From: Bacteroidota bacterium
GTDB taxonomy: Bacteria; Bacteroidota; Ignavibacteria; UBA10030; BY39
Length of the DNA stretch: 58,688 bases
Assembly (NCBI GenBank): GCA_030017895.1
Contig: JASEGV010000009.1
Coordinates: forward strand, 1 to 58,688
Direction: 5' to 3'
Shown: piece after piece, positions 1-58,688 of the stretch
Position numbering within the stretch: the first letter of the stretch is position 1
Layout of the letters: every line of letters begins with the position of its first letter
Notes under the pieces: generated by a model
The model's database searches: none
Seen by the model: the letters and a program-made list of their open reading frames with translations, nothing else
What the model was told of the DNA's origin: nothing
Made by a program: the position numbers and the translations under genes

Positions 1-37
1 TGAATTCATTCATTTAATATCATTTAAATTAATGACA

Positions 38-568
38 CTATTTTTTCTTCTTGGCGATATTCTTCGTTTTTGGAGATGACTTTTTAATTCCTGAATTTCC
101 GTGTCCAGAACCAGGCATTGAAACGGCAACAAGGTTTTCTCCAACTGCATTTATTTCATATGCTCCTGTTCCAACTTTATCTACTAAACCGTACTCTTTT
201 GCATTAACCAATATTACATTAGGGTTTTTTGGTCTTTCTCTATTTGCTTTTCTGCTTGCTTCCATCAAATCATCCTTTGTAATTGCATTCTTTTTTTCAG
301 AAGCAGGAGCTTCAAACTTATAGTAGTATGCAACAGCAGCAACTAACTGATTTGCCGATGTTGGATTTTTTTCTTCAAGGAATGTCTTTATGTCCTTACC
401 TCCAGATGTAGGAGGCGAAGTATTTGGAGCTGGAAGCGGAGTAATTGATTTGATTCCAATTCTCTCGCTTGCCCACTTAATTATTTTTCCCCTTTCAGTT
501 TCATCAAAGGGTTCCAAAGCAATACAAATAGCTCTTACTGCTTCTAAGTCGTCTGGTTTCTGTGACAT
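38..568 (-). CDS. Small basic-tailed protein of unknown function
   Basis: Function not recognised. The 176-residue product has three visible parts: an acidic N-terminal stretch (about residues 1-40, containing ALEPFDETERGKIIKWASER), a proline- and serine-rich linker (about 42-58), and a predicted alpha/beta core (about 58-150) with KNPNVILVNAKEYGLVDKVG. The core resembles a small winged-helix-like fold, but this is only an impression. The C-terminus is very lysine-rich (SSPKTKNIAKKKK), suggesting nucleic-acid binding or disorder. There is no signal peptide or membrane segment. The upstream region carries a promoter-like cassette (681-736) that is repeated upstream of the exonuclease gene, so the two genes may be co-regulated. 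The ATG at 568 gives a full-length frame. Existence as a gene is likely; its role is unknown. Confidence 0.7.
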   Translation of the reverse strand: MSQKPDDLEAVRAICIALEPFDETERGKIIKWASERIGIKSITPLPAPNTSPPTSGGKDIKTFLEEKNPTSANQLVAAVAYYYKFEAPASEKKNAITKDDLMEASRKANRERPKNPNVILVNAKEYGLVDKVGTGAYEINAVGENLVAVSMPGSGHGNSGIKKSSPKTKNIAKKKK

Positions 569-680
569 AAGTTTTGATTTTTTTTAAGTTAATTTTTCTA
601 TCGGAAGTTTCAAGTTAGCACTGTCGCCAACGTGCTTTGTAAAAAAGACGTCCTGCTTGCAGGGTGATAAACTGTATATA

Positions 681-736
681 TTCCTTTATTTTCATCTAAC
701 TATAATCTAATTAAATTTATCTCTTTAGTCAACAAT
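681..736 (-). promoter_or_regulatory. Promoter cassette A (TTGACT-N17-TAGATT), duplicated at 1524-1579
   Basis: On the minus strand a -35-like TTGACT (732-727) and a -10-like TAGATT (709-704) are separated by 17 bases. They sit about 115 bases upstream of the gene at 38-568. The surrounding 56 bases are about 86% identical to 1524-1579, which lies at the same distance from the next gene upstream. Retention of the two hexamers and their spacing between copies supports promoter function. Confidence 0.5.
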
Positions 737-824
737 AAGGCCTACCGTGGAATCACTATTTTTCTGGTGTGAAGCTGTCTAAAAATTCTTTGTCAACCTT
801 TTCGTTCTTTTTGAGCTTTACAGG

Positions 825-1394
825 TCAAATTTTCCCAATTCGTTTCAATTCCCAAAAGCATTTTGCAGTAGCATTAATGTCCACAGCAGCATTATGAGAT
901 TCTTCAAAACTTGTCCGGAAAAGTTTGTAATGCAACTCTGAAAGTTTGGGCCACTTGTAACCATAAGGTCCGTCAATTGCACAAAATTTTGTTGTGCTTT
1001 CCATTGTGCAAATTTTTCTCTTTGTTGCAATACTGTTTTGCATCCTATTTCTTAAAAATTCGGCTCCAACAATCTTTTCGTCAAAACTCATATTATGTGC
1101 TACAAGATAGTTAGCTTCATTAATTAGCGAATTGAATTCTTGTAAAACTAGCAAAATAGATTTCCCTTCTCGATTAGCTCTTTCTGTCGTAATCCCGTGA
1201 ATTCTTGATACGTCAGAAGGAATTGTAAATCCCTCTGGTTTAATAATATAGTCATCACCAGAAATTTTATTTCCATTTTTATCATAAAATAAAAAAGCTA
1301 ATTGAACCATACGTGGCCAATTGTTTAGGTCTGTTACTGGTGCTTTCCAATTTCTTGGTAATCCTGTTGTTTCTGTGTCAAAAAATAGATACAT
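825..1394 (-). CDS. DEDDh-family 3'-5' exonuclease (DnaQ/RNase T-like)
   Basis: A stand-alone 189-residue exonuclease domain. The DEDDh catalytic set is visible: D6 and E8 in FFDTETTG, D105 in AHNMSFDEKIVG, and H167 with D172 in HNAAVD. These residues bind two metal ions that hydrolyse the 3'-terminal nucleotide of DNA or RNA. The length matches a single exonuclease domain, without polymerase, BRCT or UvrC-like fusions. It could therefore be a proofreading subunit (epsilon-like), an oligoribonuclease or RNase T relative, or a repair nuclease; the sequence does not decide which. The start at 1394 places FDTETTG at the usual extreme N-terminus. Its promoter region is a duplicate of that upstream of the neighbouring gene at 38-568. 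Confidence 0.88.
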   Translation of the reverse strand: MYLFFDTETTGLPRNWKAPVTDLNNWPRMVQLAFLFYDKNGNKISGDDYIIKPEGFTIPSDVSRIHGITTERANREGKSILLVLQEFNSLINEANYLVAHNMSFDEKIVGAEFLRNRMQNSIATKRKICTMESTTKFCAIDGPYGYKWPKLSELHYKLFRTSFEESHNAAVDINATAKCFWELKRIGKI

Positions 1395-1523
1395 ATTTAT
1401 GTCTTTTAAGTTTCTGCCTACTCTAATCGGTTTTCAGCATCCCCGTTTTTTCCTGCGCGGCATTCTGTTACGCTTGCACTTATCTTTTGAATCACGCAAT
1501 GCTTCCGTTAACTAACTGATTAT

Positions 1524-1579
1524 TTCCTTTATTTTTATCTGCCCATAATCTAATTAAAATTATTACTTTAATCAACAAT
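1524..1579 (-). promoter_or_regulatory. Promoter cassette B (TTGATT-N17-TAGATT), copy of 681-736
   Basis: On the minus strand TTGATT (1575-1570) and TAGATT (1552-1547) are 17 bases apart, about 130 bases upstream of the exonuclease gene. The 56-base block aligns without gaps to 681-736 with about 8 mismatches. Most mismatches fall outside the two hexamers. Confidence 0.5.
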
Positions 1580-1650
1580 TTGCATCATATACCGAATTTC
1601 CATATCTTTTTACACGAATTTACTAATCCAATATCATAGGAGAATAAAAA

Positions 1651-3702
1651 ATGAAACATCTATTAACCTTTGGAGTTGTTGTGTTTTTATCCATAATTCT
1701 AATATCGTGTCAAAAGGAAGAACAAGTTATGAAGATATCTGAACAGACGATCCAAAAAGTAATTCAGGATTTGAAAACAAAATATCCCAACATTGATGCA
1801 GCGAAAATCGATAAAGGTGTAAAACAGGCAGCCCAATTTTGGCGACAAGAAGACGGCACTGAAGAAGATTTTGTAAAAGTTTGTAGCGACTACTTTATAG
1901 GCGACCCGAAGTTGTTAGAAGAAACCTTTACCCGCTTACAGAAAAATTTTGAACTTGTTTATGGCTATATGACTGAGTTGAGTCGCGATGTAAGCATACC
2001 GCTTCACGAAGATACCGGCGAGTTGCTCCCAGTAGATTATTTGTTCGGCGAGTTTTCTCCGTTTGCGCATCTTCAGGACGATTTCTATAAAACAAAAATT
2101 GCATTTGTAGTGCTATTGAATTTTCCGATTACTACACTCGAAGAAAGATTGGAATCCGGAAACAACTGGACACGCGAAGAATGGGCAAAAGCACGTCTTG
2201 CACAGATGTTTTCTAAACGTGTTCCCGCAGAAGCAAATCAAAAAACAGCGCAAGCTTACAACAACGCTGAAAACTATATAAGTTCTTATAATATTATTAT
2301 GCACAATTTGCTTAACGACAACGGTGAAAGATTATTTCCCGAAGGGAAAGTACTTTTAAGCCACTGGGGTTTACGCGATGAATTGAAAGCTCAATACGCA
2401 AACGCCGACGGGTTACCACGTCAAGAAATGATACGCACAGTAATGGAAAAAATTATCCGTCAGGAAATACCAAAAGCTGTCATCAACAACCCCGATTTGG
2501 ATTGGACGCCATCAACAAACAAGGTCGCTCCTGCCCCAAATTCCAAACCCGAAACTAAAGCCGATGATACGCCCGAACAAAATACCCGGTATGAAATGTG
2601 GCAAAACATATTCAAAGCACAACGCGAAATAGACAAATACTACCCGCACCTTCCGACTTTAATGGACAGAAGATTTAAGGAAGACCGCGAAATTCCTGAA
2701 GCACAATTTGAGGAATTATTAAAATCTATTTTAAGTTCACCGCATATTAAGCAAACCGGCGAAGTGATTGAAAAGCGGCTCGGTCGGAAATTAAAACCGT
2801 TCGATATTTGGTATAATGGATTCAAAGGACAAGGAAAATTTAATGAAGCAGAATTGGATAAAATCGTGAAGGCGAAGTATCCGCATGTTGCTGCGTTCGA
2901 AAAAGATATGCCTAATATCCTTACAAAACTTGGTTTTTCTTTTGATATGGCTCAATTCCTTGCGAGTAAAATTGAAGTCGATGCTGCACGCGGTTCAGGA
3001 CACGCGATGGCAGCAGGCAGGTTGGTAGATAAAGCCCACCTGCGAACGAGAGTTCCGAAAGATGGAATGAACTACAAAGGATATAACATCGCCTTACACG
3101 AATTAGGACATAACGTCGAGCAGGTGTTGTCATACAATAAAGTAGATTATACACTGTTGCGCGGCGTCCCGAACACAGCCTTCACTGAAGGATTTGCTTT
3201 CGTTTTTCAATCGCGCGATTTAGAGTTGTTGGGTTTTAAAGAAAAAGATGTCAACAAAGAACATCTCGATGCATTAAATTCTTTATGGCAAACATACGAA
3301 ATCAGCGGTGTCGCACTTGTAGATATGTATGCTTGGAGATGGATGTATAAAAATCCGGATGCAACTCCTGCACAATTAAAGGATGCGGTTATTCAAATTG
3401 CTAAAGATGTTTGGAATGAATTTTATTCGCCTGTATTTGGAGAGAAGGATGTATTTCTCCTGGCGATTTATTCGCACACGATAAACTCCGGTCTTTATAC
3501 TCCCGACTATCCGCTGGGTCATATTATTGCATTTCAGGTTGAAGAGTATTTGAAGAAAGGAAACCTCGCGAAAGATATGGAGAGAATGTGTGTACAAGGC
3601 GCAATAACGCCGAACCTGTGGATGGCAAAGGCAGTAGGTCAACCGATTTCAACAAAGCCAATGTTAGATGCAGCGGAAAAAGCATTGGCGGAAGTAAAAT
3701 AA
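1651..3702 (+). CDS. Zinc metallopeptidase lipoprotein (gluzincin, M3-like)
   Basis: A 683-residue predicted lipoprotein. The N-terminus is a signal peptide ending in a lipobox-like LISC with lipidated Cys near residue 20, so it is probably anchored in the outer or inner membrane facing the periplasm. The zinc site HELGH lies at residues 483-487 within the segment NIALHELGHNVEQV. A downstream glutamate at about residue 513 (TEGFAFVF) is at the right distance to be the third zinc ligand, as in M3-type gluzincins. The rest is largely alpha-helical, again as in M3 peptidases. The gene stands alone between the exonuclease and hemN, with the start ATG preceded by GGAG. A role in peptide turnover is likely, but the substrate is unknown. 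Family assignment at clan level is firmer than at M3 level. Confidence 0.82.
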   Translation: MKHLLTFGVVVFLSIILISCQKEEQVMKISEQTIQKVIQDLKTKYPNIDAAKIDKGVKQAAQFWRQEDGTEEDFVKVCSDYFIGDPKLLEETFTRLQKNFELVYGYMTELSRDVSIPLHEDTGELLPVDYLFGEFSPFAHLQDDFYKTKIAFVVLLNFPITTLEERLESGNNWTREEWAKARLAQMFSKRVPAEANQKTAQAYNNAENYISSYNIIMHNLLNDNGERLFPEGKVLLSHWGLRDELKAQYANADGLPRQEMIRTVMEKIIRQEIPKAVINNPDLDWTPSTNKVAPAPNSKPETKADDTPEQNTRYEMWQNIFKAQREIDKYYPHLPTLMDRRFKEDREIPEAQFEELLKSILSSPHIKQTGEVIEKRLGRKLKPFDIWYNGFKGQGKFNEAELDKIVKAKYPHVAAFEKDMPNILTKLGFSFDMAQFLASKIEVDAARGSGHAMAAGRLVDKAHLRTRVPKDGMNYKGYNIALHELGHNVEQVLSYNKVDYTLLRGVPNTAFTEGFAFVFQSRDLELLGFKEKDVNKEHLDALNSLWQTYEISGVALVDMYAWRWMYKNPDATPAQLKDAVIQIAKDVWNEFYSPVFGEKDVFLLAIYSHTINSGLYTPDYPLGHIIAFQVEEYLKKGNLAKDMERMCVQGAITPNLWMAKAVGQPISTKPMLDAAEKALAEVK

Positions 3703-3715
3703 AAATTCAGTTAAC

Positions 3716-3759
3716 CTCCCGAAGGTTGAGCAAGATTAAACAAATCAAACCTTCGGGAG
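3716..3759. terminator. Bidirectional terminator between convergent genes
   Basis: CTCCCGAAGGTT (3716-3727) and its perfect reverse complement AACCTTCGGGAG (3748-3759) form a 12-bp stem with a 20-base loop. It lies exactly between the stop of the metallopeptidase gene and the stop of the convergent hemN gene. A run of A/T flanks it on both sides. Confidence 0.7.
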
Positions 3760-3764
3760 AGTTA

Positions 3765-5153
3765 CTATACCGTCCTTGAAAATATCGGTTTTTCTTTTAC
3801 CATTTTTTTAATGTAGGCATCGAAACACATTGCTATCGTTCGAAGAACAAGCCGGCCCATACCTTGAATCAATATTTTGTCGTTTGAATTTACAACAATC
3901 CCCTCATCGATAAATTGCTGTAGGTCCACCAACGACTCCGAAAAATATTCATCGAATTTGATGTTAAATTTTTTCTCAATCTGATTTTTATCAATTTCTA
4001 AATCACACATAAGCCGGAGTATTACAAACTTTCGGATTACATCATCCTCGTTCATCCGATAACCGATATGTATCGGGAATTTCCCTTCATCTATGCTCTT
4101 ATAGTATTCTTCAAGTGTTTTATAATTTTGAGAATAAACAGTTCCGAAGTGAGAAATTGAAGACATTCCGAAACCGAACAAATCGGCTTGGGCATTCGTG
4201 GAGTATCCTTGAAAATTTCTATAAAGAGTTTTATTCTTCTGAGCGATTGCCATTTCATCTGTTGGTTTTACAAAGTGGTCCATACCTATGTACACGTAAC
4301 CGTTAGTTACTAACTTTTCGATTGTCATTTTTAATATCTGAAGTTTCGTGTCGGCTGTCGGCAACTCGGATTGGTTTAACAATTTCTGATGAGGTTTCAA
4401 CCACGGTATGTATGCAAAGTTGAAAATGGCAAATCTCTCCGGTGAAATCTCGATCGCTTTATCAAGAGTTTTTTCGAACGACTCTTGTGTTTGTTTAGGT
4501 AGTCCGTAGATTAAGTCGAGGTTAATGCTTTTAATTCCAAGTTCACGTGCCCAGTTGTAGGCGTTCATTGTAATTTCTTCGGACTGAAACCGGTTTGACG
4601 CAACTTGGACTTCTTCGTTAAAGTCCTGCACACCGATACTTACTCTGTTCATCCCTACTTCACGGAATGCTTTCATGTGTTCGAAAGTTAAACCTCGCGG
4701 ATCAATTTCTACACCGTATTCGATGTTCTGTCCGAAGTTAAATCTATCCTTTATATAATTCCCTACGTCTCTGATCTGTTCCGGATGAAGATAAGACGGA
4801 GTACCTCCACCCCAATGAAGTTGAACAACTTGACGTTGATGTGAGATGTATTTTGATACGGTCTCAATTTCCTTTTTCAAGTAACCGATATATTTTTTAA
4901 GATGCTCACTATTAGGAGTTATGATTGTTGTACAGCCGCAGAAATAACAGAGGGTATCGCAGAAAGGAATGTGAAAATATAGAGACAATGGATGAGTACT
5001 GTTTGAATTGTTTTGAATTAAATCCTCTTTAAACCATTGAGGTGTATACTCTTGAGTGAATAAAGGTGCAGTCGGATAGCTCGTATATCGAGGACCGGGT
5101 TTATCGTACTTTTTTAAAAGACTTATATCTATATTTGCAAATATTGAATTCAT
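3765..5153 (-). CDS. hemN: Oxygen-independent coproporphyrinogen III oxidase
   Basis: A radical-SAM enzyme that decarboxylates two propionate side chains of coproporphyrinogen III to vinyl groups, giving protoporphyrinogen IX without oxygen (haem synthesis, cytoplasm). The N-terminal signature KYDKPGPRYTSYPTAP is typical of true HemN rather than the HemW paralogue. The [4Fe-4S] motif CxxxCxxC is at C65, C69 and C72, followed by GC as in the family. GGGTPS and the HemN C-terminal domain follow. The 462-residue length is usual. I chose the ATG at 5153; an extension to TTG at 5210 adds 19 residues unlike HemN. The gene points away from tRNA-fMet. It implies haem synthesis under anaerobic or microaerobic conditions. 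Confidence 0.95.
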   Translation of the reverse strand: MNSIFANIDISLLKKYDKPGPRYTSYPTAPLFTQEYTPQWFKEDLIQNNSNSTHPLSLYFHIPFCDTLCYFCGCTTIITPNSEHLKKYIGYLKKEIETVSKYISHQRQVVQLHWGGGTPSYLHPEQIRDVGNYIKDRFNFGQNIEYGVEIDPRGLTFEHMKAFREVGMNRVSIGVQDFNEEVQVASNRFQSEEITMNAYNWARELGIKSINLDLIYGLPKQTQESFEKTLDKAIEISPERFAIFNFAYIPWLKPHQKLLNQSELPTADTKLQILKMTIEKLVTNGYVYIGMDHFVKPTDEMAIAQKNKTLYRNFQGYSTNAQADLFGFGMSSISHFGTVYSQNYKTLEEYYKSIDEGKFPIHIGYRMNEDDVIRKFVILRLMCDLEIDKNQIEKKFNIKFDEYFSESLVDLQQFIDEGIVVNSNDKILIQGMGRLVLRTIAMCFDAYIKKMVKEKPIFSRTV

Positions 5154-5213
5154 TTGATTACTAATAATTTTTTGATGTATAAAATTAGGAATAAATTGAG
5201 TGAGAGGCAAATT

Positions 5214-5241
5214 TTGATATGACTATGTAATTTTGTATATT
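5214..5241 (+). promoter_or_regulatory. Promoter of the initiator tRNA
   Basis: TTGATA (5214-5219) and TATATT (5236-5241) are 16 bases apart and end 21 bases before the mature tRNA 5' end, a standard arrangement for a stable-RNA promoter. Confidence 0.5.
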
Positions 5242-5262
5242 AACAACGCAAAAATAAAATAT

Positions 5263-5335
5263 CGCGGGGTGGAGCAATTGGTAGCTCGTTGGGCTCATAA
5301 CCCAAAGGCTGCAGGTTCAAGTCCTGCCCCCGCTA
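5263..5335 (+). tRNA. Initiator tRNA-fMet (anticodon CAU)
   Basis: A full cloverleaf can be folded. The acceptor CGCGGGG pairs with CCCCGC, leaving the first position unpaired (C1 opposite T72). The anticodon stem TTGGG/CCCAA carries the three G-C pairs diagnostic of bacterial initiator tRNAs. The anticodon loop is CTCATAA, and the T arm is GCAGG-TTCAAGT-CCTGC. C1 mismatched with position 72 is the hallmark that allows formylation and prevents elongator use. CCA is not encoded (CAA follows position 73). The 3' end of this gene is repeated at 5461-5476 and 33940-33959, which makes it a probable integration site. Confidence 0.95.
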
Positions 5336-5339
5336 CAAA
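5320..5339 (+). repeat. Direct repeat, copy 1: tRNA-fMet 3' end (att-like)
   Basis: The 20 bases covering the T-arm 3' half and acceptor 3' half of tRNA-fMet recur exactly at 33940-33959. A 16-base core, TCCTGCCCCCGCTACA, also recurs at 5461-5476. tRNA 3' ends are classic attachment sites for tyrosine integrases, so this copy is a candidate attL. Confidence 0.6.
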
Positions 5340-5341
5340 AT

Positions 5342-5370
5342 AAAAATTCCTCACTCCTAGTGGGGAATTT
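5342..5370 (+). terminator. Rho-independent terminator of tRNA-fMet
   Basis: AAAATTCCTCACT pairs with AGTGGGGAATTTT (one G-T wobble) around a three-base loop. The T-rich tract TTGTTTTT follows. It starts six bases after the tRNA. Confidence 0.85.
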
Positions 5371-5409
5371 TTGTTTTTAGTGGATCAGGAAGGATTGAAA
5401 TTAAGTTGA

Positions 5410-5461
5410 GTTCCGATTGCGTAAACAATCGGAACGAAATGCCGCCTTTTTTTTGCGGCAT
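5410..5461 (+). other. Two short perfect hairpins between tRNA and its first 3'-end copy
   Basis: GTTCCGATTG and CAATCGGAAC (5410-5419, 5426-5435) form a perfect 10-bp stem. ATGCCGC and GCGGCAT (5439-5445, 5455-5461) form a second stem with a T-rich loop. They fill the 120 bases between the tRNA terminator and the next tRNA 3' fragment. No gene is visible. They may be remains of a small inserted element or repeated terminators. Confidence 0.4.
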
Positions 5462-5476
5462 CCTGCCCCCGCTACA
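5461..5476 (+). repeat. Direct repeat, copy 2: tRNA 3'-end fragment
   Basis: An exact 16-base copy of tRNA-fMet positions 5322-5337 with no tRNA body upstream. Like the intact gene it is followed at once by a terminator hairpin (5481-5506). It is a candidate attachment remnant of a first, small insertion, or the inner end of the large island. Confidence 0.55.
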
Positions 5477-5480
5477 GGAA

Positions 5481-5506
5481 AAGCCGATTCTGAAAAGAGT
5501 CGGCTT
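5481..5506 (+). terminator. Terminator hairpin after tRNA fragment copy 2
   Basis: AAGCCGATTC pairs with GAGTCGGCTT (one G-T wobble) around TGAAAA and is followed by ATTTTTTTTT. The rest of the 5507-5701 spacer shows nothing recognisable. Confidence 0.75.
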
Positions 5507-5701
5507 ATTTTTTTTATGACCCCGATATGATCCTGCAGCTTTATGTTAATCTATTTTAAAAGATTATTTTTGTTATTACGTGTTGGTCCACCGTGCCAAA
5601 GGTTCGTTTTAGCGCCACAAAAAACTATTTGAGATGGGCAACTAGGCTTCAAGTGCTCTGATTAGTTCTTCCTCCCTACCCAATTTTCACTCAAATAATA
5701 T

Positions 5702-6520
5702 TTACTCTTTAACTGCACCAGCCATCAAACCGCTGATGTAATATTTTTGCAATGCAAGGAATAATACCATAACCGGCATGATGGTAATTACCGAGCCTGC
5801 CATCATCAGTTCGGTGTCTTGTACGTGCTCGCCGGCAAGGTTGGCAAGTGCAACCGGCAGAGTATACATCGAATCGTCGGTCATGACAATGAGGGGCCAG
5901 AGAAAATCGTTCCACGTTCCCATAAACGTGAATATCGCAAGCGTAATCAATATAGGTTTGCACAACGGAAGTATTATCGAACGATATATTCTGAAATCGC
6001 TCGCTCCGTCGATGCGTGCAGCGTCGATCAAACTGTCAGGAATCGAGAGAGCGTATTGACGTATAAGAAATATTCCAAAAATACTTGCCATACCTGGAAT
6101 AATCACACCGAGATAAGTATTAATTAATCCCATCTTGTTAAGCATCAAGAATAATGGAAGCATCGTAACCTGTGCGGGTATTACCATTGTCGAAATGAGC
6201 AGCTTGAACAGACGGTTACGACCGGGAAACCGGTATTTAGCAAACGCGTATCCTGCCATCGAGTTAAATAAAAGTGAGATGAACGTAACTGCAGTGCTAA
6301 TCAAAAAACTATTTATGACGTATCGCAGTACATCTAAACGTGTGAATAGCAAAGCGTAGTGGTCAAGTGTAACGGATTCTGAAAAAAATTTGGGCGGATA
6401 CGTGCTCGCTTGTCCTGTCGGCATTACGGAAGCTGATAACATCCATAGAAGCGGCGTCAACGTGGCGACGGCAAGAATGACAACAAGAATAAACAGCATT
6501 GTTTTTAGAATATTTTTCAT
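5702..6520 (-). CDS. ABC sugar importer permease, MalG type
   Basis: An inner-membrane permease subunit of a carbohydrate ABC importer (CUT1 class). The 272-residue protein has an N-terminal membrane segment (about residues 7-30), five further hydrophobic helices and the EAA loop DAARIDGASDFRIYRSIILPL, which docks the ATPase. I chose the ATG at 6520 because it follows an AGGAAGG-like site, overlaps the upstream permease stop as ATGA, and starts with the usual MKN-hydrophobic N-terminus. A longer frame to 6625 would add 35 unrelated residues. It is the last gene of the locus. No ATP-binding subunit is encoded next to it, so a shared MsmK/MalK-type ATPase elsewhere is expected. Confidence 0.93.
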   Translation of the reverse strand: MKNILKTMLFILVVILAVATLTPLLWMLSASVMPTGQASTYPPKFFSESVTLDHYALLFTRLDVLRYVINSFLISTAVTFISLLFNSMAGYAFAKYRFPGRNRLFKLLISTMVIPAQVTMLPLFLMLNKMGLINTYLGVIIPGMASIFGIFLIRQYALSIPDSLIDAARIDGASDFRIYRSIILPLCKPILITLAIFTFMGTWNDFLWPLIVMTDDSMYTLPVALANLAGEHVQDTELMMAGSVITIMPVMVLFLALQKYYISGLMAGAVKE

Positions 6521-7434
6521 CCTTCCTCTCCCCGCTTTTGTAGTCTGAACTGGATAATTGATCCGATCAGAATTATTACAAACAGTACAAACGCCAATGA
6601 TGCCGAGTATCCCATATTCCACCAACGAAATCCTTGCTGGTACATCAATAATACAATGCTGAGAGTGCTGTTAAGCGGACCTCCTTGTGTCATGACATAC
6701 GGCTCTGCGAATAGCTGGAAATATCCAATCATTGTGATAATGCTGACGAAGAGTGTCGTGGGAGCTAACATCGGAATTGTGATAAAAAGAAATTGCTGCC
6801 GGGCATTTGCACCGTCGATGCGCGCGGCTTCATACAGTTCATCCGGGATATTTTGCAATCCTGCAATAAATATGATCATGTTATATCCGAAGTTTTTCCA
6901 GACCGCCAGCAGGATGATAGCAGGCATTGCATAAGTTGGATCGCCTAACCAATCGATAGGGGTAACTCCGAAAAAGCTTAGAAAGTAATTCAACAACCCA
7001 AACCTTGGATGGTAAACGAACCGCCAAACTACAGCGATGGCAACGAGTGTAGTTACGACGGGCGCAAAGTAAATTACACGGAAGAAGCTTTTGAAACGCA
7101 CGAGTTTTGAATTGAGTAGTATCGCAGCGGCTAACGAAACGGCAACAGATAACGGTCCACCAACAAGCACAAAGTAAAAAGTATTTTGGAACGCCTGCCA
7201 GAAAAGCGGGTCGTTAAAAAGTTGTAAATAATTGCGGAAGCCGACAAAACGAACATACTGAATATTCCCTAAAGAGTAAATGTCGAAATCGGTAAAACTC
7301 ATTACGAATGCCGCAATGACGGGTAAGAAGAAAAATATAAATATGGCTGCTAAAGCCGGTGTAAGAAAGAAATAAGCCGCGCTATAAAAACTTTTCGCCG
7401 ATGAACTCGTTATATGTTTCGTTTCAATATACAT
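6517..7434 (-). CDS. ABC sugar importer permease, MalF type
   Basis: Partner permease of the CUT1 importer, 305 residues, in the inner membrane. About six hydrophobic helices are visible, the first at about residues 20-45. The EAA motif EAARIDGANARQQFLFITIP lies at about 205-225. The start (ATG at 7434) is four bases from the stop of the solute-binding protein gene, and the end overlaps malG by four bases, so the subunits are translationally coupled. By context it brings beta-1,2-gluco-oligosaccharides from periplasm to cytoplasm. The substrate is inferred from neighbours, not from the permease itself. Confidence 0.93.
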   Translation of the reverse strand: MYIETKHITSSSAKSFYSAAYFFLTPALAAIFIFFFLPVIAAFVMSFTDFDIYSLGNIQYVRFVGFRNYLQLFNDPLFWQAFQNTFYFVLVGGPLSVAVSLAAAILLNSKLVRFKSFFRVIYFAPVVTTLVAIAVVWRFVYHPRFGLLNYFLSFFGVTPIDWLGDPTYAMPAIILLAVWKNFGYNMIIFIAGLQNIPDELYEAARIDGANARQQFLFITIPMLAPTTLFVSIITMIGYFQLFAEPYVMTQGGPLNSTLSIVLLMYQQGFRWWNMGYSASLAFVLFVIILIGSIIQFRLQKRGEEG

Positions 7435-7437
7435 GCA

Positions 7438-8715
7438 TCACTTTCGGTTCAGCATCCACCTGCGTTTTTCTAAAATTATATTCACATCTTTGTCGAGCTC
7501 TGCAAGAGCTTGATTAACGGATATTTTTTGTGCCGATGCCATTTCAGCATACTGTTGAACTTTCATTGCAATTTGTTCCCACTCAGGAATTTTAGGTGTC
7601 GGTACAACGTGCTTGAACTGTTCATAAAAAGCTTTTACATAGACATTGTTCTTAAACAACGTATCGTTCCATGCTTCTTCAACAGCGGGAAGATTACCCG
7701 TTACTTTGTAAAATTCTAACTGCTGTTGCACTGCCGAAAGATATTCTATGAATTTCCACGCTTGTTCTTTCTTCGTCGAGTTGCGAAAAATCACTAAGCT
7801 GGCACCTCCGGCAAGTGAGATTCCCGGCGTATTCTTATCGGGACCGGGTAGCGGTGCTGTCATCCATTTATCTTGAAGCGCCGGCGGCATTCGTTTTTGA
7901 AACTCACTGATATTCCATGGACCTGTAATATACATAGCAAAAAATCCCTCAGCGATTCCCTGATAGATGTTTGTAACTTGCGTAATACCCACAGGCGCGA
8001 GCTTGTTTTGGTAAAATCGCATTATGTACTCAAAAGCTTTTGTAAACTTCTCACCGCTGAAATCGCCATAACGGTTGTCATTTTTCAACAACGTAGAGCC
8101 GTTTTGTAATCCAGCAACAACAAACGGAACCCATTCGTTTGTAGGCAGCAGAACGGCATATTTTTCTATCCCGCCTGCTAACTGTTTAATTTTCATCGAA
8201 GCATCGAACCACTCATCCCAAGTTGCCGGTGGATTTTTGTAGCCCGCCTGTTCTAAAATATCTTTACGATAAAACATTACCCGAGTGTCAACGTACCAAG
8301 GTATGCCGTACGGAATGTCGTCTATAACATTTGTTTCCCATATCCCTTCGAAATATTTTTCCTTCCTGACGATAGAAGAATTTTCAATCCAAGGATTTAA
8401 ATCTTCTATCGCATTCAGGAGTGTGAATTCGGGAATCCAGGTATTTCCGAGTTGTGATACGTCGGGAGTTGAGTTTCCGGCATAAGCTGTAAGTAATTTT
8501 TCGTGAGCGGCGGTCCAAGGTATTGATTGGACTTTTACTTTAATCCCGGGATTTCTTCGCTCAAACTCAGGAATCAGTTTCTGAACATTTTCGCCTTCAG
8601 CACCCATCGCCCAAAATATGAGAACCGTTTCGGATGAAGGTGATGAACGGCAGCTTAATTGTGAGATGGTTATCAACAAGAGCGAGGCAATCAAGTATGT
8701 AACAATTCTATTCAT
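7438..8715 (-). CDS. ABC importer solute-binding lipoprotein (SBP family 1)
   Basis: A periplasmic sugar-binding lipoprotein of 425 residues. The signal peptide ends in a lipobox (SQLSC, lipidated Cys 22), anchoring the protein in a membrane. The extracellular solute-binding family 1 pattern follows: VLIFWAMGAEGENVQKLIPEF, then RNPGIKVKVQSIPW and DVSQLGNTWIPEF. Lipidated binding proteins are usual in Gram-positives but also occur in this phylum. The start codon overlaps the stop of the GH2 gene (TAATG), so they are co-translated. It probably receives oligosaccharides released by the two GH144 enzymes. Listeria innocua has a characterised sophoro-oligosaccharide-binding protein in an analogous ABC system. 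Confidence 0.92.
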   Translation of the reverse strand: MNRIVTYLIASLLLITISQLSCRSSPSSETVLIFWAMGAEGENVQKLIPEFERRNPGIKVKVQSIPWTAAHEKLLTAYAGNSTPDVSQLGNTWIPEFTLLNAIEDLNPWIENSSIVRKEKYFEGIWETNVIDDIPYGIPWYVDTRVMFYRKDILEQAGYKNPPATWDEWFDASMKIKQLAGGIEKYAVLLPTNEWVPFVVAGLQNGSTLLKNDNRYGDFSGEKFTKAFEYIMRFYQNKLAPVGITQVTNIYQGIAEGFFAMYITGPWNISEFQKRMPPALQDKWMTAPLPGPDKNTPGISLAGGASLVIFRNSTKKEQAWKFIEYLSAVQQQLEFYKVTGNLPAVEEAWNDTLFKNNVYVKAFYEQFKHVVPTPKIPEWEQIAMKVQQYAEMASAQKISVNQALAELDKDVNIILEKRRWMLNRK

Positions 8716-11363
8716 TAAGAATTAACAGATTCTAAAAGATTCAATAAATATTGTTGTATTACCGGGTCAACACGGCGATCATAAAGTTGAGAAGGGCGAA
8801 ATCGATTTACTAATCGTCCCCTCAACTGTAAGCGTGAAACAAGTACCTTACCTTTACCGATAGGAATTTCGAACACAGCCAAAGTTTTCAGTTTCAAACC
8901 GCACCGGGCAAATACTTTTGAAACACCGTCGGCTTTAACATCGTGTTGCGAGACAACTTCGCCACCATAGCCACCGTTAAACATTTTCAAATGTTCTTTC
9001 AATATATTTTTCCACAAATGATGTGAATGATCTTCTGCGAAAAGGTACGAATCGTAACCGCCGCGATCTGTATCTGAACGCTTCTCAATTGTCAATTGAA
9101 TTCCGCTGGCTACAGGGACAACGATATTCTCTTCGATTCCATATTCTGGTTCGTTAATAATCAATGTACCGCCCGATTTAATAAATTCTGTAATTTCATT
9201 TAAATTCAATTGATACGTTTTATTCTGTAACGAACTTCGGTCAATAATCAATGTCTTGAATTTACTGAAATCTCCATTAAAAACAATATGAGGTATCGCT
9301 ATCATACTTAAAAAATCAGAAATCTCTCCATCAGCTTCTAACAATCCGAAGGTTATCCCTTTCATTCGTTCTGAAGCTTGTGGTGGATCAAACACGTGAG
9401 CAATTTTCTGACTGTAAGCTAACGACATATTTTTATTACTGGCGAATAATTCTGCCCGGACGTAAAAAGTGCCTGGTTTTGGAGGCATTCTGATGACAAT
9501 TGGATGTTCTACACAACTACTCCCTTCTACAGATACAACTTCATTTTTTTGCCAAAACCATTTTTCATTACCGTCTGTGATGCCGTAGAGTATCTGCCCA
9601 TTTTGCTTTTCGTTGGTATCATTAAATATATAGAGTCGGATTGTGCATTCCTCGTTAACAAAGAAATGCCTATCCCATAATTCTAAACTTAATCCGAACG
9701 GAGAGAATACATTTTTTAAAGATTCAAGTACCGGCTTTGGCTTCAAATCTTTTATACTACCTGCAAACCAATGACCTGTCGGTCCATCATTATTGCTCAA
9801 ATAGACAAACGGCTGAATTGCACGAACACGCATACGGCGGAATAATTCGACTAACTCCTGAGCAAGAAATGATTGATGCCTAATCAACTCTTCTTGTGTG
9901 TAATCTTTTCCGAGCCATCGCTCGATGACATCTTTTGTCAGCGCTGTCGGTTGAAAATTTTTATCCAACCACCACCATAGAAATTCATTTACTACAGAAG
10001 GTGTCGTTGAATGTTCAATTTCTTCTAATGGAACGGTGAAGCCGAATCTGCGTTCATTCAACACCGGACCGAGTGAGTAAATGTATGGATGCTGCTCTAT
10101 AAAATCGACAGATTCCCACGGGCGTGTTGGATCTAGATCTTTCATCTTCGGCACGATTTCTTTCTGGACGACATCATCCGTTGATTCGTTTATCGGGTCC
10201 CAGATAATGATACTCGGATGATTCCAGTTATCTTGTAACCAACGAGTAAATTCTTTAGTGATTTGTTCTTTCGTTCCGGAAGTTGTCCAGAATTGCCACT
10301 CGTTTTGAATTAGTATCCCGTATTCATCCGCAATGTCGTACCATCGGTTGTACATTTGTCCGAGGTGATTTCGGAAAAAATTGAAGTTGTGTGCTTTCGG
10401 AATATCAACCATGATTTTCTTAATCCATTCAGAATTCCATGGGAGTAATACACGGTCAGGGTCGGAAAGAAAGCGATGAAAAGCAATGTTGCCGCCACGT
10501 AAAAATATTTGCTCCCCGTTTAAATAAAAATCGGAGCCTGATATTTTGAATTCGCGCATACCGAAAGTTGTAAACGTTTGGTCAACCACTTCACCTCCAT
10601 CCTCAATGGCAATCTCAATCTCATACAGAAATGGATATTCGGGATACCAGAGTTGCATATAATCAATTGAAATTAAAAGAGTTACACTTGCCTCCGAGTT
10701 TGCCAAAACTGTTACATCAGTTGCAATAATGTTGGAGCTTTGAATTTTAGATTTCTTCTCCAAAATTTTTCCAACAATCCTAACCTCTTTATTTGATGTA
10801 AAACCGTTTTCGATTGTTACTCGAACTTCTGCTTGTTGTGAGTTAATGTGAGGAATAACTTGAACTAATTTAACTCTGGGATTACCCGATAAATTGATAT
10901 ACACATCTCCCCAGATGCCGGGAATATATATTTCTCGTTCTTGGTCTTTGCCAACTGCGCTCTCGAGCGGGAGCGTGTCACGAGAACCCACTCTCACTAA
11001 TAGTTCATTTTCTTTGCCATATAAAAGTGCATCCGTGCAAATGTATTCCTGAGATGTGTAGCAAGCTATGTCGCCGCCGATGTGCTTTCCATTCAGCCAT
11101 ACTTCAGTTCCGGACATCGCCTGTTCGATGGTCAATACAGCAATCTGATATTGATAAGGCTCATCTACGCGAAATGTTTTCCGATACCAGTGATAATCGT
11201 ATGATTGCCAGTTGTATTTTGGATCAGCGCTATCCACAAGAGATGGAACTTGGACTTGATGGTCCCACTTTGATGGTGAACTCTCTTTTTCACCGGGCTG
11301 TATTTCCCAAGAACCGTTGAGAGAGATTTTTTTTTTCGGTTGTTTAAAAAAATTTGTACTCAT
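8715..11363 (-). CDS. Cytoplasmic GH2-family glycoside hydrolase
   Basis: An 882-residue GH2-clan enzyme. It has an N-terminal jelly-roll sugar-binding domain (about 10-165, with HWYRKTF and EVWLNGKHIGG), an immunoglobulin-like domain (about 175-270), and a TIM barrel (about 280-570). Likely acid/base Glu393 lies in NHPSIIIWDPINES and likely nucleophile Glu460 in PSVVNEFLWWW. A C-terminal extension to about 880 follows, including an Ig-like and a glutamine-amidotransferase-like region with SGGTLIINEPEYG. There is no signal peptide, so it acts in the cytoplasm. GH2 is usually beta-galactosidase, beta-mannosidase or beta-glucuronidase. In this locus it more likely acts on short beta-glucosides such as sophorose. 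Its stop overlaps the next gene as TAATG and its start overlaps the previous stop as ATGA. Confidence 0.88.
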   Translation of the reverse strand: MSTNFFKQPKKKISLNGSWEIQPGEKESSPSKWDHQVQVPSLVDSADPKYNWQSYDYHWYRKTFRVDEPYQYQIAVLTIEQAMSGTEVWLNGKHIGGDIACYTSQEYICTDALLYGKENELLVRVGSRDTLPLESAVGKDQEREIYIPGIWGDVYINLSGNPRVKLVQVIPHINSQQAEVRVTIENGFTSNKEVRIVGKILEKKSKIQSSNIIATDVTVLANSEASVTLLISIDYMQLWYPEYPFLYEIEIAIEDGGEVVDQTFTTFGMREFKISGSDFYLNGEQIFLRGGNIAFHRFLSDPDRVLLPWNSEWIKKIMVDIPKAHNFNFFRNHLGQMYNRWYDIADEYGILIQNEWQFWTTSGTKEQITKEFTRWLQDNWNHPSIIIWDPINESTDDVVQKEIVPKMKDLDPTRPWESVDFIEQHPYIYSLGPVLNERRFGFTVPLEEIEHSTTPSVVNEFLWWWLDKNFQPTALTKDVIERWLGKDYTQEELIRHQSFLAQELVELFRRMRVRAIQPFVYLSNNDGPTGHWFAGSIKDLKPKPVLESLKNVFSPFGLSLELWDRHFFVNEECTIRLYIFNDTNEKQNGQILYGITDGNEKWFWQKNEVVSVEGSSCVEHPIVIRMPPKPGTFYVRAELFASNKNMSLAYSQKIAHVFDPPQASERMKGITFGLLEADGEISDFLSMIAIPHIVFNGDFSKFKTLIIDRSSLQNKTYQLNLNEITEFIKSGGTLIINEPEYGIEENIVVPVASGIQLTIEKRSDTDRGGYDSYLFAEDHSHHLWKNILKEHLKMFNGGYGGEVVSQHDVKADGVSKVFARCGLKLKTLAVFEIPIGKGKVLVSRLQLRGRLVNRFRPSQLYDRRVDPVIQQYLLNLLESVNS

Positions 11364-14300
11364 CTTGCGGATTTCAGAATAACGGTTGCCGGCAATGTTT
11401 TAATTTCGATACCGCGCTTGGTCTGCTTTACCTGTTTACCATTAATTTGGACTGAAACAATTGGATTGCTTAAAGGTGAACGGAGAATAATTTTACCGGG
11501 AGGGATTTGTATGTTGCCACCGATTTTTACAATCAAACTTTCGCCAGTTTTTTTCATACTATAATCAATAACACCGTAGTAAGTAGTTAGTTTTTTCACT
11601 TCAATGCCATCCGGTTCGTTCAGCCAATCTTCTGGAATACCCGCTCCGATAACAAGTGAGGTATCTTTCTCTCGCTCATAGGCAAACATACTTCGAACGG
11701 AACGAATAAAATCCGAAGCTACCCACGTGTGCGGCATATCGCCGATAAATCGTGGAGTATTCGGATTTTTCCACACGACTTCCGCCCAATGATTCCACCC
11801 TCTCGGACGCTGGTCTTCAAAAAAGAAATTCAGCAACTCGTGTGCGCGTTGTTTCTGACTCATAAAAACATAAGCACCGATTATACGAACTTCATAAGGA
11901 GTGTAATTCAGCCAATCAATTTTACCGTCGCGCCTGTCGGTAAAGAATTTGTAATAACGGTCGAATGTATTGATGAGTTGCGGTTCGGGAATATTGCCCA
12001 ACTCGCCGATAGGATTTACACCAATAGCAGTTGAAGTGGCATCGAAATCACCAAGCTCAACACAACCGGGGATGTAATCAATATTTTTGTTTTGCATCGC
12101 AAGCCGCATCGAAGCGTATAAACAAATCTGAAAATCATCTGTTTCAGAGTTGAATTCCTTTTCAATATTTTTCTCACCCAAAATTTGTGCGATAGCAGTC
12201 GCATCTTTAAGCCCGCGCAATACCCAGAAGTCGTCCCAGTACGAGTGCATCGGTTTGGCTGAGTAACCCTCGTGGCTTATGGATTCGGGAACCAGACCAA
12301 ACATAGCTCGTTGCTCTGGCGTGCCATATTTGAAGTCGTCAGTTTTACGTTGATTGCGGAGGAATTGTATATACCTGACTGCTTTTGTAATATTATCAAA
12401 CTTTCCGCGTAACCAGATCGTGTCTTTTGTGAAATGAAAATATTGCATTACGAGATAAATAAATTCACCGTGACTGTCGTGCTCAGGAACCGGGTCAGCG
12501 CCGCGAGAATCGACAACGCAAGGAATTTTTCCATCGGGGAATTGGTACTTTGCATACCAATCTATATATTCACGCACTTCATCTGTTATACCCATATAGA
12601 GAAGCGCTGAGGAAGTTAGCGCCCCATCTCTTATCCAAGACCGCTCGTACGAACGAGAACCGGGTTGAATAGCCGGTCCATCCCGGTTTATCAGTATATA
12701 AGCAATATTCGATTTCAGTGTGTTTACAACTTTCTCGGCTGATTTGGGAAGTTTAAATTCAACCGCACTAAGTTTAGTTTCCCAAAATTTCTGAGTTTTA
12801 TCCAACAATTCTATTGCTAATGATTTTGCCGAAGTGTCATCCTGATTAGTTCTGAAGTTCGTCAGTTTCTCGTCGAATGGAACAATCAGAGAGTTATCCT
12901 TCGAACTGCCGGATGGTAGAGCCAGGTCATATTCGAATGCAGCAGATGCATAACCGAAATGATCGGTGATATTACGAGTAGGTGGAACTTCTCCACGAGA
13001 AATAAATGATGTTATATCGCCTTGGTCAAATTCTGCCGCACCGAAAGCGTTATGGGTCGAGAGAGATAACACTTGCGTTACATCGTTAACTGTAGCTATC
13101 CCATTAGAATACTTTATTGAACGAATATTTGCCGTCCCGCCCACCATATTCAAATCTTGCGATGGCGGATTAACTTGAAATGGACGTAATGTAACAAATA
13201 ATTTCCCATCAACCAGCATATCGCTTTTATTCTCTGCAGTGTAATTGACAATCAATACCGGCTTCCCCTCTACATTGGCGGCAAATGTTGTTGTCTTCAG
13301 AATGAAATCATTATATTTCCACTCGACGATAGGAATCGGCAGGTAGCTGCGGTCGAGCGATTGCGTAATGCTAACTTCATTCCAAGTAATAAATTTACCG
13401 TTGAGATATAAGAATGGTTCGAGCGAAAAACTCGCTTTATCAACCTCTATCATTCCCTCTTCATTTATCATTGCTTCCTTCGTATCGCCGCTAACGCCGA
13501 CAATAGTCCAATACGACATTTGATTGGAAAAATATTTTGGAAAATATCCTCGAGGTGCGTCACTTGCAACTGTTATGATAAATGCATTTGGTGACGAACC
13601 GAACTCTACACTTTTCACATCAATATTTCTGATGCCGTAGTTTTTGTTGTTGATGCTCTTCTTTAGATTCAATCTGAGAAAACGAGTTTCCGCCTCAGGT
13701 AAATAGATATAATCGCGGTCTCCATTCCCACTCGTTACTCGATAGACCGTCGTCCAATTTTTTCCATCATCCGAAAAGGCAACATCATACTGCTCTGCAT
13801 ACTTTTCCTTTTCCCAGTCAATCACCATTCCACCAAACTCACGATCCTCTTGAAAATCGATAACCAACCACTGTTGTTCCGACTGTCCGCCGCTCATCCA
13901 AATTGTTGTATTATTTGCATCAATCGCAAATTGGGGTGAAGAATTTTTTGCGAATGAAGAAGCAGTTGCAACCAGTTTTAAGTTTGGTGTTGCTTCAGTA
14001 ATTGGTTCGATTTTGAATTCATCAATGTAAATTGTTCCCTTACCGCCGCCTGTTCCGGCAGAGACGACAAACTCAATTTTATCTACATCTTTTATTTTAC
14101 CACCGCCGGAAGGTCCCCAAGCAAAAGTAATATGTCGCATCTTGATTGTTCGCTTAGTCCATTCTTTTGAAAATTCAACATTCAGTTTCTTGGTCCAAAA
14201 AACGTTGCCTGCTGTGTCGAGCAGCTTAAATTCAAAATTATTTACCGGCGCATCACCTCGAAGATAAAATGTAAATTTATAATTTTCCGGCAAAAGAAGT

Positions 14301-14524
14301 TTGAGCCTCTTTTGAGCAATTGCATAACCTGAGCCGTGAAATTCAAATTGAAGCGCAAGTCCTTTTCCGCTATAACCTTGTGTTTGAGTGATATTCATCG
14401 AAGCGCCGTCGGAGACGATGGGCATCCAATATTTGATGTCTTCGTAATCATCGAGGACTCTCACTTGTGTAACCGCCGGATTCAGCAACAGGAAGAGCAA
14501 CACAATTAGTTTTATGATTTTCAT
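11360..14524 (-). CDS. Secreted discoidin-domain six-hairpin glycosidase, specificity unknown
   Basis: A 1054-residue exported protein with signal peptide MKIIKLIVLLFLLLNPAVTQ. A jelly-roll carbohydrate-binding-like domain (about 25-165, DDYEDIKYW to IYIDEFKIEP) is followed by an F5/8 type C (discoidin) domain (about 180-300, with FAIDANNTTIWMSGG and WLVIDF). Next come a beta-sandwich linker and an (alpha/alpha)6 barrel (about 600-960). The barrel has SYERSWIRDGALTSSALLYMG, DSRGADPVPEHDSHGEF and HSYWDDFWVLRGL. Acidic residues in WIRDG, EHDSHGE and PGCVELGDFDAT are candidates for catalysis. I chose the ATG at 14524 because it starts the signal peptide, has GGAAGGA upstream and overlaps the previous stop as ATGA. 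No named GH family was recognised with confidence. It may remove a side group or act on oligosaccharides in the periplasm. Confidence 0.8.
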   Translation of the reverse strand: MKIIKLIVLLFLLLNPAVTQVRVLDDYEDIKYWMPIVSDGASMNITQTQGYSGKGLALQFEFHGSGYAIAQKRLKLLLPENYKFTFYLRGDAPVNNFEFKLLDTAGNVFWTKKLNVEFSKEWTKRTIKMRHITFAWGPSGGGKIKDVDKIEFVVSAGTGGGKGTIYIDEFKIEPITEATPNLKLVATASSFAKNSSPQFAIDANNTTIWMSGGQSEQQWLVIDFQEDREFGGMVIDWEKEKYAEQYDVAFSDDGKNWTTVYRVTSGNGDRDYIYLPEAETRFLRLNLKKSINNKNYGIRNIDVKSVEFGSSPNAFIITVASDAPRGYFPKYFSNQMSYWTIVGVSGDTKEAMINEEGMIEVDKASFSLEPFLYLNGKFITWNEVSITQSLDRSYLPIPIVEWKYNDFILKTTTFAANVEGKPVLIVNYTAENKSDMLVDGKLFVTLRPFQVNPPSQDLNMVGGTANIRSIKYSNGIATVNDVTQVLSLSTHNAFGAAEFDQGDITSFISRGEVPPTRNITDHFGYASAAFEYDLALPSGSSKDNSLIVPFDEKLTNFRTNQDDTSAKSLAIELLDKTQKFWETKLSAVEFKLPKSAEKVVNTLKSNIAYILINRDGPAIQPGSRSYERSWIRDGALTSSALLYMGITDEVREYIDWYAKYQFPDGKIPCVVDSRGADPVPEHDSHGEFIYLVMQYFHFTKDTIWLRGKFDNITKAVRYIQFLRNQRKTDDFKYGTPEQRAMFGLVPESISHEGYSAKPMHSYWDDFWVLRGLKDATAIAQILGEKNIEKEFNSETDDFQICLYASMRLAMQNKNIDYIPGCVELGDFDATSTAIGVNPIGELGNIPEPQLINTFDRYYKFFTDRRDGKIDWLNYTPYEVRIIGAYVFMSQKQRAHELLNFFFEDQRPRGWNHWAEVVWKNPNTPRFIGDMPHTWVASDFIRSVRSMFAYEREKDTSLVIGAGIPEDWLNEPDGIEVKKLTTYYGVIDYSMKKTGESLIVKIGGNIQIPPGKIILRSPLSNPIVSVQINGKQVKQTKRGIEIKTLPATVILKSAR

Positions 14525-15912
14525 TTTCCTTCCAACCATCCACCTTTGAAACCGGCACGCTTCAATCCTTTGATGATGTACTGATTTTTTTTCATTACAT
14601 TCCACACAAAACTGTTCCTGTAATTTTCAATCATTATTGCGATTGGACCTTGATCGATTCCCAGATAATCGTTATCGAACCAACCGTTTGGATGCTGTGG
14701 CGTTCGATAAGTCGGATTGAACGCATCTATAAAACCATACTTTCGGAATACGAGATTGTCATATTTATTTCTGAGTGCTTTTAATGTGGGAATGCATATT
14801 TCAGGGGCAAAAGGAATCGAACCAGAGGAGGCGGTTGGCGCGATAGTTCCGTCGTCGTTCGTCCAATCTATCGATGGTCCCCGAGCGGCATATCCTTCAA
14901 ACTTTCTTCTTTTACCATCAATTATAAAGGATGTATCTTTTGGCCCGTCGCAAGCGGTGAAACCCCAGATTGTGTCTGAATAATCTTTGAACTTGCCGGG
15001 GTTTTCTTTTGCGTATGCTTGCTGCGAGTAAGTTGCGCGACGAGAATTCTCGAAGTAATCAATTCCTTTTCCCTTCATATACTCATCTTGAATCCCCTTG
15101 AAATCTATCCAACAATGTGAAAACTGATGACCGAAAAGGGGTGCGAAGCTAATGAATTCATATCCATAAAACTTTGCCCAAAGATATGGTTTCGTCCAGG
15201 CATCCCAAACACTTTCGGGAACAGAGTAGGTTGGAGAGCCGAGCGCAAGAATGTAGAGAATCATCGCCTCATCATAGCCGTCCCAGATATCCGAATGGAA
15301 TCCACGCTCTGGTGTCCAACCGAGAGTAATCCCGTTTCTTCCAGCCATTGCCCATTTCCAATCAACTCTGCGATAAAGACTATCAGCAAGCTGACGAATT
15401 TCTTTTTCAATGTTCTTATCTCGATCAAAATAAGTTTGACAGAAAAGCACGCCAGCCATAAGTAAGCCGGTATCGATTGTGGATAGTTCGCAATTCCAGG
15501 TTCGCTTACCATTTTTGATATCAAGGAAGTGATAATAGAATCCTTTATAGCCGCTTGCGTCCGGCTTTTCACTTTGTTCAAGACTCAAAAGGAGTCGAAT
15601 TGTATTCAATACCCGTTGTGCCGCTTGATAGCGAGTGATGATGCCGCGCTCAAAAGAAATTGGATATGAAGTTAGTGCGAATCCGATTGCTGCAACACTC
15701 GAAGGTGAAAACGATGCGGGCCAACGGTCGGGAGTTAAACCTGTAGTGGAATCTGTAACGTCGAGAAAAAATTGTAGTGTGCGACTTTGAAGTGTATCGA
15801 GAAAAGAATCCCATTGAAATGGATCATCGGTTGACTTGATTTGTTGGCTACATCCAATTGTAACGAATATTATTTGGATTAATATTATTATGATATTATT
15901 TTTAGTTTGCAT
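14521..15912 (-). CDS. GH144-type endo-beta-1,2-glucanase, lipoprotein form
   Basis: A 463-residue lipoprotein with a lipobox-like TIGC near residue 21. The body is the glycoamylase-like (alpha/alpha)6 domain of family GH144, whose characterised member from Chitinophaga pinensis cleaves linear beta-1,2-glucan to short sophoro-oligosaccharides. Segments conserved with the paralogue at 16221-17795 include GYKGFYYHFLD, ELSTIDTGLLMAGVLF, GYDEAMILYILALGSPT, FGHQFSHCWIDFKGI, ENSRRATYSQQAYA and WGFTACDGP. It ends without a sorting domain, so it should stay membrane-anchored and act in the periplasm or at the outer membrane. It is the first gene of the downstream group after the palindrome array. Family name is firm; exact product size is not. 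Confidence 0.88.
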   Translation of the reverse strand: MQTKNNIIIILIQIIFVTIGCSQQIKSTDDPFQWDSFLDTLQSRTLQFFLDVTDSTTGLTPDRWPASFSPSSVAAIGFALTSYPISFERGIITRYQAAQRVLNTIRLLLSLEQSEKPDASGYKGFYYHFLDIKNGKRTWNCELSTIDTGLLMAGVLFCQTYFDRDKNIEKEIRQLADSLYRRVDWKWAMAGRNGITLGWTPERGFHSDIWDGYDEAMILYILALGSPTYSVPESVWDAWTKPYLWAKFYGYEFISFAPLFGHQFSHCWIDFKGIQDEYMKGKGIDYFENSRRATYSQQAYAKENPGKFKDYSDTIWGFTACDGPKDTSFIIDGKRRKFEGYAARGPSIDWTNDDGTIAPTASSGSIPFAPEICIPTLKALRNKYDNLVFRKYGFIDAFNPTYRTPQHPNGWFDNDYLGIDQGPIAIMIENYRNSFVWNVMKKNQYIIKGLKRAGFKGGWLEGK

Positions 15913-16220
15913 ACGGTTTGTAGAATTGCCACAACATTTTTGTCGTTGTTAAAAGTTTATTAAAATTTTATAGGTTTTGACCAAATTTATATTACTGACT
16001 GATGTTACGCAAACAAAGCTTAGGAGTACAAAAACATACGAGTCCTCTGGACTCGATTCCACACTCTTCCACATTTCTACAAACATAACAGTCCTACGGA
16101 CTGTAAATGATATGTTCTGGAACACCCTGTCTCCGTAGGAGACAAATGTCTGTAGTTAACAACGAACGCAGTATACTCGACTCCAGAGGAGTCGAATGGA
16201 AGAGTAAAAAAGTAACATCA
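15913..16220. repeat. Intergenic array of four short palindromes
   Basis: This 308-base gap between the two GH144 genes holds four hairpins with 7-8-bp arms and 3-base loops: CGAGTCC-TCT-GGACTCG (16039-16055), ACAGTCC-TAC-GGACTGT (16088-16104), TGTCTCC-GTA-GGAGACA (16128-16144) and TCGACTCC-AGA-GGAGTCGA (16177-16195). All share an inner TCC/GGA or CTCC/GGAG pair next to the loop. The first and the reverse complement of the fourth differ by a compensated base pair. This looks like a REP-like palindromic repeat cluster. It splits the locus into two groups of genes and could act in mRNA processing or termination. No promoter was clear. Confidence 0.65.
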
Positions 16221-17795
16221 TCACTTAATAAACAACATCCTTTTTGTCTGTACACCTTCACTCGTATTCAAACGATATGTATATACACCGCTCGGAAATT
16301 TTGCCGCATTCCATTCCACAGATTTATACCCGGCATCTTGGATTCCGTCAACCAATGTTGCAATTTCTTGTCCCAACAGATTAAATATTTTTAAACTAAT
16401 GTATCCTCTTCGGGAAATATAATATCTAATAACTGTATTAGGATTGAACGGATTCGGATAATTCTGAAAGAGCATGAAATCCGAAATCGATACTGAAGGT
16501 TCATTCACATCGGTTACGGGTTCAAAACCTGCACGATGCAGTCCGACTTGAATGTATGGATTATTCATAAAACGATTCCAAACAGATTGAGTCCGATAGT
16601 TTTCTATCATCACGATTATCGGTCCTTGGTCAATGCCGATTACATCAGGACCCCACCAATTCACTTTTAGATTGAAAGCATCTCGGAAACCGTAGTTTGT
16701 CCAGAGTTGAGCGCGGTACGTTTTGTACAATTTATGAGCAACTGCAAGAGATTGTTCTGGAGTAAATGGTATTGAACTTAAAGCAGCAGTCGGTGTTATT
16801 GTTCCGTCGTCGTTAAATGCCGGCGGTGCACCACGGGCTGCGTATCCTGTTGGTCCGTCAGAAGCAGTGAGTCCCCAAACAGAATCGCTGTAACCGTTAA
16901 AGTTTCCCGGATTGTCAATGCAGTAAGCACGCTGAGCCAAAGTTGCACGGCGCGAGTTCTCAAAATAATCTATACCTCTCCATCGCATATAGGCATCGCG
17001 TATATTTCTGAAATCAACCCAGCAGTGCGAATACTGATGTCCGAAAAGGGGTGGGAAAGGGATGTAAGAATATCCGTAGTATGTTTCCCACGTATAACCG
17101 CTCGTCCATGCCTGCCAGGCGGTTGTGGGAACAGGTTTGGTTGGCGAGCCTAACGCAAGAATATATAAAATCATTGCTTCGTTGTAGCCAACCCAATACC
17201 CCATAGTACCGAATTGAGTTTCGGGCTTCCATTCCATCATAATACCGCTGCTAAAGTTACGCATCCAATTCCAATCGACACGGCGGTAGATAGAATCAGC
17301 ATACGCACGGATGAGAGTTTCTATCGAGTCAGTTCCAGTAAAGTACTGCTGTGCGTCTAAAATTCCTGCTAACAACAACCCTGTATCGATAGATGATAAC
17401 TCAGAATTCCAAGCCCGAGTTGCAGTTGTCATATCCAGGAAATGATAGAAGAAACCTTTGTAACCGATTGTACCTGATGCAGCGCTTCCCTGTGGCTTTT
17501 GCCAAAAAGTTTTAAGAGTCGTCAGCACACGGTCTTTTGCGGCTTCTCTTGCAACCCAACCTCGATCAACACCAACACAAATTGCCGATAGCCCAAAACC
17601 GACTGATGCGATGCTTGATGGCGACCAGGAAGTATTGCGGTCTTTTATCAGTCCATTCGAAGGATTGGCTTCGTACCAGAAAAAACGGAAAGCCGAATGT
17701 TGAAGGGAGTCTAACAGCTCATCGTCACTTTGGGCAAACAAGTTTGGTGATAAAATAAAATTGATAAGAAGAATTAAAACGAATGATTTCATCAT
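16221..17795 (-). CDS. GH144-type endo-beta-1,2-glucanase with C-terminal sorting domain
   Basis: A 524-residue secreted paralogue of the 14521-15912 product. A cleavable signal peptide (ending about LFAQ, residue 22) precedes the GH144 domain (about 24-420), with GYKGFFYHFLD, ELSSIDTGLLLAGILDA, GYNEAMILYILALGSPT, FGHQYSHCWVDFRNI and WGLTASDGP. A C-terminal sorting domain of about 80 residues (QNYPNPFNPNTVIRYY to the end, KRMLFIK) predicts export by a type IX-like system and display on or release from the cell surface. This is the likely first enzyme to cut the polymer outside the cell. Its start follows the GH94 stop directly. Two copies with different anchors suggest sequential outer-surface and periplasmic cleavage. 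Confidence 0.9.
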   Translation of the reverse strand: MMKSFVLILLINFILSPNLFAQSDDELLDSLQHSAFRFFWYEANPSNGLIKDRNTSWSPSSIASVGFGLSAICVGVDRGWVAREAAKDRVLTTLKTFWQKPQGSAASGTIGYKGFFYHFLDMTTATRAWNSELSSIDTGLLLAGILDAQQYFTGTDSIETLIRAYADSIYRRVDWNWMRNFSSGIMMEWKPETQFGTMGYWVGYNEAMILYILALGSPTKPVPTTAWQAWTSGYTWETYYGYSYIPFPPLFGHQYSHCWVDFRNIRDAYMRWRGIDYFENSRRATLAQRAYCIDNPGNFNGYSDSVWGLTASDGPTGYAARGAPPAFNDDGTITPTAALSSIPFTPEQSLAVAHKLYKTYRAQLWTNYGFRDAFNLKVNWWGPDVIGIDQGPIIVMIENYRTQSVWNRFMNNPYIQVGLHRAGFEPVTDVNEPSVSISDFMLFQNYPNPFNPNTVIRYYISRRGYISLKIFNLLGQEIATLVDGIQDAGYKSVEWNAAKFPSGVYTYRLNTSEGVQTKRMLFIK

Positions 17796-20183
17796 TTACT
17801 TTCCGAGTGTAATTTTTATGGTGTGTGTTGAACCAACTTCAAAAACCGGAAGAACATTTTTAAGTTCAGCTGTTTTAGAATCATAAGGATTTCCATCAAT
17901 CAGAATTTCTTTAACGCCGTATTCGACACTTGATGGATTGCAGACTTCAATCAAATAAGTTGCGCCGCGAAACTTTCGTTTAACAGAATATTTTTCCCAC
18001 GTTTTAGGAATGCAAGGGTCAATAATCAATCCTTCAAAAGTAGCCCTGATGCCGAGTATCCAATCGAGCGTAACCTTGAACAACCATGAAGCAGAACCTG
18101 TGTACCACGTCCAACCGCCGCGACCGTAAAACGGAGATTCAGGTCCTTCGATGTTACCCGGTGTAACATAAGGTTCAGCTACATATTCGTCGGGTCTGAG
18201 TCCTCTGTTAATCGGATTAATTTTTGAAAACATCCGGTAAGCTTCGTCAGCGCGTTTAAGCAAAGCTTCTGCAACAACCGCCCATGTAGCTGCGTGTATA
18301 TAAACGCCCCCGTTCTCACGCAGTCCGGGCGCATAGCGAGTAAGATAACCGATGAATGTATCTATAGTTTTGTATGCCGGATATAAAAGTAGAGGTCCTG
18401 TTTTATACCCAAGCTCTTTTTCAACCATATCCATTACCTGGTTTGCCCGATCATCGTCAGCAACCTCAGCAATAACCGACCAAGTCTGAGCATTTAGAAA
18501 AATTTTACCTTCAGTATTTTCATTGCTGCCAATCTTTTCGCCTGAATCTTTTGTCGCACGGTAATACCACTCGCCATCCCAACCAAGATTATTTAATTTT
18601 TCTTTTAATAATTTTGCCCGTTCAAGGTATGTTTTTGATTTTTGAGTATCACCATATCGCGAAGAAATTTCTGAGAAATCAATAAGTATCCGGTGAATAA
18701 AATGACCAAGCCAAACGGACTCGCCTTTCATATCAAGCCCCACAGCGCTCAAGCCGTCGTTCCAGTCGCCGCCGCCAATCAATGGCAGACCTCGTTCGCT
18801 GAACCTTTCGAGCGCCTTGTCAATTGCAAGGACACAATGATCGTAAAGTTTTACAGGTGTTGCATCATCTACAAAAGGTTCTTTACAATCGAGAATTGAA
18901 AAATCGTTAGTCTCTAAAAGAAAATTGTTAACAACGAACGGCATCCAAAGTAAATTATCTGAAATTTTTGATTTCAGGCCGATTTCAGAAATCGGATGCC
19001 ACCAGTGATAAACCGTTCCGTCCTTAAACTGATGCCTGGCATGAAGCAGAATTTGTTCTTTGGTTTTTTCAGAATCAATTGGAAGGAAGATTTGACTGTC
19101 CTGCAATTGGTCTCTGAACCCGAAAGCACCTCCAGTCTGATAATAAGCTGTTCTTCCCCACATCCGTCCGGAGATTGCCTGATACTTCAGCCACGAGTTC
19201 ATCATAATGTTCATCGCATCGTCGGGAGTTTGAACTTCTACCGTGTTGAGAAGTTCATTCCATCTTCCCCGAACATTTTGAAAAGCTTCATCGACATTAT
19301 TAATGGAAGAATATTTTTTAATTAAATCGTGAGCTTGCAGTTGTGAGTCGGCAGCGCCGAGTGTAAAAACAATTGTGATTTCTTCTTTAGGCCCGAGTGA
19401 AATGTTATTTTGGAGACTACCAATAGCATCGAACATATTACCGCATTTTTTATGGAGCTTTCCTTCAGTAACCGCTTCAGGATTGCTCAACGAGCCGTAG
19501 TTGCCGAGAAAAGATTCTTTATCACAATCAAAAGAAGCGGGTTTAATGTTAGACGAGTGAAAAGCAACATAAGCCCAATCGGCATTCCAATGGCCTCTTT
19601 CAGCTGGAATTTCCCACATCCTTTTTGTAGCGAAGATTGCGTTTTCGTCAAACTTTGTTTCGATAAAAGTTTTGTGGAATTCCCTATGCCAGTCGGGCGA
19701 TGCGCCAAGTCCCCACTCAAAATAAGTAAATGTTCGAAGCCGGCGTGGACGCCGAGTTTTGTTTTTAATAGTAAGCTTCCAAATTTCAAGCGGTTCGTTG
19801 TTCGGAACGAAGACAAGCAGTTCAGTCTCTATTCCGAAATTCGTAGAATTGATTTTAGTATAACCGATACCGTGATGACATGTGTAAGAGTCCGGTTCTC
19901 TACAAACCGGTTTCCATCCCGCCGACCAGATATTACCTTTCTCATCCCGCAGATAAATATACTTTCCCCAATCATCTTTAATTAAGTCTTGCTCCCATCG
20001 TGTGATTCTGTTTAACTGAGCGTGCGTGCGCCAGCTATAACCGCTGCCTGTTTGTGAAATTGTAATTCCATAATCACCGTTACTGATTACATTTATCCAA
20101 GGTCGGGGTGTTCTTGGTGTATTGATGATATATTCTTTTCCGTCCGGAGAAAATTTTCCGTACTTAGTAGCAAATTGTTTCAT
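17796..20183 (-). CDS. GH94-family glycoside phosphorylase (cytoplasmic)
   Basis: A 795-residue member of GH94, enzymes that cleave beta-glucosides with phosphate to give alpha-glucose-1-phosphate. The N-terminal beta-sandwich (TPRPWINVISNGDYGITISQ, GYSWRTHAQLNRITRW) resembles the GH94 part of cyclic beta-1,2-glucan synthases and 1,2-beta-oligoglucan phosphorylases. The (alpha/alpha)6 barrel carries GFRDQLQDS and GDWNDG at residues 472-477, the region of the catalytic Asp. No signal peptide remains after choosing the ATG at 20183; the longer frame to 20294 overlaps the barrel gene and lacks GH94 similarity. The length equals cellobiose- or chitobiose-phosphorylase types and is shorter than known 1,2-beta-oligoglucan phosphorylases (about 1,100 residues). 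The exact substrate is therefore open; sophorose or short sophoro-oligosaccharides are favoured by context. Confidence 0.9.
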   Translation of the reverse strand: MKQFATKYGKFSPDGKEYIINTPRTPRPWINVISNGDYGITISQTGSGYSWRTHAQLNRITRWEQDLIKDDWGKYIYLRDEKGNIWSAGWKPVCREPDSYTCHHGIGYTKINSTNFGIETELLVFVPNNEPLEIWKLTIKNKTRRPRRLRTFTYFEWGLGASPDWHREFHKTFIETKFDENAIFATKRMWEIPAERGHWNADWAYVAFHSSNIKPASFDCDKESFLGNYGSLSNPEAVTEGKLHKKCGNMFDAIGSLQNNISLGPKEEITIVFTLGAADSQLQAHDLIKKYSSINNVDEAFQNVRGRWNELLNTVEVQTPDDAMNIMMNSWLKYQAISGRMWGRTAYYQTGGAFGFRDQLQDSQIFLPIDSEKTKEQILLHARHQFKDGTVYHWWHPISEIGLKSKISDNLLWMPFVVNNFLLETNDFSILDCKEPFVDDATPVKLYDHCVLAIDKALERFSERGLPLIGGGDWNDGLSAVGLDMKGESVWLGHFIHRILIDFSEISSRYGDTQKSKTYLERAKLLKEKLNNLGWDGEWYYRATKDSGEKIGSNENTEGKIFLNAQTWSVIAEVADDDRANQVMDMVEKELGYKTGPLLLYPAYKTIDTFIGYLTRYAPGLRENGGVYIHAATWAVVAEALLKRADEAYRMFSKINPINRGLRPDEYVAEPYVTPGNIEGPESPFYGRGGWTWYTGSASWLFKVTLDWILGIRATFEGLIIDPCIPKTWEKYSVKRKFRGATYLIEVCNPSSVEYGVKEILIDGNPYDSKTAELKNVLPVFEVGSTHTIKITLGK

Positions 20184-20187
20184 GTAT

Positions 20188-21192
20188 TTAAAAAGATAAT
20201 CCGATTGAAAACCGTTGAACACTTTCCAAACGACCATAGTCATTCCAAGCGTAATCCATTTTAAATTCATAACCACCGACGTCGAAATAAACACCGGCGC
20301 CTAATGTTAAACCTACTTCCGAATCTTGTTGAAAAAGGTTTTGATAACCGCCTCTAATAGCAAAAGTATTTCTGAACATCCATTCAGCGCCAAAACTAAT
20401 ACTCTCTGTGTTATCGTTCGGGTGAAAAGCATCAACAGCAAGTTGGAATTTATGATAATTTCCAATTTGTAAAGGCATACTTACACCTACACGGAAAAAC
20501 ACGGGTAGTGGGAATTCTTCTGTAAAAAATTGTCCAGGTAGAGCGCTATTGTCTCCATATCGTGTAGGATCTTTATCGAACTGAATACGCAAATCATCGC
20601 CGGAATATTTTGCCCTTGTACCGAAGTTTGAAATACTTGCACCAATGTGCAATCCATCCGGTGAGAGACGATAAATAGTTCCGACGTTGATAGCAAACGC
20701 AGAAAGAGAACTATGCCATATCATCTCCTGTATATACGTTACCTGAATGCCGGCAGAAAATCTATCCGAAATTTGTTTGCCGTAGCCAAGCCCTACTGCA
20801 AAATTTGATACCGTATAATGTTCACCCGTTCCGAGTGGCTGCGACACTGTTCTAACCTCGATCTCACCCAAATTTAATGATGTTACACTCGCAAAAAGAT
20901 TTCCCCACTCACCGGGTTGAATCGAAACTGCCGCATAGTTATAAGCTATGTCAGCGAGCCAGACACTATGTGTGAACTGAACTTGATAACCCGATAGCAT
21001 CCCTATTGCACCCGGATTATAATAAGCAGCAGAGACTTCGCCGTACATCGACGAACCTGCATTTCCCATTGCTGAAACGCGAGCGCTCGGTTCTATGAGA
21101 AGGAATTGACCTACAGTTGTTCCAGTCTTTGTTTGGCAATATGATGTCTGAAAAAATATTAAGACAAAAAATAATTTTAAAATCTTTTTCAT
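20188..21192 (-). CDS. PorV/PorQ-family outer-membrane barrel
   Basis: A 334-residue outer-membrane protein with a signal peptide (about residues 1-19, ending SYCQ). The start of the mature part, TTVGQFLLIEPSARVSAMGNAG, is the family signature (EPSARxxAMGxAG), followed by AAYYNPGAIG and amphipathic strands ending in FSIGLSF, a typical barrel C-terminus. PorV and its relatives are shuttle or outer-membrane components of type IX secretion and of surface attachment. The position four bases upstream of the GH94 frame and 14 bases after the sorting-domain protein gene suggests it handles the sorting-domain cargo encoded here. It could equally be a dedicated transport barrel. Confidence 0.85.
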   Translation of the reverse strand: MKKILKLFFVLIFFQTSYCQTKTGTTVGQFLLIEPSARVSAMGNAGSSMYGEVSAAYYNPGAIGMLSGYQVQFTHSVWLADIAYNYAAVSIQPGEWGNLFASVTSLNLGEIEVRTVSQPLGTGEHYTVSNFAVGLGYGKQISDRFSAGIQVTYIQEMIWHSSLSAFAINVGTIYRLSPDGLHIGASISNFGTRAKYSGDDLRIQFDKDPTRYGDNSALPGQFFTEEFPLPVFFRVGVSMPLQIGNYHKFQLAVDAFHPNDNTESISFGAEWMFRNTFAIRGGYQNLFQQDSEVGLTLGAGVYFDVGGYEFKMDYAWNDYGRLESVQRFSIGLSF

Positions 21193-21206
21193 AGTCTCTT
21201 TTCCTA

Positions 21207-24200
21207 CTACTTGATAATAGAAAATTTTCCAATACTTGTGCCTACCTCTGGTGCATCCACGTGAAAAATGTATAGCCCTGGCGCAACATCGAGATTATCT
21301 TTAGTCCGTAGGTTCCAAGCAACATAACCGCTCGTGGAACCATCGTGGTAAAGCGTTTGTACAAGCTCACCTCTTATCGTGTAAATTCTAATAGTACAAT
21401 TTTGTGGAATGTTTCTGAATTCAAGTCGACGTTCACCACGTCCGGAAACTGCGAATCGTTCCGGTTCAAAACTCGCTGAACCGACATAGGGATTAGGCAC
21501 GACATACGGTTTTTCAGCAAACTGATCTTTCGCCTTTGCATTATCAATAAATTCTGCTTTGGTAATAAACTTAAAAGTATCTTGGGTACCATAAGGAATA
21601 TCTATAACCAAATTATACATATCCCCTTCAGCGGGTGGGACAAGCGTGCCTCGAACAGATTGACCGATCGTATCGAGCTGAATCCTCCAAGTCTGTCGTG
21701 CTACAGTTGGAGCTGTTTTTGTATAAGTAATAATATCAACGTACTCATCTGCTCTACTAAGGGTACTATCTCTATCAACGTCATAAAATACAAATTTCAT
21801 ACGCATATTACCGGTATCGGTTTTAGCTGTAATTCTAAATTTGGCAGGGCGAGCAGGACGACCGACACCAAAAGAAATAGATGAATCCATAAATGTATTA
21901 GCAAACGTAATTGTTATATCATCAGGGAAACCGGGACGGCGTAAGTTGATTGGCAGAACATGTATATAATTTGTTTTAAATCGAGCATTTGTCGGGCTTG
22001 TTGGTGTGAATCCTGTTTGTAAGGTATCTAATACAACTGTCCTCGGAGTTGCGATAACCGGCAGCATTCCCGAACCCACCTGTCCGATTCCTTCTCCATC
22101 AAGGTCATATCCGTTTTTTATTACAACCTTTCCGGTAGTACTATCCGTTAAATTGTAAGATGATGCACGGATACTGTCAGGCGATTGTGTATTGAATGTA
22201 ATATAAAAAGTATGCCCATCAGGAATCAACTTGGAATTTAAAATCTGTATATCTACAGAACCGATCCCTTCTCCGTTAGTTCGGACAGTGTTTGATGTGG
22301 TAGCAGGTGTATAACCGAGGGATTTCGGATTAGGTCTGACTTCAGCTACGTTAGAAGGAAGAATCACTCCGCCGCGTGGTGTGCGCGAGACGTTGATAGC
22401 ATTTTCGGACGGAAAAAATTCTAATGAATCGGATCCGAAATCATACGATGTAACGGCATAGTAATAGAGTTGACCATTTGTTACCGTCGTGTCGATGAAT
22501 GTATGCGTTATTCCCGTTTCATTGCCAAGGTAATATGCAACACCTTCTACAGTTTGTTTCGAGAAACCGCTGATGCCGTTTTTCAAATCGAATTGTGCGA
22601 TGGGCTTACCATTACCGAATGGACCTGTTCCTCGCCCGGTTGTAATTACTTTCGGGTCTCGAAATTCAGGGTCTGTTGAGCGGTAAATTCGATAACCCTC
22701 GAAATCGTTTATGTTAGTAACTGGGTCAACACCCCGTTCGGCAACATCATCCCAAGTCAGCCGCACGTACCCATCTCCTGCTTCCGCTTTTACAGTTGGC
22801 AGTGGGGGCGGCACCGCGAATTGGTAATTTGCGTTATAAATTTGCTGAACAGTTTTAACTGTACTACGCAATTCGATGAGGTCAGCACCGTAACCAAGAG
22901 CGAGGCTGAAACGTTCGGTTTTGCCGGCTTTGAGTTGAAAAGTTCCGGAAGCAAATAAAAACCCGATGTTGTAGTTTAGAATAAGAGCAGAATCGAAATG
23001 ATTAGAAAAGACAGGGTCGGTAAATTTCTGATAAAGCCGTTGTGGCCAATTTCGACCGTCATCAAAGAAGGCAATATTGTCTGTTTCAGTGCTCGGGTTA
23101 CCAGCACCGGGGGCAATACGATTCATTTTAAAACCAGTAAGACCGATTTGATCAGATTCATTCAAGTCGGTTTTATCAAAATAAGGTTCACCATTTGTCG
23201 GAATCCCGTCTCCCTCACCTGTATCAAAAGTTTCCGGCACACCATCAGCGCCGTAGTCGTGTAAATCTGCTACCCAATCAAGGTCCTCATCTCCAGTCCA
23301 CCATCTTCCGGCACTGTAAGCCGGGCGTTGATCTAATTTCCCGTATGCAGTCTCAAATTTAGCAAGGTTATAATTGGCTGCTACATAATTCCGTATCGCT
23401 AGTTGACCTTCAATCAACTGTCCCGGTCCACTATCTCGTTTTTCATCAGTTATTCCATCCTCATCGTTATCAATACCATCTGCTGCATTCCCTGGAGTTT
23501 CAAGATAGGCATAACCGAGGTATCCGGTTTTCGTGCAGTTGCCTGCTAAACTTACACCGTTTCCAAGTTTATCCCAAGTGTAAACCAGATTTAAACCAGA
23601 AGATCTATCGAAGAAAGCGTTGTCGTCGTCAGATTCATAAACGCCATCACAAGAGCGTGCTGAACCACCGACGCCGGCATCCATATAAATTCCAAAAATT
23701 ATGTTGTCATCGTAATCGGTTGTTCCCTCGTTTGTAATATCATAATGCCAGAAAATTACATTACTTGCTTGCGGGTTAGCCCATTGAAATCCCCGCACTT
23801 CTATTCGCAAGCCAAGCCCGCGTCGTGTGGTATCGCGATTATCAGGATAAAAATCCCAAGCATCGTAAAATTGGTCATCCATCACAGTAAAACTCTCTAA
23901 GTCGGCGGCTGCCCGTTTGCCGAAGTAACCATTCCATTTACTAGACCAGCCCGGATCATCAATATCGTTTAATTTATCTTGCCATTTATCGGGCCAGGTT
24001 CTTGGGTCGTTACTCACAGCGGGGGAGCGACCACGGTTTATTGCTGGATCGGGTTGAAAGAATCCGGGGCGCGGTTCATATCGCATTATTCGGTTATGAT
24101 ATGGACTCAGCCCTTGCCGCTCGCGATAACCAGTTTCCATAATGTATGCATCGACTCCGTTTCGTTGGGTAATCTTTGCGAGAACAAAAGGAGTTATACC

Positions 24201-24476
24201 ATCGCTGTAATTAAGACCGCTTCCTTTTGGTATTTCTACTGAATGAAACACACTTAAATCTACGTTTCCCGGATCCGGTGGATAGTCGCCGACCATTCCG
24301 AAATTATAAAAAATAGTTCTGATGTTAGCTGCATCGTGAAAGCCTGCACGCTCAGCATCTACTCTTCCTCTCAATTCAGGCGGGACTACAGGTTGAAGTT
24401 GTGCCTCTACCTCCAAATAATTATAAATGAAAATAAGGGGTAAAATAATTATGATTTGTCGACAATTTTTCTTCAT
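21207..24476 (-). CDS. Large secreted protein with fibronectin III and terminal sorting domain
   Basis: A 1089-residue exported protein whose exact function was not recognised. Visible parts are a signal peptide (to about residue 25), a long N-terminal region with calcium-binding-like DGIDNDEDGITDE (about 345-360), and a fibronectin type III-like region (about 590-710, VRLTWDDVAE, YRIYRSTD, YYYAVTSYD). The C-terminal sorting-type domain contains FAVSGRGERRLEFRNIPQNC, RIYTIRGELVQTL and a final SIGKFSIIK. Proteins of this type often sit beside TonB-dependent receptors in Ignavibacteria-like genomes. Here it follows the receptor by seven bases and could be a surface partner occupying the SusD or SusE role. 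That is inference from position only. Confidence 0.75.
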   Translation of the reverse strand: MKKNCRQIIIILPLIFIYNYLEVEAQLQPVVPPELRGRVDAERAGFHDAANIRTIFYNFGMVGDYPPDPGNVDLSVFHSVEIPKGSGLNYSDGITPFVLAKITQRNGVDAYIMETGYRERQGLSPYHNRIMRYEPRPGFFQPDPAINRGRSPAVSNDPRTWPDKWQDKLNDIDDPGWSSKWNGYFGKRAAADLESFTVMDDQFYDAWDFYPDNRDTTRRGLGLRIEVRGFQWANPQASNVIFWHYDITNEGTTDYDDNIIFGIYMDAGVGGSARSCDGVYESDDDNAFFDRSSGLNLVYTWDKLGNGVSLAGNCTKTGYLGYAYLETPGNAADGIDNDEDGITDEKRDSGPGQLIEGQLAIRNYVAANYNLAKFETAYGKLDQRPAYSAGRWWTGDEDLDWVADLHDYGADGVPETFDTGEGDGIPTNGEPYFDKTDLNESDQIGLTGFKMNRIAPGAGNPSTETDNIAFFDDGRNWPQRLYQKFTDPVFSNHFDSALILNYNIGFLFASGTFQLKAGKTERFSLALGYGADLIELRSTVKTVQQIYNANYQFAVPPPLPTVKAEAGDGYVRLTWDDVAERGVDPVTNINDFEGYRIYRSTDPEFRDPKVITTGRGTGPFGNGKPIAQFDLKNGISGFSKQTVEGVAYYLGNETGITHTFIDTTVTNGQLYYYAVTSYDFGSDSLEFFPSENAINVSRTPRGGVILPSNVAEVRPNPKSLGYTPATTSNTVRTNGEGIGSVDIQILNSKLIPDGHTFYITFNTQSPDSIRASSYNLTDSTTGKVVIKNGYDLDGEGIGQVGSGMLPVIATPRTVVLDTLQTGFTPTSPTNARFKTNYIHVLPINLRRPGFPDDITITFANTFMDSSISFGVGRPARPAKFRITAKTDTGNMRMKFVFYDVDRDSTLSRADEYVDIITYTKTAPTVARQTWRIQLDTIGQSVRGTLVPPAEGDMYNLVIDIPYGTQDTFKFITKAEFIDNAKAKDQFAEKPYVVPNPYVGSASFEPERFAVSGRGERRLEFRNIPQNCTIRIYTIRGELVQTLYHDGSTSGYVAWNLRTKDNLDVAPGLYIFHVDAPEVGTSIGKFSIIK

Positions 24477-24483
24477 AAGAAAA

Positions 24484-27147
24484 TTAATCGTAATAAATTG
24501 TTAAACCTATCTCAATCCTGCGAGGTGGATAGAAGCGAGTTGGGTTTGCTAACATAGCCCGGTCGCCGATCGGATTGAGAGAATAATCGGGATTGCCAGT
24601 ATCGGAGAAAACAAAACCGTTTGCAAATTTTGTATCGAACAAGTTAAAAACTCGGAAAAATACGCTGATCGGAAACCCGCTGAAAGTAAAGAATTTTTCA
24701 CCGCGTAAATCTACAACTAAATGATTGGGTTTTCGACCTGAGTTTGCCTCAAGTCCTTGGCCGAATCCAGCACCGATAGCCGGTGTATATGGTTGTCCAC
24801 TACCTAATCGTGAAACAGCGCTGAAAGAAAAATTCTTAGGATCCTGTAACATAACTGTGAGATTTAAAGTGTTCCGCTGATCCCAATTAAGTGGAACCTG
24901 TCTGGGTCTTGGGTCTTCGCCTGCAGCAGCTCTTGTGGCTGTCTCTCGTGGGTCGCTTGAATTGCCCTGCGCCATTTGCCAGGTATAATCTAATGATGTG
25001 CTTAAAAGTCCAATTCTTCGTTGATCTAAAGAAAAAGTAAAACCTATCACATTTCCAAAATCAACATTAGTTAAGCGGGCATATTCTGCGGCAGTATAAG
25101 TGGAGATGAACTCTACACCAAGTAGGTCTCTGATGTCTTTGTAGAACACACTGATGTCCATACCAAGGAAGTCGGTTAATTCGTTTTTATAACCAAATTC
25201 ATATTGAATTGTTCGTTCGGGTTTTATATCGGGATTCCCGAGCACACCGTAGCTAACACCACCCGCTTGTAATTCTTTTAAAATTGTGTAATCGGAATTA
25301 GTGAATATTTGACCCAAACCCGGCAACTGATAGAAATGTCCATAAGCAAAAAAGAGAGCAGACCGTGTTGTTATCGGATACGACACACCCAACCGGGGTG
25401 CAACTGTGATTTTTTTTGTTGCTTTTATTGGATATGATTGTGGCGCACCCGCGATATTATTTGCCGGGTTTTGCAAATCGCTCGGGATAGTTGCGCGTGA
25501 GTCGAAATATTCCGAACGAGCGCCAAACCTAAGTGTAAGGTCTTGCCATTCAATTTGATCTTGTGCATAAGCCGAGATAGATAAAGGACGATAAAGCAAT
25601 ATACCAGGATATTCCGGCGGTTGTGAGAATTTAGGCCTCAGTACCATTACTCCGCCTTCGGTAGTTTGGAGTATATATCCGGGCGATCCAAACTCGACAT
25701 TCGAATACTGCAGCTCAACTCCAGCTTTGAGTTGGTGGTCGCGGGTTACCTGACTTGTAACGGATGCCTTTATTACATAAGTGTTTGTCTGTTGCTTGAA
25801 GCGACTTAAATCGACTCCTTGTATAACTGCACCTAACTCGTATGTTCCATCCGATTGTGGGGGACCCGCATCAATATAGCGCGGGTCGAAAACATCTTCA
25901 TAGACATAGTCAGTATATTTCAAATAATTTTGTCGCACGCCAATGTTGTAGAATGTTGAGTTAGAAAGTGTGTGCGTAACATCGATACCGTGCACAAGCG
26001 AAAATGTCTTCTGTGTAGGAGTACCATCGGGGTTTAGCCGCCAAGCAAAATTTGTACGCTTTGCTTCAATAAAATTTAGAATTGCTTGATAACTTATATT
26101 AAAATGTGCTACAGGTTTGTTTGTAATTTTAGCAAGACCCGACCATTCATTCGAATATCCTAAAGGTACTTTACTTTGATCGCCTGTCGGTGCAAAAATC
26201 TTTTTTTCAAAATCGGAACTATCAGTCGGGATAAAACGCCTTGTTCCATAAAAGTAATCATTACTGATAGATCGACGAGTATTGAATAAGAAATAGGTCT
26301 TTGGAATAGGTGTCGGTCCGCTGATTGCTATTTGGTAATTTTGAAGTGATAAGGGTCTGAGTTTGTAATCTATTAGTCGTTTGGTACTACCGGGATACAG
26401 AAAATCACCGGTATATAGTTCTGCATTCCATTTAAAATCTTCGGTTCCACTTTTTAGTACAGCATTTACAACTCCACTCATCGCTTGACCGTACTCCGCA
26501 TCAAAAGTACCGCTAATCACCTGGACTTCTTGCAGCAACGATCGGTCAAGTCGCAGTATTGAAGTGTTATCAAACGAGTTGTTAACCGTTACACCGTTTA
26601 CCTGGTATTGAACTTCACCCTGTCTTCCACCACGAAAGTGCCCGTCCACAACTCCTGCTTGCAGGTTTACTATATCGCGGATTTCTTGAACCGGTAAAGC
26701 TTGGATATCGTCTCCGGAAAGCGAAACCATAGAGCTCGTCAGATTGATATCAACGATTGGTTTTTGGGCAGTTACTAATACAGTTTTTTGTTCGAGCACG
26801 GTTTCTTCAAGCGCAGCGTCCAATTTCGTTGTCTGGTCAGTAGTTATCAGAACATCCTGTACTATTAGGGTTTGATAACCGACCAAACTAAATTGAATTC
26901 TGTATTTACCCGGCGGGATATTATTGACATTATAATAACCTTCAATATCGCTTGAAGCGCCGAGAGAGGTGCCTACAATTTGAATGTTGGCACTTGGCAG
27001 CGCTTCATTAGCTTGACTGATAACTCGGCCTGAGAGTTTTCCGGTAGTCCCTCCGTTCAGATTACCTGAGAAAAAAATTAGTAGCATAAATGGAATGACT
27101 AACAAAAAATAAAGATTCGTTCTTAAAAACTTGAAACTGGTTTGCAT
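24484..27147 (-). CDS. TonB-dependent outer-membrane receptor, no SusD partner
   Basis: An 887-residue outer-membrane active transporter. A signal sequence or membrane segment (about 12-32) is followed by a carboxypeptidase-regulatory-like domain (about 36-115, GRVISQANEALPSANIQIVG, GYYNVNNIPPGKYRIQF). Next come the plug (about 125-240, KPIVDINLTSSMVSL, QVNGVTVNNSFDNTS, FDAEYGQAMSGVVNAV) and a 22-strand barrel region ending RRIEIGLTIYYD. It resembles SusC-type receptors in domain order, but no SusD gene lies in the window. The CBM9 proteins upstream may supply glycan binding. It should import oligosaccharides made by the surface GH144. A hairpin separates it from the gene upstream. Confidence 0.9.
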   Translation of the reverse strand: MQTSFKFLRTNLYFLLVIPFMLLIFFSGNLNGGTTGKLSGRVISQANEALPSANIQIVGTSLGASSDIEGYYNVNNIPPGKYRIQFSLVGYQTLIVQDVLITTDQTTKLDAALEETVLEQKTVLVTAQKPIVDINLTSSMVSLSGDDIQALPVQEIRDIVNLQAGVVDGHFRGGRQGEVQYQVNGVTVNNSFDNTSILRLDRSLLQEVQVISGTFDAEYGQAMSGVVNAVLKSGTEDFKWNAELYTGDFLYPGSTKRLIDYKLRPLSLQNYQIAISGPTPIPKTYFLFNTRRSISNDYFYGTRRFIPTDSSDFEKKIFAPTGDQSKVPLGYSNEWSGLAKITNKPVAHFNISYQAILNFIEAKRTNFAWRLNPDGTPTQKTFSLVHGIDVTHTLSNSTFYNIGVRQNYLKYTDYVYEDVFDPRYIDAGPPQSDGTYELGAVIQGVDLSRFKQQTNTYVIKASVTSQVTRDHQLKAGVELQYSNVEFGSPGYILQTTEGGVMVLRPKFSQPPEYPGILLYRPLSISAYAQDQIEWQDLTLRFGARSEYFDSRATIPSDLQNPANNIAGAPQSYPIKATKKITVAPRLGVSYPITTRSALFFAYGHFYQLPGLGQIFTNSDYTILKELQAGGVSYGVLGNPDIKPERTIQYEFGYKNELTDFLGMDISVFYKDIRDLLGVEFISTYTAAEYARLTNVDFGNVIGFTFSLDQRRIGLLSTSLDYTWQMAQGNSSDPRETATRAAAGEDPRPRQVPLNWDQRNTLNLTVMLQDPKNFSFSAVSRLGSGQPYTPAIGAGFGQGLEANSGRKPNHLVVDLRGEKFFTFSGFPISVFFRVFNLFDTKFANGFVFSDTGNPDYSLNPIGDRAMLANPTRFYPPRRIEIGLTIYYD

Positions 27148-27159
27148 ATTTCCAAATTT

Positions 27160-27215
27160 TAAAATGGATTAAAAATGAATTGGGGAAAAAACACTTTCTC
27201 CCCAAAATTCATAAG
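27160..27215 (-). other. Intergenic hairpin between CBM9 gene and receptor gene
   Basis: Complementary segments near 27179-27210 (GAATT-GGGGA and TCTCCCC-AAAATTC) can form a stem of about 10 bp around a 12-base loop. No T-run follows in the minus-strand transcript, so it is more likely an mRNA processing or stability element than a full terminator. Confidence 0.4.
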
Positions 27216-27217
27216 AA

Positions 27218-29107
27218 TTATTTCAACAAAAGCATCTTACTGAATTGCGTAAGTAATATTTTATCACTTTGTGAATTATTCATCTGTAGTCGATACAAAT
27301 AAACTCCCGTACTTAAACCTTCGGGATTGAACTGAACTTGGTGTGTACCCATTGTCTTGTAACCTAAAGTTTGTGTAATAACGTTTCTACCCAAGACGTC
27401 ATATACTTTTAACTGCACATCACCTGCATAAGGCATCGTGAATTTAATTGTCGTTGATGGATTGAACGGATTTGGATAATTACCGAGCAGTGTAAATGTT
27501 GTGGGAAATCTATTTCTTGGCTCATCATCAACTTTAGTTATAATAGCCAATGGATCCATATATGCCCAGACTGGTCCAGCTGCACCACCGTGTTCTCGGA
27601 AGAACCAAGTGCGAGTTCCGTAATTGTCCGCAGCGCTTGCAAATGAATCGCCGTCGAAAAGCGTTATACCAAAAAACAAAATCCTATCACCTAATCCCGA
27701 GGGATAACCGAGCTTGGTTAAATCGATAGCAAGTTCGATTGTGTAACCGGAATCTACATCGTTATAATCGTTGATAGTTGTGCCACCTTTCATTTTAATC
27801 TCTGCCCACGCACCCATTAAGGTATCCATTAAATACGGTAAATACCCTTCCGCTATAAGCTTACCTGTCGAATCAAAACGGATAGTTAATTCACGTGGTA
27901 GCTGGATTTTATCAAGTACATCAATTGCTCCTCTATCATTAATCGAAAACCTAATTCCATCCCATTGATCGAAATTGTTAATTGACCATACTGCTAAGTC
28001 ACGCACATCAACACCGAAGTATAATGTATCGTCTCTGAAGAAGTATTTAACTGTTGCATCAGCAGGGTCGAGAACCTGAGCTTTAATTCCACCTAATGCA
28101 GGTTGGAATTGTCCGCTGCGGTAAGGGCCTATACTCGGATATAACTCACGAAGTGCATCATCACCATATCGGATATCTAAACTTGGTGCGTACTTCCAGA
28201 CATCTTCCGATAAATAGCCATCGATAATCGGGGGAGAGTAATTGATGCCGTTTTTAACAACTATTTCAGGCCCTATGATAGGTATTGGATCGGTATCAAG
28301 AGTGACATCGGGCTTTGCATAAATACGAACTACGTTGTAAGCGCTTGCGTTACCCCACGGACCTTGCCACCATACTCTGTTACCACTAAACTTCGCGGCG
28401 TTAAAGGGCCATTGCCAGTCGGCATCATAAATTGAAATATTAAATTCAATGATATCGCCTTGTGGACGTTTGACGTTGTATCCCCGTGGAATTAAATTGA
28501 AACAGAGTTCCATTACATATCCGGTGTCTGGTATAACTATCCCACCGGCACCTGTATCTTTATTAGCAATTCCCTGCACTGTGGTTTTAGCGTTCCAAAC
28601 AGTTCGGTCGGTAGATGCCGAACCCATAAAACACGGTTCGGCACCCACATCTCCACCTGATGGTCCACAACCCCACGACTCAGTAACCCAACCATAAAAA
28701 TACTCAAAAACCGGCGCGGGTCTATCCGGACTCGAATGATTACGCATATTCATCAGAAGTCCATCGAATTTATTGAACAGACCACCGCCTACGGAGCTAT
28801 CGCGGGCAATAACCGCCATATACAATGAATCTCCTCTGACTAAAAATTTTAACGTCGCTTTTGTGGAATCAGATGCAGTAACACCCGCTTCAGGTTTCCA
28901 TCCACTTCCTGGCATACCCGCACTTTGACCGAACACAACCAACACTGATTCAGCAACCGACCATGCCGGTTCACTCAGTTTTCCATCGAGTGTTATTGCC
29001 TCCTGTGTAACTGTACGCGCCCAGATTGCATCTGTCCTTTTAATCATTTGAGCTGATGTTAGTGTAACCACAAATGAAAACAAGAATAATATTTTAAACA
29101 TTTTCAT
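27218..29107 (-). CDS. Secreted protein with two CBM9-like domains and sorting domain
   Basis: A 629-residue surface protein, probably glycan-binding. The signal peptide MKMFKILFLFSFVVTLTSAQ is followed by two DOMON/CBM9-like beta-sandwich units. The first begins at about residue 30 (ITLDGKLSEPAWS) and the second at about 290 (PPIIDGYLSEDVW). Each has the family pattern DGxLxExxW and a later DxFDG/DQWDG. The C-terminal sorting domain starts at GNYPNPFNPSTTIKF and ends KMLLLK. No catalytic module is seen. I chose the ATG at 29107, which begins the signal peptide and has GGAG about 10 bases upstream; the frame to 29152 adds an implausible charged N-terminus. Together with the four-unit protein upstream it may capture the polysaccharide in place of SusD/SusE lipoproteins. 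Confidence 0.85.
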   Translation of the reverse strand: MKMFKILFLFSFVVTLTSAQMIKRTDAIWARTVTQEAITLDGKLSEPAWSVAESVLVVFGQSAGMPGSGWKPEAGVTASDSTKATLKFLVRGDSLYMAVIARDSSVGGGLFNKFDGLLMNMRNHSSPDRPAPVFEYFYGWVTESWGCGPSGGDVGAEPCFMGSASTDRTVWNAKTTVQGIANKDTGAGGIVIPDTGYVMELCFNLIPRGYNVKRPQGDIIEFNISIYDADWQWPFNAAKFSGNRVWWQGPWGNASAYNVVRIYAKPDVTLDTDPIPIIGPEIVVKNGINYSPPIIDGYLSEDVWKYAPSLDIRYGDDALRELYPSIGPYRSGQFQPALGGIKAQVLDPADATVKYFFRDDTLYFGVDVRDLAVWSINNFDQWDGIRFSINDRGAIDVLDKIQLPRELTIRFDSTGKLIAEGYLPYLMDTLMGAWAEIKMKGGTTINDYNDVDSGYTIELAIDLTKLGYPSGLGDRILFFGITLFDGDSFASAADNYGTRTWFFREHGGAAGPVWAYMDPLAIITKVDDEPRNRFPTTFTLLGNYPNPFNPSTTIKFTMPYAGDVQLKVYDVLGRNVITQTLGYKTMGTHQVQFNPEGLSTGVYLYRLQMNNSQSDKILLTQFSKMLLLK

Positions 29108-29135
29108 AATATGATCTCCTTTCTCACATTTTATT

Positions 29136-29163
29136 AGATGGGGTAACCGCAATTACCCCATCT
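29136..29163 (-). other. Intergenic hairpin between the two CBM9 genes
   Basis: AGATGGGGTAA (29136-29146) and TTACCCCATCT (29153-29163) make a perfect 11-bp stem with a six-base loop. A T-run lies on the plus-strand side only, so for the minus-strand message this is better read as an mRNA stabiliser or attenuator than as a terminator. It matches in position the hairpin after the next gene. Confidence 0.5.
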
Positions 29164-29180
29164 ATATTTTTTATGGAATG

Positions 29181-32100
29181 TTATTTGACGATAACCATTT
29201 TCTTTATTTCAACATAAGTTCCAGCTTGTCCAGAAGAGCTGGCTTTGGCAATAAGTCGGTAGAAATACATACCGCTCGATAATCCGCCTGAGGCAGACGA
29301 TGCATTGAAATTCACCGAATGATAACCCACTGATTGTTCCTCATTTACCAAAGTTGCAACTTCCTGCCCGAGTGTGTTAAAAACTTTCAACAAAACGTGT
29401 GAGCGTGAAGGAAGCGCATACTTAATTGTAGTCGAAGGATTGAATGGATTCGGATAGTTTTGGGAAAGTGCAAAACTTGTTGGAACTTCTTTTCCTCCGT
29501 CAACATTTACAGTGGGTGATAGATATATTTTTCTCATCGCCGGTCCCCACTCACTTCCCCACCAAGTTTTGTGGTATGATCTTGAATCAGGTCCGATCCA
29601 AGGTTGACTACCTGTATGATATCCATCAGGATCAAAAATATTTATCATAACATCTAATGAATCGACACTCGATGTAAATCCGAGTGAATCTAACTTTATT
29701 TCCAGCTCAAGAGTGTAACCATTATCCATTTGAGTGGTGTCATATGGAATTGTTCCATCCGTTACAAGACCTACGCCTTTTCCGTAGGTAATCGGAATGC
29801 CGCCTGTTTCGTAAACTGCGCTATCAGCGCTCGCTGTATTGTGTCGGCCCGGTGCATTGTAAAAAAGTTTGAATTCCTTATCTTGTCCTGTTGCATTCTT
29901 TATCTTCATAAAAAGTCCATCGCCTTCCCAGCTATCGCCGAAGCTGCCAACAGATTGGTCTTCCGATTCAATTCCTATAAATAAACTCATATCTCTTCGC
30001 AAGAACTTTACAGTTGCATAACTCGGATCCCAGTAAGCCCCTCGAACAAGAGCGCCCCCAGTAACGGAAAATTCATCCGAACCAAGTAATGGATTTGGAC
30101 CGAACCTTAAGTTGGGTTTTGCAGTTACCCAATCGGATTCGGAGAGTTTTCCATCCACATCAATCTCCTCGCTTGCGGCTTTGGCTACTAAAACTCTTGG
30201 ATCATCATACGGTCGTTCTGGTTGTAAATATATCTTCCGATTTGCAGGACCCCACTCGCTGCCCCACCAAGTTTTGTGAAATACGCGTGAATCAGGTCCG
30301 ACCCAAGGTTGAGTACCCGTATGATACCCATCGGGATCAAATATATTGATCATAACATCTAAGGAATCGATACTCGATGTAAATCCGAGTGAATCTAACT
30401 TTATTTCTAATTCTAGTGTGTAACCGTTATCCATTTGGGTGGTGTCGTACGGAATTGTGCCGCTTGTTACAAGACCTACACCTTTTCCGTAAGTAACCGG
30501 AATGCCACCTGTTTCATAAACCGCGCTATCAGCGCTCGCCGTACCGTATCTACCAGGTGCATTGTAATAAAGTTTGAATTCTTTCTCTTGTCCAGCTGCA
30601 TTTTTTATTTTCATAAACAGACCGTCGCCTTCCCAACTATCACCGAAGCTGCCGACAGATTGGTCTTTCGATTCAATGCCTATAAATAAACTCATACCTC
30701 TGCGCAAGAATTTTACAGTAGCATAACTCGGATCCCAGTAAGCGCCACGGACGAGAACACCACCTGTTACAGAAAGCTCATCAGTAGTAACTGCCGGATT
30801 CGGACCAAATTTGAGATACGGTTTTGCATAACTCCAATCTGGTTCATCCATTTTTCCGTCAACTACAATGCTTCCCAAGGATGCTTTTGCCAACATAGTT
30901 GAAGGATCATCATAAGCACGCTGTGGTTCAAGATAAATTTTTCTGTTCGTCGGTCCCCATTCATTTCCCCACCAGGTTTTGTGAAATACCCTGCTGTCAG
31001 GACCAACCCAGGGCTGCGAACCTGAATGATAACCATCGGGATCAAAAATATTGATCATGACATCTAAGGAATCTATACTCGATGTAAATCCGAGTGAATC
31101 TAACTTTATTTCTAATTCGAGCGAGTAACCATTATCTAATTGAGTGGTGTCATAAGGAATTGTTCCACTCGTTACAAGGCCTATCCCTTTTCCGTAAGTA
31201 ACCGGAATGCCGCCTGTTTCATAAACTGCACTATCAGCGCTCGCCGTAGCGTATCTGCCAGGTGCATTGTAATAAAGTTTGAATTCTTTCTCTTGTCCCG
31301 CTGCATTTTTTATCTTCATAAACAATCCGTCACCTTCCCAACTATCTCCGAAGCTGCCAACAGAATTATCTTTTGATTCAATACCCAGGAAGAGGCTCAT
31401 TCCTTTTCGTAAAAACTTAACGGCCGCATAGCTCGGATCCCAATAAGCGCCTCGGACGAGAACGCCGCCAGTTACCGATTTTTCATCAGTAGTTACAGCC
31501 GGATACGGTCCGAATTTTAGGTACGGTTTTGCAAACATCCATTCAGGTTCATTTAATTTTCCATCGACAGTGATACTTCCCACCACTGCTTTCGCAGCCA
31601 TTACGCGCGGATCATCATACGGTCGGTTGGGTTGTAGAAAAATTTTCCGATTTGCCGGTCCCCACTCTGTACCCCACCAGGTTTTATGAAATGTTCTAGA
31701 GTCAGGTCCAACCCATGGCTGCGCATCGAAATGATAACCATCGGGATCAAAAATATTAATCGTTACATCTAAAGTATCAACATTCGAAGTGAACCCGAGT
31801 GAATCAAGATAGATCTCAAGTTCAAGAAAATATCCGTTATCTTCTTGCGTAGTGTCATAAGGAATTGTTGTACCAAACACTAATCCAACTCCTTTTCCGT
31901 AAGTAATCGGAATGCCGCCTGTTTCATAAACTGCGCTATCAGCGCTTGCCGTACCGTATCTGCCAGGTGCATTATAATAAAGTTTGAATTCTTTCTCTTG
32001 TCCGGCTGCATTTTTTATCTTCATAAATAATCCATCGCCTTCCCAACTATCTCCGAAACAACCGACAGATTTATCTTTTGATTCGATACCAAGAAAAAGA

Positions 32101-32399
32101 CTCATCCCTTTTCGTAAAAATTTCACAGAAGCATGGCTTGTATCCGAATATATACCTCGGACGAGCGTACCGTTTGTTATAGGCTGTTCATAAGGTGATA
32201 GAATCGGGTCAGGTCCAAATTTCAAATATGGTTTTGCCGCTCCCCAATCGGTTTCATCGAGCTTGCCATCAATAACAATATTTCCATCTGCTAACTTTGC
32301 CACCATTACTAGTGGGTCGTTAGCCTGTGCTTTAGTTTGTGGTATAATAATTAAAATACCAGCCAACAAAATCATCACTAATATGTAATTATGTTTCAT
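29181..32399 (-). CDS. Surface protein with four tandem CBM9-like domains and sorting domain
   Basis: A 1072-residue secreted protein. After a signal peptide (about 1-25, ending TKAQA) come four CBM9/DOMON-like units, each starting near DGKLxExxW and sharing SVGxFGDSWEGDGLFMKIKN and YETGGIPxTYGKG. The unit period is exactly 705 bp (235 residues): the same DNA motif recurs at 29924, 30629, 31334 and 32039. A sorting domain (QNYPNPFNPSTTIKYALP to the end) follows. No catalytic residues are apparent. Multiple identical sugar-binding units on one chain suggest high-avidity capture of a repetitive polymer at the cell surface. High identity between units points to recent duplication or gene conversion. 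It is the first structural gene after the regulator. Confidence 0.88.
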   Translation of the reverse strand: MKHNYILVMILLAGILIIIPQTKAQANDPLVMVAKLADGNIVIDGKLDETDWGAAKPYLKFGPDPILSPYEQPITNGTLVRGIYSDTSHASVKFLRKGMSLFLGIESKDKSVGCFGDSWEGDGLFMKIKNAAGQEKEFKLYYNAPGRYGTASADSAVYETGGIPITYGKGVGLVFGTTIPYDTTQEDNGYFLELEIYLDSLGFTSNVDTLDVTINIFDPDGYHFDAQPWVGPDSRTFHKTWWGTEWGPANRKIFLQPNRPYDDPRVMAAKAVVGSITVDGKLNEPEWMFAKPYLKFGPYPAVTTDEKSVTGGVLVRGAYWDPSYAAVKFLRKGMSLFLGIESKDNSVGSFGDSWEGDGLFMKIKNAAGQEKEFKLYYNAPGRYATASADSAVYETGGIPVTYGKGIGLVTSGTIPYDTTQLDNGYSLELEIKLDSLGFTSSIDSLDVMINIFDPDGYHSGSQPWVGPDSRVFHKTWWGNEWGPTNRKIYLEPQRAYDDPSTMLAKASLGSIVVDGKMDEPDWSYAKPYLKFGPNPAVTTDELSVTGGVLVRGAYWDPSYATVKFLRRGMSLFIGIESKDQSVGSFGDSWEGDGLFMKIKNAAGQEKEFKLYYNAPGRYGTASADSAVYETGGIPVTYGKGVGLVTSGTIPYDTTQMDNGYTLELEIKLDSLGFTSSIDSLDVMINIFDPDGYHTGTQPWVGPDSRVFHKTWWGSEWGPANRKIYLQPERPYDDPRVLVAKAASEEIDVDGKLSESDWVTAKPNLRFGPNPLLGSDEFSVTGGALVRGAYWDPSYATVKFLRRDMSLFIGIESEDQSVGSFGDSWEGDGLFMKIKNATGQDKEFKLFYNAPGRHNTASADSAVYETGGIPITYGKGVGLVTDGTIPYDTTQMDNGYTLELEIKLDSLGFTSSVDSLDVMINIFDPDGYHTGSQPWIGPDSRSYHKTWWGSEWGPAMRKIYLSPTVNVDGGKEVPTSFALSQNYPNPFNPSTTIKYALPSRSHVLLKVFNTLGQEVATLVNEEQSVGYHSVNFNASSASGGLSSGMYFYRLIAKASSSGQAGTYVEIKKMVIVK
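29500..32330 (-). repeat. Four tandem 705-bp coding repeats
   Basis: Direct DNA repeats inside the gene at 29181-32399. Corresponding motif copies lie 705 bases apart three times in succession with no net indels. The outermost unit toward 32.3 kb (the N-terminal one) is the most divergent, and the middle two look most alike. Boundaries are approximate. Confidence 0.85.
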
Positions 32400-32440
32400 A
32401 ACACTCTCCTTTTAATTTGTGAATATAATTTGTTATTTGT

Positions 32441-33478
32441 TTATGGTTGTTTCCTGTAAAAAGGAATTATATTAGGTTTCGGACAGCCACACGACTCTCT
32501 TGGAATAATATCAACCGAAACCAATGTTTTTTGTTTAATGAATTTGTTTTTTTCATGGATAGCTTGAATTAATCTGTTAACAGCTAAAATTCCTAACTCA
32601 TTAATACTAACACGTACTGAACTTAACGACGGTTTTACAAATTGCACGATCGGAATGTCATCAAATCCCGCTAATGCTATATCTTCGGGAACCTGGACGC
32701 CAGCTTCTTGTATAGCACTCAAGGCACCAATAACCATTGAATCGTTTGCTGCAAATAATGCGGTGGGTCTGGTTTTCTTTTTAAGCATTGTCTTCGCTGC
32801 ATCGTATCCTGAAGCTTCTGAAAAATCGCCAAGGTATTCAAGTTCTGAATCAATTCGTACTTTGCCATCACTCAGTGCTTGCCGGTATCCGCGCAGCCTT
32901 TCCTCAGCATCATGATTATTCACGGGTCCTTTAATAATGGAGATGCTTTTGTGCCCGTGGCTTATAAGATGACTCACCATCTGATAAGCCCCGAAATAAT
33001 TGTTTATGTTTAGTGAATCGTATGATGTATCGTCAACTTGACAATTTAAAAGAACGATAGGGAGAGATTTAGGAAGGTTTTTATTTATTGTTCGAACGTC
33101 TATATCGGCAGACATGATTATCAAGCCATCGACTCTACCTCGAATCATTTGTAGGGCAGCTTCAATTTCTTTACGGTCATCGTGTGAACTGGAAACAAGG
33201 AGATGATATTTATGATGCTGTGCAGTTTGATCTACACCGCGGATCACCTCAGAGAAGAATTCCCCGAATAAATCAGGGAGTATCAAACCAATTGCCTCCG
33301 TACGTTTTAAACTTAAACTTCTCCCGAGTTTATTCGGCAAGTAGCTCAATTCCTGAATTACCTCTTGCACACGTTTTTTTGTAACCTCCTCGACGATATT
33401 ACTGTTATTGAGTACCCGCGATACCGTTGCTATAGAAACGTTTGCACTCTTCGCTACATCTTTAATAGTTACACTCAT
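32441..33478 (-). CDS. LacI-family transcriptional regulator of the glucan locus
   Basis: A 345-residue repressor. The helix-turn-helix is at residues 4-24 (IKDVAKSANVSIATVSRVLNN) with the hinge-helix region at about 50-58. A periplasmic-binding-like sensor domain follows (AIGLILPDLFGEFFSEVIRG, TALFAANDSMVIGALSAIQE, DIALAGFDDIPIVQFVKPSL). The effector is probably a short sugar from the pathway. It is transcribed first in the locus, 41 bases before the four-CBM9 gene. A perfect LacI-type operator (33532-33545) lies 54 bases upstream of its start, so it should repress itself and the genes behind it. The C-terminus has RESCGCPKP, a common tail in this family. Confidence 0.93.
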   Translation of the reverse strand: MSVTIKDVAKSANVSIATVSRVLNNSNIVEEVTKKRVQEVIQELSYLPNKLGRSLSLKRTEAIGLILPDLFGEFFSEVIRGVDQTAQHHKYHLLVSSSHDDRKEIEAALQMIRGRVDGLIIMSADIDVRTINKNLPKSLPIVLLNCQVDDTSYDSLNINNYFGAYQMVSHLISHGHKSISIIKGPVNNHDAEERLRGYRQALSDGKVRIDSELEYLGDFSEASGYDAAKTMLKKKTRPTALFAANDSMVIGALSAIQEAGVQVPEDIALAGFDDIPIVQFVKPSLSSVRVSINELGILAVNRLIQAIHEKNKFIKQKTLVSVDIIPRESCGCPKPNIIPFYRKQP

Positions 33479-33531
33479 ATGTCCAAATTGTTTGTTTTAC
33501 TTTTGTAAAGTCAAAACCCAATAAATGCCTA

Positions 33532-33545
33532 TGTAAACGTTTACA
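33532..33545. promoter_or_regulatory. LacI-type operator TGTAAACGTTTACA
   Basis: A perfect 14-base palindrome with the central CG typical of LacI/GalR operators. It is located between the regulator start and the tRNA-derived repeat. No second full copy was noticed by eye elsewhere in the locus, which suggests one main control point for the long minus-strand unit. Confidence 0.8.
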
Positions 33546-33939
33546 TTATAATAAATTTCCCATCATTTGTCAAGTTTTTACCTGAAGTATTTTTAAAAAA
33601 ATATTTTTTAAGAGATTTTTGGGAGATACGACTCAGAAACTCAACTTATCGTAACTAAAAATTTTTTAAAAAAGGACGTTTTAAAGACACATTTCTGTAA
33701 TGATAAATCGTTCGCCTGGGTGTCAGAGGTTCGCATTGTTCTATTGATACCACTCAGTAATTCCAGCTTCCAAGTGTGATTTATTGAGGGAAATCTATCA
33801 TGTGGCGGGATAGAAAATATTAATTCAATCCCATTTTACACAGCACCTCATCTCCCGATTCACTGAAATTGAAATATATATTGTTGGGAACATCAGTTTT
33901 TATTCGAAAATCGTGGTTATAAAATTGAGAGTCATTATT
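33546..33939. other. Non-coding boundary region between island and flanking genes
   Basis: About 390 bases with no convincing gene. Short A/T runs and a weak minus-strand frame running from 34041 through the tRNA fragment to 33820 are seen. The frame reads through the repeat and has no recognisable motif, so I take it as a relic or chance. Confidence 0.5.
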
Positions 33940-33959
33940 AGTCCTGCCCCCGCTACAAA
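33940..33959 (+). repeat. Direct repeat, copy 3: tRNA-fMet 3' end (att-like)
   Basis: Exact 20-base match to 5320-5339 inside tRNA-fMet, with no tRNA body upstream. It lies just outside the regulator of the glucan locus and is followed by a terminator-like hairpin, as the intact tRNA is. It is a candidate attR of a 28.6-kb integrated segment. Confidence 0.6.
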
Positions 33960-33965
33960 GTATGG

Positions 33966-33990
33966 ACCTCAATTTCTCTGGGGTGTTTTT
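33966..33990 (+). terminator. Terminator-like hairpin after tRNA fragment copy 3
   Basis: ACCTCA (33966-33971) pairs with TGGGGT (33979-33984) including one T-G wobble, and is followed by GTTTTTC. The stem is weak (6 bp). Its place directly after a tRNA 3' end suggests the original tRNA-fMet terminator. Confidence 0.5.
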
Positions 33991-34088
33991 CATTTTATGC
34001 CATACTTCATCTATGTTATATGGAGCGGGGAAAAATTCCAATTAACTTGCATACAAATTTTCATTTCATTAAATTTGCTACGAAAGAA

Positions 34089-35279
34089 ATGAATATCAAA
34101 CTTCATAAAAAGAAAATGCCTGATAGTAAGAGATCTTATTTCTTCCTGATTCTTTCATGTTCCGGAGGAGCTGGGCATATACGAGCCGCAGAAGCTCTGC
34201 ACCGCACCGCACCATTGACACATCTTCCAATCAACACTGAGCATTACAACGTGCTTGATTTTACATCAAAGATTTTTAAAAGGTTGTACTCTGAATCTTA
34301 TCTCCAAATGGTAAACCGTGTACCGGAATTATGGGGTTATCTATATGAACATTCGGAACGAAAACCATACCACAAGAAAGGCATCATAAAATCTTTCGAC
34401 CGACTAAATTACAAGCGCTATCTAAGAACACTTCTTAAATTAAAACCGGATGCAATTATCTGCACACACTTCCTCCCATACATTTCCGTATCGAGTGAGT
34501 TGCGGAAGAATAATATTACAGCACCGGTCTTCGCTGTAACAACCGATTTTGATATTCACCAGTTGTGGGTCGATCCGATTATTGAAAGGTATTTTGTTTA
34601 CCATGAAGAGTCTGCATGGCAATTACAGTCAAAGAAAGTACCGGCAGAAAAAATCACTATAGCTGGGATACCTTTAATGCCTGAATTCCGGTCGAAAGGA
34701 AAACAGAAAAACGTCCGCATTAAACTCGGTATTAATCCGGATCAGTTTACTGTGCTGGTGCTATCGGGTGGTTTCGGTATTGGACGAGTGAAGGAAATAG
34801 TCGAACAGACAGCTACGACGCTTGCTGAATTCGATAGAATGAATTTCAACTTACTAATTGTTTGTGGAAAGAATACGAAAGTCCAGGCAGAAATTCAGGC
34901 GGTCAATTTTCCGTGTAATATCAATCCATACATTTATGGGTTCATCGACAATATGCACGAATTTATGGATGCCTCCGATCTTCTTATCTCCAAAGCCGGC
35001 GGACTAACATCATCGGAAGCAATGGCAAAATCATTACCGATTCTCATTATCGATCCGATTCCAGGACAAGAGAGTCGAAACACTGATATTATAGTTGAAT
35101 ACGGTGCCGGTTGGAAAGCAATCAATCTTCATAATTTATCTTATAAACTCCGGCGAATTCTTAAAACCCCGGTTATACTCAGCCGAGCACGCAAAGCTAC
35201 TCAACGCCTCGGAAAACCGAATGCTGCTTCTACAATACTAAAGAATGTTTACGAATATCTTCGTCTAAAGGAGAAGTAA
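34089..35279 (+). CDS. Glycosyltransferase of the UgtP/MGDG synthase (GT28) type
   Basis: A 396-residue GT-B fold enzyme. The N-terminal half has LSCSGGAGHIRAAEAL (about 21-36), the MGDG-synthase-type acceptor loop. LKPDAIICTHFLPYISVSS and VFAVTTDFDIHQLWVDP are typical of processive diacylglycerol glucosyltransferases. The C-terminal half has VLVLSGGFGIGRVKEIVEQ and a nucleotide-sugar site SDLLISKAGGLTSSEAMAKS. It probably transfers glucose or galactose from UDP-sugar to diacylglycerol at the inner membrane. The start is uncertain: ATG at 34089 or 34116 both fit the family better than the longer frame from 34020. It is the first gene beyond the tRNA-derived repeat and stands alone. Confidence 0.85.
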   Translation: MNIKLHKKKMPDSKRSYFFLILSCSGGAGHIRAAEALHRTAPLTHLPINTEHYNVLDFTSKIFKRLYSESYLQMVNRVPELWGYLYEHSERKPYHKKGIIKSFDRLNYKRYLRTLLKLKPDAIICTHFLPYISVSSELRKNNITAPVFAVTTDFDIHQLWVDPIIERYFVYHEESAWQLQSKKVPAEKITIAGIPLMPEFRSKGKQKNVRIKLGINPDQFTVLVLSGGFGIGRVKEIVEQTATTLAEFDRMNFNLLIVCGKNTKVQAEIQAVNFPCNINPYIYGFIDNMHEFMDASDLLISKAGGLTSSEAMAKSLPILIIDPIPGQESRNTDIIVEYGAGWKAINLHNLSYKLRRILKTPVILSRARKATQRLGKPNAASTILKNVYEYLRLKEK

Positions 35280-35508
35280 TTAAAAGCGAGGAAGGTTACA
35301 CTCCAACTTGATTTTGCAAATATAATGAAAATATATTCTCTGGAGCAGAAAACAGGCAAAACAATAGATTTTCAGAACCATATAGTCGATATTTAAAAGG
35401 AATAAATTAGATTTAGGAACATTAATATTACAAATGTGGTTTATATCACATGTTTTGATTATTTTATTTATATATTTGTAGCAAGAAAATATTACTGGGG
35501 TTTAGAAC

Positions 35509-36873
35509 TTGAATAATTATAACATACTTTTTTTATCGTTGAACGGTGAGTTGAGTTCAACTTTAGCTTCAAAGTTGCATCGAACTGGTATCTCTATTAA
35601 AAATTTTACATCTATTCAAAAAGTAGAAGAGGAATTAGCATCAAAACAATACCGTGTGTGCATTGCACGTTGTGATAGTGTGGATGATAATTTATTAAAA
35701 TTAACTCAATTTATTAAACAACAAAAACTACCAGTCGAACTCATAGTAAGCTCTAAAACTGGTTTCATCGAAGATGCAATTCGTGTTATCAAATCGGGCG
35801 CAACTGATTTTGTAGTGGGAGACTTGTTCGATCCAAGATTAGTAGAAGCAATATTAAAAGGATTAACAAATTATGGTGGATATTCTACTGAAACAGATTC
35901 TGAAAACGATAAAGCATATTATGAATCTGGCGTAGCACTTATTGGACAAAGTTCTGCGATTTGCGAAATCCGTTCAGCAGTTTCTTTGGTTGCGAAATCA
36001 CAAACAAACGTTTTGATAACCGGTGAAAGCGGAACAGGAAAAGAAGTTATCGCTAAACATTTACATTTATACAGCGATAGAGCAGCAAAACCATTTGTCG
36101 CACTGAATTGTGCGAGTATTCCTAAAGATATTATCGAAAATGAATTATTCGGACATGAGAAAGGCGCGTTTACAGGTGCTTTGCAGAAAAAACTTGGAGC
36201 CTTCGAAATAGCTGATAACGGAACTCTTCTGTTTGATGAAATTGGAGAGATGAGTTTAGATACGCAAGCAAAATTACTCCGAGCAATTGAAACTCAAAAA
36301 TTTAGAAGACTTGGTGGTAAAGAAGAAATTAAAGTTGACGTCCGGATAATCGCAGCTACAAATAGGAACATTACAGAAGCTCTCCAATCGAAAGAACTTC
36401 GCGAAGATCTGTACTATCGACTAAGCGTTATCGAAATTTATATCCCCCCATTGCGGGAGAGAAAAGAAGACCTTCCGTTACTTGTTGATTATTTCTTAAA
36501 AATGTTTGCAAAAAAGTATAATAAATTTATTCATAAATTTTCAGACGAAACATCGGGGCTATTATTTGCCTATGACTGGCCAGGGAACGTAAGAGAATTA
36601 AAAAATATTGTTGAACGAGCGTTGGTGATTTGTCCGACTGAAGTTATCAGTTCACATTATTTGCCTAAAAAATTACAAAAACCAGCACAAAATCGAGAAT
36701 CAATTAATATTCCGATCGGCTGTTCAACACAAGAAGCTGAACGGATGATAATTTTACAAACACTTGCATCCACGGGAAATAATAAAGCTAAAGCTGCAAA
36801 AATTTTAGGAGTCAGCCGGAAAACACTCCACAACAAATTAGCAATTATCCAACAAACAGGACGAGAGAGATAA
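35509..36873 (+). CDS. Sigma-54-dependent enhancer-binding regulator with degenerate receiver
   Basis: A 454-residue NtrC-family regulator. The receiver-like domain (1-120) lacks the acidic pair after strand 1 (FLSLNGEL) and the phospho-acceptor Asp after strand 3 (VCIARCDS), so it is probably not phosphorylated conventionally. The AAA+ domain (about 145-385) is intact: Walker A GESGTGKE (172-179), the sigma-54 contact loop GAFTGA (219-224), Walker B LLFDEIGEM and LRERKEDLP. A Fis-type helix-turn-helix at the C-terminus (NNKAKAAKILGVSRKTLHNKL) binds DNA. The start is TTG at 35509. It is the only complete sigma-54 activator in the window and the natural candidate for control of the exopolysaccharide promoters at 45.4-45.8 kb. 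Confidence 0.92.
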   Translation: MNNYNILFLSLNGELSSTLASKLHRTGISIKNFTSIQKVEEELASKQYRVCIARCDSVDDNLLKLTQFIKQQKLPVELIVSSKTGFIEDAIRVIKSGATDFVVGDLFDPRLVEAILKGLTNYGGYSTETDSENDKAYYESGVALIGQSSAICEIRSAVSLVAKSQTNVLITGESGTGKEVIAKHLHLYSDRAAKPFVALNCASIPKDIIENELFGHEKGAFTGALQKKLGAFEIADNGTLLFDEIGEMSLDTQAKLLRAIETQKFRRLGGKEEIKVDVRIIAATNRNITEALQSKELREDLYYRLSVIEIYIPPLRERKEDLPLLVDYFLKMFAKKYNKFIHKFSDETSGLLFAYDWPGNVRELKNIVERALVICPTEVISSHYLPKKLQKPAQNRESINIPIGCSTQEAERMIILQTLASTGNNKAKAAKILGVSRKTLHNKLAIIQQTGRER

Positions 36874-36901
36874 AATCGGAAGAAATTAAGTAAGGGGGAT
36901 A

Positions 36902-38881
36902 TTAAAAAGTATTAGCGTTAAAAATTATTAAGCCCGGCTGCGAGAACTTTACCCAATAACCATACCCAGGTTTTATTCTATCAGTTTTTTGATACTCTTG
37001 ATTTAAGTACCAGAAGTCGGATACCACATTACCCGGAGGAGAAATTAAAATATTGCTCACTGGTACTTCTCTACTCACTGAACCAATAAGATTCCACCCC
37101 GCATTAACCTCCACTGTATCAATTAAAAAAGTATCCCCTGCAAACAATAAATTTTGCGGTGAATTAAATTTGGCAAAATAACCTTTACCATATTCTAAAG
37201 TATTAACAACAGAGTAACTACCCGTAAAACCGAATAATGATGAGATAGCTGTGGGAAACACATTTTTTGCATTAATATCCTGTAATTTCACTGGCAGAGA
37301 AACGAGGTTCCATCCACCCGATAGAATAACTTCAGTTACATCATTTGCAAATAAACCAAAATTACATACTATACTATCAGTAGTTGTAGTAATTGATACG
37401 TTATAGGTTCCTGAAGAAATTGGCAATGTTAACTGCCAAGGTGGTTTGGATTCAAGACTTACAGTATATGAGCCGGTTGTTAATGAATCAAAACTATAAA
37501 TTCCCATCGCATCGGTTAAAAAATCAATCGTATCCGAACCACGCAAATAAACTTTCCATCCTGCTACTCCGGGTTCGTTAGTATCACGAACTCCGTTTGA
37601 ATTTTTATCGAAAAAAATTTGCCCTTTGATTTTGGGGTTAGTCACGTTTGATGGTTTTGGACCAACAGCTTTTTTTACAAACTGAAGCATTCTGTCCCTA
37701 TTAGGATATTTGCTTGGAAGATATGCCTCGCCGATATTCCATAAAATTACACCACCCATACTCGAATCTCTCGCATATTGGATAATGCGATGTATCTGGG
37801 TTGAATCTGTATAACTTACCTTTACTTCGTTTGCGGGATTGCCATCGTTCGATAATATACTTAAATATGCCGCCTGTGCTTCTGTATCGTATCGCTTTGT
37901 AGCAGCAGTTGCTGTATCTAAATATGTCGCAAACATAACATCAAAATCATAATCCCACGTAAATGTCGGGGTTACTACCCATCTTTGTTTCGGTTCGTGA
38001 ACACCTTTTAAAACATCGTTCAAGACAGTTCCACCTCGATATAACGTCCCGTTAAAATCAATTCCAATGCCGTATTTACTTCTATTCTTCCCACCCCTTT
38101 TATACATTTGGTCTAACCAACGTGTTTGGATGGATGTGTAATAAAGGTTAGTTCCTGTAGGAGGTTGTGGACCATATATTGCGTTATTATGCCAGGTTCT
38201 ATCTACACCCCAGCCTAAAGATTGTGCCATATCATAAGTCATTATATTGATCTGGTCAAATAAATGCTCGTGTTTAGCCCACCACTCCCCAGCCCATCCA
38301 GGCAATATGGCTGTAGTCAATAATGGCTTTTTTGTCGGGTCGAGATACTGACTTCTAACTTGAAGTGAATCGTATAGTCTGCGAATGAAGGGACCGATAC
38401 GAGTCGTATCATTAATAGTGCCGGTATTTCTAAACGGTTCAATATCCAAATCAAGTCCATCGTATTGACTTGTATCTAATTCAGCTAAAACATTTTTTAA
38501 AAAAGTATTAATGTTTGTCGGACTGCAAGCTTCGCCCCAACCTTCTCCACCGGCTCCTCCGATAGCTAATATGACAGGTCTGCCGTTAGAACGTGCAATT
38601 ATATTAAACGGTTTTCTTCTTGATGGTAACAAATTACCATAACTCAAAGTCCCATTCGTATTAGCACTTGCTGCAAACATAATAACGTGTGTAAAGGCAG
38701 TCCAATCAATGTTTGCAATTGGTAACTGTCCATAATTTGATGGATTAGGCCATGCTCCCATATGAAGTTCCCAAGAAGGTAAATAGGCACTTACCCAAAA
38801 TTTTTCCTGAGCTTGGAAATATGAACTGGGAAGTAAGGTAAGGATAATTAAAAACATTATTTGAATTATTAATCTATTCAT
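36902..38881 (-). CDS. GH18-family protein with SdrD/B-like module
   Basis: A 659-residue secreted protein. A signal peptide (to about residue 24, YFQAQ) precedes a GH18 barrel (about 27-405) with the family motif DGLDLDIE and catalytic Glu148. AFTHVIMFA, GGAGGEGWG, INIMTYDMAQSLGW and GGVILWNIGEAY are other barrel strands. A SdrD/B-type beta domain (about 418-510, GQIFFDKNSNGVRDTNEPGV) and two repeats of a beta module with GWNLVSLPV/GWNLIGSVS follow. It lacks the sorting domain. GH18 enzymes cleave chitin or GlcNAc glycans by substrate-assisted catalysis. The 37677-38737 coding block is nearly identical to 39433-40493 in the neighbouring gene. It is convergent with the sigma-54 regulator gene. 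Confidence 0.88.
   Translation of the reverse strand: MNRLIIQIMFLIILTLLPSSYFQAQEKFWVSAYLPSWELHMGAWPNPSNYGQLPIANIDWTAFTHVIMFAASANTNGTLSYGNLLPSRRKPFNIIARSNGRPVILAIGGAGGEGWGEACSPTNINTFLKNVLAELDTSQYDGLDLDIEPFRNTGTINDTTRIGPFIRRLYDSLQVRSQYLDPTKKPLLTTAILPGWAGEWWAKHEHLFDQINIMTYDMAQSLGWGVDRTWHNNAIYGPQPPTGTNLYYTSIQTRWLDQMYKRGGKNRSKYGIGIDFNGTLYRGGTVLNDVLKGVHEPKQRWVVTPTFTWDYDFDVMFATYLDTATAATKRYDTEAQAAYLSILSNDGNPANEVKVSYTDSTQIHRIIQYARDSSMGGVILWNIGEAYLPSKYPNRDRMLQFVKKAVGPKPSNVTNPKIKGQIFFDKNSNGVRDTNEPGVAGWKVYLRGSDTIDFLTDAMGIYSFDSLTTGSYTVSLESKPPWQLTLPISSGTYNVSITTTTDSIVCNFGLFANDVTEVILSGGWNLVSLPVKLQDINAKNVFPTAISSLFGFTGSYSVVNTLEYGKGYFAKFNSPQNLLFAGDTFLIDTVEVNAGWNLIGSVSREVPVSNILISPPGNVVSDFWYLNQEYQKTDRIKPGYGYWVKFSQPGLIIFNANTF
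37671..38737 (-). repeat. 1.07-kb coding repeat, copy 1 (GH18 catalytic block)
   Basis: Aligns to copy 2 with a constant offset of 1756 bases and no indel across the block. By eye almost every base matches (one difference seen is CAGC versus CTGC near 38480/40238). Confidence 0.9.
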
Positions 38882-39003
38882 ACTATTCCTTTCGTAATTA
38901 TACTATTGACCAGATGATCGGTTTCAATATAACTAACGAAATTTTCATTTACAACAAATACAATATTAGTTTGTCGTGCTCGGATATACTCATATAAAAA
39001 CAA

Positions 39004-39041
39004 AGAGATTATATTAAGTTTTTTAACTTAATATAATCTCT
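39004..39041 (-). terminator. Strong perfect hairpin between GH18 genes
   Basis: AGAGATTATATTAAGTT (39004-39020) and its perfect complement (39025-39041) make a 17-bp stem with a TTTT loop, 28 bases downstream of the 39069-40637 stop. It should end transcription of that gene, so the two GH18 genes are probably separate units. Confidence 0.75.
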
Positions 39042-39068
39042 CGGTAACTACATTAAATAATTTTTTGA

Positions 39069-40637
39069 TTATTTTATAATAGTCATCTGCTTAACCTGTG
39101 TAAAATTCTCTTGTGGGTTGTATAACGAACTCATTTCAATCCGATAAAAATATGTGCCAGAAGTTACTAATTGACCTTTACTGTTGATTCCATTCCAAAT
39201 TACCGATTTATTTCCCGGGTTTTGGACTTCGTTTACAAGAGTAACGAGTTCTCGACCGACTATATTGTACACTGTCAATTTTACTCTACTCTCAAACGGC
39301 AGTTGATAATGAATTTTTGTTGTTGGGTTAAATGGATTCGGATAGTTTTGTAACAGTGAATAATTTGAAATATCAGCCGTGTGTACTGGCTCATCTGCCG
39401 AGAGAATTTCTGTACCCACTACTGCATTTTTTACAAACTGAAGCATTCTGTCCCTATTAGGATATTTGCTTGGAAGATATGCCTCGCCGATATTCCATAA
39501 AATTACACCACCCATACTCGAATCTCTCGCATATTGGATAATGCGATGTATCTGGGTTGAATCTGTATAACTTACCTTTACTTCGTTTGCGGGATTGCCA
39601 TCGTTCGATAATATACTTAAATATGCCGCCTGTGCTTCTGTATCGTATCGCTTTGTAGCAGCAGTTGCTGTATCTAAATATGTCGCAAACATAACATCAA
39701 AATCATAATCCCACGTAAATGTCGGGGTTACTACCCATCTTTGTTTCGGTTCGTGAACACCTTTTAAAACATCGTTCAAGACAGTTCCACCTCGATATAA
39801 CGTCCCGTTAAAATCAATTCCAATGCCGTATTTACTTCTATTCTTCCCACCCCTTTTATACATTTGGTCTAACCAACGTGTTTGGATGGATGTGTAATAA
39901 AGGTTAGTTCCTGTAGGAGGTTGTGGACCATATATTGCGTTATTATGCCAGGTTCTATCTACACCCCAGCCTAAAGATTGTGCCATATCATAAGTCATTA
40001 TATTGATCTGGTCAAATAAATGCTCGTGTTTAGCCCACCACTCCCCAGCCCATCCAGGCAATATGGCTGTAGTCAATAATGGCTTTTTTGTCGGGTCGAG
40101 ATACTGACTTCTAACTTGAAGTGAATCGTATAGTCTGCGAATGAAGGGACCGATACGAGTCGTATCATTAATAGTGCCGGTATTTCTAAACGGTTCAATA
40201 TCCAAATCAAGTCCATCGTATTGACTTGTATCTAATTCTGCTAAAACATTTTTTAAAAAAGTATTAATGTTTGTCGGACTGCAAGCTTCGCCCCAACCTT
40301 CTCCACCGGCTCCTCCGATAGCTAATATGACAGGTCTGCCGTTAGAACGTGCAATTATATTAAACGGTTTTCTTCTTGATGGTAACAAATTACCATAACT
40401 CAAAGTCCCATTCGTATTAGCACTTGCTGCAAACATAATAACGTGTGTAAAGGCAGTCCAATCAATGTTTGCAATTGGTAACTGTCCATAATTAGACGGA
40501 GTTCCTGAACCCATATTAACTTCCCAAGAAGGTAAATAGGCACTTACCCAAAAAGTTGTACTCCCACGGCTTGATTGACCAAAAGATACGGATATTGTCA
40601 AAAAAACGTTCAATATAATTATAGCTAATAGTTTCAT
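39069..40637 (-). CDS. GH18-family protein with C-terminal sorting domain
   Basis: A 522-residue paralogue of the neighbouring GH18 protein. A signal peptide (about 1-20, VSFGQ) is followed by the same barrel (about 27-405) with DGLDLDIE and Glu148. An 80-residue sorting domain (QNYPNPFNPTTKIHYQLPF to the end, VKQMTIIK) replaces the SdrD/B-like module. Export by a type IX-like system is expected. The catalytic block is practically identical at DNA level to copy 1, while signal peptide and C-terminus differ. Recent duplication or gene conversion thus produced two localisations of one activity. A sigma-54-like promoter candidate lies about 63 bases upstream. Confidence 0.9.
   Translation of the reverse strand: MKLLAIIILNVFLTISVSFGQSSRGSTTFWVSAYLPSWEVNMGSGTPSNYGQLPIANIDWTAFTHVIMFAASANTNGTLSYGNLLPSRRKPFNIIARSNGRPVILAIGGAGGEGWGEACSPTNINTFLKNVLAELDTSQYDGLDLDIEPFRNTGTINDTTRIGPFIRRLYDSLQVRSQYLDPTKKPLLTTAILPGWAGEWWAKHEHLFDQINIMTYDMAQSLGWGVDRTWHNNAIYGPQPPTGTNLYYTSIQTRWLDQMYKRGGKNRSKYGIGIDFNGTLYRGGTVLNDVLKGVHEPKQRWVVTPTFTWDYDFDVMFATYLDTATAATKRYDTEAQAAYLSILSNDGNPANEVKVSYTDSTQIHRIIQYARDSSMGGVILWNIGEAYLPSKYPNRDRMLQFVKNAVVGTEILSADEPVHTADISNYSLLQNYPNPFNPTTKIHYQLPFESRVKLTVYNIVGRELVTLVNEVQNPGNKSVIWNGINSKGQLVTSGTYFYRIEMSSLYNPQENFTQVKQMTIIK
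39427..40494 (-). repeat. 1.07-kb coding repeat, copy 2 (GH18 catalytic block)
   Basis: Second copy of 37671-38737. Similarity resumes beyond a one-codon difference and continues to about 40550 (shared FWVSAYLPSWE coding region). Confidence 0.9.
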
Positions 40638-40972
40638 ATCATTGTTTCTTTTAAAATTTTTTAATATTCATCGTTTCATTTAGCTTTTGATATATATCAT
40701 ACAATAAGAGTGCCAGCCGGCACAATTAAGTTGATTTGATGTATTTTCAATAGATTATAGTCATAACCTAAATTAAATCCTAATGGAGAATAGGAAATAA
40801 TTACATCAAGATTATAATGATTACAATATAGGGAATTTGATGGGATAACAACAAATACAGAATTATTGGATAGGATGTGGTTTTTAAAAGAAATTTTACA
40901 AAAACAATTTTTCCAATAAATAGGAAATATATTCTTATTTAAAAATTTAGGTAGGGAACCCCCGACGACCTT
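40638..40972. other. Intergenic region, no gene seen
   Basis: 335 A/T-rich bases between the GH18 start and the stop of the WecA-type gene. The only structure noted is the palindrome GTGCC-AGCC-GGCAC (40710-40723), which overlaps a sigma-54-like promoter candidate. Confidence 0.5.
40700..40715 (-). promoter_or_regulatory. Sigma-54-like promoter candidate for GH18 gene
   Basis: On the minus strand TGGCAC-N5-TTGT (consensus TGGCAC-N5-TTGC) lies about 63 bases before the GH18 start. The -24 element is perfect and the -12 has T for C. It overlaps a palindrome, so chance is possible. Confidence 0.35.
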
Positions 40973-42916
40973 CTAATGCATCATGTTTTGCATTGATGAT
41001 TCGGATTTATCGAATGTAAAAATCTGTTGATTATATTTTGAATTCACATTATAGGACTGTAATTCTTCTATTCCGATTTTGGGATACCGTATTTTTATAC
41101 GGTGGGCGTTTGCAATTTTGACTAATCTTTTTATTACTTCTTGTTGAATGTTATCATTAAAGTAAAGAATTTCATCTACGGCGATTGTTTTTAATATTTG
41201 CGGAAGATTCCAATGACTACCAAGAATTTTAAAACCATTTATTCGCTTCCCTAATAGATGAGGATCATCATCAAGAAGACCCACAGGAAATATATTATAA
41301 AATGAATTTTTAGTAATCTGTTCTATTATCTTTAATCCATCGGCGCCCGCTCCATAAACCAATACTTTTTTTCTACCATTCGGATCATCATTGTGCGATA
41401 AATAATTAAGTATATTAAACAACAACCTGCCCCCAAGAACGAATGTAGTTAGCAAGTAAAAATTTAAAAGTAAAAAACTTAAATTTAAGTAACTAAAAGA
41501 TTGATGCGCTATAGAAAAAATAAGCCAAGTAAAGAACACCGCAACGATTATCGCTTTCAGTATCTTCAATAAATCACCTAATCCTAATTGTTTCATTGTC
41601 AGTTTATAAATTCCGCCGAAGAATAATATTGAAAACTGTGTTCCGGATATAATCGCAAGGTCTTTGTAAAATGATTTGTCATACAAAAAATCGGCTTGAT
41701 AGATTATCGATGTTAAATAATAAGTAATTCCAAAAGCAAGTGAAATAGATACAAGATCAAGAAAACCATGGAAAAGACTGCTCTTGAAAAATGGTTTTTC
41801 ATAAATGGGCAATAATGTTCCATTACGCAAAAGCGCCATTTCTTTGTAACCCAATTGGCTGACACCTAAAAATGTTGCCAGTCCGATTATTATCAAAATC
41901 GGAATAGCAATTATCGTATTTGCAATGGTTATAGCAAAAGCACCGACACTAAATATGATAGAGACTACATAAAGTATGATTACAACTTTGCGGTCGGATA
42001 TTCCGAAAGACATTAAGCGATGGTGCACATGACCTTTATCAGGATAAAATATAGAAACGACCTTTTTTATGAATGGTCTGGAATCTTCATAATCTCCAAC
42101 AATTGATCGCATCGACCTGCGTAACATCGAAAGTAATGTATCCATAATCGGTAATCCTAAAATGAGTATTGGTACGATTATAGAAAATGCTGTCGAACCT
42201 TTGGTCGTACTCATCATCGAAAGAATTGCTAAAGCAAAGCCAATGAATAAACTTCCCGAATCACCCAAAAATATTTTCGCCTTATTAAAATTGTATCTCA
42301 AAAAACCTAAAGTGGCACCTATTAACAATAAAGAGAGAAAAGAGGAAGTCAAATCATCACGTAAAAGTGATAACGAAAACATAGTTATTGAAGCAATCAA
42401 AGCTATACCCGACGCAAGTCCGTCAAGCCCATCAATAAGATTGAATGCATTCGTAATACCTACAATCCAAAGTATAGTAGCGGGGTAATCAAATATACCT
42501 AAATTCATTAACTCAAGGTCGAATGGTGAAGTAATAGCCGAAATCCTAAAACCAGCAAGATAAACTAGCGTGGCGGCGAGCCACTGTCCGATAAATTTTT
42601 TACCCGGGCTAATCTGTTTTATATCGTCCCAAATGCCTAAGATTAATACCAAAGTTAATGAAACGAGTAACATAATACCCGTTGATGGATTAATAAAATT
42701 TATAGTAGGATTGAAGTATATACAAAGCACTAACGAGATAAAAAAGCTCAAATAAATAGCCAAACCACCTAACCGGGGAATAGGAAATTTGTGAACTTTT
42801 CGTTCATTGGGAATGTCCATCGCCCCCGCATACTTCGCAAGTGAGATTATTGCTGGTGTCAAAACTAAAGACATCAATAATGGAATTGTAAATATGATTA
42901 TAAATTGATATAACAT
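40973..42916 (-). CDS. WecA/MraY-type glycosyl-1-phosphate transferase fused to Rossmann domain
   Basis: A 647-residue membrane protein. The N-terminal half (about 1-350) is a polyprenyl-phosphate sugar-1-phosphate transferase with NERKVHKFPIPRLGG, WDDIKQISPGKKFIGQ (Asp97-98), NLIDGLDGLASG (159-170), KIFLGDSGSLFIGF and GHVHHRL. This half should start the repeat unit by loading a sugar phosphate onto undecaprenyl phosphate. About four more membrane helices follow (380-510). A Rossmann fold comes last (about 538-630, KKVLVYGAGADGLKIIEQI), like the N-terminal part of FlaA1/CapD-type dehydratases but without their catalytic SDR domain. It is the last gene of the minus-strand exopolysaccharide arm. 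Initiating role is well supported; the role of the C-terminal half is not known. Confidence 0.9.
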   Translation of the reverse strand: MLYQFIIIFTIPLLMSLVLTPAIISLAKYAGAMDIPNERKVHKFPIPRLGGLAIYLSFFISLVLCIYFNPTINFINPSTGIMLLVSLTLVLILGIWDDIKQISPGKKFIGQWLAATLVYLAGFRISAITSPFDLELMNLGIFDYPATILWIVGITNAFNLIDGLDGLASGIALIASITMFSLSLLRDDLTSSFLSLLLIGATLGFLRYNFNKAKIFLGDSGSLFIGFALAILSMMSTTKGSTAFSIIVPILILGLPIMDTLLSMLRRSMRSIVGDYEDSRPFIKKVVSIFYPDKGHVHHRLMSFGISDRKVVIILYVVSIIFSVGAFAITIANTIIAIPILIIIGLATFLGVSQLGYKEMALLRNGTLLPIYEKPFFKSSLFHGFLDLVSISLAFGITYYLTSIIYQADFLYDKSFYKDLAIISGTQFSILFFGGIYKLTMKQLGLGDLLKILKAIIVAVFFTWLIFSIAHQSFSYLNLSFLLLNFYLLTTFVLGGRLLFNILNYLSHNDDPNGRKKVLVYGAGADGLKIIEQITKNSFYNIFPVGLLDDDPHLLGKRINGFKILGSHWNLPQILKTIAVDEILYFNDNIQQEVIKRLVKIANAHRIKIRYPKIGIEELQSYNVNSKYNQQIFTFDKSESSMQNMMH

Positions 42917-42927
42917 AAAATAATAGT

Positions 42928-43746
42928 TTAAATAGATGCTACAATATTTTCATTACAGGATGATGGCTGTGATAATTGAACATCTCGTAGATATTCCGGT
43001 AAGTGTTTAGCCAAAATAACCTGATTGTTGCACAGAGATATAGAATGATCCACGACAGAGAACAATTGTTTTGTATTGCCAGGCCAATTATAATTCACCA
43101 ATAATTCAAGGGCTTCTCTTGAAAAACCCTTTATAGCTTTTATCGCAGCAACATTCGATTCTCTTAACATTTTTTCGACTAAAAAAGGTAAATCTTCTTT
43201 CCTTTCTCGAAGAGGAGGTATATTAACACTAATCGGACATATTGAAGAATGTACCTCTTTTTTGGGTGGATAGAATGATAATTGAGTAGAATCTTTTTCG
43301 GTTGTTCCGCCAATAATTCTAAAACTTACATTTAACTCCTCGACACCATTCAATCTATGATAATGCTTATTTTTCAGCACGCTGCCAATTTTTGCTTGAA
43401 TGTCCAATGATATTGAAGAAATATTTTCTAAAAAAAGAGTTCCACCGAAAGCCACTTCCAACAACCCTTTATTGATTGCTACACCGGAGACGGTGAGTTC
43501 TTCGAATCCAAATATTTTTTTCTCAAGTTCAGCAGCCGGTATACTGTTACAATCAAACATAATAAAATTATTATTTTTCCGACTGCTTAAATCATGAATG
43601 ATTTTTGCGAGCCCTTCCTTTTCAGTTCCTTGTTCCCCTACAATTAAAACCCCGATGCCACTCATAGATATTAGTTCAACGGTTTGGAAGATGTGGGTCA
43701 TAGCAGGGCTAACATAAAAGCTCGATAATTTTGTTTTTGTTGGCAT
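42928..43746 (-). CDS. Degenerate sigma-54 activator-like AAA+ protein without DNA-binding domain
   Basis: A 272-residue protein clearly derived from a sigma-54 enhancer-binding AAA+ domain (PPLRERKEDLPFLVEKML, YNWPGNTKQLFSVVDHSI) but altered at key sites. Walker A reads GEQGTEKEG (37-45) instead of GESGTGKE. The GAFTGA loop has become TVSGVA (about 85-90). Walker B reads TLFLENI rather than LFLDEI. There is no receiver and no Fis-type helix-turn-helix at the C-terminus. It is therefore unlikely to activate sigma-54 holoenzyme alone. It lies inside the exopolysaccharide operon, 11 bases before the WecA-type gene and 8 bases after the barrel gene. It may modulate the complete regulator at 35509 by mixed oligomers, or have become a structural or scaffold ATPase-like protein. 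Confidence 0.82.
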   Translation of the reverse strand: MPTKTKLSSFYVSPAMTHIFQTVELISMSGIGVLIVGEQGTEKEGLAKIIHDLSSRKNNNFIMFDCNSIPAAELEKKIFGFEELTVSGVAINKGLLEVAFGGTLFLENISSISLDIQAKIGSVLKNKHYHRLNGVEELNVSFRIIGGTTEKDSTQLSFYPPKKEVHSSICPISVNIPPLRERKEDLPFLVEKMLRESNVAAIKAIKGFSREALELLVNYNWPGNTKQLFSVVDHSISLCNNQVILAKHLPEYLRDVQLSQPSSCNENIVASI

Positions 43747-43754
43747 AACTTTTT

Positions 43755-44663
43755 TTATAAATTTAGTGCAATCGAAAGATACATTTCCTGGTTTGTTACT
43801 TTTTGAGGAAATATCGAGTAATCGATTGAAAATATTTTTGTTTGGATTCCAACCCCGATGGTCGCAAATCGTAAATTATTTTCTACTATGTATCCCCCTC
43901 TGAGTACCAAAAAATTTGTAACGTTCATTTCTAACCCACCTTTATACCGAAGGCCGGCTTTCCCAAAAATCTTTTCGTTTGCTAACGCAAATGAAAACAA
44001 CTGATTCTTCATATCTGACGGGAACTTCATTGTAATACCAGCTTGAAGACTGTGAGCTAATGTGATTCGGTTGAGCTGAGTTGTACCTTTATCAATAGAA
44101 TAGTCGATACCATTTCCGATGCTATTCAGAACTAATCCATAACTAATATTTTCAGCAGGTGAATAATTTGCACTAACCGAAGTTCGAACAGACCATAATT
44201 GTGAAACATCGCTTTTTGCAAACCTAACACCTACTAAAGTACCAATACTTAAAGAATGTAAAATTTCGCGGGCATACCCTACATCAGAGCATAACTGCCA
44301 TAATTTAAATTCAGTCGGAGAATTCTTTCGTATATACCCTGTATGGATCAATGACAAGCCAATTGCCATAACTTCACCGGTTTTTAAGCTAATTGGTATA
44401 GCAATACCCTGACTCATTCCATTTATAGATTTTTCCTGCATATGGTTAAACAGTATCGAGTAATTTCGTAATTTCGTAAGCCCTGCCATATTCCAATACA
44501 TTCCGTTCACATCGAAGGCATCAGAAACAAACGCCTCGGCAAGGGCTGCAGATCTGGCACCAAGTACTGTCGATGTTTTGTTGAAATAATTTGTTTGGGC
44601 ATTTGCACAAGCATAAATCGCAAACAAGAATAGAAATAGATATTTAATGTTTTTAGTCTTCAC
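43755..44663 (-). CDS. PorV/PorQ-family outer-membrane barrel (exopolysaccharide cluster)
   Basis: A 302-residue outer-membrane protein with a signal peptide (about 1-22, CANAQ). The family opening is TSTVLGARSAALAEAFVSDAFDVNGMYWNMAGL, with amphipathic strands up to QEMYLSIALNL. It is related to the 20188-21192 product but divergent. Its position between the Wza-like gene and the AAA+ gene suggests a role in secretion or surface attachment of the polysaccharide or of cluster proteins. That is inference. It starts six bases after the export lipoprotein gene. Confidence 0.8.
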   Translation of the reverse strand: MKTKNIKYLFLFLFAIYACANAQTNYFNKTSTVLGARSAALAEAFVSDAFDVNGMYWNMAGLTKLRNYSILFNHMQEKSINGMSQGIAIPISLKTGEVMAIGLSLIHTGYIRKNSPTEFKLWQLCSDVGYAREILHSLSIGTLVGVRFAKSDVSQLWSVRTSVSANYSPAENISYGLVLNSIGNGIDYSIDKGTTQLNRITLAHSLQAGITMKFPSDMKNQLFSFALANEKIFGKAGLRYKGGLEMNVTNFLVLRGGYIVENNLRFATIGVGIQTKIFSIDYSIFPQKVTNQEMYLSIALNL

Positions 44664-44669
44664 GATTAT

Positions 44670-45368
44670 TCAATTAAAGAATCTAAAAAAACTGAAAATA
44701 AAAATTGCTTCTCTCATGAAATCGGATAATTCTCTTATCACATTGTTCTTCTTGGGTACATATACCGTGTCGCCTGGGCGAACTATCGGTATTGCAGAAA
44801 TATTTCCATTTTCGATGTAAGAGACAAGGTCGACTTCAATGGGTAGTGTGTTCAAACCTCCCCGCAATATCTTGATGCTGCGTAGATCAGAGTCCACTGT
44901 AATACCGCCGGCAGTAGATAGAATTTCGATTAATGATAATTCACTAGTGATCGTATAATTATCTTGTCTTGAAACTTCGCCGAGAACAGTAACTTTTTGA
45001 ACAACAACACTTGTAATATTCAATGAAACCTTTATTTCACCTTGGATGTAAACAGATAATTTTTGTTTGAGTTGTTCGATAAATTGGTCTTTTGTAAGTC
45101 CGGCAACAACTATCTCACCGATAAGGGGAACCGTTAATAAACCTGTTTCCTTAACGGGTCCTTGAAAATTAAACTCAGGATACCCCCAAACTATTACTTG
45201 AATTTGATCGCCCAACCTAATTACATAATTATCAGCTTGTGAATCACCATGCATCGGCTGACTGCCTGATCGAATTATTTGTGTCAGATTATCTTTTGCT
45301 ATATCTGCCGAAGAAGAACAGCCCACAATTAATAAAAAAGATAAGAAAACAATTAAGATTAGTTTCAT
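44670..45368 (-). CDS. Wza-like polysaccharide export lipoprotein
   Basis: A 232-residue lipoprotein with a lipobox (LIVGC, Cys 17). The polysaccharide export domain (about 47-125, YVIRLGDQIQVIVWGYPEFN, GLLTVPLIGEIVVAGLT) is followed by an SLBB domain (about 126-205, VTVLGEVSRQDNYTI, GGITVDSDLRSIKIL, RPGDTVYVPK). Wza-type proteins form the outer-membrane exit channel for capsular or exopolysaccharide. At 232 residues it is shorter than E. coli Wza and has a hydrophobic C-terminal stretch that may serve as the outer-membrane helix. It is the first gene of the minus-strand arm and lies opposite the wzz gene across the divergent promoter region. Confidence 0.9.
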   Translation of the reverse strand: MKLILIVFLSFLLIVGCSSSADIAKDNLTQIIRSGSQPMHGDSQADNYVIRLGDQIQVIVWGYPEFNFQGPVKETGLLTVPLIGEIVVAGLTKDQFIEQLKQKLSVYIQGEIKVSLNITSVVVQKVTVLGEVSRQDNYTITSELSLIEILSTAGGITVDSDLRSIKILRGGLNTLPIEVDLVSYIENGNISAIPIVRPGDTVYVPKKNNVIRELSDFMREAIFIFSFFRFFN

Positions 45369-45426
45369 TACGAAGTTTTTTAATGTTCGTTAAGTTGTTA
45401 ATACCATTATTATTTCATTCATATGT

Positions 45427-45442
45427 TTCAAAGGCTATGCCA
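45427..45442 (-). promoter_or_regulatory. Sigma-54-like promoter for minus-strand exopolysaccharide arm
   Basis: Minus-strand TGGCAT-AGCCT-TTGAA: the GG at -24 and the G at -12 are spaced correctly (GG-N10-GA), with one mismatch in the -12 element. It lies about 60 bases upstream of the Wza-like gene and would be served by the palindromes at 45564-45641. Confidence 0.45.
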
Positions 45443-45563
45443 TCATATATGACTGCAAATTGACAATTATTGGGCGATTTTTAAGCGATTAACAAAATCC
45501 ATAATTAATTTTCACTTAAAAACAAATAGTTTTAACACCTTTAGTTGAATAAAATTGTGAAAA

Positions 45564-45580
45564 GTGTAACCTTCTTACAC
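45564..45580. promoter_or_regulatory. Operator/upstream activating palindrome 1 (GTGTAA-N5-TTACAC)
   Basis: A perfect 6+6 inverted repeat with a five-base spacer, repeated with the same half-sites 61 bases away, in the middle of the divergent spacer. Distances to the two sigma-54-like promoters (about 120-180 bases) are typical of enhancer sites. Confidence 0.65.
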
Positions 45581-45624
45581 ACTTAACTCAACAATTAGAA
45601 AGCGATATGCTATATTTATAAAAT

Positions 45625-45641
45625 GTGTAAAATAATTACAC
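45625..45641. promoter_or_regulatory. Operator/upstream activating palindrome 2 (GTGTAA-N5-TTACAC)
   Basis: Same half-sites and spacing as palindrome 1, extended to TGTGTAA...TTACACA. Sites 1 and 2 are 61 bases apart, close to six helical turns, so dimers bound to both would lie on one face of the DNA. Confidence 0.65.
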
Positions 45642-45745
45642 ACATATTACTCGATAATTTTGAAATCAAGTGTAGAATTGAAAAATTTATGAATAGCGTT
45701 ACTTAATAATTAAATAAATACAAAGAAATAGGGATTAATTTTTCA

Positions 45746-45761
45746 TGGCATATAAATTGCA
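45746..45761 (+). promoter_or_regulatory. Sigma-54 promoter for plus-strand exopolysaccharide arm
   Basis: TGGCAT-ATAAA-TTGCA matches the -24/-12 consensus TGGCAC-N5-TTGCW at ten of eleven defined positions, with GG-N10-GC exact. The predicted start near 45772 gives a leader of about 38 bases before the wzz start. Confidence 0.7.
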
Positions 45762-45809
45762 ATTTTTTTAGATTACTTATAAAATATTTAATAATCAAGG
45801 GTAAATAAT

Positions 45810-47156
45810 TTGAATTCAGCTCAACTTACAATTTTCGAAATGATTTCACTCTTTCGGAGAAGAAAGATTTTTTTATTAATTCCGATTGTAATTGTTACTA
45901 CGGTGAGTATAATTGGGGCTTTTATACTCCCAAAATCTTATGAATCATCAACAACGATTTTATATCAACGGGATGAAACTTCTACTCCTATATTAGGATT
46001 GGAAATCAGGTCTTCATTAGGGACAGAAGATAGGTTGAATCTGTATAGAGAAATACTTTCGAGTCGAACCATTTTACAACAACTGATTGACAGTCTCGGA
46101 CTCAAAGAAAAAGCATCCACTGAGAAAGATCGGCAAGCATTGATTGCTTCTCTTGCAAAGAAATTTGACATCGAGAACAAAGGTTCTGGTTCGTTCACGA
46201 TAATATATACCGATGATGAAGCTTTGAGAGCACAAAAGGCAGTCGAAGTTCTCACGCACTTATTGATTGAAACTATTTCTCAAGTTCAGACACAACAAAA
46301 CGACCAATCTGTTCAATTTTTTGAAAATAAACTGAAAGAGACTCGTGAAAAATTTGAAGAAAGTCAACGCAAAATAATTACACTTATCGGAAATCGTGTA
46401 AGCACATTACCGGAACAAAGCAAAATTCAATATACCCAAATAGAAAATGTTGATAAACAGATTAACGATTTGGATGTCCGTTTAAACATTTATCAACAGG
46501 CTCTTAACATATTGCAATCTGTTTCGAAACCGCCACGAATCGAAAAAAATAAAGAAACACTATACAACCTAACGAGAATGGACATCCCATTTGCCTCTGA
46601 TCTGAATTTATTTTTAAAAAAGTATGACGATTTTTTACAAAAATATACTCCACAATATCCGGAAGTAAAGAATGTTGAAAACCAGATTTCTGAATTACTC
46701 ATTCGTATACAAAATGCACTTGAATCAGAAATTGGCAAGAGAAACCCGCAACGAATGGAATTTGAAAATAAGCGAGCTCAACTGCTGGAAAATGTGCAAC
46801 AAACATTTATTAGTGGTCATCTAAATGCAGAACAGGAATCCGATTTTAACCTATACCGGAAATTATATGATGATATGAAAGTGCGTCTCGAGCAAGCCAA
46901 GTCAACTCGAGACCTAGGATACAAAACAGGGCATCAATTTGTTATCCTCGACCCACCGCTTTTACCAACAACAGCTACAAAACCTAAAAAAATCCAATTG
47001 ATCCTTGCCGGTTTGGGTATCGGAATATTTTTAGGTTTTATATCTGTTATTATGCGGGAACTCTTTGATACCACAGTCAGAACACAGAGGGATATTGAGA
47101 TTTATCAAAAGCCAATTATTGCTTATATCTCAGATGGAAACGACGACCGCACTTAA
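45810..47156 (+). CDS. Wzz-type chain-length / co-polymerase protein
   Basis: A 448-residue inner-membrane protein. It has a first membrane helix at about 20-40 (IFLLIPIVIVTTVSIIGAFI), a long periplasmic coiled-coil region (about 45-395, rich in E, K and Q), and a second helix at about 402-422 (IQLILAGLGIGIFLGFISVIM) preceded by a proline-rich PPLLPTTATKP. This is the polysaccharide co-polymerase layout that sets chain length and links Wzy to export. No kinase domain is fused; the partner ATPase is the next gene. The start is a TTG at 45810 behind AAGGGT; an in-frame ATG at 45840 would shorten it by 10 residues. Confidence 0.92.
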   Translation: MNSAQLTIFEMISLFRRRKIFLLIPIVIVTTVSIIGAFILPKSYESSTTILYQRDETSTPILGLEIRSSLGTEDRLNLYREILSSRTILQQLIDSLGLKEKASTEKDRQALIASLAKKFDIENKGSGSFTIIYTDDEALRAQKAVEVLTHLLIETISQVQTQQNDQSVQFFENKLKETREKFEESQRKIITLIGNRVSTLPEQSKIQYTQIENVDKQINDLDVRLNIYQQALNILQSVSKPPRIEKNKETLYNLTRMDIPFASDLNLFLKKYDDFLQKYTPQYPEVKNVENQISELLIRIQNALESEIGKRNPQRMEFENKRAQLLENVQQTFISGHLNAEQESDFNLYRKLYDDMKVRLEQAKSTRDLGYKTGHQFVILDPPLLPTTATKPKKIQLILAGLGIGIFLGFISVIMRELFDTTVRTQRDIEIYQKPIIAYISDGNDDRT

Positions 47157-47204
47157 TAAAAATAACATCAATAATTAATTTAGAATCAAGATTGGAAAAA
47201 TAGA

Positions 47205-47987
47205 GTGGCAATATCAGATAATCGCATTGAGATCGTCGAAAATCCCGAAAACGAAAAGAACGGCAAAATTATCCGTTTAATAAAATCCGTAATAGTAAAT
47301 CAGGAAACAAGTAATTACATCGACAATTCGGTTATTAAATATAAATACTATAACTCTTTTAATTTTTCGCTTCTTTCACGGGAACGTCAAAACCTAAATT
47401 TCACAGTAGGTATAACGAGCCCTCAAAAAGGCGAAGGAAAAACGCTTATCGCAAGTAATCTTGCTGTCTCTTTCGCTCTGGGCTCACAAAAAAGTACAAT
47501 ATTGGTCGATTTAAATATTGCTAATCCGCGTTTACATAAGATATTCGGAGTTCCCCTCTCACCAGGTTTGACCGAATCTCTGAATGATAGCAATATCAGT
47601 GTTTCGAAAACAGCTATCGAAAATCTTTCGGTACTAACAGCGGGGAAAAAAGTAATTCTACACGAAAAATTATTCCCAAAAACATCAGCCGATGGAACAC
47701 GACCACAACCAATTCAACCATCGCTCGGTTTAGAACAGCTTGCCTCATTCCGTGACGTCTTATATTCTCTTGAACAAAAATATGAGATCATTATCGTTGA
47801 CATGCCGGCAATTAATTCTACGACAATTCCATTGTTATATACAAACCAATTACAAGGACTAATCGTTGTTGTCCAGAGCGAAAGAACTAAAAAAGAAGAT
47901 ATAGATAAATTATTACAGCGAGTTAATGAACGGAATGTTCTGGGATTTGTTATGAACCGGTTTTCAGATAAAGATCATAAGGGATAA
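47205..47987 (+). CDS. Wzc/CapB-like cytoplasmic P-loop ATPase (tyrosine autokinase family)
   Basis: A 260-residue cytoplasmic partner of Wzz. Walker A SPQKGEGKT at 72-80, Walker A' ILVDLNIANPRLH (99-111; the usual Asp-Leu-Arg is altered to Leu-Asn-Ile) and Walker B IIIVDMPA (195-202) identify the BY-kinase/MinD-like family that drives capsule assembly. The C-terminus lacks the tyrosine cluster of true autokinases, so regulation may be by ATP cycling alone. The start is GTG at 47205. The separate Wzz plus ATPase arrangement follows the Firmicute CapA/CapB layout rather than a fused Wzc. Confidence 0.88.
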   Translation: MAISDNRIEIVENPENEKNGKIIRLIKSVIVNQETSNYIDNSVIKYKYYNSFNFSLLSRERQNLNFTVGITSPQKGEGKTLIASNLAVSFALGSQKSTILVDLNIANPRLHKIFGVPLSPGLTESLNDSNISVSKTAIENLSVLTAGKKVILHEKLFPKTSADGTRPQPIQPSLGLEQLASFRDVLYSLEQKYEIIIVDMPAINSTTIPLLYTNQLQGLIVVVQSERTKKEDIDKLLQRVNERNVLGFVMNRFSDKDHKG

Positions 47988-47994
47988 AGTCAGT

Positions 47995-48174
47995 ATGCTC
48001 TCTGTCATAGGCACATTAAGCCTAATTATGTTTGTGATAATCCTGAGTAAATTTAAAAAAGAATTACGATGGAGCGGGTACATTCAAATATTTTTTATTG
48101 CTTTACTTCAGGTTTGTATAGTCATTCTTGTGATGTACGCACTGGAAGTTCCGTTAATTAAAATCCCGAGATGA
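47995..48174 (+). CDS. Small two-helix membrane protein, coupled to wzy
   Basis: A 59-residue frame (MLSVIGTLSLIMFVIIL at the start, ending VPLIKIPR) between the ATPase and the polymerase genes. Two hydrophobic helices (about residues 3-18 and 30-50) are joined by a basic loop KFKKELRW. It starts seven bases after the ATPase stop, and its stop overlaps the next start as ATGA, so it is most likely translated and coupled. No family was recognised. A small helper of Wzy or of the Wzz/ATPase complex is a plausible guess. Confidence 0.65.
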   Translation: MLSVIGTLSLIMFVIILSKFKKELRWSGYIQIFFIALLQVCIVILVMYALEVPLIKIPR

Positions 48175-49685
48175 CGATGGAAGAATTGTACGCTAATAAA
48201 TATAATCAAAATAAAAAAAATAATTTGTTTTGGATTCTTGGAATTGTTCTAACTTCTATTGCAATATCATTCATGTATGTAATTAGCGAAGGGAGTGCTT
48301 TTACATCTGTTGCCATAATTTTGATTGCTTTGATAATTACGATCACATTCTACAGAATAGATTGGGGTTTTATTTTGTTTGTAGGAATGGTGTTGGCTTT
48401 CGACCAATTTCCACCGCGAGGCTACGGAATCACGATAATCGGCCAAGAATATTTTCAAAATTTAAAATCACTGAAATATTTTTCCAAAATCGATTTTGCT
48501 GTAATCAATCCTCTTGAATTGCACATTTTTCTGATATTAACAGTTTGGATTATTTTGATTTCTACCGGTAAAAAAGTAAATCTAATGCGTGTACCGGTTT
48601 GGCTATCGACAATTTTATTTTTTGCATGGCTTTTTTTGTCATTCATCTACGGAATGTCAACCGGAGGTAGTTTTTTGCCCGCACTCTGGGAATTAAGGGC
48701 ATTATTTTACTTAGGAATTATTTTTTTTCTAACACCTCAAATTATTCAGTCAAGAGAACAAATTGTCAATCTAATTTGGGTTTGTATCGGAGCAATTGCG
48801 TTCAAAGCAGTTCAAGGTTTGATTCGTTTAGTTAGATTAGGTTTCAATTTTGGATCTCGTACAGAATTGACAAATCACGAGGACCCACTATTTTTCGTTT
48901 CATTATTAATTCTTTTATTGGGATTAATCTTATTTAAATATAACTCCAGGCAAAGACAGGTGCTATCCTGGATAAGTTTACCCCTTTTGTTTGTTTTTGT
49001 GCTTTCCCAACGACGAGCAGCCTATGCAGCGTTAGGATTTGCAATAATAACTTTTATTATACTTCTTCCAAAATTAGAACGATTAAAGTTAATAAAAATA
49101 CTTATTCCTGTAGTTATATTATTTAGCATCTATACAATCAGCTTATGGAATAATGAAAGTACTTTTGCAATACCCGCACAATTAGTTAAAACAATTTTTG
49201 TCGAACCAAAATCGAAAGACGACTTACGATATTATTCAAACTTATATCGGGATTTTGAAAATTATAATTTAGCTCAAACAGTCAAGAGAGCACCTGCAAT
49301 CGGAATTGGATTCGGGAATAAATACGACCAACCCGTAATGCTCACTAAAATTCCTTTCCCTTTGCAAGAATATATACCACATAACGAAATATATTGGCTG
49401 TTTGTAAAAACGGGAGCCATAGGTTTCTTTCTCTTCTGGCTTTTCATCGACTCATATATTCTTCGAGCTGCTTTTATTTTTAATCGACTAAAGGATTTAT
49501 ACTTCAAATCACTGTGTGCTGTTATAATCGTCGCCATTGTAGGTCAAATTGTAGTTTCCTTTTATGATTTACAATTTACTTACTATCGCAATATGGTTTT
49601 TTTAGGAATGTTGATGGGATTGCTTCCTGTGATTGATAAACTTGATAAACTTGAACATGAGATTAAAACTAACATTAATGTATAA
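48171..49685 (+). CDS. Wzy-type O-antigen/exopolysaccharide polymerase
   Basis: A 504-residue integral membrane protein with about 11-12 predicted helices and a large central loop at about 330-420. SQRRAAYAALGFA and the loop residues PAIGIGFGNKYDQP then YIPHNEIYWLFVKTGAIGFF match the O-antigen ligase/Wzy_C family, whose loop histidine (here IPHNEIYWL) is catalytic in related ligases. It should polymerise lipid-linked repeat units on the periplasmic side. The start ATG at 48171 overlaps the stop of the small membrane protein. Ligase versus polymerase cannot be told apart by sequence alone; position in a complete wz cluster favours polymerase. Confidence 0.87.
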   Translation: MTMEELYANKYNQNKKNNLFWILGIVLTSIAISFMYVISEGSAFTSVAIILIALIITITFYRIDWGFILFVGMVLAFDQFPPRGYGITIIGQEYFQNLKSLKYFSKIDFAVINPLELHIFLILTVWIILISTGKKVNLMRVPVWLSTILFFAWLFLSFIYGMSTGGSFLPALWELRALFYLGIIFFLTPQIIQSREQIVNLIWVCIGAIAFKAVQGLIRLVRLGFNFGSRTELTNHEDPLFFVSLLILLLGLILFKYNSRQRQVLSWISLPLLFVFVLSQRRAAYAALGFAIITFIILLPKLERLKLIKILIPVVILFSIYTISLWNNESTFAIPAQLVKTIFVEPKSKDDLRYYSNLYRDFENYNLAQTVKRAPAIGIGFGNKYDQPVMLTKIPFPLQEYIPHNEIYWLFVKTGAIGFFLFWLFIDSYILRAAFIFNRLKDLYFKSLCAVIIVAIVGQIVVSFYDLQFTYYRNMVFLGMLMGLLPVIDKLDKLEHEIKTNINV

Positions 49686-50472
49686 AGCGAATATTTTAAA
49701 TATTTCCGACACCCCGAAAAATAATTCATTAAAAATTCTTAATGTCAGGATAGATAATGTAAAAATGTCGAATGTTCTTGATATAATCGATAAAATGATT
49801 ATCAACAAAAAGTGCCATCAAATCGTTACGGTTAATCCTGAATTTGTTATGGAAGCTCAGAAAAATTTAAAATTCCGTGAAGTGTTAAATAATGCTGCAC
49901 TTTCGCTGCCCGATGGGATCGGAATCGTGCTCGCGTCAAAATTAATATCTCAACCATTAAAAGAACGTGTTACTGGAATCGATACTGTACAAAAGCTCGC
50001 TTGCCTAGCCGCTAAACAAGGATGGCGTATCTTTTTCTTAGGAGCGGCTCCAGGTGTTGCCCATCAAGCAGCCATAAAATTGCAGATATTATATCCGGGA
50101 TTGCAAATCGCCGGGACTTATTCAGGTTCACCTAACGTACAAGAAGAGGACGAAATTTGCTCGTTGATAAAATCTGCCAAACCTCAAATACTTTTAGTGG
50201 CATTCGGGGCACCAAAACAAGACTTATGGATAGCACGAAATTTAGAGAGACTTGGTGTTCCGGTCGCGATTGGTATAGGAGGAACTTTCGATTTTATCGC
50301 TGGTGTTGCTCGTCGAGCCCCTCTTTGGGTTCAAAAAATCAGTTGCGAATGGTTATTTCGATTAATGAAAGAACCTCGCCGTTGGAAAAGAATGTTGGCT
50401 TTACCAAAATTTATTTTTTTGATTTTCAGTTCTCTCATATCACTCAAAACCATAAATAAGGAAAAATCTTGA
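49678..50472 (+). CDS. WecG/TagA/CpsF-family glycosyltransferase
   Basis: A 264-residue GT26 enzyme. Family motifs are clear: VTVNPEFVMEAQKN, SLPDGIGIVLASKL, RVTGIDTVQKLA, FFLGAAPGVAHQAA, LVAFGAPKQDLWIA and IGIGGTFDFIAGVARRAP, ending in EWLFRLMKEPRRWKRM. It transfers a sugar, often ManNAc or ManNAcA, to a lipid-linked GlcNAc at the inner face of the membrane, probably the second sugar after the WecA-type transferase. I chose the ATG at 49678, which overlaps the wzy stop by eight bases; the longer frame from 49633 only adds wzy-overlapping residues. Confidence 0.93.
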   Translation: MYKANILNISDTPKNNSLKILNVRIDNVKMSNVLDIIDKMIINKKCHQIVTVNPEFVMEAQKNLKFREVLNNAALSLPDGIGIVLASKLISQPLKERVTGIDTVQKLACLAAKQGWRIFFLGAAPGVAHQAAIKLQILYPGLQIAGTYSGSPNVQEEDEICSLIKSAKPQILLVAFGAPKQDLWIARNLERLGVPVAIGIGGTFDFIAGVARRAPLWVQKISCEWLFRLMKEPRRWKRMLALPKFIFLIFSSLISLKTINKEKS

Positions 50473-51965
50473 ACAAAGAAATTGCAAAATCGATTGCAAA
50501 AAATACAACTGTATTAATGGGTTCTCAATCAGTTACATGGACCATGAGTTTTTTGCTATTGCTTTTCCTCCCCCGCTATTTGGGTAGTGTAGATTATGGA
50601 AGGTTGTATCTTGCAAATTCAATATTTGCGATATTTATGTTATTAATTGATTTTGGAGGCAGATACTCAATAACAAAAGAGGTTGCCAGATCACGGGAAT
50701 CTGTTGGTTCTATTGCTGTAAATGCAATAGGTATCCGAATAATTTTTTGGGCTTTCTCTTTTCTAGGGCTCGTTATATTCACCTTTCTATCCGGTTATCC
50801 GCCTGTACTGCAGATTCTTCTTGTATTATATGGAATCAGCATGTTATGGGAAAGCACACGCAAAGTCTTGTGGAGTTGCTACCAAGGATTTGAGCAAATG
50901 AGATACCCATCGATCGCTGCAATTGTCGAACAGATTTTTATAACAATATTCGCTATAACAGCATTATTGCTTGGTGCAGGTCTTTTAATAATCGGTACGA
51001 TTATGGTAATTGGGTCACTTCTAAATTTTGGAATTCATGTAAAGTTTGCAAAACAAATTATTTCTACATTACCCCGATTTCAGTTTAAAGAATCATTAAA
51101 ACTTATAAGAAAGGGCATCCCCTTTTTCCTCTGGTCAATTTTTGGATTGATATATTACCGTGTTGATGCTGTAATGCTCTCATTTATGACACCTGAATCA
51201 ATTGTCGGTTGGTATGGTGCTGCCTATCGATTCTTCGACATTTTGATGTTCATTCCAAGTATTTTCAGTGTAGCGGTTTTCCCTATTCTGTCTCGAATTT
51301 GGAAAGATAAAGAGGGTTTATCATTAACAACAAGCAAAAGTCTCGATTTCATTATAGTTGCCGGAATACCGGTAAGCATTAGCTTATTTTTTTTCGCACA
51401 CGAAATAATTAATCTTTTTTATGGTTTAGCCGGGTTTGGTCCCACAGTTTTAATTTTAAAAATCTTCTCCGTCGGAATTCTCTTAGTATATATTGATATG
51501 ATTTTAGGAACTGCGATATTAGCTTCAGATAAACTACGCCAATGGTCACTTGTTGCTCTTGCTGCAGTTTTCATAAACATCGGATTAAATTATTTTATGA
51601 TTCCATATACTCAAGTAAACTATGGAAATGGTGGGATAGGAGCTGCCATTGCAACGATAATCACTGAATTTTTTGTTATGCTTTTTGCCCTGTACCTAAT
51701 TCCAAAAACAACATTGGCTATTGCGCGTCCGAGCGTCAGCATTAAAGCGATTACAAGCGGTCTGTTTATGGTCGGTGCATTGTATGCGCTTTCATTTTCT
51801 CCTCAACCCTGGGTCATAGAAGCAATCGTCGGTATTCTCATATATGGGGTCATATTACTAATTATAAAAACACTAGAACCAGAAGAACTCGATTTTTTTA
51901 AAGAATATATTACTTTTAAAAACTTAAAAAATATAATTATCCCTTCAAAAGGAAAGGAAGAATGA
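50469..51965 (+). CDS. Wzx-type polysaccharide flippase
   Basis: A 498-residue membrane protein with about 12-14 predicted helices and the polysaccharide-export (MATE-related) pattern: an N-terminal LMGSQSVTWTMSFLLLLFLPRYLG, then FGGRYSITKEVARS, FFLWSIFGLIYYRVDAVMLSF and GIGAAIATIITEFFVMLFAL. It should flip undecaprenyl-linked repeat units to the periplasmic face. The start is TTG at 50469, overlapping the previous stop as TTGA, and the stop overlaps the next start as ATGA. Tight coupling through the whole arm shows one transcript. Confidence 0.93.
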   Translation: MNKEIAKSIAKNTTVLMGSQSVTWTMSFLLLLFLPRYLGSVDYGRLYLANSIFAIFMLLIDFGGRYSITKEVARSRESVGSIAVNAIGIRIIFWAFSFLGLVIFTFLSGYPPVLQILLVLYGISMLWESTRKVLWSCYQGFEQMRYPSIAAIVEQIFITIFAITALLLGAGLLIIGTIMVIGSLLNFGIHVKFAKQIISTLPRFQFKESLKLIRKGIPFFLWSIFGLIYYRVDAVMLSFMTPESIVGWYGAAYRFFDILMFIPSIFSVAVFPILSRIWKDKEGLSLTTSKSLDFIIVAGIPVSISLFFFAHEIINLFYGLAGFGPTVLILKIFSVGILLVYIDMILGTAILASDKLRQWSLVALAAVFINIGLNYFMIPYTQVNYGNGGIGAAIATIITEFFVMLFALYLIPKTTLAIARPSVSIKAITSGLFMVGALYALSFSPQPWVIEAIVGILIYGVILLIIKTLEPEELDFFKEYITFKNLKNIIIPSKGKEE

Positions 51966-53149
51966 AGTTACTACATATAATGCCATATTCTCCAGTGCCA
52001 CCAACTTTTGGTGGTGCTCTTCGAATTTACAATTTACTTCGCCAGATGACAAAAAACCATGAAGTTACACTTATTACTTTTGGTAATTCGAACACTGAAT
52101 TTGAATTACGTTCTCATTTCGACACTAACCTGAAAAATATACACGTATTAAATTATCCTTATCTAAAGCCGTTCAAACGTTTTAACCAACTTTTCTCTCT
52201 ATTTAATAAGAGCAGTTTTGCATTCCGAAGAACATATCATCAAGAAACGCAGAGATTGATTGATGGAATCGTGACTTCTGACAACTTCGACATTGTGCAA
52301 ACCGAATTTCCACACATGGCATCATACAAAATCAATTCTGATGCAATCAAAATTATGGATGCACATAATGTCGAATATTCAATACTTAAATACCAATGGC
52401 AGCACACATCTTCACCATTACGGAAGATTTTCTATCACAAAGAATTTCAAAAAATTTTTCATGAAGAAATCACCGTTTGCCGGCGTCAAGACGCTCTTTT
52501 GGTTACTTCAGCTGACGATAAGAATACATTAGATAAAGATGTACCGGACGTTCCAAAATATATTGTACCTAATGGTGTGGATACTAATTACTTTATTCCT
52601 TCGACAGAAAAACCCAAGCCACACACATTAGTTTTTTCAGGCGCGATGTCGTATATACCGAACTACGATGGTATTCTATACTTTCTTGATAATATATTTC
52701 CGCTAATCACAAAATCAATTCCAGATACAAAGTTGTACATTGTAGGAAACATGCCACCTAAGAATTTACTAAAGCGAGCCTCTGAAAATATTATAATAAC
52801 CGGTTACACTGATGATGTACGACCTTATATATGGAGATCGAGTGTATATATCGTACCACTACGAATGGGAAGCGGAACTAGATTAAAAGTATTAGAAGCT
52901 CTCTCAATGAAAAAACCTATCGTTACAACTACCATCGGTTGCGAAGGCATTGATGTAGAAAATGGACGAACAGCCATTATTACTGATGAGCCACAAGCTT
53001 TTGCAGAAGCCGTAATAAGAATTTTGAAAGATCCATATCAATCAAAAAATTTGATTGATAACGGTTTTGAACTAGTTAAAAAGCGATACGATTGGTCCGT
53101 AATTGGTGAAAAATTGGATAATGTTTACAATTTATTAATAAAAAAATGA
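51962..53149 (+). CDS. GT4-family glycosyltransferase (group 1)
   Basis: A 395-residue GT-B enzyme with N-terminal acceptor domain MKLLHIMPYSPVPPTFGGALRIYNLL and DAHNVEYSILKYQW. The C-terminal donor domain has VFSGAMSYIPNYDGILYFLD, VGNMPPKNL, VYIVPLRMGSGTRLKVLEAL and MKKPIVTTTIGCEGID. The pattern is close to the sugar transferases found with EpsH/PEP-CTERM-type systems. It adds a sugar to the growing repeat unit in the cytoplasm; donor and linkage are unknown. ATGA overlap with wzx and with the following acetyltransferase gene. Confidence 0.92.
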   Translation: MKLLHIMPYSPVPPTFGGALRIYNLLRQMTKNHEVTLITFGNSNTEFELRSHFDTNLKNIHVLNYPYLKPFKRFNQLFSLFNKSSFAFRRTYHQETQRLIDGIVTSDNFDIVQTEFPHMASYKINSDAIKIMDAHNVEYSILKYQWQHTSSPLRKIFYHKEFQKIFHEEITVCRRQDALLVTSADDKNTLDKDVPDVPKYIVPNGVDTNYFIPSTEKPKPHTLVFSGAMSYIPNYDGILYFLDNIFPLITKSIPDTKLYIVGNMPPKNLLKRASENIIITGYTDDVRPYIWRSSVYIVPLRMGSGTRLKVLEALSMKKPIVTTTIGCEGIDVENGRTAIITDEPQAFAEAVIRILKDPYQSKNLIDNGFELVKKRYDWSVIGEKLDNVYNLLIKK

Positions 53150-53727
53150 CAATATCTGAATACATAAGATTTGTACGCTCACGTTTGCACCGTCATACAA
53201 TTATTGAACACATAAAAGGATTATGGTTTAAACGTAAGTTTACTAAAGCGAAAATTATAGTTGTCGCCGGAGGATTTCCTTTCCCTAAAATAATAAACGA
53301 AGGTGGAAAAATATTCGCTGATAATTGCCAATTTTTTCCCGGCGTTCGATTGGAAGTCGGTAAGGATGCGTGTATTAAAATCGGCAAAGGAACTTACTTG
53401 AATCGGAATACCGTAATTGTATCACAAAAGCAAGTTGAAATTGGAAACAATTGTAAAATATCCTGGGATGTTGTGATAATGGATTCAGATTTACATCCTC
53501 TCCCTGGTAATACAAAAATAATTTCAAAACCAGTAGTGATAATGGATAATGTATGGATTGGCTGTAGAGTGATTATTTTAAAAGGGGTTACGATTGGATC
53601 TGGAGCAATTATCGCTGCTGGTGCAGTAGTCACAAAAGATATTCCGGCTAATTCGATTGCTGCCGGAGTACCGGCACAGGTATTATCATTTAATAATAAG
53701 AAGAAGAAGGAAGGAAATGCAGAATAA
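53146..53727 (+). CDS. Hexapeptide-repeat O-acetyltransferase
   Basis: A 193-residue left-handed beta-helix protein of the WbbJ/NodL/Maa type. Hexapeptide turns run from about residue 75 to 185 (IKIGKGTYLNRNTVIVS, VEIGNNCKISWDVVI, DNVWIGCRVIILKGVTIG, GAIIAAGAVVTKDIP). The likely catalytic His is in MDSDLHPLPG (about 118). It probably acetylates a sugar of the repeat unit using acetyl-CoA. ATGA overlap upstream and overlap with the deacetylase start downstream. Confidence 0.9.
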   Translation: MTISEYIRFVRSRLHRHTIIEHIKGLWFKRKFTKAKIIVVAGGFPFPKIINEGGKIFADNCQFFPGVRLEVGKDACIKIGKGTYLNRNTVIVSQKQVEIGNNCKISWDVVIMDSDLHPLPGNTKIISKPVVIMDNVWIGCRVIILKGVTIGSGAIIAAGAVVTKDIPANSIAAGVPAQVLSFNNKKKKEGNAE

Positions 53728-54589
53728 TTCAAAGAACGGGAAGAAACATCCAGGATTAGGGAACTCTAATAAAATTAAAGTTCTGATGTATCATATTGTC
53801 ACAGATGATAAAAGCTTTTGCAGTAAAAACAGAAATATCGCAGTTCACGTAAGCGAGTTCCGCAACCAAATGAAATTTCTTGATCGCTGTGGATTTGTAA
53901 CTATTACTTTCGAAGATTATTTGCTTTATATGAACGGAGAATTAAATTTACCCAAAAAACCTATTATATTATCGTTTGACGATGGTTTTGCTGATGTTCA
54001 TCAATATGCATTCCCAATTTTACAAGAATTTGGTATGCGGGCAGTTTTATTTATTTTAGGCGACAGAAAAATTAAAACAAATAGTTGGGATCATGCTTCC
54101 GGAATCTCACCCAAACCACTGCTCGCCGACTATCAAATTATCGAAATGCACGATGCCGGTTTCGAAATTGGCTCCCATGCTTTAACTCATAGTAAACTTA
54201 CAAATATTCAACGAGAAAAAGCTTGGGAAGAAATATCTCGCTCGCGAATGTTATTAGAAATTTTTCTCAATACTCAAGTTAAGTCAATTGCCTACCCTTT
54301 TGGAAGCGTTAATAAAACTTTAAAAATATTAGCAGAGGAAGCCGGCTATCAAATTGGATGTGGCAGCTATTCAGGTCCATTAGTTTTCGGAAAAGATCGT
54401 TTTGAAATTCACCGAATAAACATTCCCGGACAATTGACTATTTTTCAATTTGCACTCCGCCTATCAAGGCTTCATCATTATTTGGAATGGACTTGGTGGC
54501 GATTGATGAAAAATGGTAAAATAAATAAAAATCGGTTATCAGTTTTTAGTTCTAGTAAAGGTGAGATACAAAATAATAATTATCACTAA
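53717..54589 (+). CDS. Polysaccharide deacetylase (CE4 family)
   Basis: A 290-residue NodB-type deacetylase. Metal and catalytic motifs are present: ILSFDDGFADVH (catalytic Asp plus metal Asp) and EIGSHALTHSKLT (the HxxxH metal pair), then AYPFGSVN. There is no signal peptide, so it may act in the cytoplasm on lipid-linked sugars or use an unusual export route. It removes N- or O-acetyl groups, perhaps opposing or following the acetyltransferase encoded just upstream. I chose the ATG at 53717, preceded by AAGGAAGGA; the frame from 53657 overlaps too far into the previous gene. Confidence 0.92.
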   Translation: MQNNSKNGKKHPGLGNSNKIKVLMYHIVTDDKSFCSKNRNIAVHVSEFRNQMKFLDRCGFVTITFEDYLLYMNGELNLPKKPIILSFDDGFADVHQYAFPILQEFGMRAVLFILGDRKIKTNSWDHASGISPKPLLADYQIIEMHDAGFEIGSHALTHSKLTNIQREKAWEEISRSRMLLEIFLNTQVKSIAYPFGSVNKTLKILAEEAGYQIGCGSYSGPLVFGKDRFEIHRINIPGQLTIFQFALRLSRLHHYLEWTWWRLMKNGKINKNRLSVFSSSKGEIQNNNYH

Positions 54590-54597
54590 ACATATAA

Positions 54598-55962
54598 ATG
54601 AAAAATCCACACACAACAATAAATTCAAATCATTCATTTATTCAACATCAGATGGAAGATGCATCCAAAGCAAAAAACTTAAAGTTACGTTTCGTCACGA
54701 GTGAAGAAGAATTCTATGCACTTCAAAGCGAATGGGATAATTTAATTCAACAAACTAATGCAAAGATATATCAAACTTTCGAATGGCTTTCGAATTGGTG
54801 GAGATTTTATGGCGACAAAAAAATTGATAAATTACATTGCTTACTTTTTTACCATAACGAAATATTAGTAGGAATTGCCCCTCTGTATATTCGTCATAAA
54901 TATTTTTTAGGGTATAATTTTTATCGCCGTATTTATTTTTTGGGAGGAGATACATCGGTCGGTACATCTTTCGGTTTATTTTGTGATGGAGGTCCAAGTG
55001 ATTATTTAGATATCATTTCGCTTCCACATTACGAACACAGTATCGCTGTAGCATTTCTTCAATACATTCAAGAAATTAAACCCTCCAATACCCAATTGGT
55101 TCTCGTCGACGTCAGAGCTGATAGCAATTTGTATCTGTATTTTCTACCAATATTGAGGAAAAGTGATTTATCTTTTAAAATTTTAGAAGCCGACAAAAGC
55201 CCTTATATAGTTACACCTGATTCATTTGATGATTTTCTCAAAAGCCGTTCTAGCAGCGTTCGACGAAGACTTCAGCAATCATGGAAAGAAGTAGGAGAAA
55301 AATCGCTTTTCACACTTAATGATGAAAAAGATGCCAACGACTTAGATACTGCAATAGGCAATATTAAACGGTTGCATCAAAATCGATGGAATTTCTTAGG
55401 TTATCCAGGTTTTTTTGGCGATCCACGTTATGAAAAATTTTTTGAAAAAGTTCTACAATTATTTTTTCAAAGGGGCTGGTTGTGGTGTAAAACCATAATG
55501 GCTGGCGATAGATGCCTCGCTGGACGTCTGGCATTCAGGTATAAAGGTGAATATTACGATTACCTTTCAGGTATCGACGATAAAGCACCTGAAATGAAAC
55601 GAAGACCCGGACTTGTACTATTACTTGCCATGATTCAAGATTCTATAATGGAAAAGGCATCTGTGATTGACTTACTTAGAGGTGAAGAATCTTATAAAAA
55701 AGATTTTACCGTAAATATGATTTCTAATTGGAATGTATTAATAACTCTTGATAATAAAAATAATCGGTTTAAATCAATTTTTTTGAACTTATTTCTGGGT
55801 TTAAAGTTTTTAGCTTTTTTAATTGACCGTGAATGTAAACTATTTAAAGTAACACATAATTATAAACGCTTCCCGATTTCAATAATATTTTTTATAAAAT
55901 TTCGAACACAATCTTTCATAAATAAAATCAAGGAATTATTAAACAAGAAAAGGACTAAATAA
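54598..55962 (+). CDS. CelD/FemAB-like GNAT acyltransferase
   Basis: A 454-residue protein of the GNAT-type family named after CelD (acetyltransferase linked to cellulose synthesis), with FemAB-like double fold. Visible pattern: LQSEWDNLIQQTNAKIYQTFEWLSNWW near 40-67, IAPLYI, SSSVRRRLQQSWKEV, then RLAFRYKGEYYDYLSGIDDK, and VIDLLRGEESYKKDF near the C-terminus. Members modify exopolysaccharides or transfer acyl or aminoacyl groups. A hydrophobic or basic tail follows. The start ATG at 54598 may be preceded by an alternative 18th-residue Met. It is in the exopolysaccharide arm, nine bases after the deacetylase gene. Confidence 0.85.
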   Translation: MKNPHTTINSNHSFIQHQMEDASKAKNLKLRFVTSEEEFYALQSEWDNLIQQTNAKIYQTFEWLSNWWRFYGDKKIDKLHCLLFYHNEILVGIAPLYIRHKYFLGYNFYRRIYFLGGDTSVGTSFGLFCDGGPSDYLDIISLPHYEHSIAVAFLQYIQEIKPSNTQLVLVDVRADSNLYLYFLPILRKSDLSFKILEADKSPYIVTPDSFDDFLKSRSSSVRRRLQQSWKEVGEKSLFTLNDEKDANDLDTAIGNIKRLHQNRWNFLGYPGFFGDPRYEKFFEKVLQLFFQRGWLWCKTIMAGDRCLAGRLAFRYKGEYYDYLSGIDDKAPEMKRRPGLVLLLAMIQDSIMEKASVIDLLRGEESYKKDFTVNMISNWNVLITLDNKNNRFKSIFLNLFLGLKFLAFLIDRECKLFKVTHNYKRFPISIIFFIKFRTQSFINKIKELLNKKRTK

Positions 55963-55965
55963 ATT

Positions 55966-57027
55966 ATGAAAGTATTGACACTTGTTTCTTTAGGAATGGG
56001 CAGACCCGATCGCGCGACGCTTTTGGAAAAAGAGGCAACAGATAAGTACCCTCGTGTATCGTTGTATGAACAGATCTTAAACTCGGACATGCTTGATGAA
56101 AAATATTTAGAAAAAATTCCTGTTTGGCGAAAACTATTATATAAACCATTTCCGATCTTCATAAAACAGGTATTTGAAGCATTTTTCATCTGCCATAAAT
56201 ACGATATAGTAGTGTCTTGGGCAGAACGTCTTTGTTATCCTTTCGCGTTATTATTAAAATTAACCGGAAGACGTATACCGCATATTACATTAAATAGTTG
56301 GGTTTCACATCCAAAAAAAGTTAAACTTTTAAAATTCACACAATCTCATATTGATAAAATATTGTTGTGGTCCAGCGTTCAGAAAAACATTGCCATTAAC
56401 CAAATTGGAATACCGGAAACCAAAATTGAATTTATACGAAAATTTGCAGACCAGCAATTTTTCCGTCCTATAGATATTAAGACCGAAACTATTTGTGCTG
56501 TCGGTTCCGAAATGCGGGATTATCCAACATTAGTTAAAGCGATGAATGGTTTAGACATACGCTGTCACATCGCAACTGGTACAACACGTGGTAAATTATT
56601 CGATACTGTAAAAGCATTGTATGATATCGATAATTTACCGGCAAACATTACAATCGGGGCAAAAGGATATTTTGATCTCAGAGACCTTTATGCACGTTCC
56701 CGCTTTGTGGTTGTTCCTGTTCTGCCGACTGATACAGACAACGGTTTAACTTGTATTTTAGAGTCGATGGCAATGGGTAAAGCTGTAATTTGTTCGAGAA
56801 CTCAAGGACAAGTTGATGTAATTCAGGAGGGAATAACCGGCATTTTTGTTCCACCTCAAGACCCACAAGCATTGCGCGAGGCAATTCTAAATCTATGGAA
56901 TAACCCTGAACTCGCGGTACAAATGGGAAAAGCCGCCAGAAAATATTTAGAAGAAAATCATACACTCGAACAGTTCATCTATCGAGTTAAACAAATAATT
57001 GAAAAAAGTTATCAAAACAAAAAATAA
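55966..57027 (+). CDS. GT4-family glycosyltransferase
   Basis: A 353-residue GT-B enzyme. The C-terminal domain contains ICAVGSEMRDYPTLVKAMNG, YFDLRDLYARSRFVVVPVLP, GLTCILESMAMGKAVICSRTQG (the E-x7-type donor site) and GIFVPPQDPQALREAI. The N-terminal half is less conserved. It should add one sugar of the repeat unit; specificity is not readable. It starts four bases after the acyltransferase stop and ends seven bases before the next gene. Confidence 0.9.
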   Translation: MKVLTLVSLGMGRPDRATLLEKEATDKYPRVSLYEQILNSDMLDEKYLEKIPVWRKLLYKPFPIFIKQVFEAFFICHKYDIVVSWAERLCYPFALLLKLTGRRIPHITLNSWVSHPKKVKLLKFTQSHIDKILLWSSVQKNIAINQIGIPETKIEFIRKFADQQFFRPIDIKTETICAVGSEMRDYPTLVKAMNGLDIRCHIATGTTRGKLFDTVKALYDIDNLPANITIGAKGYFDLRDLYARSRFVVVPVLPTDTDNGLTCILESMAMGKAVICSRTQGQVDVIQEGITGIFVPPQDPQALREAILNLWNNPELAVQMGKAARKYLEENHTLEQFIYRVKQIIEKSYQNKK

Positions 57028-57033
57028 TTAGAT

Positions 57034-58605
57034 ATGGAACTCATACATAAATATTTAATCGAAACGGTGCAAAGCTATCCAGGGAAAAAAGCTATCATAT
57101 CAGATAAAAAAGAAATTTCTTACGGCAATTTATTAAAATACGTGGTAACACTCTCTGATACACTAATTTTAGAAGGCTTGCACCGCGGAGACCGTATCAT
57201 CGTGATGTTGAGTGATCCTATAGATATGATTACAGCTTGCTGTGCGGTTAGCAGATCCGGTGGAATTGTAGTTCCTATTCAAACCACACTCCCTGTTTCT
57301 GAAATTTTAGACATTGTAAATCGTTCCTCCCCGTTTTTAATTATAACAAGCCGCAGCGATTATGAGAGGATGGCGAAACTTTCTACTGGTACGAAACAAA
57401 TTACTATTTTTTATGACGACGAGTCTCTTTCAAATATTGCTTCGAGTTCACTTTACCATCATCTGAGGGAGTTTAAAGATGAAAATTGGAACAAGGTATT
57501 ACAGCTAACTAATTTGAAAGAATTCGATATCACCTTCATGGATTATAATACAATTACAAAAGAATTAAGTGTTTTCACTCATCAAAGCATACTTCATTCA
57601 GCACGTATAATAAATCCATTGACAAGTTTACTTACTGACTCTATCGAATTCATTACTACTCCGATAATTAATATCATTGGATTTAACCGCGTTATACATC
57701 TACTAACTTCAGGAGGCACTTGCGTGATTCGTGGCAGCACCTCAGATCCTTTGGAATATCCATCCACAATTTTAAAACATAACTGCAACACATGGTACAC
57801 AACTCACGAAACAATAATGAATGCCATGAATCAAATTAGTTTTCTGATTAAGGATACATTTTCGCGAATAAAATTGATCGGAATTAGTGGCGACGTCCCA
57901 ATTTCTTTTCAGGAAAGACAAAAACTCTTAGATGTTTTTGTTAATGCAAAAATTTATTTAAACTACGGACCTCCTGAAGCCCCAACAAGCACAATTCTTA
58001 GTATTAGAAATAATCGAAGCAGATTGAATAGTTATGGTTCAGTGCCTCCGTCTGTTAAACTATCCCACGATTCGAACGGTAATATTCTGATCCACGGGCC
58101 TCATTTAATGGAAGGATATTGGAGAAACAATGACCTCGATAAATCTCGTTTCAATGAAAAGGGTTGGTTTAAAACAGATGATTTTGGGATGTTTGACAAT
58201 AACGGGGATCTTGAAATGGTTTATCAGAAAGATGAATTAATAAAAAGACATAATACTTATAAACCCGTTACAGATATTGAAGAAAACATGAGAACTTTTT
58301 TCCCTGGCTGCGAAATGTGCATCATCGGAATTCAAGATCCTCTAAATATTGAGAATGAAGTTCCAATTTTGTGTTATAGCGAAAAAGGAAAACCAACAAT
58401 TAATCGTAAAAACCTTCTAGATGTATTTCAAGAGCAATTTATTGAAAAAAATATTCTGTTGCTGGTAAAAGAGATAAAAGAGTTCCCTAAAGCCGGTAAT
58501 AAAATTTTAAGGTTTGAATTAAAAAAATTTCTACTTGATTATAATATTTTAACAGAAATTGAGAATATGAATAAGATTTTTCTATACCATGCAACCGATA
58601 ACTAA
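57034..58605 (+). CDS. Adenylate-forming (AMP-binding) superfamily protein, core motifs altered
   Basis: A 523-residue protein with the overall ANL fold: ISYGNLLKYVVTLSDTL, LHRGDRIIVMLSDP, AVSRSGGIVVPIQTTLP, then the A5-like NYGPPEAPTST, NILIHGPHLMEGYW and GWFKTDDFGMFDNNGD. The phosphate-binding loop, normally [YS]TSGTTGxPKG, is replaced near residue 170 by FMDYNTITKELSVFTHQS. The A8 Gly-Arg-x-Asp is also changed (MVYQKDELIKRHNTY), although a Lys follows. It may therefore bind but not activate an acyl group, or use another ligand. Acyl or amino-acid modification of the polysaccharide together with the neighbouring CelD-like enzyme is a reasonable guess. Confidence 0.78.
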   Translation: MELIHKYLIETVQSYPGKKAIISDKKEISYGNLLKYVVTLSDTLILEGLHRGDRIIVMLSDPIDMITACCAVSRSGGIVVPIQTTLPVSEILDIVNRSSPFLIITSRSDYERMAKLSTGTKQITIFYDDESLSNIASSSLYHHLREFKDENWNKVLQLTNLKEFDITFMDYNTITKELSVFTHQSILHSARIINPLTSLLTDSIEFITTPIINIIGFNRVIHLLTSGGTCVIRGSTSDPLEYPSTILKHNCNTWYTTHETIMNAMNQISFLIKDTFSRIKLIGISGDVPISFQERQKLLDVFVNAKIYLNYGPPEAPTSTILSIRNNRSRLNSYGSVPPSVKLSHDSNGNILIHGPHLMEGYWRNNDLDKSRFNEKGWFKTDDFGMFDNNGDLEMVYQKDELIKRHNTYKPVTDIEENMRTFFPGCEMCIIGIQDPLNIENEVPILCYSEKGKPTINRKNLLDVFQEQFIEKNILLLVKEIKEFPKAGNKILRFELKKFLLDYNILTEIENMNKIFLYHATDN

Positions 58606-58665
58606 AATAACCAAATATTCAGATAATTTCTTTAAAAGGCTCATCGTGGAAGTGAGTGGGTAAAA

Positions 58666-58688
58666 ATGATAGATAGAAACAGCGTAAC
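58666..58688 (+). CDS. Possible start of the next gene, cut by the window edge
   Basis: An ATG at 58666 opens a frame to the end of the window (MIDRNSV...). Only seven codons are visible, so it may be chance. Its place 61 bases after the adenylate-forming gene fits continuation of the operon. Confidence 0.25.

What the first reader, a model, noticed from the sequence alone, without database searches (positions are those of the whole stretch)
17796..20183. GH94 phosphorylase of unusual type in a beta-1,2-glucan locus
The N-terminal pattern resembles the GH94 part of cyclic beta-1,2-glucan synthases and 1,2-beta-oligoglucan phosphorylases, yet the length (795 residues) is that of cellobiose- or chitobiose-type enzymes; known 1,2-beta-oligoglucan phosphorylases are about 1,100 residues. 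It could be a compact enzyme specific for sophorose or short oligomers, a specificity I do not know to be described.
Basis: partly seen in the sequence, partly recalled or inferred. Interest (0 to 1): 0.65.

Follow-up and report, generated by a model that had tools for sequence, protein, structure and literature searches.

The report
Compact beta-1,2-glucan phosphorylase gene
This gene very probably makes a small enzyme that uses phosphate to cut glucose units off beta-1,2-linked glucose chains inside the cell, in a short two-partner form of a reaction so far known only from larger enzymes; the gene cluster it sits in has already been sketched in print, but the enzyme itself seems untested.

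Summary
The gene is real and lies on the minus strand (17796-20183, 795 aa). [quoted passage not shown] It does not group with cellobiose or chitobiose phosphorylases (the clade-plus-cellobiose grouping is rejected, p 2e-93). Of 53 relatives examined, 52 or 53 carry each acceptor-site residue that binds beta-1,2-linked glucose in the solved enzyme LpSOGP; 0 of 30 other GH94s do. Its genes travel with GH144 beta-1,2-glucanases: 48 of 54 loci with enough downstream sequence, against 0 of 20 controls. Unlike LpSOGP and CGS, it has a single N-terminal domain with the recognition helix of dimeric GH94s, so it should work as a homodimer. Best reading: a compact, dimer-type 1,2-beta-oligoglucan phosphorylase that trims imported oligosaccharides of three or more units to glucose 1-phosphate plus sophorose. 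A 2022 paper already noted such a homologue (IALB_1177) in Ignavibacterium album, without an assay in the parts read. New variant of a known kind, of moderate interest.

The parts
17796..20183 (-). GH94 phosphorylase, 795 aa; supersandwich 26-276, (alpha/alpha)6 catalytic domain 308-711; proposed catalytic acid D476; proposed +1/+2 residues Q349, A353, R622, Y694; phosphate-side Y628, H630; partner-subunit helix 164-173 (HREFH 166-170)
16221..17795 (-). GH144-type endo-beta-1,2-glucanase homologue with a T9SS sorting tail; N-terminal signal peptide by eye; starts directly after the GH94 stop
   Evidence: (XCC2207 8xul E 8e-120; endo-beta-1,2-glucanase 5gzh E 4e-64)
14521..15912 (-). second GH144-type protein; lipoprotein-like start by eye
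11360..14605 (-). 1081-aa secreted protein with F5/8-type C domain and a large unassigned C-terminal part; recurs in 22 of 80 related loci
8715..11363 (-). GH2-type hydrolase, 882 aa, no signal peptide by eye; candidate for sophorose cleavage
7438..8715 (-). ABC transporter solute-binding protein, related to Lin1841 of Listeria innocua
   Evidence: 5ysb, E 2e-77
6517..7434 (-). ABC permease
5702..6625 (-). ABC permease
20188..21192 (-). PorV/PorQ family outer-membrane protein, ends 4 bases before the GH94 start
24484..27147 (-). TonB-dependent receptor, candidate importer of oligosaccharides across the outer membrane
29181..32399 (-). CBM9-repeat protein with T9SS tail
32441..33478 (-). LacI-family regulator, candidate regulator of the cluster

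Best explanation
A cytosolic inverting GH94 phosphorylase of the beta-1,2-oligoglucan type in compact, dimer form. Secreted GH144 enzymes would cut beta-1,2-glucan outside the cell, the TonB receptor and ABC transporter would import the pieces, and this enzyme would use phosphate to release glucose 1-phosphate from the non-reducing end, with D476 as acid. The acceptor chain would sit in an open +1/+2 site (Q349, A353 in a short loop, R622, Y694), so the preferred substrates are chains of three or more glucoses and the end product is sophorose. The helix carrying HREFH 166-170 of each subunit would close the pocket of the other, doing in trans what the duplicated N-terminal domain (Ndom1) of LpSOGP and CGS does in cis. 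Shown here: family, placement, residue conservation, gene neighbourhood, single N-domain with helix, confident fold. Inferred: linkage specificity, chain length, dimer, direction in the cell.
For: Sequence and tree: best PDB hit is the CGS GH94 domain. The clade is one group (95*). One branch separates clade plus CGS plus 1,127-1,177-aa proteins from 30 other GH94 rows (100*). With references added, CtCBP and VpChBP fall in their own groups (100* each) and clade+CBP is rejected, p-AU 1.9e-93. Residues (columns of A2): Q349 in 53 of 53 clade, 7 of 7 CGS/long, 0 of 30 other GH94; A353 in 52 of 53, 7 of 7, 0 of 30, with the loop 9 residues in 53 of 53 and 7 of 7 but 12 in 30 of 30; R622 53/53 and 7/7 but Lys 30/30; Y628 53/53 and 7/7 but Phe 30/30; Y694 53/53 and 7/7 but 0/30. 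LpSOGP uses Q621, A626, R916, Y922, Y1004 there (PMC5309861 passages); the two SOGP rows found here show the same letters. Locus: GH144 catalytic-domain hit in 48 of 54 named loci with 6 kb or more downstream, 61 of 80 in all; 0 of 20 control regions; 14 of 17 same-phylum genomes. Within 6 genomes holding both kinds, GH144 lies by the clade gene and not by the other GH94 in 6 of 6. Binding protein related to Lin1841. Only GH94 gene in its genome, hence no CGS. Fold: pLDDT 94.9, pTM 0.94; closest by Z to dimeric enzymes, CtCBP 52, VpChBP 48.8, against CGS 42.8 and LpSOGP 36. CGS N1 carries a similar helix motif, CGS N2 lacks it, the clade's single N-domain has it.
Against: No activity was measured here or found in the papers searched. 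The closest folds by Z are cellobiose phosphorylases, not LpSOGP. By sequence LpSOGP is not found at all (E up to 1), so the residue match to it rests on an alignment at about 15% identity. Where the clade sits relative to the root is open: grouping it with the dimeric GH94s instead of CGS is not rejected (p 0.22). The dimer is inferred, not modelled. The genome has no GH1, no GH35 and one GH3 that is a beta-lactamase fusion, so nothing proven is left to deal with sophorose except the GH2 protein or this enzyme itself. 6 of 54 loci with room lack a GH144 hit at the cut used; one of them, L165, has a divergent one.
Confidence: 0.78

Rival explanations
1. A sophorose phosphorylase: same linkage, but the partner helix fills the +2 site so that the disaccharide is the main substrate and glucose plus Glc1P the products.
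For: Disaccharide-size, dimer-type GH94 architecture. HREFH 166-170 unchanged in 53 of 53, a helix that in dimeric enzymes shapes the acceptor site. No GH1 or GH35 in the genome and the only GH3 is a beta-lactamase fusion, so using sophorose here would close the pathway.
Against: The +2 residues of LpSOGP, which has no activity on sophorose, are kept. A cytosolic GH2 gene in the same operon could cut sophorose.
Confidence: 0.17
2. An ordinary disaccharide phosphorylase (cellobiose, chitobiose or cellobionate type) that happens to lie in this cluster.
For: Length; closest solved folds by Z are cellobiose phosphorylases.
Against: Tree and AU test; five marker columns differ in 30 of 30 other GH94 rows; conserved linkage to GH144.
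Confidence: 0.03
3. A synthetic enzyme: it builds beta-1,2-oligoglucans from glucose 1-phosphate as a store or osmolyte.
For: GH94 reactions are reversible (stated for SOGP in PMC11842490, passage).
Against: The operon has glucanases, importers and a LacI-type regulator, which fits uptake and breakdown; no synthase.
Confidence: 0.02

Closest known systems
[quoted passage not shown] tumefaciens 8rf0/8rf9; Brucella Cgs)
   Same: Nearest solved relative by sequence; same acceptor-site letters Q, A, R, Y, Y and HWW motif; known phosphorolysis of beta-1,2-glucan (PMC3960220, PMC10901819 passages)
   Different: There it is part of a 2,800-residue membrane synthase with a duplicated N-domain; here a free 795-aa protein with one N-domain in a breakdown operon
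[quoted passage not shown] EC 2.4.1.333)
   Same: Same predicted reaction and matching +1/+2 residues; works beside a related binding protein and sugar importer
   Different: About 1,110 residues, monomer, two N-domains, very distant sequence, no SOGP_2nd Pfam domain here
IALB_1177 of Ignavibacterium album (PMC8861115)
   Same: GH94 gene in a cluster with two GH144, a Sop-binding-protein homologue and an ABC transporter; called a homologue of the CGS SOGP domain, expected to release sophorose
   Different: Its sequence was not held here, so orthology is inferred from cluster content; that cluster has a GH35 (IaSGT), this genome has none and a GH2 instead
Cellobiose and chitobiose phosphorylases (CtCBP 3qde, VpChBP 1v7v)
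   Same: Size, fold, single N-domain with recognition helix
   Different: Separate tree groups; longer Arg-bearing loop at subsite +2, Lys for R622, Leu for Y694

Membership tests
GH94 | supersandwich plus (alpha/alpha)6 catalytic domain above Pfam cut-offs | tested here: met
   PF06165 280 bits, PF17167 390 bits; fold Z 52 to CtCBP
GH94 | catalytic Asp and subsite -1/phosphate residues (LpSOGP R630 D631 W758 D760 E917 H924) | tested here: met
   R357 D358 W474 D476 E623 H630 unchanged in 90 of 90 rows; D476 aligns with the Asp of CGS printed as D2528 in PMC11842490
SOGP (EC 2.4.1.333) | acceptor-site residues Q621, A626, R916, Y1004 | tested here: met
   Q349, A353, R622, Y694
SOGP (EC 2.4.1.333) | extra N-terminal domain (Ndom1 plus Ndom2), about 1,100 residues | tested here: not met
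   one supersandwich stretch, 795 aa; no SOGP_2nd hit
SOGP (EC 2.4.1.333) | phosphorolysis of beta-1,2-oligoglucans of DP 3 or more, none of sophorose | not testable with these tools
   needs the purified enzyme
CGS | fusion to the GT84 and cyclisation domains | tested here: not met
   free 795-aa gene between other genes; single GH94 match in the genome
cellobiose phosphorylase | groups with CtCBP in a tree | tested here: not met
   p-AU 1.9e-93
chitobiose phosphorylase | groups with VpChBP in a tree | tested here: not met
   VpChBP group 100*, clade apart
dimeric GH94 architecture | single N-domain with recognition helix that would reach the partner | tested here: met
   helix 164-173 in the model; present in 53 of 53 clade rows, shortened in CGS N2
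dimeric GH94 architecture | homodimer in solution | not testable with these tools
   no complex prediction was available

The most novel reading that the evidence does not exclude
A homodimeric, sophorose-competent beta-1,2-glucan phosphorylase lineage that keeps the unduplicated N-domain, found across several phyla, from which or beside which the self-contained phosphorylases of SOGP and CGS arose by domain duplication. It would take beta-1,2-oligoglucans all the way down to glucose without a beta-glucosidase.
Probability: 0.17. Interest if true: 0.62.

Novelty: new variant of a known kind. Interest (0 to 1): 0.42.

Why it matters
It gives a compact route to Glc1P from beta-1,2-glucan and a small scaffold for making beta-1,2-oligosaccharides. 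The LpSOGP authors proposed that a domain duplication turned a dimeric enzyme into a monomer; this clade is a natural test case, with the beta-1,2 acceptor site but without the duplication. It also shows that annotation of about 800-aa GH94 proteins as cellobiose phosphorylase would be wrong for a group spread over several phyla.

Tried and rejected
Considered and rejected: cellobiose/chitobiose type; membership in SOGP proper (extra domain missing); CGS fragment (no second GH94 in the genome; neighbours intact).

Tried without result: LpSOGP could not be reached by sequence search, so two SOGP genes were found through Pfam PF21250, a number recalled and confirmed by the tool (2 of 291 genomes; 0 of 3 genomes). 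A two-chain model and further PDB sequence searches were not possible under the caps. The root of the tree stayed open.

Rows dropped: for the marker census I used 37 of the 80 named loci plus the window and 15 of the other 17 same-phylum clade hits (L015, near copy of L014, and L025, partial, left out); 39 named loci had been picked, and L124 (unknown residue) and L128 (a stop inside) were dropped from these. The tree left out 14 rows (near relatives, the two SOGPs and two very distant rows); the tree used 37 of those 67 rows plus three references and the two distant rows. L043 and L044 are near copies but are counted as two of the 17. The first locus count with whole GH144 proteins was redone with catalytic parts only, because two of the 20 control regions had hits of 88-132 aa, which I take to be the sorting tail; with catalytic parts they vanish.

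Full report
WHAT IS THERE. The frame is on the minus strand. From the ATG at 20183 it gives 795 codons and stops at 17796; the plus strand of the same stretch is closed. The gene starts 4 bases after the PorV-like gene 20188-21192 ends, and the GH144-type gene 16221-17795 begins on the next base after its stop. Pfam finds the GH94 supersandwich and catalytic domains. An orthologue 92% identical differs mainly at third codon positions, dN 0.037 and dS 0.30.

WHERE IT BELONGS. [quoted passage not shown] the solved 1,2-beta-oligoglucan phosphorylase LpSOGP is too distant to be found by sequence. In 296 genomes of the phylum, 59 have a match to the query: a group at 51-68% identity and about 800 aa, CGS proteins of about 2,900 aa at about 40%, proteins of 1,127-1,177 aa at 38-39%, and other GH94 proteins of about 800 aa at about 30-40%. 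A tree of 67 rows puts the query group on one branch (95*), and the query group with CGS and the long proteins on one side of a branch from all 30 other GH94 rows (100*). Representatives of the other groups match solved enzymes: L074 cellobiose phosphorylase (1126 bits), L081 chitobiose phosphorylase (1182 bits), L076 the Blautia GH94 8bou (784 bits), L056 nothing close (480 bits to CtCBP). With the reference sequences of CtCBP, VpChBP and CGS added, each falls in its expected group, and holding the query group together with the cellobiose group costs 167 log units (p 1.9e-93). The place of the root is not settled: query group plus all dimeric GH94 is only 2.8 units worse (p 0.22). So the data show that it is not a cellobiose or chitobiose phosphorylase, but not that it descends from CGS.

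THE ACCEPTOR SITE. The LpSOGP paper (PMC5309861; passages read) names the residues that hold sophorose at subsites +1 and +2: Q621, small residues G623 and A626, R916, Y1004 and others, and says that an Arg (R343 in VpChBP, R362 in CgCBP) fills this place in disaccharide enzymes. I checked that position 343 of the copied VpChBP sequence is Arg and 168 is Gln. In the alignment the query reads YYQTGGAFGFRD, CGS FYQSSGAFGFRD, the two SOGP rows LEQPGGAAWGTRD and LEQSSGAAWGTRD, CtCBP YFESGIGRGMGFRD, VpChBP FIEVGGRTGLGYRD. Counts over 53 rows of the query group, 5 CGS, 2 long and 30 other GH94: Q349 53/53, 5/5, 2/2, 0/30; A353 52/53, 5/5, 2/2, 0/30; loop length 9 in 53/53, 5/5, 2/2 and 12 in 30/30; R622 53/53, 5/5, 2/2, Lys in 30/30; Y628 53/53, 5/5, 2/2, Phe in 30/30; Y694 53/53, 5/5, 2/2, none in 30. 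Catalytic D476, W474, E623, R357, D358 and H630 are in all 90 rows. The +1 residue R907 of LpSOGP lies in a loop of another length, and I assign no counterpart. The alignment to SOGP is at about 15% identity, so the match there is suggestive, while the match to CGS (about 40%) is firm.

ONE N-DOMAIN, NOT TWO. LpSOGP is a monomer with two N-terminal domains; the first sits where the partner's N-domain sits in the dimeric enzymes, and the authors proposed a domain duplication (PMC5309861). In CGS and the long proteins the first domain (N1) carries a helix motif HPxFSxxFxQT in 5 of the 6 rows printed and the second (N2) has lost that stretch in the 4 rows printed; the query group has a single domain that keeps it as HREFHKxFIET (HREFH in 53 of 53). 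The predicted model (pLDDT 94.9, pTM 0.94) has a helix at 164-173 and resembles dimeric enzymes most: CtCBP Z 52.0 (771 residues, 2.0 A), VpChBP 48.8, cellobionic acid phosphorylase 47, CGS 42.8 (742 residues, 2.2 A), LpSOGP 36. A homodimer with shared pockets is the natural inference; no two-chain model was made.

THE LOCUS. On the same strand lie two GH144-type genes (best PDB for the first: XCC2207, E 8e-120, and the characterised endo-beta-1,2-glucanase 5gzh, E 4e-64), a secreted F5/8-type C protein, a GH2 protein, a solute-binding protein with two permeases, a TonB receptor, PorV-like and CBM9/T9SS proteins and a LacI regulator. The binding protein's best PDB match is 3uor (394 bits) and the second is Lin1841 of Listeria innocua, E 2e-77. 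PMC8861115 (passage) says the binding protein of the Listeria SOGP cluster binds beta-1,2-oligoglucans; that this protein is Lin1841 is recalled. The genome has one GH94 and two PF10091 genes, all in this cluster, so there is no CGS. A GH144 hit lies in 14 of 17 same-phylum loci, the other three being at contig ends or on short contigs, and a GH144 catalytic-domain hit in 61 of 80 named loci and in 48 of the 54 with at least 6 kb downstream. The named loci include KSB1, Limnochordales, Bacillota, Elusimicrobia, Caldithrix and Neomarinimicrobiota (titles). In 20 regions around other GH94 genes of the phylum there is none. Six genomes (G014, G019, G093, G184, G263, G267) hold both kinds, and GH144 is by the query-type gene only. 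In other loci a GH35 with a GLMA domain (L120, L138, L165) or a GH3 (L129, L138, L162) is present; the window's genome has no GH35, no GH1 and one GH3 fused to a beta-lactamase domain. Other beta-glucosidase families were not searched.

HOW IT PROBABLY WORKS. Shown: family, placement, residues, neighbourhood, fold. Inferred: glucans are cut outside, oligosaccharides imported, and this enzyme, which has no signal peptide by eye, removes glucose as Glc1P from the non-reducing end. Because the +2 site appears open, chains of three or more should be used and sophorose left, as in LpSOGP. The GH2 protein, also without a signal peptide by eye, is then the best candidate for sophorose. The rival, that the dimer form takes sophorose too, is kept at 0.17.

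WHAT IS IN PRINT. PMC8861115 (section 19 and passages read) describes the I. album cluster with two GH144, a GH94 (IALB_1177) called a homologue of the CGS SOGP domain and expected to leave sophorose, a binding-protein homologue and the GH35 enzyme IaSGT; no assay of IALB_1177 is reported in the parts read, and a search for the name found only this paper. 'Sophorose phosphorylase' found 0 papers. The 2022 review PMC8950772 (table passages) lists characterised GH94 enzymes; in the passages seen, the beta-1,2 entries are Brucella Cgs, LiSOGP and LpSOGP. The library is open-access only, so a paper elsewhere could have been missed. The kind is known; the compact, dimer-type form with the beta-1,2 acceptor site is what is new here.

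Noticed in passing
window 11360-14605 (-): Secreted 1081-aa protein with an F5/8-type C domain and a large C-terminal part that matches no Pfam family (only 30 bits to TIGR01577); homologues in 22 of 80 related loci. Possible undescribed hydrolase of beta-1,2-glucan loci.
   Followed up: partly
window 8715-11363 (-): GH2 protein without signal peptide by eye, 42-55% identical copies in several same-order loci and a different GH2 (22-26%) near the GH94 gene in others; candidate beta-1,2-glucosidase.
   Followed up: partly
L088 1319-4849 (-), L060 1530-4964 (+) and others: Free proteins of 1,127-1,177 aa with the duplicated N-domain, nearest to the CGS C-terminal part rather than to LpSOGP: perhaps a second, long type of free beta-1,2-glucan phosphorylase.
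   Followed up: partly
L056 1284-3695 (-) and nine relatives; L051, L052: Two GH94 groups of about 805 aa; L056 has no close solved relative (480 bits to cellobiose phosphorylase); L051/L052 not searched against PDB.
   Followed up: no
window 36902-38881 and 39069-40637 (-): Two neighbouring GH18 proteins; the second carries a weak secretion-tail match.
   Followed up: no
window 29181-32399 (-): Protein of near-identical CBM9-like repeats (four by eye) with a T9SS tail; a weak Pfam match to a Tc-toxin receptor-binding domain on it is most likely chance.
   Followed up: no

Follow-up and report, generated by a model that had tools for sequence, protein, structure and literature searches.

What is left for an enhancer-binding protein (bEBP) to do inside a polysaccharide operon once it has lost its sigma-54 contact motif, its catalytic residues, and its DNA-binding domain? 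The gene that raises this question occupies positions 42928..43746 on the minus strand of the window, by which we mean the whole 58,688-nucleotide stretch of DNA analyzed here; its ATG stands at 43746, its stop codon ends at 42928, and its product has 272 residues. The initial annotation had marked it as a pseudo-bEBP, and the open reading frame is indeed there, with an AAA+ domain devoid of GAFTGA, of the Walker B Asp-Glu (D-E) pair, and of a helix-turn-helix (HTH). A Pfam scan yields Sigma54_activat at residues 13-151 (105.8 bits) and AAA_lid_14 at residues 180-261 (72.1 bits). The same scan detects neither the DNA-binding HTH (HTH_8) nor a regulatory domain in the window protein; both flanking domains are absent, as a FleT-like partner (see below) would require. 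Judged by its sequence, the window protein is a derivative of the bEBPs that is missing parts of a functional sigma-54 activator.

The damage goes beyond the losses first listed, which are confirmed; Walker A, sensor 1, and both arginine fingers are also damaged or gone. We tabulated motifs for 15 pseudo-bEBPs (the window's included), for 21 rows from the family of P0002 (a full bEBP encoded elsewhere in the window), and for 15 further bEBPs encoded in the window genome. Set against the P0002 family, the window pseudo-bEBP reads GEQGTEKE vs. GESGTGKE at Walker A, LFLENI vs. LFxDEI at Walker B, GGTT vs. AATN at sensor 1, KKEVHSS vs. REDLYYR in the arginine-finger stretch (both fingers gone), and GNTKQL vs. 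GNVREL at sensor 2. Where GAFTGA would stand there is LTVSGV, near a one-residue gap, and the switch Asn has become Asp. These changes are largely family traits. GAFTGA and the D-E pair are missing from 15 of 15 aligned pseudo-bEBPs, and so is the switch Asn, replaced by Asp in 14 and by Glu in one (Asp is also found at the switch in 2 of the 15 further bEBPs from the window genome, and Ser in one). Retention is 1/15 for the sensor-1 Asn, 1/15 for the first arginine finger, 11/15 for the second, 9/15 for the Walker A Gly-Lys, and 2/15 for the Walker B catalytic Glu (as N-E); both fingers are missing at their aligned places in the window pseudo-bEBP and three relatives of its family. All 21 P0002-family rows retain the catalytic motifs, with GAFTGA in 18 and EAFTGA in three (L144, L146, L147). 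Because a second genome of the genus encodes a 96%-identical pseudo-bEBP with the identical frame and motifs, the losses in the window are not chance events, and a frameshift or assembly error can be rejected.

A profile built from 14 pseudo-bEBPs and run against 98 genomes of the order scores its inputs at 340 bits or more and adds one further member (G086) at 286 bits, while the best canonical bEBP reaches 270. A sixteenth member (G030), at a contig end, was found by position and read by eye, and stands outside the motif table and the tree. The gene is present, with these, in 16 of 98 genomes of the order, across five families. A class-level sample of 391 genomes returns the same 15 pseudo-bEBP genomes and no further ones, and a phylum-level sample of 395 returns three of those 15 plus two full-length bEBPs (frames of 464 and 487 aa); six candidates per genome were scored in each sample, so a weak pseudo-bEBP could be missed. 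Among the best 80 of 83 hits in a scan for related loci, L051 alone is a true orthologue; the other 79 have at most 37% identity, and some of these were reused as tree outgroups and some in structure alignments.

The AAA+ tree places the family next to P0002. It was computed from 78 domains out of 155, the 155 being those left from 228 after removal of rows with X and of duplicate domains. In this unrooted tree the 15 pseudo-bEBPs make up one side of a branch with support 100/100, the P0002 family forms its own group at 100/98, and the two together with one near relative are separated from 41 other bEBPs at 99/93. We take the pseudo-bEBP clade either to be the sister of the P0002 subfamily or to have arisen close to it; the wording is left broad because the tree is unrooted and the pseudo-bEBP rows are long, and long branches within the clade weaken its fine placement. 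HTH_8 is kept in two of the 14 members scanned with Pfam, G058 (L135) and G051 (L137), both of them lacking GAFTGA and the D-E pair; the activator parts were therefore lost before the DNA-binding domain. These two branch first in a group of 11, and a group of four (G033, G086, G034, G049) has no HTH. On the simplest reading of these sequences, a single early loss would have removed sigma-54 contact and catalysis, with the HTH disappearing afterwards, probably on two occasions; the split that makes it two is supported at 96/57, and a single loss of the HTH is also compatible. On a tree of the Wza proteins, presence of the pseudo-bEBP needs three changes when G030 is scored as present and G044 is omitted, and four otherwise.

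P0002 itself (35509..36873, plus strand) has a degenerate receiver, an intact AAA+ domain, and a Fis-type HTH. The initial annotation had named this activator as the partner, a choice that gains from the tree, in which 35509-type activators are the nearest active relatives of the pseudo-bEBP, and from the co-occurrence of the family with the locus. P0002-type activators (called at E 1e-97 or better) and Wza orthologues (E 1e-25 or better) are each found in 27 of 98 genomes, with both in 25, one only in 2 and 2, and neither in 69, a co-occurrence with a Fisher value of 8.6e-19 in a test that ignores the kinship of these related genomes. Among the genomes with a pseudo-bEBP, 16/16 have the Wza orthologue and 15/16 a P0002-type activator; in G034, the one exception, no P0002-type match reaches E 1e-85. 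In the window and in G005, G040, G036, and G049 the activator shares the contig and is no more than about 12 kb away. The window genome has one sigma-54 match and, besides the pseudo-bEBP, 16 strong PF00158 domains (200 to 254 bits), the 35509 activator among them, and a further five weak domains that do not exceed 34 bits; the other 15 canonical bEBP domains are alternative partner candidates.

How P0002 would be controlled bears on what a paralogue might do to it. The phospho-acceptor Asp is absent at its aligned place from 16 of 16 P0002-family receivers aligned, and the family members in G033, G030, and G015 have just 30 to 57 residues ahead of the AAA+ domain. By these alignments the P0002 family is a bEBP family without phospho-control; with the acceptor gone the usual switch is missing, and activity would therefore be set another way. 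The degenerate receiver is compatible with control by a paralogue, and is not proof of it because genomes in which no pseudo-bEBP was found (e.g. G031, G041, G092, G017, G094) have such receivers too. It follows from those genomes that the activator does not need the pseudo-bEBP.

The operon that carries the pseudo-bEBP begins with a gene for a Wza-like export protein (Poly_export and SLBB; 44670..45368, minus strand). Next comes a gene for a PorV/PorQ-family-like outer membrane protein (43755..44663, minus strand; NF033709 at 80.8 bits, under the 90-bit cut-off), which appears as a constant operon component between the Wza-like and WecA-like genes. The pseudo-bEBP frame starts 8 bp past this gene and ends 11 bp ahead of the gene for a WecA-like sugar-phosphate transferase with a C-terminal CoA_binding_3 domain (40973..42916, minus strand). 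Divergently transcribed are a Wzz-like chain-length protein gene (45810..47156, plus strand), first in its operon, and one for a tyrosine-autokinase-like ATPase of the polysaccharide system (47205..47987, plus strand; family matches under cut-offs).

The initial annotation pointed to a promoter at 45.7 kb. A conserved sigma-54-type promoter precedes the pseudo-bEBP operon, but the strong sigma-54-like box at 45.7 kb (TGGCATATAAATTGCA, 45746..45761, plus strand, 48 bp ahead of the Wzz start codon) faces the divergent Wzz operon instead. The candidate promoter of the pseudo-bEBP operon is another sigma-54-like box (TGGCATAGCCTTTGAA, 45427..45442, minus strand, 58 bp ahead of the Wza start codon), weaker and imperfect in having TTGA instead of TTGC. 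Across the whole window, with two mismatches allowed, sigma-54-type boxes are no commoner than expected (21 vs. 20.6 by chance), and the weight therefore rests on comparison across loci. Twenty homologous Wza-Wzz intergenic regions (13 with the pseudo-bEBP and 7 without, their limits set by eye from ORF ends) contain 34 boxes, vs. a mean of 0.67 and a maximum of 5 over 500 shuffles and vs. 1.5 (maximum 6) in random stretches of the same loci. Boxes face both directions in 15 of these 20 regions, vs. at most one in the shuffles; in L135 an extra ORF lies between box and Wza. Six further Wza-Wzz regions, scanned without a shuffle control, hold 8 boxes, facing both directions in two (L315, L319) and a single direction in three (L316, L317, L318), with no box in L320. 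A search for sigma-70 promoters inside the operon (40600-45900) gives 22 matches vs. a shuffle mean of 26.7, no excess.

Between the two boxes lie the inverted repeats GTGTAA-CCTTC-TTACAC (45564..45580), a candidate shared enhancer site, and GTGTAA-AATAA-TTACAC (45625..45641), a second candidate; they are the sole perfect copies of GTGTAA-N5-TTACAC in the genome. At one mismatch or fewer and a spacer of 3 to 7, the repeat recurs in 9 of the 20 regions. Outside the two defining regions it is found in 7 of 18, vs. a mean of 0.065 and a maximum of 1 over 200 shuffles, and in 4 of the 20 it is lacking or matches poorly, with 3 or 4 mismatches. From the co-occurrence of the activator family with the locus we infer that P0002 may be what controls the pseudo-bEBP operon.

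Our proposal, to which we give about an even chance, is that the pseudo-bEBP, an inactive P0002 paralogue, assembles with P0002-type activators and alters the output of sigma-54 promoters, its own among them, probably downward. P0002 would bind the GTGTAA repeats that lie between the Wza promoter and the divergent Wzz promoter, and would open both via RNA polymerase-sigma-54; the Wza operon, once on, would make the pseudo-bEBP, whose body of AAA+ domain and lid would enter dimers or rings with P0002 subunits. A subunit that brings neither GAFTGA nor hydrolysis residues, and has no arginine fingers to lend to the adjacent one, would weaken or retune the P0002 ring, giving a delayed feedback on polysaccharide synthesis. 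Three of these elements we infer, namely that P0002 recognizes the repeats, that it assembles with the pseudo-bEBP, and that the outcome is negative. The window protein, with its damaged Walker A and no arginine fingers, may enter rings poorly. We judge a negative effect about twice as probable as a positive one, the candidate sign resting on the lost contributions to the neighbour and to sigma-54. In PspF rings that alternate wild-type and glutamate-switch mutant subunits, the mutants keeping GAFTGA, protein remodelling is favoured over DNA remodelling (PMC4132715); a ring with defective subunits need not, therefore, be dead. Such rings and the positive partner FleT both speak against certainty, and the anti-activator is the likelier of the two signs.

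A bolder form of the proposal, which we put forward only tentatively, would see in these proteins a natural family, the first of its kind, of dead AAA+ subunits that enter sigma-54 activator rings: after a duplication, one activator would have lost sigma-54 contact and ATPase first, become a ring poison or tuner, and later (probably twice) dropped its DNA-binding domain. Ring composition would then serve as the polysaccharide switch, because P0002 itself has lost receiver phosphorylation. A literature search, with subscription journals largely outside it, found no described family of dead bEBP subunits. That such inactive relatives are little described, as first annotated, agrees with the sources at hand, where GAFTGA-defective homologues are named (PMC3162934) and a 2020 review has FleT as the only known bEBP without both flanking domains (PMC7175178).

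FleT, of Rhodobacter (Cereibacter) sphaeroides, is also the model for the alternative that survives best, a positive partner. Like the pseudo-bEBP it has no regulatory or DNA-binding domain. It is described as being expressed from a FleQ and RpoN2 operon, a sigma-54 operon switched on by its partner FleQ, with which it acts in hetero-oligomers (PMC11999139, PMC7277832, PMC7175178), the counterpart of the pairing proposed here; it is a bEBP without a DNA-binding domain that serves as a positive partner (PMC11999139). Its AAA+ domain we take to be complete because FleT is counted among the genuine EBPs in a collection screened for intact GAFTGA (PMC3162934). The pseudo-bEBP differs in having lost GAFTGA, Walker B, and the arginine fingers, and in belonging to a polysaccharide locus. 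By analogy, the best reading is that the pseudo-bEBP works most like FleT beside FleQ, minus a catalytically complete AAA+ domain. On the positive-partner alternative, the dead subunit would aid P0002 ring assembly, asymmetry, or promoter choice, and full expression would need both proteins. The protein remodelling retained by mixed PspF rings fits this, and so does the stretch where GAFTGA would be, which in 14 of 16 pseudo-bEBPs (exceptions G036 and G055) conforms to a pattern of a different kind, [LIF]xxxx[IV]. In AlphaFold models of the window pseudo-bEBP and P0002, whose input alignments comprised nearly the same 35 rows, that stretch is an ordered hairpin in the former (residues 80-85 and 88-93; mean pLDDT of the model 83.9) and mostly loop in the latter. 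A patterned loop predicted as an ordered hairpin suggests use rather than decay. Against a positive partner stand the P0002-type relatives with intact motifs that exist without any pseudo-bEBP, and the loss of both arginine fingers from the window protein and three relatives, by which they would break a neighbour's ATP site. In the same pair of models the arginine-finger stretch (residues 160-170) is unordered in the pseudo-bEBP, at pLDDT below 50, and forms two high-pLDDT helices in P0002. We regard this alternative as a minority possibility, though one to be taken seriously. A profile search of the PDB and structure comparison confirm the bEBP fold and add nothing further: two structures share the top place among matches to the pseudo-bEBP model, LuxO (5ep3; Z 26.0) and NtrC1 (1ny6; Z 25.9, rmsd 2.4 over 239 residues), and the VpsR fold (7v2b) gives Z 24.6 with rmsd 2.5 over 237 residues.

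Other known systems share parts of the arrangement. VpsR, TyrR, DhaR, and HupR keep their HTH, bind DNA themselves, and work with sigma-70 RNA polymerase. Like the pseudo-bEBP, these GAFTGA-defective homologues combine a bEBP body with a lost GAFTGA (PMC3162934), and VpsR also controls polysaccharide. Unlike them, the window pseudo-bEBP has no HTH, and its clade appears as sister to an intact sigma-54 activator family. In the pairs HrpR/HrpS and VnfA1/VnfA3, both members are activators with DNA-binding parts. They are paralogous bEBPs that form hetero-oligomers on common sigma-54 promoters (PMC9542535). Here, unlike in those pairs, one of the proposed partners is dead. PspA is encoded in an operon controlled by PspF. 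It is an inhibitor acting in trans on that bEBP (PMC3791423), as proposed for the pseudo-bEBP; PspA differs in being a coiled-coil protein and no paralogue of a bEBP. A bEBP is tied to a polysaccharide cluster in the PrsK/PrsR pair of the XrtA/PEP-CTERM polysaccharide system (PMC9850573), whose families the window Wza, Wzz, and kinase match under cut-offs. PrsR is a two-component regulator with PrsK, unlike P0002, which has no phospho-acceptor Asp, and the excerpted account mentions no dead paralogue (PMC9850573).

The position of the gene invites a different alternative, in which the AAA+ body has been reused outside transcription and serves the adjacent export and synthesis machinery as adaptor or nucleotide sensor. 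The PorV-like gene lies immediately upstream of the pseudo-bEBP in all 16 loci and the WecA-like gene immediately downstream in 12 of 16. Active-site residues have drifted while the body is conserved, with the Walker A Gly-Lys of nine members in keeping with a nucleotide sensor. The clade's apparent sister is nevertheless an activator of the same locus, the Fis-type HTH in two members points to an ancestral role on DNA, and the Pfam scan reveals no membrane or other extra domain in the window protein. Reuse outside transcription is in our judgement another minority possibility, of nearly the same weight as the positive partner.

The place of the pseudo-bEBP can also be vacant. The order Wza-PorV-WecA occurs without it in seven loci (L221, L222, L223, L224, L225, L227, L231), two of which have a split frame in one neighbour. 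It is absent from G013, G018, and G026, where different genes lie downstream, and G087 shows none; in G044 the contig ends behind the PorV-like gene, cutting off the place. Where the gene is present, its frames are open in the members read, and dN/dS (Nei-Gojobori count) is 0.167, 0.115, 0.174, and 0.152 in four pseudo-bEBP pairs. Values for three P0002 pairs are 0.080, 0.062, and 0.063, and the neighbours in the window pair give 0.118 (PorV-like), 0.048 (Wza-like), and 0.130 (WecA-like). These counts indicate clear purifying selection on the pseudo-bEBP, under a constraint looser than the activator's. That it is a decaying relic of a duplicated activator hitch-hiking in the operon, as its many missing catalytic residues and the seven otherwise alike loci without it might suggest, is very improbable, because open frames, presence in 16 genomes over five families, the constant place behind the PorV-like gene, and these dN/dS values (0.12-0.17 in the four pairs) contradict it.

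If the proposal of an inactive subunit in P0002 rings is true, evolution has given bacteria an inactive subunit dedicated to the control of a hexameric transcription activator, a natural counterpart to the laboratory mixed-ring experiments. The order offers a comparative series, of loci with and without the dead subunit, with and without the HTH, and with Walker A intact or broken, and the number of live subunits that a bEBP ring needs would become testable on natural variants. The analysis also names a likely regulon in little-studied Bacteroidota, made up of a polysaccharide locus, sigma-54, and an activator whose receiver has no phospho-acceptor.

Some smaller observations touch the same proteins. 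A further sigma-54-like box (TGGCACTCTTATTGTA, 40700-40715, minus strand) lies just upstream of the gene for a GH18-family secreted protein (39069-40637). P0002-type activators adjoin GH18 genes in many relatives, and GH18 genes may therefore be further P0002 targets. Six loci (L056, L080, L114, L122, L123, L124; seven domains) look deviant in or near the GAFTGA stretch and were rejected as members of the pseudo-bEBP family, since they fall outside the clade (support 99) in a quick tree, where their long branches make their own places unsure. One of them, L080, from a Bdellovibrionota record, has at 7336-8286 (plus strand) a 317-residue frame without GAFTGA or the Walker B acidic pair, beside a normal bEBP; it may represent an independent case of a dead bEBP relative. 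Genome G051 seemingly has two polysaccharide operons, one with the pseudo-bEBP (L137) and one without (L231), which makes it a natural comparison within a single genome.

Follow-up and report, generated by a model that had tools for sequence, protein, structure and literature searches.

The 441-bp region between the divergent wza-like and wzz-like genes quite probably acts as a two-way sigma-54 switch, and its activator would most likely be the protein encoded from position 35509 of the window (the whole 58,688-nucleotide stretch of DNA that was analysed). We infer from the sequence that both GTGTAA-N5-TTACAC palindromes of this region would be bound by NtrC-type activator dimers, the 35509 protein being the most likely candidate. 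The bound activator would assemble its AAA+ ring and loop to the sigma-54 RNA polymerase waiting at both -24/-12 promoters. The export arm (wza, the PorV-like gene, a degenerate activator core named pEBP and the wecA-like gene) and the assembly arm (wzz, the tyrosine kinase, wzy, wzx and others) would be switched on together. A little-studied branch of the Bacteroidota/Chlorobiota thus gains a testable circuit, in which a whole surface-polysaccharide pathway would be switched from one 441-bp region.

Features of the predicted switch, its two gene arms and its candidate activator (positions in the window).
Feature	Position	Strand	Remarks
Candidate activator	35509..36873	+	Pseudo-receiver (Asp -> Arg), intact sigma-54 AAA+ domain, Fis-type HTH
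WecA-like glycosylphosphotransferase, C-terminal CoA_binding_3 part	40973..42916	-	
pEBP, stand-alone degenerate sigma-54 AAA+ core, third gene of the minus arm	42928..43746	-	PF00158, 105.8 bits
PorV/PorQ-like outer-membrane protein	43755..44663	-	NF033709, 80.8 bits vs cut-off 90
wza-like polysaccharide export protein, first gene of the minus arm	44670..45368	-	Poly_export and SLBB domains; below TIGR03027 cut-off
Weaker sigma-54 -24/-12 promoter TGGCATAGCCTTTGAA	45427..45442	-	Predicted, for the wza arm
Palindrome 1, GTGTAACCTTCTTACAC	45564..45580		Predicted upstream activating site; exact match, kept in G001
Palindrome 2, GTGTAAAATAATTACAC	45625..45641		Predicted upstream activating site; exact match
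Sigma-54 -24/-12 promoter TGGCATATAAATTGCA	45746..45761	+	Predicted, for the wzz arm
wzz-like chain-length determinant, first gene of the plus arm	45810..47156	+	
Bacterial tyrosine-kinase-like ATPase	47205..47987	+	
Rest of the plus arm: Wzy, WecG/TagA, Wzx, glycosyltransferases, hexapeptide acetyltransferase, deacetylase, GNAT, AMP-binding enzyme	48171..58605	+	

The spacer (45369-45809) is exactly the DNA between the start codons of the wza-like (minus strand) and wzz-like (plus strand) open reading frames, and it is very AT-rich (23% G+C). The initial annotation had read it as a compact divergent switch, with two palindromes 61 bases apart shared between outward-facing sigma-54 promoters, a strong one (TGGCAT-N5-TTGCA) for the plus arm and a weaker one for the minus arm. 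Both palindromes are indeed exact, with 12/12 half-site bases matching GTGTAA-N5-TTACAC and a spacing of 61 bp. They are the only two exact copies in the 3.2-Mb genome, in which a reversed control pattern does not occur at all. Within the window, matches with two mismatches or fewer number 7 against 2.4 expected, a count reached by no shuffle. This 6-N5-6 layout is that of NtrC sites. Genome-wide, 14 sites match with one mismatch, compared to 6 for the control. The 12 one-mismatch palindromes located elsewhere in the genome lie mostly inside open frames, as do the few that have a sequence loosely resembling a sigma-54 promoter no more than about 200 bp away, and no convincing sigma-54 promoter was found at any of the 12. 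Because these other sites are mostly coding and lack such a promoter, the candidate activator may serve the wza/wzz locus almost alone.

The two palindromes sit between the plus element TGGCATATAAATTGCA and the minus element TGGCATAGCCTTTGAA. Promoters were assessed by a GG at -24 and a GC at -12 with a 16-bp core spacing (TGGCAY-N5-TTGCW); the weights of the sigma-54 score were chosen by us and not taken from a published matrix, and the conclusions rest on comparison with shuffles scored identically. The plus element matches this pattern exactly and is one of only two exact matches in the genome. Exact matches occur genome-wide at the control rate, and exactness alone is weak evidence at that scale; within the 441-bp region, an exact match of the plus type is rare (shuffle p 0.003). 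The minus element matches in part, with GG and TTG present, and is rated the weaker promoter because the -12 GC is absent, as it also is from the minus promoter of most relatives. Its shuffle p is 0.043 over the whole region and 0.010 at its position. Measured to the plus -24 element, palindrome 2 is 104 bp away and the other palindrome 165 bp; to the minus -24 element, the two distances are 121 and 182 bp. Distances of 104-182 bp from -24 are in the usual range of sigma-54 enhancers. The genome carries a single rpoN copy. The other exact TGGCAY-N5-TTGCW match (contig C12:1672, minus strand) adjoins a double-receiver open reading frame and a sigma-54 activator gene (locus L011).

To compare the region across the order, wza orthologues were sought in 98 of its genomes. 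A close one was found in 27, and the divergent wza/wzz spacer was readable in 25. The congener G001 has both palindromes at the same 61-bp spacing together with both promoters; there the plus -12 is TTGAA, the minus -24 is TGGCAC and the minus element reads TGGCACAGCCTTTGAA. A sigma-54 promoter lies 39-90 bp before wzz in 18/20 lineages (dinucleotide shuffles: mean 0.74, maximum 4), and a weaker one lies before wza in 17/20 (mean 1.80, maximum 6). The palindrome was also sought without prior choice of motif, by scanning 4,096 half-sites at 13 spacings (53,248 patterns) in nine lineages, the discovery genus being excluded. GTGTAA-N5 ranked in the top five of the 53,248 palindromes, beside its close variants TGTGTA-N5 and GTGTAA-N3. 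In G040 and G005, which belong to another family, the two sites are separated from the plus -24 element by 99-100 and 164-165 bp, nearly the distances of the window. Related palindromes also occur between the two promoters in other lineages. No clear palindrome was seen in the spacers of G031 and G015; G031 nonetheless has a regulator of the 35509 type. Given the recurring promoters, the motif scan and the nearly repeated distances in G040 and G005, it is very probable that both palindromes and promoters are genuine elements maintained by selection. The compact divergent architecture initially proposed is thus supported by a comparison over about 20 lineages.

The product of the 35509 gene has GAFTGA, Walker A, the Walker B Asp-Glu pair and the Fis-type HTH, all intact, as in NtrC-type enhancer-binding proteins. 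However, its receiver carries an Arg at the position of the phosphorylated Asp, and this Arg is nearly invariant in the orthologues. Because the receiver lacks that Asp, the protein is, by its sequence, a pseudo-receiver enhancer-binding protein and cannot be an ordinary phospho-regulated response regulator; judged by the receiver Asp and acidic pocket expected of phosphorylated NtrC-type response regulators, it falls outside that class. Since phosphorylation at the usual Asp is precluded, its input is probably a protein-protein contact, the amount of activator or a modulator such as pEBP. The analysis thus names a family of sigma-54 activators that gave up phosphorylation.

Orthologues, searched for with the receiver-like domain, were found in 19 of the 98 genomes, i.e. 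in 17/27 of those bearing the locus and in 2/71 of the others. The profile search separated the 35509 type (92-170 bits) from ordinary receivers (65 bits or less) by a sharp gap, and the AAA+ domains of the orthologues cluster in the tree with a support of 100/99. At the species level, 17 genomes have both regulator and locus, 2 the regulator only, 10 the locus only and 69 neither (compared by a Fisher test, which ignores phylogeny); the corresponding counts at the genus level are 12/1/6/36. In five genomes the 35509-type gene is on the same contig as the locus, about 9-28 kb off. Moreover, in a 245-genome sample of the class, this regulator is confined to the order. The 35509 product, which the initial annotation had put forward as the activator, is the best candidate in view of its intact machinery, its co-occurrence and same-contig linkage with the locus, and its restriction to the order. 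That proposal is qualified by the pseudo-receiver and by the ten locus-bearing genomes, out of 27, in which this type was not found. A related observation concerns G043 (L107, L129), which encodes a 211-aa protein with the pseudo-receiver and HTH of the 35509 family but no AAA+ domain; no close wza was found in that genome.

The ten genomes bear directly on another reading, in which the architecture is as described but a different NtrC-type activator of the genome binds the palindromes, 35509 merely travelling with the cluster. The genome encodes 16 full sigma-54 activators (15 besides 35509) and one degenerate core, and any of those 15 could be the protein that binds. Some of the ten locus-bearing genomes without a 35509-type regulator still have palindrome-like sites, and a more sensitive receiver model still revealed no such regulator in family f5, G033 and G015. 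The locus occurs without it in family f5 and in G033, sometimes with similar palindromes. The identity of the activator is not universal, because the 35509 type was not found in these ten genomes; judging from the sequences, another activator must serve them. For the window itself we consider a different activator unlikely, since the 35509 orthologues co-occur with the locus and are physically linked to it, and since their confinement to this order is what is expected of a dedicated regulator. In family f5 (G013, G018, G034 and others), where locus and palindrome-like sites are found without the 35509 type, a different activator probably reads a similar site.

A further reading makes the palindromes operators of a repressor or of a sigma-70-type regulator, with the sigma-54-like sequences driving the plus arm only, or neither arm. 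Symmetric 17-bp operators are used by other regulator families too, and in the window the minus promoter departs from the -24/-12 pattern. However, many lineages keep both promoter-like elements in the same position, and the palindromes are as far from the -24 elements as enhancers usually are, without overlapping a promoter. Nor does any other promoter type stand out in the spacer: sigma-70-like matches are at chance level (6 compared to 4.8), and no Bacteroidota-type -33/-7 promoter was found with up to one mismatch allowed. This reading is very unlikely. A LacI-type operator was considered on account of the LacI gene at 32441-33478 and was ruled out, the palindromes being of odd length (6-N5-6) and without a central CG. 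Finally, that palindromes and promoters are chance matches is scarcely credible: the spacer is AT-rich and single exact promoter matches are no more frequent than controls, but such an origin is contradicted by the positional conservation across genomes and by the high rank of GTGTAA-N5 in an unbiased scan from which the discovery genus was excluded.

The degenerate activator core of the minus arm, pEBP, had been overlooked in the initial annotation. It is a protein of 272 aa without receiver or HTH, in which FEELTVSG takes the place of GAFTGA and Walker B reads LFLENI. Members were read in 15 genomes of five families; the gene adjoins the PorV-like gene and, in nearly all members with a long enough contig, has the wecA-like gene on its other side. 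In the family alignment, GAFTGA is present in 0/15 members and an intact Walker B Asp-Glu pair in 0/15, so that pEBP lacks in every member the features of a functional sigma-54 activator. In the window genus, the arginine finger and the sensor II arginine also look lost. An HTH is kept only in the G058 member. pEBP is under purifying selection (dN/dS 0.11-0.18). Its members form one side of a tree branch with a support of 100/100, some branches being long; because six of the genome's own activators were left out of the tree, the full activator nearest to pEBP cannot be read from it. Its closest solved relative is NtrC1 (146 bits). From its sequence, pEBP should fold like a subunit of the activator ring, and cannot activate sigma-54 by the known mechanism. 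The comparison thus exposes a conserved pseudo-enzyme relative of the sigma-54 activators; the pseudo-receiver activator and this conserved dead core are both of specialist interest.

Among solved structures, VpsR, a full-length regulator, can also be recognised as related to pEBP. Unlike full-length VpsR, pEBP has no DNA-binding domain in 14/15 members. VpsR of Vibrio cholerae is an NtrC-type protein with a defective GAFTGA and is linked to polysaccharide genes (PMC3162934). The nearest precedent for the domain layout is FleT of Cereibacter sphaeroides, which is listed among the functional sigma-54 activators (PMC3162934); fleT is under the control of FleQ and RpoN2, and its product assembles with FleQ into hetero-oligomers (PMC11999139). 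Like FleT, pEBP is a stand-alone AAA+ core without receiver or HTH; its gene lies in an operon behind the predicted minus sigma-54 promoter, from which it would be expressed. Unlike FleT, it lacks GAFTGA and intact catalytic residues and is located in a polysaccharide operon. Other hetero-oligomers of paralogues are discussed in PMC9542535.

As an extension of the switch model, we tentatively suggest that pEBP made from the minus arm could join the AAA+ ring of the activator, as FleT does with FleQ, and lower or retune activation. As a brake or adaptor, it would feed back on a regulator that phosphorylation cannot switch. The FleT precedent is consistent with this, as are the conservation of the stand-alone core as a single clade under purifying selection and the loss of both activator motifs in all members. 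However, the distributions of pEBP and of the 35509-type regulator across genomes do not match: 5 genomes have pEBP without the regulator, and at least 6 have the regulator without pEBP in the operon. pEBP could instead act in the polysaccharide machinery. The broader proposal, an order-wide polysaccharide switch in which a non-phosphorylation activator would be tuned by a catalytically dead pseudo-activator from its own operon, devoid of DNA binding, so that a degenerate paralogue provides a mixed-ring feedback brake, is more speculative still and somewhat unlikely. If pEBP does tune the ring, evolution would have supplied AAA+ machines of this class with a modulator in the form of a dead subunit.

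Divergent sigma-54 operons activated by one enhancer-binding protein, FhlA, are found at hyc/hyp of E. coli. The divergent arrangement predicted here is alike, whereas the signal (formate), the domains and the target genes differ. Divergent units under one sigma-54 activator are also already known from the zraP/zraSR genes of E. coli, where ZraR binds the bidirectional spacer (PMC8249747). As with ZraR, one spacer between divergent units would be nearly the only target of an NtrC-family activator, which is a prediction in the present case. Unlike ZraR, which is phosphorylatable, autoregulated and linked to envelope stress, the candidate activator here has a pseudo-receiver and its gene is 9 kb away.

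Surface polysaccharides are already known to come under sigma-54 control (PMC3162934), and the closest known system is PrsK/PrsR, which with RpoN controls PEP-CTERM/exosortase genes (Haft 2006, PMC1569441; PMC9850573). The site predicted for PrsR spans 17 nt, ends in TTTACA, is repeated in some cases and lies on average 63 nt from the -24/-12 element (PMC1569441). Both systems tie an NtrC-type activator and a sigma-54 promoter to an exopolysaccharide cluster, and the proteins of the present cluster resemble those of the XrtA system, but below their cut-offs. Unlike PrsR, 35509 has a pseudo-receiver, and the targets of the predicted switch are the polysaccharide genes themselves, on both sides of the spacer. 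Membership in the PEP-CTERM/exosortase systems was ruled out: the genome gave no PF09721 match for an exosortase, its best TIGR02916 match (PrsK) scored 138.8 bits against a cut-off of 300, and 35509 reached 338.7 bits with TIGR02915 (PrsR) against a cut-off of 502.6. By these comparisons, the switch would work like PrsK/PrsR but is not a member of that system.

Two further observations concern the surrounding genes. The wzz and tyrosine-kinase-like genes are separate in the window (45810-47987) and in most relatives, and are fused into a single 705-aa open reading frame in G001 (L024:5542-7659). Between the 35509 gene and the polysaccharide cluster lie two tandem GH18 (chitinase-like) genes, at 36902-38881 and 39069-40637, which share stretches of DNA, the second ending in a type IX secretion sorting-like domain. 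GH18-like genes are also found near the locus in some relatives.
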